Assembly: GCA_018433925.1 (NCBI GenBank)
Contig: JAHDQI010000019.1
Span: forward strand, 1-37,847
Direction of reading: 5' to 3'
Length of the DNA: 37,847 bases
DNA from: Phycisphaerae bacterium
GTDB taxonomy: Bacteria; Planctomycetota; Phycisphaerae; Sedimentisphaerales; Anaerohalosphaeraceae
Made by a program: the position numbers and the translations under genes. Positions 1 through 37,847 of this stretch are shown here, one piece after another. Below the pieces are notes generated by a model. That model was not told the DNA's origin and made no database searches. It saw nothing but the letters and a program-made list of their open reading frames with translations. Numbering within the stretch: position 1 is the stretch's first letter; each line of letters starts with the position of its first letter.

Positions 1-1
1 A

Positions 2-217
2 GTCAATATTGGCTTCTACGGAGGTACACCTCAGGCATCCATGAATGGAAATGTCGCCGATTTTAACGTCAGCGGGGCGGTTGATCTGGAAGATTTTTCT
101 GAACTGGTTGAACGATGGCTACAGAATGGTTCCCTGGGCTTTCACGATTTAAACAGAGACGGCCGAATCGATCTGAAGGACTTCGAACGATGCAGCCGGG
201 AATGGATGCAAAATTAA
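2..217 (+). CDS. C-terminal end of a secreted dockerin-tailed protein (partial)
   Basis: An open frame enters from the left edge and stops at TAA 215-217, giving 71 residues. It begins NIGFYGGTPQASMNG, which resembles the end of the parallel beta-helix repeat proteins common in Phycisphaerae ('INxGAYGGTxxAS'). It then shows two EF-hand-like dockerin half-repeats: DFNVSGAVDLEDFSELVERWL and DLNRDGRIDLKDF. The Asp/Asn spacing fits Ca-binding loops. The fold of the missing N-terminal part is inferred. The protein is probably exported, with the tail acting as a binding module. It converges on the minus-strand pair at 344-1568, with a terminator region between. Confidence 0.75.
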   Translation, partial: VNIGFYGGTPQASMNGNVADFNVSGAVDLEDFSELVERWLQNGSLGFHDLNRDGRIDLKDFERCSREWMQN

Positions 218-274
218 TCATTGAGCTCATGAATCCATTCCCGGCATCTTCTGTATGTCTGAATTTTTACCCTT

Positions 275-298
275 GCCCGCTTTTTAGGGTGGGCTTTT
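275..298 (+). terminator. GC hairpin with T-run
   Basis: GCCCGC (275-280) pairs imperfectly with GGGTGGGC (287-294), including one G-T pair, and TTTT follows at 295-298. It lies 58 bp after the stop of the plus-strand partial gene, so it is a plausible intrinsic terminator for it. Confidence 0.45.
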
Positions 299-305
299 GC
301 ATCTA

Positions 306-328
306 AAACCAGCTTTCTCGGCTGGTTT
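306..328. terminator. Perfect 8-bp hairpin between convergent genes
   Basis: AAACCAGC (306-313) and GCTGGTTT (321-328) form a perfect 8-bp stem with a 7-nt loop. It has A residues on its left and T residues on its right, so it could stop transcription from both sides. It sits between the plus-strand partial gene and the minus-strand gene ending at 344. Confidence 0.55.
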
Positions 329-343
329 CCCTTTACAGAAACA

Positions 344-928
344 TCAAAGTGTTTTCCGCCTTCGCAGCCATCCGACCACCATCAGGCCTACGGTGCCGAG
401 CATAATCGCACCCGGTGTCGGAACGGCCGCAAGAGTCGGCTCCCCGAGTACTTTGTCGGAATCATAGTGGACGACCAGTTGAGAGGTCACGATGACCGCA
501 TCATCCCAGAGATCAAAAAGCCAGTCATATCCAAAATGGAGAGTGGCACCCACCTGAACGCCATTGAGCCAGTTGACATCGATATCTTCATAAAGATTGG
601 TTCCCGCATACAACTGACCAAGATCATGAAGATCGCCGTGTTTATCGGTAAATGTCAAGACGACTTCTTCGTCCCAGTCAGCGATACCGCAGGCCGTAAC
701 GACCAAGTCCACATCCAGAATCCCGCCGTTGGCCAGTGTCATCTCATAATCGGCGACGCCCCAGAACGGGTTGTCATGGGCCCAGGTGACTGTGTCCTGA
801 TAAGGGCCGATGATCGTGGTCAGCAGGTATTCATCGATTTCGACTTCATCAACCACATACACAGGCGCTGCCTGCAGGGCAAAAACCATCACAACGCTGA
901 ACATCAAGAACAAACAGATTCTTCTCAT
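344..928 (-). CDS. Exported protein with PEP-CTERM-like sorting tail
   Basis: This 194-aa protein has an N-terminal signal peptide (MRRICLFLMFSVVMVFALQA) and a beta-rich, acidic middle I cannot assign to a family. Its C-terminus reads VPTPGAIMLGTVGLMVVGW followed by LRRRK. That is the architecture of an exosortase substrate: a Pro-rich motif, a hydrophobic helix and a basic end, here with P-T-P-G-A in place of the classic P-E-P. I chose the ATG at 926-928 because GGAG lies 10 nt upstream. The frame extends to a TTG at 949, which lacks such support. It lies 61 bp after the 990-1568 gene and is probably co-transcribed with it. The exosortase at 10222-12216 is the obvious candidate processing enzyme, by inference. 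Confidence 0.8.
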   Translation of the reverse strand: MRRICLFLMFSVVMVFALQAAPVYVVDEVEIDEYLLTTIIGPYQDTVTWAHDNPFWGVADYEMTLANGGILDVDLVVTACGIADWDEEVVLTFTDKHGDLHDLGQLYAGTNLYEDIDVNWLNGVQVGATLHFGYDWLFDLWDDAVIVTSQLVVHYDSDKVLGEPTLAAVPTPGAIMLGTVGLMVVGWLRRRKTL

Positions 929-989
929 TTTCTTCACTCTCCATTTCAATTGTAAACCAGCTTGTTGTTTCTAACGATTCATTCGATTC

Positions 990-1568
990 TTAAAAAGATC
1001 CTCTCGTCCGAATCCATCCGACCACCATCAGGCCAAAGGTACCGAGCATGATCGCACCGGGCGCGGGAACCGCGGCCGTGACAACCTTGAAGGATACTCC
1101 GTTGTTGTAATAATGGCAGTCCGGATCGAATCCGAGAGCAATTCGTCCATCTGCACCCCATTCATTCAGCAGGGCCAACTGATCGGCGGTGAAGGTGACC
1201 ACCAGATCTTTGGTCGTATCCCATTCCGCCGGATCATCCCAATTGATCAGCAGGTCACCCTGACCGGCAAAAAAGTCACCATCGCCGGCTCCGTCCCAAT
1301 CCCGACTGAGTCCGAGTTCGGCATCGTCCAGAAGATGAACATACAAATTGTCATCCTCTGCTTTCCAGTTGTAGATGTCGGTAAAGGTCAGTACGGCTTC
1401 GGTAATCGGCGTCTCGGAGGTACTGAATTCGAGATCAATCCCCCATGTGTAAGCATAGTAGTGATCCAAATCGAAGATGTCCTGTTCCGGGGGCGTAAAC
1501 ACGGCATCCGCAAACAAAGAACCGCTTAAAATTAACACCGCTCCAATAATAAACATTCCCTTTTTCAT
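990..1568 (-). CDS. Exported protein with PEP-CTERM-like sorting tail
   Basis: This 192-aa protein has a signal peptide at 1-20 (ending SLFADA), a beta-sandwich-like body and a tail VPAPGAIMLGTFGLMVVGW with a following Arg-rich end. The tail is nearly identical to that of the next gene. The body carries YTWGIDLEF, ITEAVLTF, LYVHLLDD and, later, LALLNEWGADGRIALGFDPDCH. The same blocks, more diverged, occur in the protein at 34557-36365, where a LamG domain separates them. AGGACAGGATC directly precedes the ATG and supplies a Shine-Dalgarno. It is likely the first gene of a two-gene unit. It is probably anchored or processed at the cell surface by an exosortase, which is family knowledge plus inference. 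Confidence 0.82.
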   Translation of the reverse strand: MKKGMFIIGAVLILSGSLFADAVFTPPEQDIFDLDHYYAYTWGIDLEFSTSETPITEAVLTFTDIYNWKAEDDNLYVHLLDDAELGLSRDWDGAGDGDFFAGQGDLLINWDDPAEWDTTKDLVVTFTADQLALLNEWGADGRIALGFDPDCHYYNNGVSFKVVTAAVPAPGAIMLGTFGLMVVGWIRTRGSF

Positions 1569-2025
1569 GATCCTGTCCTTTCCAATAAAAAAGCCACTCC
1601 TTTTGTTCTATAACTTCTGCCTCTACAAGAGGATAAAATCATCGCCCGGCGATTCGCAAACAGATCGAGCGCCGCAGCAAACAGAAATATGGGGAGAATA
1701 TAGAAAGGAAACAGGAAACAGAAGAGTCCCTCAATTTGCAGAGACTGTGCCCGCAAACGTTTTCTCTCCCGCCGGTTTTCTTCGTTTTCTCCGCCTCTAT
1801 TTACAACCTAAGTTAGCGCACTTATAGCGGTAAATAGCGTTCTTAATGTATCAGATTGGTCTGAATTAGTCAAATAAAATTACTGTTTTTAAAATTTTTT
1901 AGATTTTTTTATATCGTTGTATCTATTCTATGTTATTGATATATTTGATTAATTATATCTTGTATACATGTAAATTTTTTTCTTTTTTGTTTCTTCTTTT
2001 ATGCACTTTTTTAAGCTCTTTATTT
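1569..2025. other. Gene-free spacer, very AT-rich from about 1840
   Basis: There is no convincing gene here. The part next to 1568 should hold the promoter of the two-gene PEP-CTERM unit, but I see no good -35/-10 pair. A 7-bp tandem (GGAAACA twice) lies near 1706-1720. Positions 1840-2025 are strongly AT-rich with long T-runs and follow the stop of the TPR gene, so transcription of the large cluster may end here. I see no clear hairpin terminator. Confidence 0.5.
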
Positions 2026-5000
2026 TCAATCTCTTACGTATTTATTTAATTCGATTAGTTGCTCTGAAGATAATACCGGCTGCTGAAGATTCCACTTTTG
2101 TACCTGATCAAAGAGTTTGACGGCCTCAGTATTTTTCCCTAATCGCAAGAGCGTTTTTGCCAAACGAAAACCGGTTCCGATTCTGTTTGACGAATTTGGC
2201 GGATAAAGTGTCATCGCCTTTTCGAAATCCTCTTTGGCTTTTTCATACCTTTCGGCCAATAGATATATCTCCCCCCGTGTGTCCAGCAAATCCGAATTTT
2301 CCGGCTGGATATTCAGTCCCCTATTGGCCCATTGCAATGCCTCCTCCGTATTTTTGTTCTCATGCGCCACAATCCAAGCCAGATTATTCATGGCAATTAC
2401 CCGCAGGGAATCTTCTGCGGCGGGCTCGGCAGTGGAATGGAGTGCTTTGCGATACCTCCGTTCGGCGGCCTGATAGGACTGTTGATAATGTTCCAGCCGT
2501 CCCAATGATACATTCAAGTGGGGGTGATCAGGATATTTTTCAAGCAGGAACAGCAATCCATTACGTGCCGTCTGTCGTGCCTTTGTGTCCTCATCCATTC
2601 CAAGCTGTAAACACAAATCCGCAAGGACCGGCATCTGCTGGGGCGAATCAATCCCTTTTTGCTGAAACAGAGTCTCCAGCGAAGCCCATTGCTGATCCCG
2701 AATTAAAAGACCCGCCCATCGCTGGAGAGTTCCGGCTGAATCCCGACCCTGCCCATCCAGCGTTTCATAAAGCTGCCGCGCCTGTTCCTTTTGGCCCTTC
2801 TGATACAGGGCCATCATATACACCTGCTGTAGAGGAATTGACGCCTCTTGCCCCCGTCTTTGAATGGCCTGGCTCAGAAAATCCGCCGCCGCATCGGCCT
2901 GGCCGGTGTGTAGATACGTTTCGCCAAGGATCGCCGCAATCCGGTCATCCTCAGGATACCGCTGATGGAGGTCTTCAAGAGTCGGAATAGCCAGGTTTCT
3001 TGAACGGATGCTTTCAATCTGTGCCTTCAGCAGGATCAAGGCCTTGCTGTCCGGAAAATAACCCAGCCCCTGAAGCACATAATCCATCGCTCGGCCGGCC
3101 TGTCCTTTTCGATAAGACCAGTCCCCCAACAGCACCCAGGCCGTTTCCATACGCGGATATTCGGCGACCAGCGAAGCCAGCAAGTCTTCGGCCTGTTCCG
3201 TGGACGCAGAGGTGTTCTCTCGCAGCAGAGATTGGGCCTTCAGCAAGCGCAGTTCAGGATCACGGGGCTGTTCAGCGAGGGCCTTTTCGAGTACCGCAGC
3301 GGTTTTCGTATTTTTCGGGTCGCGCGAAAAAATCACGGCCGCCTTTTTTAAAACAACGAAATCATCCGGGTTCGCCGCCAGGGCCTCCTCCATTATTTGG
3401 CCGGCCAGGTCCGGCCTGCCCATATACAGATACAGGTCGCCGGCCAGCAGCAGATGGTCCTGACTGCGGTCGGTCCGCTCGAGCATCTGATTTAGATCCG
3501 CCTGGGCTCCCTGCGGATCACGGAGTTTGATCCGGGTCATTGCGCGCAGCGTATAAAGCTTGGGATCCTCAAATCGGGAGACGGCCTGATCACAAATTCG
3601 AATCGCCAGTTCCGGCTGCTTTCTTCGAATTGCCAATTCCACCTTCGCGGCAATTGCCGGCATCGATTCGGGATTGTCGGCAAGCAATTGGTCAATTAAC
3701 TGCTCGGCCTCATCCAGGTGATCCTGATATAGGCGAATGAGAGCCAGTGACAGTTTGAGATTCTGATCTTCCGGAGACTGCGCCATCATTTCCCGGAGGA
3801 TTTCCGAAGCCGATCCGAGTTTGCCCTGCCGCAATAAATGACGCGCTTCCAGCCGGGAAAGGCGAGGGTCACGAAGGCCCCGCCGCGATACCAATTCAAT
3901 TACGTTCTCCGCCTGCCGATACTCTTCCGCGCGATACATGGCCCCCACGGCCGAGACCACCAGATCCATGTTCTCGGGGTCTCGCGCCAGCGCATCCTGA
4001 TATTCGGCGATAGCCAGTCGCAGATTGCCTGCGGCCTCATGGCTGGAAGCCAGCAGAATTCGGCTGGCCAGGTCTTCCGGATAATCGCGCAAAATCCCCT
4101 CTAAAAGAGAAATCACCTGCGGGTACTCTCTGCTCATATCGCCTCGTTCATACAACAGACGGGCCTGCTCATATCTCCATTGTCGTCCCTGCTGCCCTTC
4201 GAGCGTTCGGATTTCCTCAATCCACTCCTGCAGTTTCCGCTGCGATTCTGTCTTTCGGGTTAACTCCAAAAGACGCCTTCTGACAGGAATATCCTGCGGC
4301 TCTTCCCTTGCCAACGCGGTCAGTTCTTCTATCGCCGCTTCTTTTTGTTCTGCCAGTACATACAGCTCGGCTTTCCAGAGCCGCAGTGTTTTTTGGGTTT
4401 GGGGAATATCGGCCTGCTCAATCCATTGTTCGAGTCGATTAAGGCAGGGCTGTATTTGCTGATTCTGGACATCCAGGAGAATCCGTTTTTTTACCGGCTC
4501 GAGCGAATTCGGGGCCTCTTGAATCGCCTGGTCAAGAACCTCAGCGGCCTGTTGGGTCTGTCCGAGGGCGGCCAGCAAATCCGCCCGGAGCAACCGAGTC
4601 TGCAACGGATCGGCCTTCTGCTGTTCGAGTTGAGTTAATTGCTGAGCAGCCTGCTCAACCTGCCCCTGTCGGATCGCCGCCTGAATCTGGAGGGCCTGAA
4701 TCGAAGGATCCTCCGGATGAAGATCGCGAAGGCGGCCCATCAAAGAAAGCCATTCTTCATCCTCCGGGGAGATTTGGGCCGACTGGGCCTGCTGCATTTT
4801 GATTTCCAGCAACAGTTTCTGCATTGCCGGATCATCAGGCCGCAGTCGAAGGGCCTGCCTGGCATGATCCATCGCCTCAGCCCACCGGCCGGCCTCCGCA
4901 GACCAACGGGCCAGCAGAGAATGGCCCTGCTGGAGATCCGGCTGACGCATCAGCAGAGAACGAATCTGCTGAATCGCGGCCATTCGGTCTCCCATTCGTT

Positions 5001-6186
5001 CAAGCGCCTGGGCCAGTTTGATCTGAATGTTGAAATTTTGATTGGGGGAGGCAGCGACTTTTCTCCAGGCCGCGATCGCATCCGGCCAATGGCCCTGTGC
5101 TTCGGCAAGCAACCCTTCGAGATAAGTTAAGACTTCCTGGCGTTCCTGCCGGTCAGCCAGGGTCTGAATACACTGGCGAGCTTGCTGCCACCGGCCGGCC
5201 TGAATATACAGTTCGGCGGCCACACTGAGAAAATCGTAGGGGTCCGGCCCCATGGCCGCAAGCCCCTTTTCGGCAACCCAGGCCATCTCTTCTTCCGATC
5301 CGCTTTGAAGGGCCCATTGTGCCCACAGCGTCCAAAGCAGCAAATCCCCGGCATCCTCTTCCGCCAATGCCTCCAGCCAGGTCCGGGCCTCTTCCATCCG
5401 GTTCGAAAGCAAACAGACCGATGCGAACTGCGTTTTCTGTTCCCGTGTGGTCAGGCCCAGCGACAACGCCCGCTGACTGTCCGACTGCGCTATTTGGGGC
5501 TGCTGATTTTGGATCGCATAACGAGCCCGATACAAATAGGCCAGCGGATTGTCCGGGGCTGCTTCCACCGCCCGGGTGAGCCACTCGAGAGGGGTCTTTT
5601 CGGACGTTTCAGGACTCTTTTCAGCCGCCTGGGCCAGGAGCAGGTACGCCTGGAGAAAATCCGGCTCCTGCTCGATTAACGTCTTCAGGCGGCTGACGGC
5701 CTGTTGGGTCTGATGCTGCTGCATCTGGGCCCGGGCCGCAAAACAGACGATCTGCGGGTCAAACTTGTTTTTCAGATAGGCCTCCGCATTCCGCTCGGCT
5801 TCGAGTGGATCTCCGGACAGATACAGTTCAATGAGCCTCTTTCGGGCCTGCTCATTTTCCTCGATTCGCAAAACCTGATGATAGGACCGGAGGGCCTGTT
5901 CGACATGTTCTTTTTTGAGCGGCCTGCGATTCAACTGCGCATCGGCATACTTTAATAACATCTCCACATCCTGATCCGGCATGATGGCCGCCAGGTACTG
6001 TCCGAGAAAATCGGCCGCCCTGTCCCACTGTTCGGCTTCGTAGGCCTCCTGTCCCAGCCGCAGTCCCCGATCCGCCCGCAACTGCTTGTTCCAGTACCAC
6101 AGGCCCGTAACCGTAACGGCGACGGCAACGACTCCAAGGAAACATACGATCAAAAAATTCCAGTTGATGCGTCCCGACCGATTCAT
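2026..6186 (-). CDS. Giant membrane-anchored TPR-repeat protein of the EPS/exosortase cluster
   Basis: This 1386-aa protein has a short basic N-terminus, one membrane segment (about residues 9-31, WNFLIVCFLGVVAVAVTVTG) and then almost continuous tetratricopeptide repeats to the C-terminus. Clear units include AEAYLKNKFDPQIVCFAARA, MDHARQALRLRPDD and ALQWANRGLNIQPENSD. TPR proteins of this kind accompany exosortase/EPS loci (the PEP-CTERM-system TPR family) and are thought to scaffold export or assembly. Most family members are lipoproteins, but here the anchor looks like a transmembrane helix and I see no lipobox. The ATG at 6184-6186 is chosen because AAAGGA lies 9 nt upstream. An upstream in-frame ATG at 6219 adds 11 residues. 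It is the last gene of the cluster. The repeat domain should face the periplasm. Confidence 0.85.
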   Translation of the reverse strand: MNRSGRINWNFLIVCFLGVVAVAVTVTGLWYWNKQLRADRGLRLGQEAYEAEQWDRAADFLGQYLAAIMPDQDVEMLLKYADAQLNRRPLKKEHVEQALRSYHQVLRIEENEQARKRLIELYLSGDPLEAERNAEAYLKNKFDPQIVCFAARAQMQQHQTQQAVSRLKTLIEQEPDFLQAYLLLAQAAEKSPETSEKTPLEWLTRAVEAAPDNPLAYLYRARYAIQNQQPQIAQSDSQRALSLGLTTREQKTQFASVCLLSNRMEEARTWLEALAEEDAGDLLLWTLWAQWALQSGSEEEMAWVAEKGLAAMGPDPYDFLSVAAELYIQAGRWQQARQCIQTLADRQERQEVLTYLEGLLAEAQGHWPDAIAAWRKVAASPNQNFNIQIKLAQALERMGDRMAAIQQIRSLLMRQPDLQQGHSLLARWSAEAGRWAEAMDHARQALRLRPDDPAMQKLLLEIKMQQAQSAQISPEDEEWLSLMGRLRDLHPEDPSIQALQIQAAIRQGQVEQAAQQLTQLEQQKADPLQTRLLRADLLAALGQTQQAAEVLDQAIQEAPNSLEPVKKRILLDVQNQQIQPCLNRLEQWIEQADIPQTQKTLRLWKAELYVLAEQKEAAIEELTALAREEPQDIPVRRRLLELTRKTESQRKLQEWIEEIRTLEGQQGRQWRYEQARLLYERGDMSREYPQVISLLEGILRDYPEDLASRILLASSHEAAGNLRLAIAEYQDALARDPENMDLVVSAVGAMYRAEEYRQAENVIELVSRRGLRDPRLSRLEARHLLRQGKLGSASEILREMMAQSPEDQNLKLSLALIRLYQDHLDEAEQLIDQLLADNPESMPAIAAKVELAIRRKQPELAIRICDQAVSRFEDPKLYTLRAMTRIKLRDPQGAQADLNQMLERTDRSQDHLLLAGDLYLYMGRPDLAGQIMEEALAANPDDFVVLKKAAVIFSRDPKNTKTAAVLEKALAEQPRDPELRLLKAQSLLRENTSASTEQAEDLLASLVAEYPRMETAWVLLGDWSYRKGQAGRAMDYVLQGLGYFPDSKALILLKAQIESIRSRNLAIPTLEDLHQRYPEDDRIAAILGETYLHTGQADAAADFLSQAIQRRGQEASIPLQQVYMMALYQKGQKEQARQLYETLDGQGRDSAGTLQRWAGLLIRDQQWASLETLFQQKGIDSPQQMPVLADLCLQLGMDEDTKARQTARNGLLFLLEKYPDHPHLNVSLGRLEHYQQSYQAAERRYRKALHSTAEPAAEDSLRVIAMNNLAWIVAHENKNTEEALQWANRGLNIQPENSDLLDTRGEIYLLAERYEKAKEDFEKAMTLYPPNSSNRIGTGFRLAKTLLRLGKNTEAVKLFDQVQKWNLQQPVLSSEQLIELNKYVRD

Positions 6187-6239
6187 GAAAACATGTCCTT
6201 TCCGTTTATGTCTGATCATCCATGCAGCATGTGTCGATT

Positions 6240-7865
6240 TTATCCGAACTGATCCAGAAATTTACCGATCAGCATCCGGGCAGTAGAAAAACAAATCCAG
6301 GCATCCGTCCGGAAGGACATCTGTCTGACGTAGATCGTATCGTATCGAATCCATTCCTGAAAATCCATCGAGGCCTCCCGCGTGCGGCAGACCTGCCAGA
6401 GGCCCGTAATCCCCGGCCGGACCGAAAGCCGGGCATCCCTCCAGGCGGGACAAAATTCATTTTCGCTTTCCGGCGAGGGACGCGGACCGACAATACTCAT
6501 TTGCCCGGCCAGTACATTAAAAAACTGCGGCAGCTCATCAATACACGTGTCGCGAAGGAATTTCCCGATAGGACTGACCCGGGGGTCATCCTCCATTTTA
6601 AACTGGGGGCCGTCTACCTGGCTGGCAAAGCGGAGCTGTTCCTGCAGGGACTCGGCCTGTTCCATCATGGTTCGAAACTTCAGGCAGCCGAACTCCTTTC
6701 CGTGCAGGCCCTGTCTGCGAGCCCGGTAAAAAACAGGACCCGACGAAGTTAATTTGACCGCGAGCGCAATAAAAGGAAAAAAGGGAACAAAAAAGATCAG
6801 AATGCAGAAAGAGACGAGTATGTCCAGCATCCGTTTAAAAAATCGCGGGTATGAAAAAGCCGGCCAGTTTCGAAACACGGATTCTTCCCGGCTTTCAGTC
6901 TCCCAGTTTGCCGTCTGCAGCGGGAGTTCTGTATCCTGAACCGTCTGCGCTGAAGCGATCAAAACACGGCGCTGGATTCGGCTGTCCGGGGCAATCGCCA
7001 CTGCGGGTCCGGCAAGTACCCTGCGAACTACCGAGCCGGCCCCGATTGAGGCCCCGTCACACAAAACGGCCGGAGCCGTGATGACGGTCTCGGGTTCGAT
7101 CCTGACATTTCGGCCCGTGTGAATGGTTCCCTGTATCCGAACGGAGGGATCGCAAACAAGCCCGTTTCGGCTGCCGCCGGCCGGCCAGGTCCGGCTGAAT
7201 TCAAGCAGTTGATTGTGCCCGGCGGGCGTGAACAGGTCCAGCCGCCGTCCACCGACGCGAACAAAGCGGCAGACCACCCCGTTTTTTTGACAACAATCCA
7301 CAAAGGCGGGAAATGAACTCCAGGCTTGTTCGGGCAGTCGTTGACAAATCTCAGACTTGCAGAAAAGATGATCCGGCCAGTCGTCGGACGGCTCATCGGG
7401 TTCGGCGGTGGATTCATACTGCCTGCGAAAACCGATGATCTGATTTCGCATGACCGTCACCTGCTCACGAGCGTAATCCAGTTCGGGATCGACGCATACC
7501 GCCAGCACATCCCAGGCAAATGAAGAAAAGACCGAATTCAGGTGATCCGAATTGAGTCCGGTTAAAATGCCGGCATTGGACAGGACCAGATCAGCCGGGT
7601 CAGAGGCCTGGGGCACCGATTGAAACAGGGAGGATATCCTGTCTGCGGGATAGAGATAAACAGACGGATCTTCCCGCAGATCAGTCAGATTCCATGCCTC
7701 CGATGCGCAAATCCGACAACACGAAGCCTCCAGCGGATAATACCTTTTAACCATCTCCAGAAGAATTCGATTGGCCGGAAAAGAAGACAGCCAGAATCGA
7801 GCCTGTTCGGACCCCGAATCAAAGCCGGTGTGCGGATAAAAAATAAGATAAGGCAGTAATTTCAT
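6240..7865 (-). CDS. Polyprenyl-phosphate sugar phosphotransferase fused to an NTase-like/LbH N-terminus
   Basis: The last ~200 of 541 residues are a bacterial sugar transferase (WcaJ/PssY-type phosphoglycosyltransferase). It has a membrane segment after FKRMLDILVSF, then SSGPVFYRARRQG, FGCLKFRTM, the catalytic Asp-Glu in IDELPQFFNVLAGQMS, VGPRP and RPGITGLWQV. It would move a sugar-1-phosphate from UDP-sugar to undecaprenyl phosphate to start the glycan. The usual multi-helix N-terminal region is missing. Instead residues 1-~225 look like a very degenerate nucleotidyltransferase (note LDLFTPAGHNQLLEF) and ~236-305 show hexapeptide LbH repeats (VRIQGTIHTGRNVRIEPETV). I took the ATG at 7863-7865; a GTG two codons upstream is also possible, and neither has a strong Shine-Dalgarno. 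It follows the BY-kinase gene by 15 bp. Confidence 0.88.
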   Translation of the reverse strand: MKLLPYLIFYPHTGFDSGSEQARFWLSSFPANRILLEMVKRYYPLEASCCRICASEAWNLTDLREDPSVYLYPADRISSLFQSVPQASDPADLVLSNAGILTGLNSDHLNSVFSSFAWDVLAVCVDPELDYAREQVTVMRNQIIGFRRQYESTAEPDEPSDDWPDHLFCKSEICQRLPEQAWSSFPAFVDCCQKNGVVCRFVRVGGRRLDLFTPAGHNQLLEFSRTWPAGGSRNGLVCDPSVRIQGTIHTGRNVRIEPETVITAPAVLCDGASIGAGSVVRRVLAGPAVAIAPDSRIQRRVLIASAQTVQDTELPLQTANWETESREESVFRNWPAFSYPRFFKRMLDILVSFCILIFFVPFFPFIALAVKLTSSGPVFYRARRQGLHGKEFGCLKFRTMMEQAESLQEQLRFASQVDGPQFKMEDDPRVSPIGKFLRDTCIDELPQFFNVLAGQMSIVGPRPSPESENEFCPAWRDARLSVRPGITGLWQVCRTREASMDFQEWIRYDTIYVRQMSFRTDAWICFSTARMLIGKFLDQFG

Positions 7866-7880
7866 GGCCACAAGCGGTGT

Positions 7881-10172
7881 TTATGCATTTTCCTCTTCAG
7901 ACGAAGGAGCCGTCTTTCCGTTGGCAGGAGAGGAAATCAGCAGCAGCCGATCCTCCCGCTTTCGTTTTTTCCGGGTCTTGCCCCCGGTCGATTGCCTCTC
8001 ATAACCGTAGCCATAGCCATACCCATAAGACCGGTAGCCCTGCTCTACTTTGACGTTGTTGATAACCGTCCCGATGATATTGGCGTCGATCTGGCGCAAG
8101 CGGCTGATGGCTTCCTTCGTCTCTGTCTTCGAGGTATGGCCCAGGAAAGTCGTCAAAATAACCGCATCGGACAGTCGGGCCAGCACAAGGGCATCGGCAA
8201 AAGCAAGAACCGGAGGCGAATCAATGATGACAATATCAAACGTTTCCTTGAGTTTGCCAATCCGCTCAGCCGCCTGCGGGTGTGCCAGCAGGTCCAGGGC
8301 ATCGGCACTGTTGCGGAAATCGGAAGCCAGGACAAACAACGGGCTGTCCTGATACCGGTAGAGGCATCCCTCCAGATTTTTTCCAAACAGGTAATCCTGA
8401 AAACCTCGCAGGGCCGCCGGCAGATGCATCGTTTCCCCCACATCCGGCTTTCGCAGGTCGGCATCAATCAGCAGGGTTTTCTTGCCTGAATTGGCAAAAC
8501 TAGAGGCCAGGTTGATCGAAAAAGTCGTCTTTCCATCCTTGATACCCGGGCTGGTAACAAGAATGATTTTCTTGTCCGTCTGGCCGTTCAACAGGCCAAG
8601 ATTGGCCCGGATCGTCTGGTAATCATCGCTGAGCTGCTGGGGAAGCAGGTTTCGCTTGACCGAATTGGGATTGGTCGTGGTGCCCAGGATCCGAACCTGG
8701 ACGCGTCTGACCATTTCCTGAGGATCCATGATGCGTTTATCGGCCCGATGCAGAAGGAACGCCACCAATGTGCCGAGGGCCAGCCCCCCAAATCCGACAG
8801 CACCGGCCATTTTTTTTCGCTTTCCCGATACCGGCACACTGACCGCCTCATCAGCGATTGAGATCCGCGTCGGCCGGCGGCGCTCGATATTCAACTCCTC
8901 AATCCTGCGGCTGACCTGCTGCCAGCGTTCTTTGGTCAGCAAGAGCTGTTCCCGCTGATCATCAATCGTAAACTGCTTTCGCCCGATGCGTATGGCCTCA
9001 CTGTCCTGCTCCTTGAGCTTTTCCTGCAGCCGCTGCTGAAGGGTTCCCAGTTGAGCACGCTGGTTTTTGAGATCATTCAACTGAAGCTGACGGCTGGTAA
9101 TCTGTTTTTCCTGAAAACTGTCCTCAAATTCCTGAGCCACTTCCTCTTTGCGTTCCTCATAGCGTTCCTGCAGGGTCTGGAGAACCTGTTCCTGGCGGAC
9201 CAGCTCCGGATTGTTCGGATGCATAGTCTGTCGGCTGACCAGGATCTGCCGTTCATACTGGCGAAGATCCTCGGCAATCGCCTGAAGAACCGGGTCCTGC
9301 TCGAGGATTTCGCTTCGCTGCTGTATGAAGTGTTCGCTCGACGAAAAACCGGGTCCCTGTTCGAGTATCTGAATCTGCGTATCAATGGCCAGAAGCTGGA
9401 TTTCAACATCTGTCAATTCCCCCTGCAGACTGGACATCTGGGCGTATTGCAGTTCCTGACGACTGAGCAGTTCCCCGGTGCCGAATTCCTCGGCCAATTG
9501 ACGAATCGTTTCCTGCTGCGCTTCAATTTTCTGGGTGAGCTGCTTGTACTCATCCTGCAGGGTTGCCAGCCGGGCATTGTCTTCCCGAATGGCACCTTCA
9601 ACAGCAACCGCCATATAATTGCGAATCATCGAATTGATCAGAAGCTGGGCCTGCGAGACCAAATCTTCCGGAGTCGTTACTTCAACGACAATGAGAAACG
9701 ATCGGCGGTCCGGTTCAATGGCGATATGGCCCCTGTCAATGGCCTTATGCAGCGCCAGGTGCATATCCGGAGTTCCCTCAAATAAGCTTAACTGTTTGTC
9801 TTTCAAATCTTCGGCCACTCGACGGAGCACTTTATCGCTGGCCATAATGGAGGCCTGCGTATATTTAAAGCCGTCATAGTTCGGCATCGGCCGGTCTGAT
9901 TCACTGTCGTGATACAAAATCGCGGGAATAATCGGAGCCACTTCGATCGCCCCGGAAGTTCGAAATTGGCGCTTAACCTGGACCAAAATGATCGGGATTC
10001 CAATCGCATAGACGATACCCGCTACCAGAACAATCACCCACCAGCGCCGACGCAACATACCTCCCAAATCCAAATCGGGAGTTTGTGATGCGGCCTCCGC
10101 GTCAGCAGATTCAAACTCTACCAGCTCATGGCTTTCTTCTAAATCCTTGTCGATTTTATGCAAATAATCCAT
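7881..10172 (-). CDS. Wzz-type chain-length regulator fused to BY-family tyrosine autokinase
   Basis: This 763-aa inner-membrane protein has a first membrane helix at about 43-65 within a Wzz-type start (LGGMLRRRWWVIVLVAGIVY) and a long periplasmic region rich in coiled coil (about 196-430). A second helix lies near 455-475, followed by a cytoplasmic kinase. Walker A is SPGIKDGKTT (541-550, Lys548), Walker A' is LLIDADLRKP (567-576) and Walker B is VIIDSPP (648-654). A tyrosine cluster follows at 713, 716, 718, 720, 722 and 724 (YRSYGYGYGYGYE), the expected autophosphorylation site. It should control polysaccharide polymerisation and export through phosphorylation cycles. Fusing both halves in one chain matches the Wzc type of Gram-negative bacteria. 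It sits between the exosortase fusion and the phosphoglycosyltransferase. Confidence 0.93.
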   Translation of the reverse strand: MDYLHKIDKDLEESHELVEFESADAEAASQTPDLDLGGMLRRRWWVIVLVAGIVYAIGIPIILVQVKRQFRTSGAIEVAPIIPAILYHDSESDRPMPNYDGFKYTQASIMASDKVLRRVAEDLKDKQLSLFEGTPDMHLALHKAIDRGHIAIEPDRRSFLIVVEVTTPEDLVSQAQLLINSMIRNYMAVAVEGAIREDNARLATLQDEYKQLTQKIEAQQETIRQLAEEFGTGELLSRQELQYAQMSSLQGELTDVEIQLLAIDTQIQILEQGPGFSSSEHFIQQRSEILEQDPVLQAIAEDLRQYERQILVSRQTMHPNNPELVRQEQVLQTLQERYEERKEEVAQEFEDSFQEKQITSRQLQLNDLKNQRAQLGTLQQRLQEKLKEQDSEAIRIGRKQFTIDDQREQLLLTKERWQQVSRRIEELNIERRRPTRISIADEAVSVPVSGKRKKMAGAVGFGGLALGTLVAFLLHRADKRIMDPQEMVRRVQVRILGTTTNPNSVKRNLLPQQLSDDYQTIRANLGLLNGQTDKKIILVTSPGIKDGKTTFSINLASSFANSGKKTLLIDADLRKPDVGETMHLPAALRGFQDYLFGKNLEGCLYRYQDSPLFVLASDFRNSADALDLLAHPQAAERIGKLKETFDIVIIDSPPVLAFADALVLARLSDAVILTTFLGHTSKTETKEAISRLRQIDANIIGTVINNVKVEQGYRSYGYGYGYGYERQSTGGKTRKKRKREDRLLLISSPANGKTAPSSEEENA

Positions 10173-10221
10173 ATCTGAAATTTGCCCGCCTTCTTTATTA
10201 GTTCTATACGACGAAAATCCA

Positions 10222-12216
10222 TCACGGATTGGCTTTTTTTCGGACGATCACGTCCGTTTTGGCAAGCTGCACGTCCGGATCAATCACGACCTTTGAAAGA
10301 AACCAAAGTTCGACCAGTGTAATGCCCAGTGCCAGCGGCATCATCGCCAGCCCGCCGTAGTCATGAAAGGCCTTTTCCCATTCCTCCGCGTCCAGATACA
10401 TAAACGCAATCGACGTCACGGTGAGCCGCAGGGTATTACACAATAATGCTATCGGCACACTGGAGATCAAGATTATGATCTTTTCCCAGAGTTTCCTTCG
10501 ACTGAGTAAAACAACGAATCCGGTCACGACAAAAAAGGCCGTCAACATCCGAAGTCCATTGCAGGCCTCCGCTACGGCCACAAGAGTCCCATTGATATTA
10601 ATTATATTCCCCTCACGAATAATCTGAAAACCAAGCGTTTCAAGACAGAAAACAGCGGAAACTGAGGCCCATTTTTGCAAAGGGATAGTGATCCTCCATT
10701 CAATCATTTTCGGCAGGGGAAACATCAAAATCAGATAAAGCCAGACCGGAAAAATCGCCTTTAAAGCCCGCCAGCCAAGCACCATCCAAATCAGGACACC
10801 CGCGGTCAGGAACAGGGAAAGTCGCTCAAGCGAAGGGGACCATATCAAAAGACCGATAAGACGAAGGATCTGTACGCCAAGCAAAAACAAGACAGCCGCC
10901 GGAACCGGTTTGATCGGACATTGAAGCAGGGCCTTCCTGCGATCCCACAGGACATAGGCGGCCAGGAGTGGAACCAAGATTCCGCTTGAATATTCGTCGC
11001 TTTGCATCCATGTCTGCCACAGCTCAATCAGTGTCGGATTCCAATAGGCCGTTAATAAACAACAGAAAACAGCCAGAAAAAGAAGTAGCCCGGCCGCCTG
11101 TCCGCCGGGTTTTGAAAATCGCCTTAACAGGGTATCTTCGAATGCAGACCCATGCCCGGTCGATCGATCTCCGGTTCTGGCAAAAACCTGTCTCATCCAA
11201 TCCGAGAAAAGAGAAACCGGACCCGATGAACGCACCACAACCTGTTTATTGACGTTCGCGCAGGACGAAAGTCGAGTTATTCGATCCACCAACGCATCCT
11301 GAATCTGACTTTGACGGCCGATTACCGCGTGCTCCCAGATCACACTTTCACTGACCAGCGCCTGTTCGTGAATCTGAACCCCGGACTCAAGCATGAAAGG
11401 GCCGAAGAGCAAGGCATTGGCTTCAATCGTTACATTATCTCCAATAAGAGCGGGACCGATAATTTTTGCTGAAGGATCAATGGTTACATTCTGACCAATC
11501 CAGACTCGCTGCTGACTGTCGTACTGCTTAAAGCCCCTGTGAAGCAGGTCACCTTCCGGCAGATTGACCAGGTATTCCTTGACTGCCTGTATATATTCAG
11601 TCCAGTGCCGAAATGTACCGACAGGTTTCGTTAATTGCGCATAGGCAACCACCTGACCGGCCTGCACAAGAGTTGGAACCAAATTCTCTTTGCTGTCAAA
11701 AAAGCCCTGTGCCGGGATATATTTAACAATCTCCGGTTCACAGACATAAATCTGTGCATCCCGGATATCCTGCTGAAGGCCGCCGGCCATGGGCGCAAAG
11801 AAAATCGTCATCAGGCCGGCTTTTTCACGGTGGGCCGAGATCAGTTCATGGAGGTCCGGCGGCGCCGTAGTGGCGGCGGGAAAAACAAACAACAGTTGAT
11901 CCTGTTTCGGATCGGCGGCGTCTCGGATGCAGCCGGCCGTCCCCCTCGGCAGATTTTCTACCCGATATTCCACATTCAGATGTTTGGGGAAATCCAGCGA
12001 TTCCTCAATTCCGCAATCATCCTGATAATAACAGATGACAAACCGACGCACTCCCTGGCTGGAGATATGCTCTACAAGCTGCTGGAGAACGGGTCGGCCC
12101 GCAATCGGCCAGAGAGCCCGATTCATCCGTGTCGCCAGCGGACAACGGCCGAAATCCGGTGCACCAACCAGAATTACGGCCTTTACATCGTCTACATTAT
12201 AGGTTTTAGGAGTCAT
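10222..12216 (-). CDS. Exosortase fused to a degenerate sugar-nucleotidyltransferase/LbH domain
   Basis: The frame is one uninterrupted 664-codon gene. Residues ~11-215 align by eye with NDP-sugar pyrophosphorylases (AVILVG, ALWPIAGRPVLQQLVEHI, RGTAGCIRDA). However, the G-x-G-x-R loop reads GAPDFGRCPLA, the PK pair is Asn32-Arg33, the metal-binding N-G-D position reads FPA, and the Asp of 'DxGTP' is Pro198. Residues ~235-315 are left-handed beta-helix hexapeptides (VWIGQNVTIDPSAKIIG). From ~375 on it is a polytopic exosortase/archaeosortase domain with all three catalytic residues: Cys552 in AEACNGLR, Arg597 in CNTLRLT and His618 in FHDYGG. It should cleave and transfer PEP-CTERM proteins at the membrane. 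There is no convincing internal start before the exosortase part. Flanked by an SDR 12 bp upstream and the BY-kinase 49 bp downstream. Confidence 0.92.
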   Translation of the reverse strand: MTPKTYNVDDVKAVILVGAPDFGRCPLATRMNRALWPIAGRPVLQQLVEHISSQGVRRFVICYYQDDCGIEESLDFPKHLNVEYRVENLPRGTAGCIRDAADPKQDQLLFVFPAATTAPPDLHELISAHREKAGLMTIFFAPMAGGLQQDIRDAQIYVCEPEIVKYIPAQGFFDSKENLVPTLVQAGQVVAYAQLTKPVGTFRHWTEYIQAVKEYLVNLPEGDLLHRGFKQYDSQQRVWIGQNVTIDPSAKIIGPALIGDNVTIEANALLFGPFMLESGVQIHEQALVSESVIWEHAVIGRQSQIQDALVDRITRLSSCANVNKQVVVRSSGPVSLFSDWMRQVFARTGDRSTGHGSAFEDTLLRRFSKPGGQAAGLLLFLAVFCCLLTAYWNPTLIELWQTWMQSDEYSSGILVPLLAAYVLWDRRKALLQCPIKPVPAAVLFLLGVQILRLIGLLIWSPSLERLSLFLTAGVLIWMVLGWRALKAIFPVWLYLILMFPLPKMIEWRITIPLQKWASVSAVFCLETLGFQIIREGNIININGTLVAVAEACNGLRMLTAFFVVTGFVVLLSRRKLWEKIIILISSVPIALLCNTLRLTVTSIAFMYLDAEEWEKAFHDYGGLAMMPLALGITLVELWFLSKVVIDPDVQLAKTDVIVRKKANP

Positions 12217-12228
12217 TCTTTGAGATTA

Positions 12229-13200
12229 TCAGGATTGAAGCCGATCTCGCAAGTCTTGTATGATAAGATTGAGTGTTTGATCCAGCGAATAGTCAGGGCG
12301 ATAACCGATGGCCTCATGAATTCGTGCCAGGTCCGGCCGACGTCGAATCATATCATCAAACGGACGGCCGTACGCCTGTTCATAACTGATTTGTTTTTTT
12401 GTACTCTTGCTGGTTGTCATGCGGATGATGCGACCCGCGAGCGCATCAATTGTGACTTCCTCATCCGAACCGAGATTAAAAACCCGGCCGGGGGCCTTTG
12501 GGCAGGCCATCAACTTTTCAAGGGCGTCGATTACATCAAAAACACAGCAAAAACAGCGCGTTTGCTCGCCGCTGCCGTAGATTTCAATGGGTTCATTCTG
12601 CAGGGCACGCCGAACAAAGCGAGGAATGACCATGCCATACTGCCCGGTTTGTCGCGGCCCGACCGTATTGAATAAACGGACGATAATCACCGGAAGACCG
12701 TACTGCTGGTGATAGGCCAGGCCCAGAAATTCGTCAATCGCCTTGCTGCACGCATAGGACCAGCGGCTGAAACGGGTACTGCCCAGAACCGAGTCGTCAT
12801 CCTCATGAAACGGGACGGCCTCGCTTTTGCCATACACTTCGCTGGTCGAGGCCAAGAGAACTTTTTTGCTGAATTTATTGGCAGTTGACAGGACAACTTC
12901 GGTACCGTGAATATTGGTTTCAATGGTATGTACCGGCCGATCGACGATCAACTGAACGCCTACGGCCGCCGCCAGGTGGTAAATCACATCACAGGATTCA
13001 ACCAGCAGATTCATCACCGTCTCGTTGCGAACCGAATCGAGCACAAAACGAAAGCGAGGATGGTCCTGCACCGCCTGAATATTCTGCAGGGAACCGGTGC
13101 TTACATCATCGATGACGGTGACATGATGGCCGCTTTTGAGCAGTGATTCGGCCAGGTGCGAACCGATAAATCCCGCTCCGCCTGTGATGAGAACATGCAT
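12229..13200 (-). CDS. NAD-dependent epimerase/dehydratase (extended SDR, NDP-sugar)
   Basis: This 323-aa protein starts with the Rossmann motif GGAGFIGSH (7-15) and an acidic residue pair after beta-2 (DD at 31-32), suggesting NAD. The active site has STSEVYG near 118-124 and Y149-ACS-K153. RLFNTVGPRQ and the phosphate-binding region IEIYGSGEQTR are typical of UDP-sugar 4-epimerases, UDP-glucuronate decarboxylases and NDP-hexose dehydratases. It acts in the cytoplasm on a sugar nucleotide to supply an EPS precursor. The exact reaction cannot be read from sequence alone. It lies 12 bp before the exosortase fusion in the same direction. Confidence 0.9.
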   Translation of the reverse strand: MHVLITGGAGFIGSHLAESLLKSGHHVTVIDDVSTGSLQNIQAVQDHPRFRFVLDSVRNETVMNLLVESCDVIYHLAAAVGVQLIVDRPVHTIETNIHGTEVVLSTANKFSKKVLLASTSEVYGKSEAVPFHEDDDSVLGSTRFSRWSYACSKAIDEFLGLAYHQQYGLPVIIVRLFNTVGPRQTGQYGMVIPRFVRRALQNEPIEIYGSGEQTRCFCCVFDVIDALEKLMACPKAPGRVFNLGSDEEVTIDALAGRIIRMTTSKSTKKQISYEQAYGRPFDDMIRRRPDLARIHEAIGYRPDYSLDQTLNLIIQDLRDRLQS

Positions 13201-13221
13201 AAATGACTATTCGAATTTAGA

Positions 13222-14712
13222 CTATTTCATTGTTCGACTTCGTTGCAGCCAAAAACCGGCAAATGCTGCAAAATCAAGCATATTAATTACCCGGTCTCCC
13301 CCCGGCGGCGCCAGGTCGCAGGCGGAATTCCAGGCATCCGTCCCAGGCACCGATAACCAGGCCTGGGCAAACACCATCAGGTCATCCGCATCAACACGGC
13401 AGTTGCCGGTGAAGTCGGCCGGGAAGTCCGTTTCGCACAGAATACCATCCCACATTCGGCTTAACAACATAAAATCCGGGTAATTAACGATTCCATCGCC
13501 CCCTTTGGGCTCGATATCACAGACAGGGTTCCAGGTCTCGTGGTCTTTCTGTGAGAGCCAGTGGTCGCTCATTAAGACGAGATCTTTCATGGCTACAGTA
13601 CAGTCCTGATTCAAATCCGCATCTTTGATTTCCGCGCAGCTTCGACGCATCCAGAACATGCTGAACCGAGCAAAATCACTGCCGTCAACAATGCCGTCGC
13701 CGCCATCCGGAGCAATATCACAGATCGAATTCCAGTCCGGATCTCCCTCCCGCGTCATCCAACTACCAGTCAGAATCAGATAATCATCGATATCCACCCG
13801 GCAGTCGCCATTGAAATCCCCTTCCATGACCGGACAGCCGTCCCATCCCGCCAGCCGGGCCCAAAGATACCAGGCAGCTTTGCCCTTCTGGTTACAATTC
13901 AACGGCCTGGAATGAGAACATCCGCAAAAAAACCAGTCAATCCCCTCTTGATGATGTTCCTGCCATTCGACAGCCCAATTTGAATCCCTCTGGCCGTCTC
14001 CATCCGAATCATAGTTGCATTCTTCGTCTACGGCTTTATCGCCGAAATAATCGCCGTCAGGATTGTATAATTCAATATCATAAAAATCATATAATATTTT
14101 TCCTTGCATACGGCAATAATCACGGATTACCGTACTCCAATAATGAACTTCTCCCTCTTCACCTGAGCCATCAGCATGCGCTGTCATGTAAACAAATTTT
14201 ACATGCGGATAATCTGCTTCCAACTGACTCATAGCCGGCAAATATATATTCAATATACCCTCTTCTGATGCATGTAAATAGCACCAGGCCCACATGACTA
14301 CGTTCACATTTGAATTTGCCGGATCATCCAGATATCTTCTTGTGGCTATTTCCCATGAAGGATAATACTCGAGATCTCTTGCGCTGGGCTCCTGCTCCCA
14401 ATAATATGGTGAAATGACACCGGTTCTCAAATCCAGCGCCCCATCCAGTCCGCCGTTATTAAATTCATAAAGTCCTGTATTCCCGGTGAAATAACGCAAC
14501 CCGTCCATCCCAATAATCAACTGAGAACCATGTGAGGTGTGTTGATAAGCAATATGAAGTGATTCTTTCGCCTTTTGGATCCAATACTCCGGAATTGCAT
14601 CAAAAACTCCTACACTCTTGTGATCGACAATAATCGATTCTCCGGCGTTGACCGGATTCGATATAATCAGAAGTGAAAAAAGAAGTAACCAATAGCGCTC
14701 AACAGTAACCAT
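13222..14712 (-). CDS. Secreted SGNH-hydrolase-like protein with three dockerin-type repeat pairs
   Basis: This 496-aa protein has a signal peptide at 1-23 (cleavage near NAG-ES). Residues ~26-295 form an SGNH/GDSL-like domain related to planctomycete proteins with YQHTSHGSQ (56-64) near the N-terminus and KAAWYLWARLAGWDG near the end of the domain. The catalytic residues are not certain. Three tandem ~60-residue units follow (about 299-355, 364-421 and 430-489). Each has two Ca-binding-type loops (e.g. DFNGDCRVDIDD and GGDGIVDGSDF) and a conserved WNxxCDIxPxGGD linker. The protein may deacetylate or trim glycan outside the cytoplasm, by inference. GAGAG about 7 nt before the ATG supports the start. 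It interrupts an otherwise biosynthetic gene order. Confidence 0.8.
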   Translation of the reverse strand: MVTVERYWLLLFSLLIISNPVNAGESIIVDHKSVGVFDAIPEYWIQKAKESLHIAYQHTSHGSQLIIGMDGLRYFTGNTGLYEFNNGGLDGALDLRTGVISPYYWEQEPSARDLEYYPSWEIATRRYLDDPANSNVNVVMWAWCYLHASEEGILNIYLPAMSQLEADYPHVKFVYMTAHADGSGEEGEVHYWSTVIRDYCRMQGKILYDFYDIELYNPDGDYFGDKAVDEECNYDSDGDGQRDSNWAVEWQEHHQEGIDWFFCGCSHSRPLNCNQKGKAAWYLWARLAGWDGCPVMEGDFNGDCRVDIDDYLILTGSWMTREGDPDWNSICDIAPDGGDGIVDGSDFARFSMFWMRRSCAEIKDADLNQDCTVAMKDLVLMSDHWLSQKDHETWNPVCDIEPKGGDGIVNYPDFMLLSRMWDGILCETDFPADFTGNCRVDADDLMVFAQAWLSVPGTDAWNSACDLAPPGGDRVINMLDFAAFAGFWLQRSRTMK

Positions 14713-14855
14713 TCTTTTTCTCTCGATAAGTCCTCTTGATCGACCTTTTTGCGATTAATGCCAGATCACTCCCACCGGCAAATTAAGGTTTGGAGAAACA
14801 ACAAACATTGCCCATATTAACAAATTGGAATTAATTAGAGAAGAAAAAAATTGTT

Positions 14856-15533
14856 TTAGTTCGATATGGGATCTTTATGGTCCTGTACATCGCGTTTGTT
14901 ATTCAAATAGTCCGTATAATCCATGCAAAATTCACCTTTTTTGTCCTGGAGGTCTTCTATCTCCTTTTTCCACCATTTTTCTTCTAAGAGTTTTTCAATA
15001 ATTTCTTTAGAAAAACGATATCGGACCACTCGAGCAGGATATCCTAATACAATGGCATAGGGGGGAACATTTTTGCTGACAATAGAACCGGCCCCGATGA
15101 CAGCTCCGTCACCGATCTCTGTTACCGTCGGTAATATAATCGCCCCGTGGCCAATCCAGACATCGTTTCCAATCCTCAGCGGTTTATATTCGACAAGGTC
15201 CTTTTCGATAAATTCCATATTGGCATTAAAGAAAAAAGCGTGCGTTGATTTGAAATGCATTGGATGGTTTCTGTTAAATACACGTACGGCCGCCGCAATG
15301 GAACAATACCTGCCCACCGTCGTTTCACGATCAAAAGCAAACGGAATAAAACAAGAGCCATGCGAATATTTTCCAACTTCAACACCATGATATACTTTAA
15401 ATATTTTTCTTAGGGTTTCTGAGTATACTTCTCCTTTTTCTAATTTAATCACCAGGCGAATAATCCCATTTCGGAGTCTGGCGCGATAAAACCTATATAA
15501 ATAAAACAAAAGCGGAGAGAGTAATGTTTTCAT
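14856..15533 (-). CDS. CatB-like hexapeptide O-acetyltransferase
   Basis: This 225-aa protein has left-handed beta-helix repeats: [19 protein letters not shown] and [38 protein letters not shown]. The ending [18 protein letters not shown] is characteristic of CatB/xenobiotic acyltransferase-type and capsular O-acetyltransferases. The loop [11 protein letters not shown] carries the expected catalytic His region. It likely transfers acetyl from acetyl-CoA to a sugar of the EPS unit in the cytoplasm. It starts 1 bp after the stop of the Alg13-like gene, so translation is probably coupled. The downstream gap (14713-14855) shows no clear terminator. Confidence 0.88.
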
Positions 15534-15534
15534 T

Positions 15535-16023
15535 TTATTTTTCCTTTACCATATCGAGCAGAAACAGATGAACGCATTCCGCAAGTTTTTCCGGCTGGCT
15601 TTTTCTCTGAACGGGAACAAAAGATTTCAGACGGCTTATTTTCACAAACAAATCTTCTTCATCATAAGCCGCCAAGACATGTCCTAATGCCTCAAACTTG
15701 TGGGCTGTTTCCATCTGATGGTCATTTACAAGTTCGCGATAACACTTTTGTCTGGGCATCACAAGAATCGGCTTTTGTAATTGGCAGGCCATGGAAATTG
15801 TCCCCATCCCGGCATGGGCCACAATATAATCCGCCTTTTCAAAGCAGCGATCATATTCCTTTTTATCCAAGCTCTCAACCGCCGTAAAGACCTTCGGTCG
15901 ATACCCCCCTATACCCACTTGTGCTGTTATTTCCTCCGTAATCAAACCCCGTCGCACCGCTGCCTCGACAGCGTATATCAACCGATCAAAGGGAAAAGAA
16001 GTACCAACAGTCACAAAAATCAT
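15535..16023 (-). CDS. Alg13/PssE-like glycosyltransferase catalytic subunit
   Basis: This 162-aa protein begins [15 protein letters not shown] and has [20 protein letters not shown], the UDP-GlcNAc-binding half of a GT28-type enzyme, followed by the PRQ(K)xxxELVNDHQ segment. The length matches the Alg13, PssE and Cps14G family (~160 aa). These proteins work only with a membrane-bound Alg14-type partner, which is encoded immediately upstream with a 4-bp ATGA overlap. Together they would transfer a sugar, commonly GlcNAc, Glc, GlcA or Gal, to the lipid-linked acceptor on the cytoplasmic face. Confidence 0.9.
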
Positions 16024-16502
16024 AAAAGAGCTCCAACGTACTTTGCCTTGTTATATCGTTCGGCAACTTCGGGCCATTGCGTCAACAGCAAATCAGCAAA
16101 ATGAAGGGCTAGGCGGCCGCTCACAGAAAGCTTTTTCATATTCGCAATGCTGTCAATCCACACCACTTTCGCTCCGCACAGTTTCGCCAATCCACAAAAA
16201 AGAGCCAGGGGCATTGAGCCGGTCGTGATCACCGCATCCGGCCGTTCCTTCAGGACAATCCGAAAACTTCGACACAATGTTTTAAGGGCCTTCCACGGAT
16301 GATGTCGATTGCATTCTCCGATGACATAGACAGGTCCCCGCTCTTCCAGTTTCTCGGCCACCGCCTGCAAAGTGGTTACATAAAAGGCCGGCTGAATCGG
16401 CCACAGATCCGAGTGCTCCAGCAGTTTGAGCAACTGATTCATATGCCCCCCGGCAGACGCTCCGGCACACAATTTAAGGGACTTGCAACCTTTTGATTTC
16501 AT
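16020..16502 (-). CDS. Alg14/PssD-like glycosyltransferase membrane subunit
   Basis: This 160-aa protein has the family start LCAGASAGGHMNQLLKLL, TGSMPLALFCGLAKLCGAKVVWIDSIANMKKLSVSGRL in two adjoining blocks, and the end FADLLLTQWPEVAERY. It anchors and activates the Alg13-like subunit encoded next. I took the ATG at 16500-16502, which gives the usual short lead before the AGGH motif and leaves 19 bp to the preceding gene. An upstream in-frame start at 16550 would overlap that gene by 29 bp. No strong Shine-Dalgarno is seen for either start. Confidence 0.88.
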   Translation of the reverse strand: MKSKGCKSLKLCAGASAGGHMNQLLKLLEHSDLWPIQPAFYVTTLQAVAEKLEERGPVYVIGECNRHHPWKALKTLCRSFRIVLKERPDAVITTGSMPLALFCGLAKLCGAKVVWIDSIANMKKLSVSGRLALHFADLLLTQWPEVAERYNKAKYVGALL

Positions 16503-16521
16503 GGCACTTGATTTCTTCTGA

Positions 16522-17388
16522 TCAAGGGTTCCGGGACGACATTGATTCAATCAACTCCTTGGTCTCCTGAATATGAGATTTCGAGGACGCACCGAACACG
16601 ATGGACTCGATTTTTTCCTGATTGCAGATATATTCTACGGCTTCACGGGGAGCGATGGCGCCGGAAGCAAAGATCGACATCGCCACCGGCCGGAATTTCC
16701 GCTCCCGGATCGTTTTTTCGTATAATTCGATTCCTCCACACATACGAAATCCGATTTTATTAACGGAACTGCAAATAATCGGATTTTCAATTCCGCATTC
16801 TTCCAGCAGATCCAGCAGGCGGGGAAGATTCATCGTAAAGAAGGCCGGTTCGGCCCTGTATCGATTTCGTATATGATCCGCATACGACTTAAAAACATCT
16901 TTCAATTCCAGGCCCAGCAGAAGATCAGTCACAACGTTCTGCAAAAAAATGACTTCCGTGTTCAGGCCTTCAAACATCTTCATTTCCGCATCGACCATGA
17001 GTTTCATCATAGCGATAAAATCTTTGGTCGCCAGCGCCTTACCCCCTGTGAACAGAGTGCCCAGGAAACTGCCCGGGATGTATTTTTTGACCGCTCCCAG
17101 AATTCCCAGTTCGGTTACGGCATTGGCGTATTTATGTGCATAAGGCATGCCCGGATAAAACTTGAACTCCCCATAACGATCCGGGCGAGCCCGCATATAT
17201 TCGCAGACATCCGCAATCCGATCATGTGTTGTGCACATAAACGTCCGGATGCCCAGGTCGTAAGCTGTATCCAGTACTCGAAGGATAGAGGCAACATCCC
17301 GAAATTTCATGGCTTGATTACGGGCCTTTTCCTCTGACATATGATTGATTCCGAAGAACTGATTGTCACCAAATAGAATGCGATCCAC
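16522..17388 (-). CDS. Aldo/keto reductase-like TIM-barrel protein, role unknown
   Basis: This 288-aa soluble protein starts MDRILFGDNQFFGINHMS and has SILRVLDTAYDLGIRTFMCT, similar to the first barrel strands of aldo/keto reductases. It ends with IESIVFGASSKSHIQET, like their C-terminal cofactor strand. The usual catalytic Tyr after 'DTAxxYG' is not seen; the segment reads DTAYDLGIRTFMCTTHDRIA. An ordinary reductase activity is therefore doubtful. Proteins of this sort occur in polysaccharide loci. It sits 3 bp after the Gfo/Idh/MocA gene and just before the Alg14/13 pair, so it may act on a sugar with the oxidoreductase. No start conflict is evident. Confidence 0.7.
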   Translation of the reverse strand: MDRILFGDNQFFGINHMSEEKARNQAMKFRDVASILRVLDTAYDLGIRTFMCTTHDRIADVCEYMRARPDRYGEFKFYPGMPYAHKYANAVTELGILGAVKKYIPGSFLGTLFTGGKALATKDFIAMMKLMVDAEMKMFEGLNTEVIFLQNVVTDLLLGLELKDVFKSYADHIRNRYRAEPAFFTMNLPRLLDLLEECGIENPIICSSVNKIGFRMCGGIELYEKTIRERKFRPVAMSIFASGAIAPREAVEYICNQEKIESIVFGASSKSHIQETKELIESMSSRNP

Positions 17389-17391
17389 GGT

Positions 17392-18408
17392 TTATCTCCT
17401 TTGCTCTGCATCTTGAATGATCCATTCCAAAACCTGGTCCGTCTGGAAGGCCTCTTCAAATGAATTGATATTCTGAATGTCTCCGCTTTTGATTTTTTGC
17501 ACAAAATAATCAATCTGGGCGGAATACTCTTCTCCCCGCAAATAGAAATACACCGGCCGGGTCAATTCGGTGGTATAGAGAATATTCCATCCCTTCTGCA
17601 GGCTGCCCCGCCCTTCCTCACGAAGATAGATTTTGCATTCCTGTCGATCTGAAATAATCTTGCCCCGGGTTCCATAAGCCGTGACCTGAGTGGACATTTT
17701 TCGATACGCTTCATCGCTCCAGTTCACAGACAATTGACCGGTCACCTCATTTTTCAAAAAAAGGGTCGCATAGACCGCATCTTCGACTGTTTTCGAATAA
17801 ATCGATTTAAGCACGCTGCCGCCGACCCGCACAGGTCGGCCGATCAGATATTGTATCAAGTTAACAGCATGAGAAGCATAATCATGAAGGCAGCCGCCGC
17901 CCTCGGCCTTCTGGGCACGCCAGGTCATTCCTTTCGGACGCAGGACTACAGGACCGTATGCCTCAGCGGTAAAATGATATACCGGCCCGATAATTTCCTC
18001 CGCCAGCAGTTCCTGCATTTTTGCAAATGCCCCAACAAACCGAAAATGATAGCCCACCTGATTAACCCGGTTATTGTTACGGGCACATTCAATCAGCCGT
18101 CTCCCATCCTCCAAATCCAGGCAAAAAGGCTTCTCAACAAAGACATGCAATCCCTGCTCCATGGCAAATTGTACAATCTCAGCATGGGTTGAGGTGGGCG
18201 TCGAGACAACGACACAATCCAGGTCTTCCCGTTCGATCATGGATTTATAGTCTTTGTACGGCCGGGCCCCTGCATACTGTTCAATCGCACTGAGCACAAA
18301 GCCGGAGGTATCGCAAACTGCACTGACGGTCACGTCCGGATGTGCATTGATGATGGAATAATGAGAAAGTCCCATTTTTCCCAATCCAATCAGACCTGCT
18401 TTGATCAT
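17392..18408 (-). CDS. Gfo/Idh/MocA-family sugar oxidoreductase
   Basis: This 338-aa protein has an N-terminal Rossmann fold (AGLIGLGKMGLSHY, 4-17) and the family motif VFVEKPFCLD (Lys in EKP, about residue 95). The C-terminal alpha/beta part contains GGCLHDYASHAVNLIQYLIG with the expected D-x-x-x-H pair. These enzymes oxidise or reduce sugars or sugar nucleotides with NAD(P), for example in making UDP-3-keto sugars for capsules. The substrate is unknown. It is the first gene after the 218-bp gap that follows the PEP-CTERM gene. I see no clear promoter in that gap. Confidence 0.9.
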   Translation of the reverse strand: MIKAGLIGLGKMGLSHYSIINAHPDVTVSAVCDTSGFVLSAIEQYAGARPYKDYKSMIEREDLDCVVVSTPTSTHAEIVQFAMEQGLHVFVEKPFCLDLEDGRRLIECARNNNRVNQVGYHFRFVGAFAKMQELLAEEIIGPVYHFTAEAYGPVVLRPKGMTWRAQKAEGGGCLHDYASHAVNLIQYLIGRPVRVGGSVLKSIYSKTVEDAVYATLFLKNEVTGQLSVNWSDEAYRKMSTQVTAYGTRGKIISDRQECKIYLREEGRGSLQKGWNILYTTELTRPVYFYLRGEEYSAQIDYFVQKIKSGDIQNINSFEEAFQTDQVLEWIIQDAEQRR

Positions 18409-18626
18409 TCGATTTCTCCATAAGGGATGTTTCTGGCAATCTCATTTCTGCGGCCGAGGAGGCCGACACACAATGATCGACAAAGAAAAAATATGCCCAA
18501 ATCGCTCTCTGGCCTGCCCGACCAACAGGACAGGTTCTACACATCGGCGAGTGAAAAACAGGGACAAGAAGCACTCTGTATAATGCTGGTTCAGCCACCC
18601 GGCGGGAAACAGCGGCGGAAAAATGT

Positions 18627-19310
18627 CTATTGTCTTTGATATCGCATGAGTACGATCCCAATTCCCAAAAGCAGCAACATGCAGGGCTCCGGAATAATGG
18701 TCACTGCAATGGTATTAACAAGATCACCCGATGTTGAACTGTCTCCGAAGGAATAACACTCAAGGACCAGTGAATACTCATGAGAAGGGTTGACTTCATA
18801 AGCTTTGAAAAGATCTATTCCTTCTCTGGAAACCGGGTCGGAAGTCCATTGCTCTAAAACGGACGGCACTGTCAGATTAGAAAACGAGAAAGCGGCCATT
18901 CCCTCCCACATTGCGGTAGTCGACGGGGAAGAAAAGGCGACATATAAAGTCTCGATAGTCGGCTTGAAGATATACGTTGATTTGGCATGTGCGTATGTGG
19001 TCATCCCTGCCTGCAAGGTTCCCACGGCAAAGGTAGAGACGGAAAACCCCCCCACGCTGGCGCCGGCCGCGGGATCGATTCGAATTTCTTCAGAGCCATA
19101 AGACCAAACTCCATAACTCTGCTCATCAAAAATAAATTGCCCAAAATCGTCCGGGTAAAGCAAGTCAAATGAGGAACTCGAATCAATGTCCGCATTGGTA
19201 TTGCCTTGAATCCAATGGACCTGTTCGGAAATGATAATCGGCCCGGCCCCCCCTGCCTGCATCGATAAACAACCGCACAAAAAAAAGAGTCTGATCAGAA
19301 TGGCTTTCAT
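18627..19310 (-). CDS. PEP-CTERM protein
   Basis: This 227-aa protein has a signal peptide (MKAILIRLFFLCGCLSMQAG), a beta-rich Ser/Thr-rich extracellular body and a classic tail IPEPCMLLLLGIGIVLMRYQRQ, that is P-E-P, a hydrophobic helix and a basic end. It is a likely substrate of the exosortase at 10222-12216 and may become a surface or EPS-matrix protein. The ATG at 19308-19310 is chosen over a GTG at 19364, because the promoter at 19370-19398 would start the transcript at about 19363. It sits inside the biosynthetic cluster but has promoter-like sequences of its own. Unlike the pair at 344-1568 it carries the canonical P-E-P. Confidence 0.88.
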   Translation of the reverse strand: MKAILIRLFFLCGCLSMQAGGAGPIIISEQVHWIQGNTNADIDSSSSFDLLYPDDFGQFIFDEQSYGVWSYGSEEIRIDPAAGASVGGFSVSTFAVGTLQAGMTTYAHAKSTYIFKPTIETLYVAFSSPSTTAMWEGMAAFSFSNLTVPSVLEQWTSDPVSREGIDLFKAYEVNPSHEYSLVLECYSFGDSSTSGDLVNTIAVTIIPEPCMLLLLGIGIVLMRYQRQ

Positions 19311-19369
19311 TGATCTTTCTTCCGCCACAAACCCTCTGTTCGTTTTCGTCCCCGTTAATAACACAAATA

Positions 19370-19398
19370 ATTATACCCTATTTCAGAAAAAAATACAA
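19370..19398 (-). promoter_or_regulatory. Sigma70-type promoter for the PEP-CTERM gene
   Basis: On the minus strand TTGTAT (19393-19398) and TATAAT (19370-19375, exact consensus) are separated by 17 bp. The predicted transcript start near 19363 gives a ~53-nt leader before the ATG at 19310. Confidence 0.6.
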
Positions 19399-19427
19399 GC
19401 TTAAAAAAGATCACTGTTATCTACTGT

Positions 19428-19458
19428 CTTATAATCATATCGGTATCCCGATTGTCAA
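19428..19458 (-). promoter_or_regulatory. Second upstream promoter with 19-bp spacer and internal dyad
   Basis: On the minus strand an exact TTGACA (19453-19458) is followed after 19 bp by TATAAG (19428-19433). The spacer holds the inverted repeat ATCGG-N4-CCGAT (19439-19452). A long spacer with a dyad is the layout of MerR-family-activated promoters. No MerR-type gene is in the window. Confidence 0.4.
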
Positions 19459-19493
19459 GATAAAAACAGGGTTCATTCGGTGGAAACATCATC

Positions 19494-20414
19494 TCAAGAC
19501 GTTTTTTCTTTCTTGTCGATCTTCATCTCTTCGGGAATTTGGTTATATTTTGTTAATCGCTGCCAGTGTTCCCGGCGGATAAACCGAACAAGTTGATCCG
19601 GAATCTGCCTTTTCTCAAACAACATATAACCATATAGAAATCCCAGAATACGGGCTATTCCGGATAACACAGGTGGATATTCTCTCAGGCAACGCCGAAG
19701 CGATTTTAGAATCAAGAACAAAGGATGTGCCGCCAGACCCCACTCACAAAGTCCATGACGAAACCGTATGGTTAAAATATTGGAGCCGTGGCCGGTTCCC
19801 ACCGGCTTATTATGGACCGCTATAAGGTCGGGAAAAGACCATGCCTTCCAGCCCCTCATGCGAGCGGCAAAGCAGGCACAGGTATCTTCTCCTCCGTATT
19901 TCATCGGTACAAATCCGCCAATCTCTTCATAACATTGCCTACGAAAAACCATCAGGGCCTTGGGGGTGGACCGACGGTCATTTAAAATGTTTCTCATTTT
20001 ACCCTTCACATTGTCCACATAAACACCTGAAGAGATTCCAAGATGGGGATCTGCCTCGAATTCGCCCAAAAGCGTCTCATAATATCTCCTTGGAAGACTG
20101 ATGTCCGCATCCAAAATCGCCAGGCAGTCAAACGATTCCTTCCGAAGAATATCAAATCCCTCCATAATGGCATACACATTACTGCTGTAATAACTTTGTC
20201 CGGCGACTCTTGTCCTTGCGTGATAGCGAATCCATGGATATCGTTGGGCATACTCCTTAATGATAAAACCAGTTTGATCATCGGAACCATCGTCTACAAT
20301 CAGCCAGATCAAAGGGAGGCAGGTTTGCTTTATAACACACTCGATCGTCTCCCCAATATATCGAGCTTCATTGTAAGCAGGTGTTATAATAACATATTGA
20401 ATGGACTCCGGCAT
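19494..20414 (-). CDS. Family 2 glycosyltransferase
   Basis: This 306-aa GT-A enzyme has VIITPAYNEARYIGETI at the N-terminus, IVDDGSDDQT for nucleotide binding, and the metal-binding CLAILDADISLP. GGEDTCACFAARMRGWK is the acceptor/catalytic region. A hydrophobic stretch near the C-terminus (about 240-265) may associate with the membrane. It transfers a sugar from an NDP-sugar to the growing lipid-linked glycan on the cytoplasmic side. AAGGG about 9 nt before the ATG supports the start. It lies 43 bp after the GNAT gene. Confidence 0.9.
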   Translation of the reverse strand: MPESIQYVIITPAYNEARYIGETIECVIKQTCLPLIWLIVDDGSDDQTGFIIKEYAQRYPWIRYHARTRVAGQSYYSSNVYAIMEGFDILRKESFDCLAILDADISLPRRYYETLLGEFEADPHLGISSGVYVDNVKGKMRNILNDRRSTPKALMVFRRQCYEEIGGFVPMKYGGEDTCACFAARMRGWKAWSFPDLIAVHNKPVGTGHGSNILTIRFRHGLCEWGLAAHPLFLILKSLRRCLREYPPVLSGIARILGFLYGYMLFEKRQIPDQLVRFIRREHWQRLTKYNQIPEEMKIDKKEKTS

Positions 20415-20457
20415 CAGCGAATACCCTTATCAGTGGGGTTCATGAGTTTTTCCGATT

Positions 20458-21120
20458 TCAGTCCTTGTTTAAATAAGGAACCAAAGAGCTCCAAAAGGTA
20501 ATCCGGCGATTTCGACGTATTTTTTTTTGCGCCGTTCCCATCGGCTGGAAACTGGTTTTTGCCAGCGATTTCTGTTCCGCCAGATTGCTTACCCGTGTCT
20601 CAATATAAGCACGCACCAGGCCCCGCTCCGAAAGATCATGAAGGACCGTTTCAATGAGAACCGGATTGATTCCCTGGCCCCGGTATTCAGGGAAAATAAC
20701 ATTGTTAAAAACATGCACATCTTCGGGGGTCAAAAAATAGTAAAAGGGTTCGACTGTATCTCCAACCAGGGTCCAGACCATCCCTGCAAACTGATCTTTA
20801 TAATAAACAAACCAGGCCGAAGCGCCGCGGCCAAACCGCTCAGCCAGTTGCGGCCCAATCAGATTTCTGCCGATCTGATCGAACAATGTACTCTTTTCAT
20901 CCGGAGTCAACTGGTCAGCCGTTTTTCTTTCAACGACCCGGATTTCATTTTGAACAGGGAGATTCCGGCTTTTCAGAGGGATCAGATTTGCGTAATAAAC
21001 AACGTCCGGCTCAGGAAACATCCCCTCTTTTATTTTAATACAAACCTGTTTTGCGGATTTCCACAACCCGTGCTTCCGGTAATACAAAACCGCTTTTTCT
21101 TTCCAGAAAACCAATCTCAT
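20458..21120 (-). CDS. GNAT-family N-acetyltransferase
   Basis: This 220-aa protein has the GNAT core in its C-terminal half: FYYFLTPEDVHVFNNVIFPEYRGQGI supplies beta-4 and the acetyl-CoA loop (R-G-Q-G-I-N), followed by NPVLIETVLHDL and ARVSNLAEQKSLAK-like packing. The N-terminal ~70 residues are not assigned. It may acetylate an amino sugar of the EPS unit or act in precursor formation. Its ATG overlaps the stop of the preceding GT2 gene as TGATG, indicating translational coupling. Confidence 0.82.
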   Translation of the reverse strand: MRLVFWKEKAVLYYRKHGLWKSAKQVCIKIKEGMFPEPDVVYYANLIPLKSRNLPVQNEIRVVERKTADQLTPDEKSTLFDQIGRNLIGPQLAERFGRGASAWFVYYKDQFAGMVWTLVGDTVEPFYYFLTPEDVHVFNNVIFPEYRGQGINPVLIETVLHDLSERGLVRAYIETRVSNLAEQKSLAKTSFQPMGTAQKKIRRNRRITFWSSLVPYLNKD

Positions 21121-22121
21121 CAGGAACAGCTCCGAGGATTCGCTGATTCGTACTCTCCGCCGGCCCCCGGCTTTTTGATCCGAGAAAAAACCGACTGGAT
21201 TCCGATTGTCAGAGAGTTCAGCTTTTCTTTATACAGACCTCGTTTCGCCCTCCAGGCCGGAAAAAACGTACCGCCATACAGCAAACCCCGCAAGGGCCAG
21301 CGAAGGGCATGCCGCAGAAGAAAAAGTACACGAAAACCAAACGCAGCCGGCCCTGCATGGTGTTTTTGCCAATATCGCAGCGTGGAAAGACAATATTCCC
21401 GGTAAAAACGCGTTGGGGCTTTCGATGAACTGCCGCCTCCGTAATGAATGACTCGGGCCTCCGGATGAAAAAAAATCTTCCATCCGGCATCCCGAAACCG
21501 CCTGCACCAGTCGACTTCCTCGCTGTACATAAAAAAGGATTCATCCATGGAACCCACCTGTTCCAGCGCTTCCCTGCGAACCATCAGAAACGCCCCCACC
21601 AGAACATCCACTGCCCTGATGGAGTCATGTCTGAAATAGCCCATGTGCTCTCCGCTCAGAAACGAGACGCCGCCAAAAAGCTGTGTCAATCCGACCGCCG
21701 GACAAAAAGTATTCCATAACGAAGGAAACTTTCTGCACGACCACTGGACCGTTCGATCCTTCCATAGCAGCTTCGGGCCGATGATCCCCACATCGGGGTG
21801 CGCATCCATATAGGTCGTCAGAATCTGCAAACAATCGTCCAAAATCACCACATCCGAGTTGACCAGGCAGACATAACGGCCCTCAGCTAACGCAATTCCG
21901 ACATTGTTCCCGCGGGCAAAGCCGAGATTTTCTCTGTTTTCAACTATCACAACGCTCGGGAACCGCTGCCGAACCGCTTCCACAGAACCATCTTCTGAAG
22001 CATTGTCAACCAGAATGACTTGCACCCGGCTCTCTCCGGCTGTTTGATAGATTGAACCAATACAGTCCAGCACCATCTGGCGGGTGTTCCAGTTGACTAT
22101 CACAACCGACAGATCGGTCAT
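21120..22121 (-). CDS. Family 2 glycosyltransferase (rhamnosyltransferase-like)
   Basis: This 333-aa protein has SVVIVNWNTRQMVLDCI, ILVDNASEDGSVE, ENLGFARGNNVGI and VCLVNSDVVILDD (metal-binding). GAFLMVRREALEQVGSMDE and YSEEVDWCRRFRDAGW match the WbbL-like, rhamnosyltransferase-type GT2 group. The donor sugar cannot be fixed from sequence. The ATG at 22119-22121 overlaps the stop of the FemAB-like gene as ATGA and has GGAGAAAGG upstream; an in-frame start at 22139 is less likely. It extends the repeat unit on the cytoplasmic face. Confidence 0.9.
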   Translation of the reverse strand: MTDLSVVIVNWNTRQMVLDCIGSIYQTAGESRVQVILVDNASEDGSVEAVRQRFPSVVIVENRENLGFARGNNVGIALAEGRYVCLVNSDVVILDDCLQILTTYMDAHPDVGIIGPKLLWKDRTVQWSCRKFPSLWNTFCPAVGLTQLFGGVSFLSGEHMGYFRHDSIRAVDVLVGAFLMVRREALEQVGSMDESFFMYSEEVDWCRRFRDAGWKIFFHPEARVIHYGGGSSSKAPTRFYREYCLSTLRYWQKHHAGPAAFGFRVLFLLRHALRWPLRGLLYGGTFFPAWRAKRGLYKEKLNSLTIGIQSVFSRIKKPGAGGEYESANPRSCS

Positions 22122-23152
22122 TGCGATGCCTTTCTCCATTCATGAATGCGGCTTAAAACCTTCCAGATCCGAGCCGCAAGCGGATTGGCGTAGGCCTCCA
22201 GGCAACCCACTTGAAAAACCTCGTCGCCTCCAATACGTTTTTTAAATTGATAGACCGAGGCGTTCTTTGCCGGATCCACTCCGCCCATATCATACCGCTT
22301 CATTCCCGCCCGTCTGGCCGCCAGAAAGGTTTCCCACCAAACCAGGTAGGAAGCATTGATTTCAAGACCCCGCTGGCTGGTCGACTGGAACAAACCCAGG
22401 CAGGTATCTCCCAGGTAACTGTTCACATCCACTGACAGCGGCTCTCCTTTTTCCGAAATAATCACGGCATTCATTTTTTGATCCGTAAGCAGTTGTTCCT
22501 GAGTGCGTATATATTCCTCCAAGTCCAATCCGCGAAATTGCTTCTTTTTTTGGGAATAACGATACAGATTATCTAATACATGAAGATACTTCATGTCATT
22601 GCTTTCTGATACGGTCAATCCTTCCTGCTGGGCTTTTTTTAGCGTAGCACGCCACTTGCGATGCAGCTTCTTATACATCGCCTCCTCTGAAAGATCCAGT
22701 GGAAACAAAAACGTATGATACGGCCGCACAAAAGAAACAGGAGTCCAGCCGGCCTGCTTAACATCCTCATCCCAGGAGGGCGGGACCTCATTTGTGTAAA
22801 GATTGGGAACAATTCGAAGTACCTGGACTGTATCAGGAACCAGCGCAGAACGAAAACGCTCAAGGGATTCTATCGGAACAGTATCCAGCCGATCTGTTTT
22901 CCGCATGATCGGCCCCCACTGTACATATCCAATCTTCATGGATATCAGTGGTATCCGGATAATGCGAATCTGAGCCATCAGGCAGGGCTCATTTTTATAC
23001 AACAGACAAATCCGGCGAAGAGAGTGCCCCTGCCTCTCCGCCCGCACCTGCAAATAGGCCCAGGACTGATATAAATTATAGTCACGGAAATGATCCGCCT
23101 GCCGCTCCCATTCTTCCTGGGTAAAGCTCTCTTGCTGACTCCAGTCTGTCAT
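22118..23152 (-). CDS. FemAB-like acyl/aminoacyl transferase of EPS/exosortase loci
   Basis: This 344-aa protein has the double-GNAT fold typical of FemAB relatives: LYQSWAYLQVRAERQGH, PISMKIGYVQWGPIM-like core strands, KLHRKWRATLKKAQQEGL and YLVWWETFLAARRAGMKRYDMGGVD. The ending YQFKKRIGGDEV is diagnostic of the family ('FKxxFGG'). FemAB-like proteins recur in PEP-CTERM/EPS clusters; their reaction there is not established. I took the ATG at 23150-23152, which overlaps the preceding stop as ATGA; the frame extends to a TTG at 23200. Confidence 0.88.
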   Translation of the reverse strand: MTDWSQQESFTQEEWERQADHFRDYNLYQSWAYLQVRAERQGHSLRRICLLYKNEPCLMAQIRIIRIPLISMKIGYVQWGPIMRKTDRLDTVPIESLERFRSALVPDTVQVLRIVPNLYTNEVPPSWDEDVKQAGWTPVSFVRPYHTFLFPLDLSEEAMYKKLHRKWRATLKKAQQEGLTVSESNDMKYLHVLDNLYRYSQKKKQFRGLDLEEYIRTQEQLLTDQKMNAVIISEKGEPLSVDVNSYLGDTCLGLFQSTSQRGLEINASYLVWWETFLAARRAGMKRYDMGGVDPAKNASVYQFKKRIGGDEVFQVGCLEAYANPLAARIWKVLSRIHEWRKASQ

Positions 23153-23943
23153 GACAGTTTTTTCGATTGTCGAAGTCTCTTTTTCATTTTTCGAAGCCAA
23201 TCGCTGGCCTGATAAGCCCCCATTGCCTTCAAACGAAAGGTAAACAACCCGTCTCCCGGTGAAACGGAAAATCTCCCGATAGCCATGGGGTCTGTTTGGG
23301 CATAGATCATTCGAGGATCCACCGTAAAACCCAGTGTATATCCGGCTTTCTTTGCCTCCTGAAGTACGGTATGATTGTAATCTCCATGTGGATAACTGAC
23401 CGCTTCAATTTCTCTCCCAAGAAGCGCCCCGAGCCGACGCCGAGATTCCACTAATTCTTCCCGCATCCGGCCGGTATCCAGTTTGGACAAAAATGGATGC
23501 GACAGCGTATGTGAGTACAAAGCAAAACCCCTTTCTTGCAGACATCTAAGCTCTTCAATATCCAGGACCGTTTCTTCCTGGTCTCCCGCCTGCTCCAGCA
23601 GACTCCAGTCCGGCTTGCGGCCGAGAAGGCCGACCGGAACAAAAATAGAGGCCTTCAGGCCCAGCCGTTCAAGGACCGGGACGGCCTGGTCGCGTACCGA
23701 GACAAACGCATCGTCAAAGGTAATTGCAATGATCGGTTTTGAACCCGGTAATCCCTCAAAAATTCGGCATAGAGGAATAACCTGACAGTGTTTTGCCAGA
23801 TATTCCATCTGCTTTTCAAATGACTTTTTTTCCTGCTTTTTAATACTGTGATAATACAATACCACACGTCCTGTCGGCCGGAAATGCAGCTTTAAACAAA
23901 AGGCATAAAATGCGGCACAGATGAATTCTATTATTTTTTTCAT
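23149..23943 (-). CDS. Polysaccharide deacetylase (NodB family)
   Basis: This 264-aa protein has the NodB motifs: VVLYYHSI, AITFDDA (Asp-Asp near 77-78), SHTLSHP (metal His pair, 144-150) and SYPHGDYN (183-190). A weak hydrophobic N-terminus (IIEFICAAFYAFCLKL) may anchor it to the membrane. A deacetylase of this group is a standard partner in exosortase/EPS loci. It should remove N-acetyl or O-acetyl groups from the glycan. It precedes the FemAB-like gene with a 4-bp overlap. Confidence 0.92.
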   Translation of the reverse strand: MKKIIEFICAAFYAFCLKLHFRPTGRVVLYYHSIKKQEKKSFEKQMEYLAKHCQVIPLCRIFEGLPGSKPIIAITFDDAFVSVRDQAVPVLERLGLKASIFVPVGLLGRKPDWSLLEQAGDQEETVLDIEELRCLQERGFALYSHTLSHPFLSKLDTGRMREELVESRRRLGALLGREIEAVSYPHGDYNHTVLQEAKKAGYTLGFTVDPRMIYAQTDPMAIGRFSVSPGDGLFTFRLKAMGAYQASDWLRKMKKRLRQSKKLS

Positions 23944-23985
23944 TCAAGTGTTATAATCCGAGCCGGATTTCTCCTGACCCCGCTG

Positions 23986-24687
23986 TTATCCAAAAAACTC
24001 ATCGATACGAGACGGCCGAAGCTGCCCTTTGGTTTCCGATAAGACCAGATGCATACAGGTAAGAATCTTTTTTTCTGTGTCAGGATCTTTTCTCTCGAAA
24101 TCATGAGCCAAAACCACGGCACCGCCTTGCCGGAGAATAAGAGAAGGAAGCGATTCAGGGGGACGTTCATCACAAATCCAGGTGTCCTGAAAATCAAATG
24201 TCCAAAATACCAATGGAATTCGATGAATCCACAAATAAATCAAAACAGCAAGATTAACCTTTCCATAAGGCGGCCGGAAACAATACCTGCGTGGCCCCGT
24301 ACAAACTGAATCGAGAGCGAGAAAACCTTTCCGAATATCTGCAATGGATTCCCAGGGCCATACTTTCCAGTAATGAATGTGCTCATATCCGTGCGAACCG
24401 ATTTGATGCCCCTGCTGTTCTATCCGGCGGATCAGATCCGCATGGTCTTTTACCTTTTTTCCAAGCACAAAAAAAGTGGCTGGGGCATCATAGTCTTTCA
24501 GGGCATCAAGGATCCGAGGAGTTAGGGTCTGGCCCGGACCATCATCAAAGGTAAAAAAAACTCTCTTGGAATCGTGCATTCTTCGCTTTAAAAAAAATCG
24601 CAATCCCCGACAATACAGGTAAGGGAAAAAAAAGTACAGAAAGAATAAAAAACCGATCCCTAAAATACTGTATAGAAAAATATGCAT
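23986..24687 (-). CDS. Second polysaccharide deacetylase (NodB family), membrane-anchored
   Basis: This 233-aa protein begins with a strong membrane segment (IFLYSILGIGFLFFLYFFFP). The NodB domain follows: FFTFDDGPG (44-52), APATFFVLG, SHGYEHIH (98-105), FRPPYGK (137-143) and VVLAHD (191-196). This set is closer to the peptidoglycan/chitin-oligosaccharide deacetylase group than the neighbouring paralogue. I start it at the ATG 24685-24687, 14 bp after the polymerase gene. A longer in-frame reading to 24933 overlaps that gene by over 230 bp and looks spurious. GGAG is too close to this ATG to be a good Shine-Dalgarno, so the start is not certain. Confidence 0.88.
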   Translation of the reverse strand: MHIFLYSILGIGFLFFLYFFFPYLYCRGLRFFLKRRMHDSKRVFFTFDDGPGQTLTPRILDALKDYDAPATFFVLGKKVKDHADLIRRIEQQGHQIGSHGYEHIHYWKVWPWESIADIRKGFLALDSVCTGPRRYCFRPPYGKVNLAVLIYLWIHRIPLVFWTFDFQDTWICDERPPESLPSLILRQGGAVVLAHDFERKDPDTEKKILTCMHLVLSETKGQLRPSRIDEFFG

Positions 24688-24701
24688 ACTCCATTCAGAA
24701 T

Positions 24702-26075
24702 TTAATTGTTGACAGGCAATTCCGTCTGTATCCGGACTGAAACTCTTTGAACACGGCCTCGTTTCTTGACCCCGGATGCGGCCGAAAGATTCGCAGTTCG
24801 GACAAGAGCCGGCATCGAGCCGCACAATGCCAATATCATGTAAAAGACGGTTCGCGGTTGACCAAATAGACTTACTCTGAAAAATACCACCAGCAAAGTG
24901 ACCAGGCCTCCCGCCACGCACCAAACCATCCATTGAACAGACACGGTTCGACTTTTAAGAAATGCCTGAATCAGATTTTGTACGCCAAAAAAAAGAATTC
25001 CCAAAAAAGGCACAAACCCCACCAGGCCGAAACGGCTGAGGATCAGCAAAAAGTGATTGACCATATCCGTATGCCCCCTCCCGTCAATCAACCTGCCCCA
25101 TCCCGGATCAACCTCCAGGCCGTATCCGAAGAGCCAATGCCCCCCCATTCCGTTTCTAAAGATCGCAACTTCAATCAACATACTGCGATACCAGGCCGTT
25201 GAACTGTCTAATGTAAAATCACCAAGCACATCGTAAAAATGACGATTGCTGAGGAGTTCAACTCCCAAGCAGAAAATGACTCCAATACCAACAATCGGCT
25301 TCCAAAACTGCCGAAAACGGAAAAACAGCAAAAATGAAATCAGTACGATTGCCCCCAGCATCGGACCGCTTGACATCGACGCAAAAACCCCGATCCCCAG
25401 CACACAAACACCCGTAATATAAAGCTGTCTGTTAGATTTAAGGAACTTGAAAATCCCGGCACAGATAGAAGCCGCCATGACAAAATATAAACCATAGAGA
25501 ATATGAACCGGGAATGATACATTGGCCCGATAAAATCCAAATCGCATATCCTGACGGTCTCCTATGTCACCCCAGGCGGCATATTGACTCAGTGAAGAGT
25601 ACATACTATATCCCGTAATCGCCTGCTGAAGACCTAACAGGGCCAGAGGAATCGATGCCGCCAGCAATAATTTGGCATACTTAATATAATCCTCCTTTGT
25701 CTTTATGATCATACGAACAGCAAAATAGGGGAGGGTAAGATCAAATGCCATCCCACTCCGATTGATTAGAGTATTCATCAGATTGCGTGAAACAAGGGTA
25801 GTGCTGACAACTTGACATACAAGGAAGAGTATTATACACCAGTCAATCGGCTCCATTCGAAAAGAGTGAAGCGTATTTGGGCGAAGAAAAAGCGACGTGA
25901 ACAGCAGCATCATGACAATTCGGCTTGCCGTAAAATCAACCGTTCCCAGTTGGATCGTCAGGTCATATGGATATCCGATTAAAATAAAAGTATAAGCTAT
26001 CAAGCCAACAAGAGGAGAACCGAACACCACAAAAATACACCCAATTGCTGCTACCAATCCGGTCAATCCGGTCAT
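24702..26075 (-). CDS. O-antigen ligase/polymerase-like (Wzy-type) membrane protein
   Basis: This 457-aa polytopic protein has about a dozen hydrophobic segments. The long loop near residues 300-360 (TLDSSTAWYRSMLIEVAIFRNGMGG, WLFGYGLE, HTDMVNHFLLILSRFGLVGF) has the R-x-x-x-x, G-x-G and N-H-x-x-L-x-x-x-x-x-x-G pattern of the Wzy_C/O-antigen ligase family. It likely polymerises the repeat unit on the periplasmic side. The ATG at 26073-26075 overlaps the previous stop as ATGA and has GAGGGG about 9 nt upstream; a longer reading to 26120 is unlikely. It is functionally linked to the flippase and the Wzz/BY-kinase. Confidence 0.87.
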   Translation of the reverse strand: MTGLTGLVAAIGCIFVVFGSPLVGLIAYTFILIGYPYDLTIQLGTVDFTASRIVMMLLFTSLFLRPNTLHSFRMEPIDWCIILFLVCQVVSTTLVSRNLMNTLINRSGMAFDLTLPYFAVRMIIKTKEDYIKYAKLLLAASIPLALLGLQQAITGYSMYSSLSQYAAWGDIGDRQDMRFGFYRANVSFPVHILYGLYFVMAASICAGIFKFLKSNRQLYITGVCVLGIGVFASMSSGPMLGAIVLISFLLFFRFRQFWKPIVGIGVIFCLGVELLSNRHFYDVLGDFTLDSSTAWYRSMLIEVAIFRNGMGGHWLFGYGLEVDPGWGRLIDGRGHTDMVNHFLLILSRFGLVGFVPFLGILFFGVQNLIQAFLKSRTVSVQWMVWCVAGGLVTLLVVFFRVSLFGQPRTVFYMILALCGSMPALVRTANLSAASGVKKRGRVQRVSVRIQTELPVNN

Positions 26076-27385
26076 GTGCAATTCCCCTCTTTTCCGGATG
26101 GGTATTCGGCCCCAAACCATTCGATCTCTTTGGACTCTCGCTGCTTCGGAAGGAGCATCGGCCTTCTCCAGTCCCGAAAAAGGATCCGTTTAAAGGTTCC
26201 TGCAATCGATTTAATTTTCACCCTGAGCGAGGCATGCAGCCAATTACGAAACAAATGAAAACCCCGAAATTCCGGACAGGGAATTTTCGCGATACGGACA
26301 GCCAGGATACGCCCAAACATTTCCTGTCTCCGCTGAAGCAGCGCCGTCTGAGAACGAGGCAGACAGGAAGGATCCACCCTTTGGAGTTCTAAATATCCCT
26401 TCTCAATGGCTTGATGTACCCATTGCCGGCCTTTTTCGGTCCTCACCAGCACCAGCGAACGTCCGCTGTCCCCCTCTTCAACAGGACGGTACCAGGGATC
26501 CCCGCAGGATACATCCGCAAATTCACCGGTCGATTCGACACAAAACCTGCAGCGAAGCTGACCCCGTTTACTTAAAATATCTCCCCAGGACTGAAAATAG
26601 GACAGCGAATCGGTTTGTAGATTGGGGTAGCGAGTTTCTACTTTCACATCGCCCGGCCAGCCGCATCCTCGATATCGCAAAGCGGCTACCTCATCCGGAT
26701 TGACCTGAAGTGCTTTGAGCATTTCTAATGTTGCCCTGCTGGTGCTTGTCCCGGCACAAAAAATGCTGACGGCAAGGGCTGTTTTTGATTCCCATTCCGG
26801 ACGAAGCAAATGTGCTTTTCGAAGACCCGCAACTTCACAGGGCTTGCCAACAAAAAGAAACTGCCCATCCACTTGCTCCAGTTGTAACAATCCGGCACAA
26901 GTGGAAGCCGGTGCATATCTCGAGCCCGTGCACCGAAGCAATTGCTCCCGTGTGCGGCTGAAAACCGGAATATTTTCTAAAGGTCTCTCAGGAGAAACAC
27001 CAATTTGCATGACCCCCTGAACTTGTTTTTCCTTCAATCCATATAAACCCAGCGCCGTGACCGTGCCTCCGGAAGAGCCCATGTATCGTATCTGCGGATC
27101 CGCCGCGTACCCTTCCCACACCTCCAGAACCTGCCCCCATCCGCACACCAGTTCCGGAAGATGATTTGGATGGGCCTCAGGTGCCGTCATTTCGATGCCC
27201 GGACAGACCCGTACACAGTCTCCGCAATGCTGGCAGTCATTGGAAACAAGAACCGGCCGAGATCCAATATCAATAAAATTTACCATTTTGAGGTTTCGAT
27301 CCGGGCAAACAGATACACAGGCCCCGCACCCCATACAGCATCGCCATTGTACAACCTGGTCTACTCGTTTAAAGAGTCCGGCCAT
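26072..27385 (-). CDS. FrhB/F420-dehydrogenase beta-subunit-like Fe-S protein of EPS loci
   Basis: This 437-aa protein has two 4Fe-4S motifs at the N-terminus: CMGCGACVSVCP (Cys 17, 20, 23, 27) and CQHCGDCVRVCP (Cys 51, 54, 57, 61). The N- and C-terminal FrhB domains follow, with SSGGTVTAL, GKPCEVAGLRK, FCAGTSTSRATLE, YRGCGWPG and RCRFCVESTGEFADVSCGD. The family binds flavin and Fe-S clusters and moves electrons in methanogen hydrogenases. In bacteria a subset sits in polysaccharide loci next to pyruvyl transferases, as here, and its job there is unknown. Its ATG overlaps the stop of the pyruvyl transferase-like gene (TGATG). Confidence 0.88.
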   Translation of the reverse strand: MAGLFKRVDQVVQWRCCMGCGACVSVCPDRNLKMVNFIDIGSRPVLVSNDCQHCGDCVRVCPGIEMTAPEAHPNHLPELVCGWGQVLEVWEGYAADPQIRYMGSSGGTVTALGLYGLKEKQVQGVMQIGVSPERPLENIPVFSRTREQLLRCTGSRYAPASTCAGLLQLEQVDGQFLFVGKPCEVAGLRKAHLLRPEWESKTALAVSIFCAGTSTSRATLEMLKALQVNPDEVAALRYRGCGWPGDVKVETRYPNLQTDSLSYFQSWGDILSKRGQLRCRFCVESTGEFADVSCGDPWYRPVEEGDSGRSLVLVRTEKGRQWVHQAIEKGYLELQRVDPSCLPRSQTALLQRRQEMFGRILAVRIAKIPCPEFRGFHLFRNWLHASLRVKIKSIAGTFKRILFRDWRRPMLLPKQRESKEIEWFGAEYPSGKEGNCT

Positions 27386-28719
27386 CAGATTTTCAGTTCT
27401 CCGATCTTCTCTGAAACAGGTATTTGTTCACCTTCTCGGCGAAAGATATTCATAATCCTCTCCTGAATTGTCGGCAGCGTCTGTTGCAGACGGGTTCTGC
27501 AGGACTCACGTCCGGCATATCCCTTATGAATCCTCTGCATCGCAGATTCCTGCGTTTCATTTCTAAGATCCACAACATAGTCAGCCACCCCGATACTGTC
27601 AAAAACACCGTGAAATTTTTTGCTGTATGCAATGCCAATGGCGGGGATGCACTGTGAAAGTGCCGCAATACAGGCATGCATTCGGGAACCGATAAAAAAA
27701 TCACATTGGCCAATTAGATACTTGATCTGATTTTGATTAAATCGTGTCTCGGGAAAAAAAATACGTTCTTTCCAATCTGGTTGAATCCGAGTCATAATAT
27801 CCCGGCAGGCCTGCCTATCACACTCCACAAGAAAATCGCCTTGGGGCATCACATGAGGAATCAGCAAAACAGAAACATTGTTTTCCTTCAGCAGCCAACG
27901 AATCAGACAATCTGCAAATTCCGGATAAGGAACCCGCAAATGAAACATATTACGACCTGTATAGCCTCCACTGTATAACAAACCGCTGATATTGAGGCCG
28001 ACTAAGATTCCCTGTTTGCAGCGCCATTGTTCAAATGCACGTATCTGGTCAGGTTCCGGTTTTACCGCGTCCAGGACAAATGCTACGTCAGGAAGAAAAT
28101 AAATTCGGGAATGGAATCGACGGCTTAAAAGTCCCCGTACATAATCATATCCTTCCCGGTCGCGGCAATACACGGCTTGGGCTCTGCGAAGAAGATAACC
28201 AGCCAGCCTTCGAGCCACCGGCCCCCGAAACGGACCGTAGGTCTGTGGAAGTAAAATTAATTTCCCGCCCGCCAGCAAAACCAGCCACTTTTCCAAAAAC
28301 CCCTGAAAATACCGTTTAAAACCATAGATATCGCTGAAACTATCTCCCCCCGTAATATCCGCAAACAGATCCACTTTTGACAAGCGACGCGCAAGCGGAT
28401 GCAGATGGAAAATAAATGTCCGTACAAACGGAAAGGGGAAAATCCGAATGGCCACAAAACTAATCCAAAACCAGATATAATGCCAGGACACAAACAGGCC
28501 TGCATTATACCGCAAAGGAATCGACCCCACGTCCACACTTTTTCCGCCAACCGAAACATGAATCCGCTCCGGCCGCAATCCATTGGGAAATAAAATAAGT
28601 TCCGCATCCGGCCATTGATAACGAAGAAGCTTCAAACTGGAATCAGCCAGTGCGTTTACACCGAGATTGCCCGTATCAAAACCGGCTCCCATTAAGCAAA
28701 TTGATTTCGGAGAATCCAA
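27385..28719 (-). CDS. Polysaccharide pyruvyl transferase family protein
   Basis: This 444-aa protein has the GT-B-like fold of the CsaB/WcaK family: ICLMGAGFDTGNLGVNAL, FADITGGDSFSDIYG, GGKLILLPQTYGPF, AVYCRDREGYDYV, VSVLLIPHVM, and CDFFIGSRMHACIAALSQCIPAIGIAYSKKFHG with the catalytic-region Arg-Met-His. It would add a pyruvate ketal from PEP to a sugar of the EPS. The start is a TTG at 28717-28719 with AGTAGG ~6 nt upstream. The first ATG lies inside the first beta-strand, so TTG is preferred. The gene is followed directly by the FrhB-like gene. Confidence 0.9.
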   Translation of the reverse strand: MDSPKSICLMGAGFDTGNLGVNALADSSLKLLRYQWPDAELILFPNGLRPERIHVSVGGKSVDVGSIPLRYNAGLFVSWHYIWFWISFVAIRIFPFPFVRTFIFHLHPLARRLSKVDLFADITGGDSFSDIYGFKRYFQGFLEKWLVLLAGGKLILLPQTYGPFRGPVARRLAGYLLRRAQAVYCRDREGYDYVRGLLSRRFHSRIYFLPDVAFVLDAVKPEPDQIRAFEQWRCKQGILVGLNISGLLYSGGYTGRNMFHLRVPYPEFADCLIRWLLKENNVSVLLIPHVMPQGDFLVECDRQACRDIMTRIQPDWKERIFFPETRFNQNQIKYLIGQCDFFIGSRMHACIAALSQCIPAIGIAYSKKFHGVFDSIGVADYVVDLRNETQESAMQRIHKGYAGRESCRTRLQQTLPTIQERIMNIFRREGEQIPVSEKIGELKI

Positions 28720-28725
28720 AAATAC

Positions 28726-30210
28726 CTACTTAATTTCTTCTGAGGTTGCATGAGTCCGCACTTTGGCAGGCAGCAGACCCGCTTTGACCATCCAGAGAAA
28801 GGATACACTCCATGCACCGGCGCCTAAAATCAATCCTTCCACAAGAGAAAGGATTGTGGAATGCCGAAAATAAAGACCCAAAAACCAGGTTGCGAAAAGC
28901 ATTCCCGCAGCAACCAGTACACCGGGAATCCAACTATATAAATAGCCCCAAAACCGAATTCCGACAAAACGCCGAAGAACAAATACCTGACAGAGTATTC
29001 CAATACCTTCAGCCAACAAAACAGAAGCCGCCATCCCGGCAAGAGCATATCGCCTCGTCATTACAATAAGCAGGGGAATTAAAATAAAGGATCGAATGGC
29101 CACAAAATAACGCTGGATATGCGGCTTTCCTAATGCCAAATACAACGAAGCCAAAGGCATACCCTGAATACGCAGATAAATACAAAAGCACAGCATGGCA
29201 AAGGGAATTGAAACGGCAGCAAAGTCCGGCCCCCAGATGACCGATAAAATCGGAACTGCATACAACGCCATACCGGTCATCAGCGGTATCATGAACAGGC
29301 CGATTAACATGCTGATTTTATCAATCGCGTAAATCAGGGATTGCAGATCATCCTGTTTTTCTGAAAACGCCGGCAGCATCACCGGACCAATGACCGCCCC
29401 AAAATATTCCCGGGGCATCCGCGCCAACTGTCGAGCCATTGAATACCAGCCCATCAAAACCATGTTTACCAGCCGGCCGCCAATCAGCACATCTGCCTCA
29501 AATGCCACAAAAGTCAGAAGCGGAACCGCAAACATACCTCGCGCAAAATGAAAAAGCTCCAAAAAATAGCCTCGATGAAAATGAAAGCGAGGCAAAAAAG
29601 GACATAATAGAAATGAAAATAAGAACATAATTGCATATTCCGCCACCATACCGATCAAAAGCGCCCAGATGTTTCTTAACGTGAAGGCCAAAATCACAGT
29701 AACCAACGATCCAATTAAACCGCTGCCCTGGATGAGCAGGACTGATTTAAAAAAATGAAACTGTTTTTCCAGAACATGAGCTCTCGGGCTAAGAATACTG
29801 CGCAGGAAAATCGCCAAAAACGCAAAACGAATGTAAAGGGCTAATTCGGGTTGTTTATAAAATGAGGCGATCAGGGGAGCCAGCACAAAACCGGCTATAT
29901 ACAACACGATCCCTCGAACGGCCTGGAAAAACCATGCCATATTCAAATAGTCTTTATCCAGTCCATGTTTGCTCTGAATAATCGCCTGTTTAATACCCAC
30001 TTCAGCGATGGCTTCTAAAAAATAATTACAACTCATAATTACGGCCATCTGGCCAAGAAATTCAGGGGCCAGCAAACGCGTTAAAAACATGGATCGGACA
30101 AAACGAAATCCCTTTTCAAATCCCGTTCCTACCGCCAGCGACAGCGCTCCTCGTGCACTTCGGGCCATCAATCCGGAACCTAAAAAAAGTTGATTCAATC
30201 GAGTGACCAT
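28726..30210 (-). CDS. Wzx-type oligosaccharide flippase (MOP superfamily)
   Basis: This 494-aa protein has 12-14 hydrophobic segments. Its N-terminal part, GTGFEKGFRFVRSMFLTRLLAPEFLGQMAVI, matches the family pattern 'R-x-x-x-x-x-x-L-T-R-L-L-x-P-x-x-F-G'. It should flip the lipid-linked repeat unit across the inner membrane. It is the promoter-proximal gene of the 28-kb minus-strand cluster. No Shine-Dalgarno precedes the ATG at 30210. An in-frame ATG at 30168 is an alternative, with AGG ~11 nt upstream. A near-palindrome GAGAATTCTC lies 17-26 bp before the first ATG. Confidence 0.9.
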   Translation of the reverse strand: MVTRLNQLFLGSGLMARSARGALSLAVGTGFEKGFRFVRSMFLTRLLAPEFLGQMAVIMSCNYFLEAIAEVGIKQAIIQSKHGLDKDYLNMAWFFQAVRGIVLYIAGFVLAPLIASFYKQPELALYIRFAFLAIFLRSILSPRAHVLEKQFHFFKSVLLIQGSGLIGSLVTVILAFTLRNIWALLIGMVAEYAIMFLFSFLLCPFLPRFHFHRGYFLELFHFARGMFAVPLLTFVAFEADVLIGGRLVNMVLMGWYSMARQLARMPREYFGAVIGPVMLPAFSEKQDDLQSLIYAIDKISMLIGLFMIPLMTGMALYAVPILSVIWGPDFAAVSIPFAMLCFCIYLRIQGMPLASLYLALGKPHIQRYFVAIRSFILIPLLIVMTRRYALAGMAASVLLAEGIGILCQVFVLRRFVGIRFWGYLYSWIPGVLVAAGMLFATWFLGLYFRHSTILSLVEGLILGAGAWSVSFLWMVKAGLLPAKVRTHATSEEIK

Positions 30211-30950
30211 TTGAATTGTTATAAAGTGAGAATTCTCCCACTATTATGAGACATTGTGGATGCCAATAGGGCAATATTTGATTTTTTTACACTCCGTGCT
30301 TCTCAGTGCCCTAAAAACGCACTAATTCAGAATGTTTCATTCAAAACTCCGGTAACATAAAAAAAGATCGTAAAAGAGATCTTTCAAAAACACGAACAAT
30401 CCTACTCTATACTCTCCTTCAGATATACATCTTTAATGAGGATACACAATTTAATACATTTAAAATCGTTTTTCATCGCCTGAAATAATTAATTTTTCTA
30501 CTCAACTCTTAGCAATGGCCTTAAATAGAAAACATATATATTTGCGCCGATACACCCATAATGTTCCGTACAATGTCCTCTATTCTGCCTACAAAGACTT
30601 TTTATATTTCACTCAAAGAGACTATTCAGACCTTATTTTATTTTTGAAAATTGCCTCAAGTCCGATAATATATCTTGACGAAGCAACTATAAATTATTAA
30701 ACTGTATACTGTAATCAGCTTTTATAGAGTCTATGTTTATTATTTTATTCAGGTTTTTATCGTTTTTTGTTTTTCTATTCGCACTCAATACTGGAAATGA
30801 GAAATTGGGCAAAATAGTTCTTTCCAGATTATTTAAACTTGTTGATACATCTCTATTCATAGCCCAAGACCGGTATTTATCGGACGAGCAGTAATATCGA
30901 AACTTTGATTTGCTGCACAGGCATTCATTTTTTAAATTTTACTGTAGAAA
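30211..30950. other. Gene-poor divergent spacer upstream of the EPS cluster
   Basis: About 740 bp, AT-rich, lies between the divergent flippase and LamG genes. It must hold the main promoter of the minus-strand cluster, but I find no convincing -35/-10 pair. A TATAAC lies 7 bp before the flippase ATG without a matching -35. An AT-rich stem (30363-30369 with 30378-30384) has a T-run on the minus-strand side. Two short plus-strand frames (30515-30700 and 30733-30894) resemble nothing I know. Confidence 0.5.
30733..30894 (+). CDS. Possible 53-aa membrane peptide (doubtful)
   Basis: A 53-codon frame runs from ATG to TAA. The first ~20 residues are strongly hydrophobic (MFIILFRFLSFFVFLFALNT) and the rest is amphipathic with charged residues (NEKLGKIVLSRLFKLVD). 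Only a weak GAG lies before the ATG. The AT-rich context makes a chance frame with Phe/Leu/Ile codons likely. No homologue is recognised. Confidence 0.18.
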   Translation: MFIILFRFLSFFVFLFALNTGNEKLGKIVLSRLFKLVDTSLFIAQDRYLSDEQ

Positions 30951-30954
30951 TTGA

Positions 30955-31079
30955 ATCCCAAATGCAGAAAAAGCTTCATTGGGGATGCCCGGTACCTCTT
31001 TATAAACCCGGGCAGCAAAACCTTCAATGATTCGGATCTTCTGGGGTGGGTTTAAAACGAACAAGAAAAGTCCCAAGAT
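30955..31079 (+). promoter_or_regulatory. Structured 5' leader of the LamG gene
   Basis: Three successive stems can form. ATCCCAAATG (30955-30964) pairs with CATTGGGGAT (30977-30986), 9 of 10. TGCCCGG (30986-30992) pairs perfectly with CCGGGCA (31008-31014). ATCTT plus GGG (31036-31045, CT bulge) pairs with CCC plus AAGAT (31072-31079). The third stem ends 6 bp before the GAGGG Shine-Dalgarno. No match to a known riboswitch class is recognised. Confidence 0.4.
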
Positions 31080-31093
31080 GAATGAGGGAATTT

Positions 31094-34000
31094 ATGAAAC
31101 GTAAAAACGGGAAACACACAGTGCTGTTATTCCTTGCATTGACCTTAGGGTCCGTTCACAGTTTCGCCGATTACGGAGACAACTGGATTGAGCAATGGGG
31201 AATCCGCTGGACTTTCAACAAAAATATATCACCCACCGGCGCCGGCGGCACGTATCAATTCGGACAATTCGCCAACGGCGATTACTGGGTTGTCGGACCG
31301 GTTACCCTGATTGGGATCAATCCTCCATCCCGCCAATACCAGTTTGTTTTTACCCCCAGCAGCGGTATCAGCGGAACGTTTTCAAGCGGCGAAAGAGTGA
31401 CCCAATCTGCAACCGCAGCGAGAGGGACGGTAATCGTTCAAACAAGCCAGGGAAATATCTGCATCGAACCGGACACCGATTCGCCTGATTTTATCACGGG
31501 ACAGCCCGTTCGGACAACCAGCGGTGATCAGTTTACACCGGGGTCCATTGATACACGTACCATCAACGGGTCCATGATTAATCCGGACCCATCTAAAGCC
31601 AGTTTATGGAGCGGAAACCAGGCCTTTGACAGTGAAATGCATGCCTGGCACACAACAACAAATCGCCCGTATCCTCAATGGAGACAATATTGTTTAAATG
31701 GTGTTGTCAATGCGGCGCGCCCCAACAATGCGCCTGTATCCGCAACTAATCCGCTAACCATCCCCGTACACTCCTCTCTTGTAAGCAGCATCAGCAAATC
31801 GCATCCCGCAAGGACAATCCTGCAGACACAGGCAATTTTGACGGTACTGCCTTCAGCTCCGGCAGAAAATAGTTTTCGACCCCCCTATAGCGGAAACGAT
31901 AAATCCGTTCATTTTACCGTAAATATGCTGGACTATTCCAGGTTGCTCAATCTCCCTTCCGTAGATACAACCCCCATTGATTCAATCGCCGCTCACTTTG
32001 AAAAACCCTGGATTGATATCCTGACGGGGCAAATGGGACAAAGCGGCCGTTCTCAAAATATGCCTGAATATTCACAAACAATTGGGCAGAGAACGGGAGA
32101 TGCAGCGCTGATCCTAAATGTACGCCAAAGTGCAAATGAAACCACAAACAGGGATATCAAGAAAACCTTATTAATCCGATTCGTGCAGCTCGGTATTGAT
32201 AATTATGGCGTCATGAAAATGGGAGCGAGTATGCCCGAAGGAAACTGGCCCCCTATAGAAGGGCAAAATATGGGCCATAAGCTGCCTATTGTTTTTGCCG
32301 GTTATCTTCTGGGCGGCACAAAAGGCAGCGCTCATGCACCTGCAGATCAAATGCTGAACATTCCCGTCTGGAATCCGGAATTAAGCGTTGGCTCTTTTAA
32401 TCCTGTTTTTCAGGAGGATCTTAATCTTTGGTATGTCACCGAAGAAGATATCGGCAGACCGGTCAGAGGCGTTAACAAGGGATACGGAATCGCAGAAGAA
32501 TATACACAGGAACATGTCGGCCTTCCCGAATGGGGAACACGCCACCTTGGACCCTACGCTTTCCCTTCAGACGATGACTCCGCATGGAACGCTAATTATC
32601 GCCACATTTGCGCCACAGGAATGGTCGGAACGGCCCTTGCGATCCACATGATGGGATTACGAGACGTCTGGAACAACCCCGTCTTTTTCGATTATCATGA
32701 TCGGTGGTACAGCATTACAAACGGAAATCCCACGGAATCGCAGAGCTTAACATCGCTGACTAAAAAAATGTGGGATGCCTACCGTACAAATTACGGCCCT
32801 GTCTGGCCGGATTCAAATCCTCCCGGGCAGGATACCTATACGTTAACAATTGCTGCATCCAACGGATCGATTCATAAGTCGCCCGATAAACTCTTTTATG
32901 ATGCCGACGAAAAAGTAACGCTGACTGCCGAACCGGACTTTGGCTATCATTTTTCCAGTTGGTCCGGAGATGCCGACGGCAACGCCAATCCTCTGGAAAT
33001 TGTTATGAATGAGAATAAAACGATTTCCGCCGATTTCTCTGAAATCGGATCGACAGACCCTCCTTCCGTTACCGAATTACTGAATCGGGCTGTCTATTCA
33101 AAGCTCAACAGCATGCTGTTTACTGAAATGGATGACTATATCAGCATTCCCACAGACAACTGGAGTCTCAGCGGCACCTCCGTGACAATGTGGATTTACC
33201 CCGACACTGTAGCCGGTTCACATTATTTGTTTGGACACACAATCGGTGCCTGGAGCAACCGCATACAGCTTTATATACGAGAGGGTCAATTAGGTCTTGG
33301 CTTAGGCAGTACACATGCCTTAAACCAGTCGATCTTTTCCTGCCTGCCCAATCAATGGTATATGATAACGCTTTCCTGGGACGGCTCCAATTACAAAGTC
33401 TATGTCAATAATCAGTTGCAGGCCCAGGGGAGCTACTCCGGCCTGACTGAATTGAATACCTTTGCTGATATTGGCAATACCGGAAATCCGGATTACAGGG
33501 CGGTCGAACCTTTCTCCGGGACGATTAGCAGCGTCCGGATCTTTGCGGAATCTCTTGATCTTGCCGCCGTTTCATTGCTTTTTGAATACGGACATGATAC
33601 CGGCCTGACCGGACACTGGAAACTTGATGAATGCACCGGCAACTCAGCCGCAGACGCTTCCGGATGTCAGCAAACCGCGATCCTTGCGGGCGGACCTTCG
33701 TGGGGCCGTCCCTGGGCGGACGAACACTTCCTCTGCATGACCACGAAAAACCAGGCCCTGCAGATCCCCTCGGCCGTACTTTCGCCCGAGGCCGGAACCA
33801 TCGCCCTCTGGCTGACTCCCGCGGATGAAATCGGGGCCCAATACCTCTTCGGCCATGTCTGCAACAGCTCCAGCCGGATCGCCCTGCTGACCGTAAACGG
33901 ACAGCTTGCCCTCAGTATGGGCTCACAAAGTCTGACCCGACAGAATATCGCTTTTCTGCCTGCGGGCCGGCTGACTCACATCGCCCTGACATGGAATAAC

Positions 34001-34480
34001 GGAAACTATACCGTCCACGTCGATGGACAGCAAACGGACGAAGGAACCTACTCAGGCCTCACAGAACTGTCGCCCACCTTTGATATCGGCAATTACGGCG
34101 ACCCCGCTCTGCGGATCATCGGCTTCCTCGGCCAACTCGAAGAGGTCCGCACCTACAACCGAGCCCTGGCCGCGGACGAAATAGCCACCCTCTGCCAGAC
34201 TTACAATATCAAACAAAATCGGCAGCTCGCCCTCTTTGTGGAAGGCACCGATGATCAGGGTAATCCGGTCTCCTATACCCCCTCCGACCTGCCCGGAGGC
34301 GCTGTCTTTGAAACCGGTTCCCAATACTTCCAGTGGCGACCCTGGTACGACCAGGCCGGCCAGTATAACATTCTCTTCAATGCCGACGGCCAGCCCTCGC
34401 AAAATCTCACGATCAGCGTGGACGAAGTGGCCTTGCAGGATTGGTATCGCGCGTTTCTCGAAGCAAATGGTAAACTATAA
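31094..34480 (+). CDS. Large exported protein: unknown N-terminal domain, InlB-type repeat, two LamG domains, Ig-like domain
   Basis: This 1128-aa protein has a signal peptide at about 1-25 (HTVLLFLALTLGSVHSFA). Residues ~30-570 form an unassigned region containing GQNMGHKLPIVFAGYLLGG, reminiscent of alpha-barrel polysaccharide-lyase-like proteins, but I do not assign a function. A divergent InlB B-repeat follows (~580-648, FGYHFSSWSGDADGN, NKTISADF). Two LamG/concanavalin-like domains come next (~672-835 and ~876-1035), sharing YLFGH, YSGLTEL and DIGN-x-G. A C-terminal Ig-like domain spans ~1041-1110. There is no sorting tail. The ATG at 31094 is chosen for its GAGGG Shine-Dalgarno; an in-frame ATG at 31082 would place that signal inside the gene. 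It likely binds or degrades an extracellular glycan. Confidence 0.82.
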   Translation: MKRKNGKHTVLLFLALTLGSVHSFADYGDNWIEQWGIRWTFNKNISPTGAGGTYQFGQFANGDYWVVGPVTLIGINPPSRQYQFVFTPSSGISGTFSSGERVTQSATAARGTVIVQTSQGNICIEPDTDSPDFITGQPVRTTSGDQFTPGSIDTRTINGSMINPDPSKASLWSGNQAFDSEMHAWHTTTNRPYPQWRQYCLNGVVNAARPNNAPVSATNPLTIPVHSSLVSSISKSHPARTILQTQAILTVLPSAPAENSFRPPYSGNDKSVHFTVNMLDYSRLLNLPSVDTTPIDSIAAHFEKPWIDILTGQMGQSGRSQNMPEYSQTIGQRTGDAALILNVRQSANETTNRDIKKTLLIRFVQLGIDNYGVMKMGASMPEGNWPPIEGQNMGHKLPIVFAGYLLGGTKGSAHAPADQMLNIPVWNPELSVGSFNPVFQEDLNLWYVTEEDIGRPVRGVNKGYGIAEEYTQEHVGLPEWGTRHLGPYAFPSDDDSAWNANYRHICATGMVGTALAIHMMGLRDVWNNPVFFDYHDRWYSITNGNPTESQSLTSLTKKMWDAYRTNYGPVWPDSNPPGQDTYTLTIAASNGSIHKSPDKLFYDADEKVTLTAEPDFGYHFSSWSGDADGNANPLEIVMNENKTISADFSEIGSTDPPSVTELLNRAVYSKLNSMLFTEMDDYISIPTDNWSLSGTSVTMWIYPDTVAGSHYLFGHTIGAWSNRIQLYIREGQLGLGLGSTHALNQSIFSCLPNQWYMITLSWDGSNYKVYVNNQLQAQGSYSGLTELNTFADIGNTGNPDYRAVEPFSGTISSVRIFAESLDLAAVSLLFEYGHDTGLTGHWKLDECTGNSAADASGCQQTAILAGGPSWGRPWADEHFLCMTTKNQALQIPSAVLSPEAGTIALWLTPADEIGAQYLFGHVCNSSSRIALLTVNGQLALSMGSQSLTRQNIAFLPAGRLTHIALTWNNGNYTVHVDGQQTDEGTYSGLTELSPTFDIGNYGDPALRIIGFLGQLEEVRTYNRALAADEIATLCQTYNIKQNRQLALFVEGTDDQGNPVSYTPSDLPGGAVFETGSQYFQWRPWYDQAGQYNILFNADGQPSQNLTISVDEVALQDWYRAFLEANGKL

Positions 34481-34556
34481 CGTTTAGGGGGGAATTTGAT
34501 ATTCCAGCGGTCATACCGCAACCCCTCACACAGAAAATGCTGTGGAGAGCAACTGC

Positions 34557-36365
34557 ATGAAGGTAAAGGTACTTTTTGTATTAGCCCTGAATATTATCGG
34601 ACTTTCTTCGGCCTACATGACTGAGCCCTATGACGGCTGCACATGGGGGCTTGCCAATACGTCTCTTTCGCTCGAACCCGGTTCCGTTATCACGGACGCA
34701 ATCCTGACCATCGAAAATATACGGCCGACGGGTTCCTGCCTGAATCCAACCTTGCATATCCAGCTTTTGAACAATCCCGCCCAGGGCTTTCATATCTATA
34801 ACCAGCCGCAATCAATTCAGGCATTGTTCCCGTCAGGACCAACTCCGGCCCTGGTCGCTCACTGGAAATTAAACGAACTTTCCGCAACCATCGCCTCGGA
34901 TTCATCCGGAAACCAAAACCAGGGGATTTTGATCTACAATCCTCTCTGGATTGAAGGACAAGGCCTTTCTTTTGAGACCAACCAATTTATGGGTATTCCC
35001 AGTTCGCCCAGCTTGTCTATTTCCACACCGATGGCCATCTCGCTTTGGTTCAAAATGCGCACTGCTGCTCCTTATGCCAAACTACTGATCAAACCTTATG
35101 TGACCCGTTCCGATCCATGGGAATTGTTCGCCCTTGATCTGGGTAGCGACGGCTGCACACCTCGTTTCCTGATCTCAGACGGCATCCCCGGAGGCCAATA
35201 TGCTGCCGCCTTCAACCAGGACTACAAAATCATCCCCGATCGCTGGTACCACATCGCCGCCGCTTATGACGGCAGCCAAATGCGGCTCTTCATGGATGGG
35301 CAGCAAATCGCTCAATCGCCGGCCGCCCTGCAAATCGGCAGCAACACCATGCCCCTTTGCATCGGGGGACGTTTGGGAGCCGATACCTTCGATGGCATCA
35401 TCCATACCGTCCAGCTTTACAGCGGACCTTCCAATGACCCGCCTGTTCAATTTGTCCAAAGCCGAAATCTGTTTGAAAACAGCGGCACACCATTGCGGAA
35501 AATCGGCCTGGCGGACCTTGGAACCGCATCAAGTATCCGTGTCTCTCTGCAGCAGATTGAAAACACCGACTCGTGGGCCCGTGCAGTCTACGGAGATTCT
35601 TTCACGATGCCCCTTCCCGGCCAAACATCTGCCCTGCCCCTTTCTTCGTCGCTCCTTGGGCTGCTGGACTATGCCGGAACCGGATCGAGTTTTGGATTCG
35701 GGATGGACAGCGACGGCTTTGTATTCGACAGGATCACCCTTGAAATTACGATGCAGTCCTACCTGGCCCCCGAAGAAAAGCAAACCCGCGTCTTTTCCTG
35801 TCAGAATCGGTACGCGCCTTACATCTTTTCGCTCTCCGAGCTTTCCGGCCAGCCGCACCAACTGATTACCTTCCCTGTTTACGTAATTGATCCGGATCAG
35901 AACCCCTATACGCTGACGGCAAAAAATCTCCCGCCGGGAGCGGTGTTCAGCAATCGTTTCTTTTCCTGGACGCCCACAGAGCAGCAGCAGGGACTCTGGA
36001 CTGTGCTTCTTGAAGCGAGCGATGGCGTTATGACCGCGCAACGGCAGGTAGAAATCCTCGTCACGGAACCAACACCGATCTTTGCCCCCCTCGGCAATTC
36101 TGCCCTCTTTGAGCTTCAAAATCTGACCTTTGCGGTCGAGGCCGCGGACCTGGCGGGCAATCCCGTCTCCATCACCGCCTCCGGCCTGCCTGAAAACGCA
36201 ACTTTTGACGGCTCGACCTTCACCTGGCGGCCTCTTGTCGGCCAGGCCGGCATCTATGAAATCACATTTACGGCATCCAATGAAATACGTCAGGAGGAAA
36301 TGAAGATCACGATTACCGTCTACCCCTACCGCCCTTCCAGTCCCAAACCGATTCTTATTTTATAG
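34557..36365 (+). CDS. Exported LamG protein with a split beta-sandwich and two Ig-like domains
   Basis: This 602-aa protein has a signal peptide (MKVKVLFVLALNIIGLSSA). Residues ~25-80 carry CTWGLANTSLSLEPGSVITDAILTI and LHIQLLNNPAQGF. Residues ~316-403 carry LLGLLDYAGTGSSFGFGMDSDGF. These are the two halves of the domain seen undivided in the 990-1568 protein. Between them lies a complete LamG domain (~97-287, LVAHWKLNE to IIHTVQLYSG). Two Ig-like units follow (~415-503 and 504-593, with FSWTPTEQQQG and FTWRPLVGQAG). No sorting tail follows. The ATG at 34557 has GGAG 9 nt upstream; a GTG at 34542 would remove it. It is 76 bp downstream of the other LamG gene and probably in one unit with it. 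Confidence 0.82.
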   Translation: MKVKVLFVLALNIIGLSSAYMTEPYDGCTWGLANTSLSLEPGSVITDAILTIENIRPTGSCLNPTLHIQLLNNPAQGFHIYNQPQSIQALFPSGPTPALVAHWKLNELSATIASDSSGNQNQGILIYNPLWIEGQGLSFETNQFMGIPSSPSLSISTPMAISLWFKMRTAAPYAKLLIKPYVTRSDPWELFALDLGSDGCTPRFLISDGIPGGQYAAAFNQDYKIIPDRWYHIAAAYDGSQMRLFMDGQQIAQSPAALQIGSNTMPLCIGGRLGADTFDGIIHTVQLYSGPSNDPPVQFVQSRNLFENSGTPLRKIGLADLGTASSIRVSLQQIENTDSWARAVYGDSFTMPLPGQTSALPLSSSLLGLLDYAGTGSSFGFGMDSDGFVFDRITLEITMQSYLAPEEKQTRVFSCQNRYAPYIFSLSELSGQPHQLITFPVYVIDPDQNPYTLTAKNLPPGAVFSNRFFSWTPTEQQQGLWTVLLEASDGVMTAQRQVEILVTEPTPIFAPLGNSALFELQNLTFAVEAADLAGNPVSITASGLPENATFDGSTFTWRPLVGQAGIYEITFTASNEIRQEEMKITITVYPYRPSSPKPILIL

Positions 36366-36372
36366 GCGGGAC

Positions 36373-36411
36373 GTTCTATCTAAAAGTCGTAAGTCATTAT
36401 ATAGAAAGAAC
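36373..36411. terminator. Imperfect hairpin between convergent LamG gene and tRNA
   Basis: GTTCTATCTA (36373-36382) pairs 9 of 10 with TAGAAAGAAC (36402-36411), with a 19-nt loop. It lies where plus-strand transcription from 36365 meets minus-strand transcription of the tRNA. There is no T-run, so its terminator role is uncertain. Confidence 0.3.
36374..36394 (+). repeat. Direct repeat flanking the tRNA gene, copy 1
   Basis: TTCTATCT then AAAAGTCGTAAGT. It matches copy 2 at 36500-36522 at 19 of 21 aligned positions once a GG insertion in copy 2 is allowed. The two copies bracket the tRNA-Arg gene. Confidence 0.5.
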
Positions 36412-36421
36412 TTATGGCAAC

Positions 36422-36495
36422 CACGCCCGAAGGGATTCGAACCCCTGACCTACGGATTAGAAATCCGTTGCTCTATCCACCTGAGCTACGGGCGC
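36422..36495 (-). tRNA. tRNA-Arg (anticodon TCT)
   Basis: On the minus strand a 74-nt cloverleaf folds fully. The acceptor GCGCCCG pairs with CGGGCGT (one G-T), the D-stem is GCTC/GAGC, and the anticodon stem ACGGA/TCCGT holds loop TTTCTAA with TCT at positions 34-36. The T-arm is AGGGG-TTCGAAT-CCCTT. CCA is not encoded. It decodes AGA. A promoter lies ~99 bp upstream at 36594-36622. Confidence 0.96.
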
Positions 36496-36499
36496 AACA

Positions 36500-36522
36500 T
36501 TCTATCTGGAAAAGACTTAAGT
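36500..36522 (+). repeat. Direct repeat flanking the tRNA gene, copy 2
   Basis: TTCTATCT, GG, then AAAAGACTTAAGT. It is the partner of 36374-36394. It lies 5 bp outside the 5' end of the tRNA and so falls in its leader transcript. Confidence 0.5.
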
Positions 36523-36593
36523 GGGCTTTCAAACGGACGCCCTGAACCGCAAATAAAAAACTTGCTTTGATTCTTGATCTTCAGCATGGGGAA

Positions 36594-36622
36594 AATATAC
36601 CAAAAAACCGGAATTCAGACAA
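36594..36622 (-). promoter_or_regulatory. Sigma70-type promoter for tRNA-Arg
   Basis: On the minus strand TTGTCT (36617-36622) and TATATT (36594-36599) are 17 bp apart. The predicted start near 36587 gives a precursor with a ~92-nt leader. It lies between the stop of the AraC-type gene and the tRNA. Confidence 0.5.
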
Positions 36623-36651
36623 GAACGAGGTAATCTTTGCAAATATCTTTT

Positions 36652-37557
36652 TCAAGCAATCTCATTACGCATATGTTCCAATCGATAATGATTGGGCCAG
36701 CGGCCATGAAAATGCTTGAAATTCTTTGAAAAATGATAGGGATCAAAATACCCCACTTGTTCCGCAATCTCCTTAATTTTCAAATCGGTTGTCAGCAGCA
36801 GATTGGCCGCCTTATTCAATTTCAGCCGCTGGATATATTGGCTGGGAGAAAGAAGGCCGTATCTCTTGAATAAAGAGGCCAGATATCGAACATTGATTCC
36901 GCACTGTTCGGCCACTTCAGAAGGATTTAGAATAGAAGAGAAATTCGAATCAATATACCGCTTGCATTTTCGATATGTGCTCATAGAGATGGACACATGG
37001 GGACTGATGTTCGGTACAGAAACCGCCCTTTCGAGCAAAAGAATGCGAAGGTAGCTACAGCAGATTTCCTGTGAAAATGCCGGTTTCTGCAGCCCTGTAT
37101 CCAGAATCCTGCGACATATCTTCAGCACATCCTCCGGATTGGCCGCTTCCAGACAATGCCGTTTTGCAAGAGCGCTTTTCCGAAATAAACTGCCGGCCCG
37201 GTTTCCGACAAAGGTGATAAAAATATGTTCCATGGGATCCTTAGGATCAGCCTTGTAGTGATGCGCTGTCCCTGATTCAAACCCGGTCAGAACACCCGGC
37301 TTCAAAGGTAAAATCTTATTTTTGATTTCAAGCATCCCCTTTCCCTTAACCGTATATTTGATGAAACAATAGGGATAATTATTCCGATTGATGTCAAAAT
37401 CCGAAGCGCACTTTTCATACCCCCCGCAGACAATGGCCAATTCCTGATGTTCATAAGGAGCGGTATCATAGTAAAAATAGTCCGCATCCAACACATGGCC
37501 GGGTATGCCCGCGGTATATTTTTTCTTGATTTTTTTGCGATAAGTATTGTTTTTCAT
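36652..37557 (-). CDS. AraC-family transcriptional regulator
   Basis: This 301-aa protein has a cupin-like sensing half (about 40-125, with GMLEIKNKILPLKPGVLTGFE in two blocks and HHYKADP) and a C-terminal AraC DNA-binding half. That half has helix-turn-helix 1 near 212-232 (PSEVAEQCGINVRYLASLFK) and helix-turn-helix 2 near 261-282 (IKEIAEQVGYFDPYHFSKNF). The N-terminal type often senses sugars. GGCGGA lies a few bases before the ATG. Its promoter region at 37580-37608 overlaps a pair of 16-bp direct repeats spaced 21 bp, so it may repress itself and activate the divergent unit at 37609 onward. It ends 30 bp before the -35 box of the tRNA promoter. Confidence 0.93.
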   Translation of the reverse strand: MKNNTYRKKIKKKYTAGIPGHVLDADYFYYDTAPYEHQELAIVCGGYEKCASDFDINRNNYPYCFIKYTVKGKGMLEIKNKILPLKPGVLTGFESGTAHHYKADPKDPMEHIFITFVGNRAGSLFRKSALAKRHCLEAANPEDVLKICRRILDTGLQKPAFSQEICCSYLRILLLERAVSVPNISPHVSISMSTYRKCKRYIDSNFSSILNPSEVAEQCGINVRYLASLFKRYGLLSPSQYIQRLKLNKAANLLLTTDLKIKEIAEQVGYFDPYHFSKNFKHFHGRWPNHYRLEHMRNEIA

Positions 37558-37573
37558 AAATCCGCCAAAATAT

Positions 37574-37610
37574 ATTACGAATATACATTAAATAATTACG
37601 AAAATCAATT
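37574..37610. promoter_or_regulatory. Candidate AraC-type operator: two direct repeats 21 bp apart
   Basis: Repeat 1 (37574-37589) and repeat 2 (37595-37610) match at 13 of 16 positions, including the identical core ATTACGAA. The 21-bp offset is two helical turns, the spacing used by AraC-type half-sites. They cover the -10 and -35 of the leftward promoter and touch the -35 of the rightward one. Confidence 0.55.
37580..37608 (-). promoter_or_regulatory. Promoter of the AraC-type gene
   Basis: On the minus strand TTGATT (37603-37608) and TATATT (37580-37585) are 17 bp apart. The start would fall near 37573, giving a short ~16-nt leader that contains GGCGGA. Confidence 0.5.
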
Positions 37611-37636
37611 TTCATTTTGTAAAAAAAGGATATAAT
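37609..37636 (+). promoter_or_regulatory. Rightward promoter divergent from the AraC-type gene
   Basis: An exact TATAAT (37631-37636) is preceded, 16 bp away, by a weak TTTTCA (37609-37614). A weak -35 touched by the proximal AraC-type repeat is what an activator-dependent promoter would show. Confidence 0.45.
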
Positions 37637-37652
37637 ATAAAAAATAGATTAC

Positions 37653-37677
37653 TTAATTCTATCTTATGTAGAATTAA
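37653..37677 (+). repeat. Perfect 9-bp inverted repeat in the leader of the rightward unit
   Basis: TTAATTCTA (37653-37661) and TAGAATTAA (37669-37677) are perfectly complementary around a 7-nt loop. The repeat lies about 10 nt after the predicted transcript start and 12 nt before the GGAGG Shine-Dalgarno. It could be an mRNA stem or a second operator. Confidence 0.45.
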
Positions 37678-37700
37678 ATCCCCAAAAATGGAGGATATTA

Positions 37701-37805
37701 ATGGGAAATAGAATGCGAATACCGGATTTTACCGGCGGCCTGCGGAAAACACCGAGACCCCTCGGAGTCGATACAATTCTTTCACCGTGTAATTGGAGTT
37801 TTTGA
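37701..37805 (+). CDS. Short 34-aa ORF with a strong Shine-Dalgarno
   Basis: GGAGG (37690-37694) lies 6 nt before an ATG that opens 34 codons ending at TGA 37803-37805. The peptide starts MGNRMRIPDFTGGLRKTPRP and ends with a Cys/Trp-containing tail (PCNWSF). It has no membrane segment and no family I recognise. It could be a leader peptide for the gene beginning near 37829, a small protein, or the start of a gene broken by a frameshift. The translation signal is better than that of most genes in the window. Confidence 0.45.
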   Translation: MGNRMRIPDFTGGLRKTPRPLGVDTILSPCNWSF

Positions 37806-37828
37806 CTATTTTAAGAATACAAACGGCA

Positions 37829-37847
37829 ATGCGAAAAAAAAAGCTTC
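37829..37847 (+). CDS. Possible start of a further gene, cut by the window edge
   Basis: ATG followed by codons for R-K-K-K-L runs off the right edge. A start of this kind (Met plus a run of Arg/Lys) is usual for prepilin-type 'FTLIELLVV' proteins, which are numerous in these planctomycetes, but the diagnostic part lies outside the window. No strong Shine-Dalgarno is seen. Confidence 0.22.

Follow-up and report, generated by a model that had tools for sequence, protein, structure and literature searches.

A conserved planctomycete exosortase covalently joined to a catalytically degenerate nucleotidyltransferase/LbH module and encoded among EPS genes

In a 37,847-nucleotide stretch of DNA from a Phycisphaerae bacterium (contig JAHDQI010000019.1; the whole stretch is called 'the window' below), a single gene that starts with ATG and continues uninterrupted for 664 amino acids joins a nucleotidyltransferase (NTase)-like domain, a left-handed beta-helix (LbH) and a complete exosortase in one frame, as a previous sequence-only reading of the same DNA had proposed. 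The analysis supports that reading's description of the protein as a pseudo-enzyme covalently linked to an exosortase: the catalytic signatures have been lost throughout the family, the NTase fold is kept, and the fusion is conserved. Scans of the protein with Pfam placed NTP_transferase at residues 25–141 (E 8.7e-10 with the N-terminal half, or N-half, alone), Hexapep at residues 238–270 and Exosortase_EpsH at residues 386–639 (E 1e-54). The coordinates of the gene, its domains and its neighbors are given in Table 1.

Table 1. Features of the fusion gene and of the surrounding window (residue numbers are those of the fusion protein)
Feature	Position	Strand	Basis
Secreted protein, C-terminal VPTPGA sorting tail, candidate substrate	344..949	(-)	Tail profile
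Secreted protein, C-terminal VPAPGA sorting tail, candidate substrate	990..1568	(-)	Tail profile
1397-aa TPR protein, PrsT-like	2026..6219	(-)	Profiles
Initiating phosphoglycosyltransferase (PGT): Bac_transf C-terminal, LbH at the N-terminus, related to the LbH of the fusion	6240..7871	(-)	Profiles
Wzz-like chain-length determinant / tyrosine autokinase (EPS)	7881..10172	(-)	Profiles; next gene in nearly all homologous loci
Pseudo-NTase / LbH / exosortase fusion gene, 664 aa	10222..12216	(-)	ORF, Pfam and homologue scans
Exosortase domain, residues 372–645, including Cys552, Arg597 and His618	10282..11103	(-)	Pfam, NCBIfam, alignment, model
Linker, residues 331–369; basic, low confidence in model	11110..11226	(-)	Structure model
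LbH (hexapeptide repeats), residues 233–330	11227..11520	(-)	Pfam, AlphaFold2
Degenerate nucleotidyltransferase domain, residues 8–232	11521..12195	(-)	Pfam, AlphaFold2, fold search
D-S-K-E in window protein, residues 174–177; family signature D-[IL]-K-E	11686..11697	(-)	Family alignment
G-T-A-G, residues 92–95, nucleotide-fold loop retained	11932..11943	(-)	Family alignment
D-F-G-R-C, residues 21–25, replacing G-x-G-x-R loop	12142..12156	(-)	Alignments
NAD-dependent sugar epimerase/dehydratase, immediately upstream of fusion	12229..13200	(-)	Profiles
Alg14-like and Alg13-like (GT28) glycosyltransferase subunits, EPS cluster	15535..16550	(-)	Profiles

The structure of the N-half was modeled with AlphaFold2 using 26 homologues (pLDDT 90, pTM 0.87) and displays the NTase-LbH fold seen in GMPP, eIF2B-epsilon and AGPase, consistent with the nucleotidyltransferase fold anticipated for residues 1–330. 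A fold search with this model returned tlr0611, GMPPA/GMPPB, VTC1, AGPase and eIF2B-epsilon, with Z scores of about 30 over 310–330 residues for the top matches; sequence profiles agree with these assignments. The N-half therefore has the fold of a sugar-1-phosphate nucleotidyltransferase, and on the model and fold search we reject the proposition that it is some other fold. Its nearest relatives in both sequence and fold are sugar-1-phosphate nucleotidyltransferases of the tlr0611/Rv3264c type (tlr0611, among the best fold matches, is named as a UTP-glucose-1-phosphate uridylyltransferase). True NTases of that type (such as those at L158–L160) keep the catalytic motifs, whereas the fusion family has lost them. 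A GlmU-like acetyltransferase activity of the LbH is unsupported, since acyltransferase models matched it far below their cut-offs.

The window protein lacks the enzyme motifs that define active NTases (G-x-G-x-R, the PK lysine and the metal-binding Asp residues). In alignments the position of the G-x-G-x-R loop corresponds to A19-P-D-F-G23, that of the P-K pair to Asn32-Arg33, and that of the Asp preceding V-G-T to Pro198, so that these three losses stand as originally described. The loss of the N-G-D metal site is likewise borne out (the metal Asp is replaced by Ala115), but its assignment to F-P-A is not: N-G-D corresponds to Pro113-Ala114-Ala115, one residue further. Alignment of the four signature positions in homologues, as the sequence-only reading had suggested, indicates that the losses hold across the family. 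Among 79 unique members, neither the G-x-G-x-R loop nor the metal Asp was found in any (0/79 for each), while the lysine of the PK position is kept in three and an Asp at position 198 is present in five; the three true NTases included in the same alignment (L158–L160) display G-x-G-x-R, the PK lysine and the metal Asp. Decay within a single MAG is excluded, as the substitutions are shared family-wide.

Other positions are strongly retained. Gly92, Gly95 and Asp174 are invariant in the 79 family members, and Lys176-Glu177 is kept in 78 of them; because Asp174 is common to the family and to true NTases, K-E is the family-specific part of the D-I-K-E motif. A second motif, D-F-G-R-C...A-L-W-P, marks the fused group, and distant family members keep D-I-K-E and not D-F-G-R-C. 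Judged from these alignments, the retention of G-T-A-G and D-I-K-E indicates that the N-half is a domain under selection, and a conserved specialization rather than a product of decay.

Exosortases are membrane enzymes for the trimming and sorting of surface proteins. The exosortase half here retains Cys552, Arg597 and His618, none of which varies among 22 aligned homologues, in agreement with the earlier description. It scores 186.1 bits against PF09721 (cut-off 25.7) and 140 bits against the general exosortase model TIGR02602 of NCBIfam (cut-off 105.55), and so belongs to the exosortases; none of the NCBIfam models for named exosortase types (XrtA, XrtD, XrtW and others) matched this half above its cut-off, the best being XrtD (158.7 versus 400), with XrtA at 132.3 versus 208. 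A second, stand-alone exosortase about 29% identical is encoded in the same genome (G000:C184:29545-30435, locus L062), adjoined by its own Wzz/Tyr-kinase-like gene, and similar stand-alone exosortases are found in most relatives, with and without the tails described below.

The whole fusion was found in one frame in about 20 genomes among 59 relatives, in full-length copies that are mostly 38–54% identical (28–29% for the most distant copy), and the G010 copy sits on a single contig of 4.25 Mb. When named genomes were scanned with the N-half as the query, 74 contigs were retrieved (L063–L136), 54 of which carry NTase, LbH and exosortase in one frame; four of those 54 are single-contig chromosomes (L097, L099, L105 and L112). 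The 54 fused contigs come from MAGs labelled Phycisphaerae, Sedimentisphaerales or Planctomycetota, thus from environmental planctomycetes, together with a few, apparently mis-binned, under other names. Three contigs of the scan, filed as Pelotomaculum, Kuenenia and Limnohabitans (L063, L107 and L132), carry planctomycete-type loci and are apparently mis-binned. Since the same frame recurs in dozens of genomes, including single-contig chromosomes, we conclude that the fusion is genuine and not an assembly or sequencing product. The earlier suggestion that separate proteins in relatives would point to an artefact was not upheld, as the separate copies are overlapping or neighboring genes of other lineages, or splits within the fused clade.

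In a tree of the exosortases, the fused copies form one supported clade (98/99) with a few separate exosortases nested inside it, a pattern consistent with one fusion event and later splits or contig cuts. In the rest of the class, the exosortase mostly has a gene to itself. Family f42 contributes three genomes that group weakly with the fused clade; in family f115, four genomes make up a fused branch of their own (98/99), and a second fusion event is therefore possible. Several individual loci depart from the usual arrangement. A 1382-aa frame at L082:8-4156 apparently joins pseudo-NTase, exosortase and Wzz/Tyr-kinase in a triple fusion, possibly through a lost stop codon between genes; G624:C211, with an open frame of 1384 aa in the class search, may be the same contig. 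A 554-aa fusion at L050:791-2455 (G023:C395) keeps part of the pseudo-NTase and the exosortase, has no LbH, and has Ser in place of the Asn that follows the catalytic Cys. In G011:C50, the pseudo-NTase stands alone (L125:5917-7284; 455 aa, of which about 100 are an insertion), and a separate exosortase gene follows 292 bp beyond it.

The fusion gene lies within an exopolysaccharide (EPS) gene cluster whose order is strongly conserved: NTase(-exosortase), Wzz/Tyr-kinase, LbH-PGT and a TPR protein of about 1390 aa follow one another in nearly all loci with enough downstream DNA, and the same order surrounds stand-alone pseudo-NTases (L071, L098 and L100). The TPR protein of the window falls short of the PrsT cut-off (TIGR02917; 260.8 versus 312.2 bits). 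Upstream of the fusion, the sugar epimerase/dehydratase is conserved in some nearer relatives only, and the Alg14-like and Alg13-like genes are often directly upstream in relatives. A dockerin-type protein (type I and GC-type dockerin matches) is encoded at 13222-14712, upstream of the epimerase, and dockerin-bearing relatives occur near the fusion in G003, G004 and G014. Other families of the class have the pseudo-NTase together with the PGT in one block, usually with Wzz/Tyr-kinase between them; a separate exosortase of the same subfamily is located near that block in L187, adjoins a TPR gene in L193 and L194, and adjoins both a TPR gene and PAPGA-tailed proteins (see below) in L200. In another exosortase clade the pseudo-NTase and exosortase ORFs overlap by 4 bp (ATGA in L129, L132 and L133; GTGA in L134). 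Some genomes contain the pseudo-NTase and lack the exosortase, which argues that the module has a role of its own. What had originally been proposed as a link to sugar-nucleotide metabolism is better described as one to EPS initiation, given that Wzz/Tyr-kinase and PGT are the module's constant neighbors with or without the exosortase.

The same module is found attached to the PGT itself. Pseudo-NTase/LbH-PGT fusions occur in two Nitrospira, another member of Nitrospirae, one deltaproteobacterium and two planctomycetes; among the 74 named contigs they are found at L122, L128, L130 and L131. In the window, the LbH of the PGT matches that of the fusion in a profile comparison (hhalign, E 1e-19), and the segment preceding it is weakly NTase-like. 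Scored alone, that segment reached 8% against the fused family, 58% against true NTases and 3% against a reversed control; because these scores are weak, we downgraded a full second pseudo-NTase in the PGT to a shared LbH, possibly with an NTase remnant. The f115 loci combine the fusion with a PGT in which no LbH could be detected, an arrangement that argues against LbH-LbH pairing being the sole link.

Past the TPR gene, two same-strand genes for secreted proteins carry VPAPGA or VPTPGA in the C-terminal tail, followed by a hydrophobic stretch and then by basic residues. The elements shared by about forty tail proteins of this kind from the window and its relatives are [VI]PAPGA, a hydrophobic segment and GWLRRR. 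All 28 tails scanned alone against PF07589 matched it (best 8e-06), but a window tail scored 16.4, below the cut-off of 20.7, and the Glu of PEP is replaced by Ala or Thr. We regard the PAPGA tails, on their sequence, as probable divergent PEP-CTERM motifs. The window also encodes a secreted protein (18627-19364) ending in IPEP...LLLLGIGIVLMRYQRQ, a tail that is more canonically PEP-CTERM-like than those of the PAPGA proteins.

Among the relatives, tails were found in 29 of 30 genomes with a fused-type exosortase versus 7 of 29 without (p=3e-9, ignoring shared ancestry); counted by genus, exosortase versus tails gave 22/0/3/11 (p=6e-7, again with shared ancestry ignored). Across 248 genomes of the class, the exosortase subfamily versus tails gave 37/12/5/194, with 37 genomes sharing both (p=3e-28, without correction for ancestry). 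Most copies of this exosortase outside the window's order are unfused, and the corresponding counts there were 16/9/1/176, indicating that the tail tracks the exosortase subfamily and not the fusion. Since these counts come from a profile search in which a limited number of candidates was scored per genome, misses are expected. Five tail-bearing genomes are without the matching exosortase subfamily (G018, G020, G044, G449 and G603); of these, G018 keeps a stand-alone pseudo-NTase in its EPS operon (L043), and G603 has seven tails and no exosortase match whatever. The PAPGA-tailed proteins are, on this co-occurrence, likely substrates of this exosortase subfamily.

We believe the best explanation for these observations, with a probability of roughly 0.55, is that a non-catalytic docking domain belonging to the EPS machinery, the pseudo-NTase/LbH module, tethers the exosortase to EPS initiation, and that PAPGA-tailed proteins are cut there. 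The N-half would be cytoplasmic, as suggested by the basic linker that precedes the first membrane helix, and the module would make no sugar nucleotide. Its LbH could act as a docking or oligomerization platform, by analogy to GMPPA with GMPPB and to eIF2B-gamma with eIF2B-epsilon; the N-half would dock the exosortase to the EPS initiation complex, probably through LbH assembly, and the LbH-driven oligomerization of the fusion raised in the earlier reading is plausible. The exosortase would thereby be held beside the PGT/Wzz complex, and Cys552 would cleave PAPGA-tailed proteins where lipid-linked EPS is made. The cleaved protein might then be passed to nascent EPS or to a lipid-linked glycan, although such a transfer is speculative and the least certain part of this scheme. 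Against the scheme stand the f115 loci with their PGT, the weak NTase resemblance of the segment before the LbH in the window's PGT, the genomes with a pseudo-NTase and no exosortase, and the five tail-bearing genomes without the exosortase subfamily.

The invariant Gly92-x-x-Gly95 loop and intact fold could also be accommodated by a sugar-nucleotide sensor, in which the pseudo-NTase binds an NDP-sugar without turnover and switches on either the exosortase or the EPS complex when precursors are plentiful. A precedent is GMPPA, a regulator of GMPPB that binds GDP-mannose non-catalytically (PMC11228364), and the close fold match 7kmf is titled as sugar-phosphate activation of eIF2B. However, the pseudo-NTase has lost its phosphate loop, PK lysine and metal Asp, and sensing alone leaves the shared LbH of the PGT unexplained; NDP-sugar sensing by the N-half is speculative, and we consider the sensor unlikely. 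An active enzyme of different chemistry, with a new N-half active site around D-I-K-E and D-F-G-R-C, is far harder to credit: the polar residues Lys176 and Glu177 are strongly conserved and absent from active NTases, but the metal-binding Asp is missing, D-F-G-R-C is not kept in distant members that do keep D-I-K-E, and the short LbH scores far below the cut-offs of the acyltransferase models that it matches.

The fusion might instead be an inert tether that only secures co-expression and a fixed ratio of two neighboring EPS-cluster products, with no functional interplay between the halves. The existence of the halves as separate genes in other lineages, some with the 4-bp overlap, and their renewed splitting within the fused clade are consistent with this possibility. 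We nonetheless judge it improbable, since the fusion persists across the window's order and in 54 of the 74 named contigs, and the N-half retains specific residues besides its fold.

The association of exosortases with EPS genes has been known since 2006. The locus resembles XrtA/EpsH–PEP-CTERM systems (Haft et al. 2006, PMC1569441): in both, the exosortase gene shares an EPS cluster with genes for Wzz/Tyr-kinase, PGT and a PrsT-like TPR protein, and secreted proteins carry tripartite C-terminal tails. It differs from them in its N-terminal pseudo-NTase/LbH, in matching no named exosortase type above its cut-off, and in its PAPGA tail, with Ala for Glu. Exosortase fusions to EpsI or to CAAX-protease-like domains were also reported in 2006 (Haft et al. 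2006, PMC1569441) and similarly join a second domain to an exosortase, but the partners in those cases are C-terminal EpsI or membrane protease-like domains, whereas the partner here is N-terminal and has a soluble sugar-nucleotide-enzyme fold. GMPPA and eIF2B-gamma/epsilon share the NTase-LbH fold and its non-catalytic nature and work through partner assembly, as is proposed for the fusion; unlike it, they are eukaryotic soluble proteins unfused to a membrane enzyme, and their identity to it is about 15–20%. PGTs with extra fused domains are already known (PMC10942596), and the pseudo-NTase/LbH fused to the PGT core in Nitrospira and others recalls these bifunctional or large monotopic PGTs, except that the module is degenerate and its fused partner in the window's lineage is the exosortase. 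The open literature that was searched yielded no report of a nucleotidyltransferase-exosortase fusion, nor of PAPGA together with CTERM; an earlier published notice of pseudo-NTase-PGT fusions is possible. The window protein is an exosortase by every feature tested, distinguished by a partner domain of a new kind and by a variant tail.

In an extended form of the docking reading, a widespread bacterial family of pseudo-NTases would plug into EPS initiation complexes as a docking, and perhaps sensing, module. Its fused partner would be the PGT in some phyla and the exosortase in planctomycetes, and through it PAPGA proteins would be cleaved at PGT/Wzz and handed over to the polysaccharide being made or to its lipid-linked precursor. 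We regard this extension as quite unlikely in full; if true, it would identify the acceptor of the exosortase reaction. The attachment of the cleaved protein is a current question, a 2025 cyanobacterial study having weighed the outer membrane against polysaccharide (PMC12188702), and the fusion bears on it as well as on the physical connection between sorting and EPS. With the PAPGA tail, the candidate substrates of this exosortase subfamily become a concrete set that can be counted. The fusion seems to tie protein sorting physically to the polysaccharide-coat machinery, and, with an exosortase covalently joined to an EPS-operon protein that is fused to the PGT in other phyla, the connection between sorting and EPS becomes directly testable.
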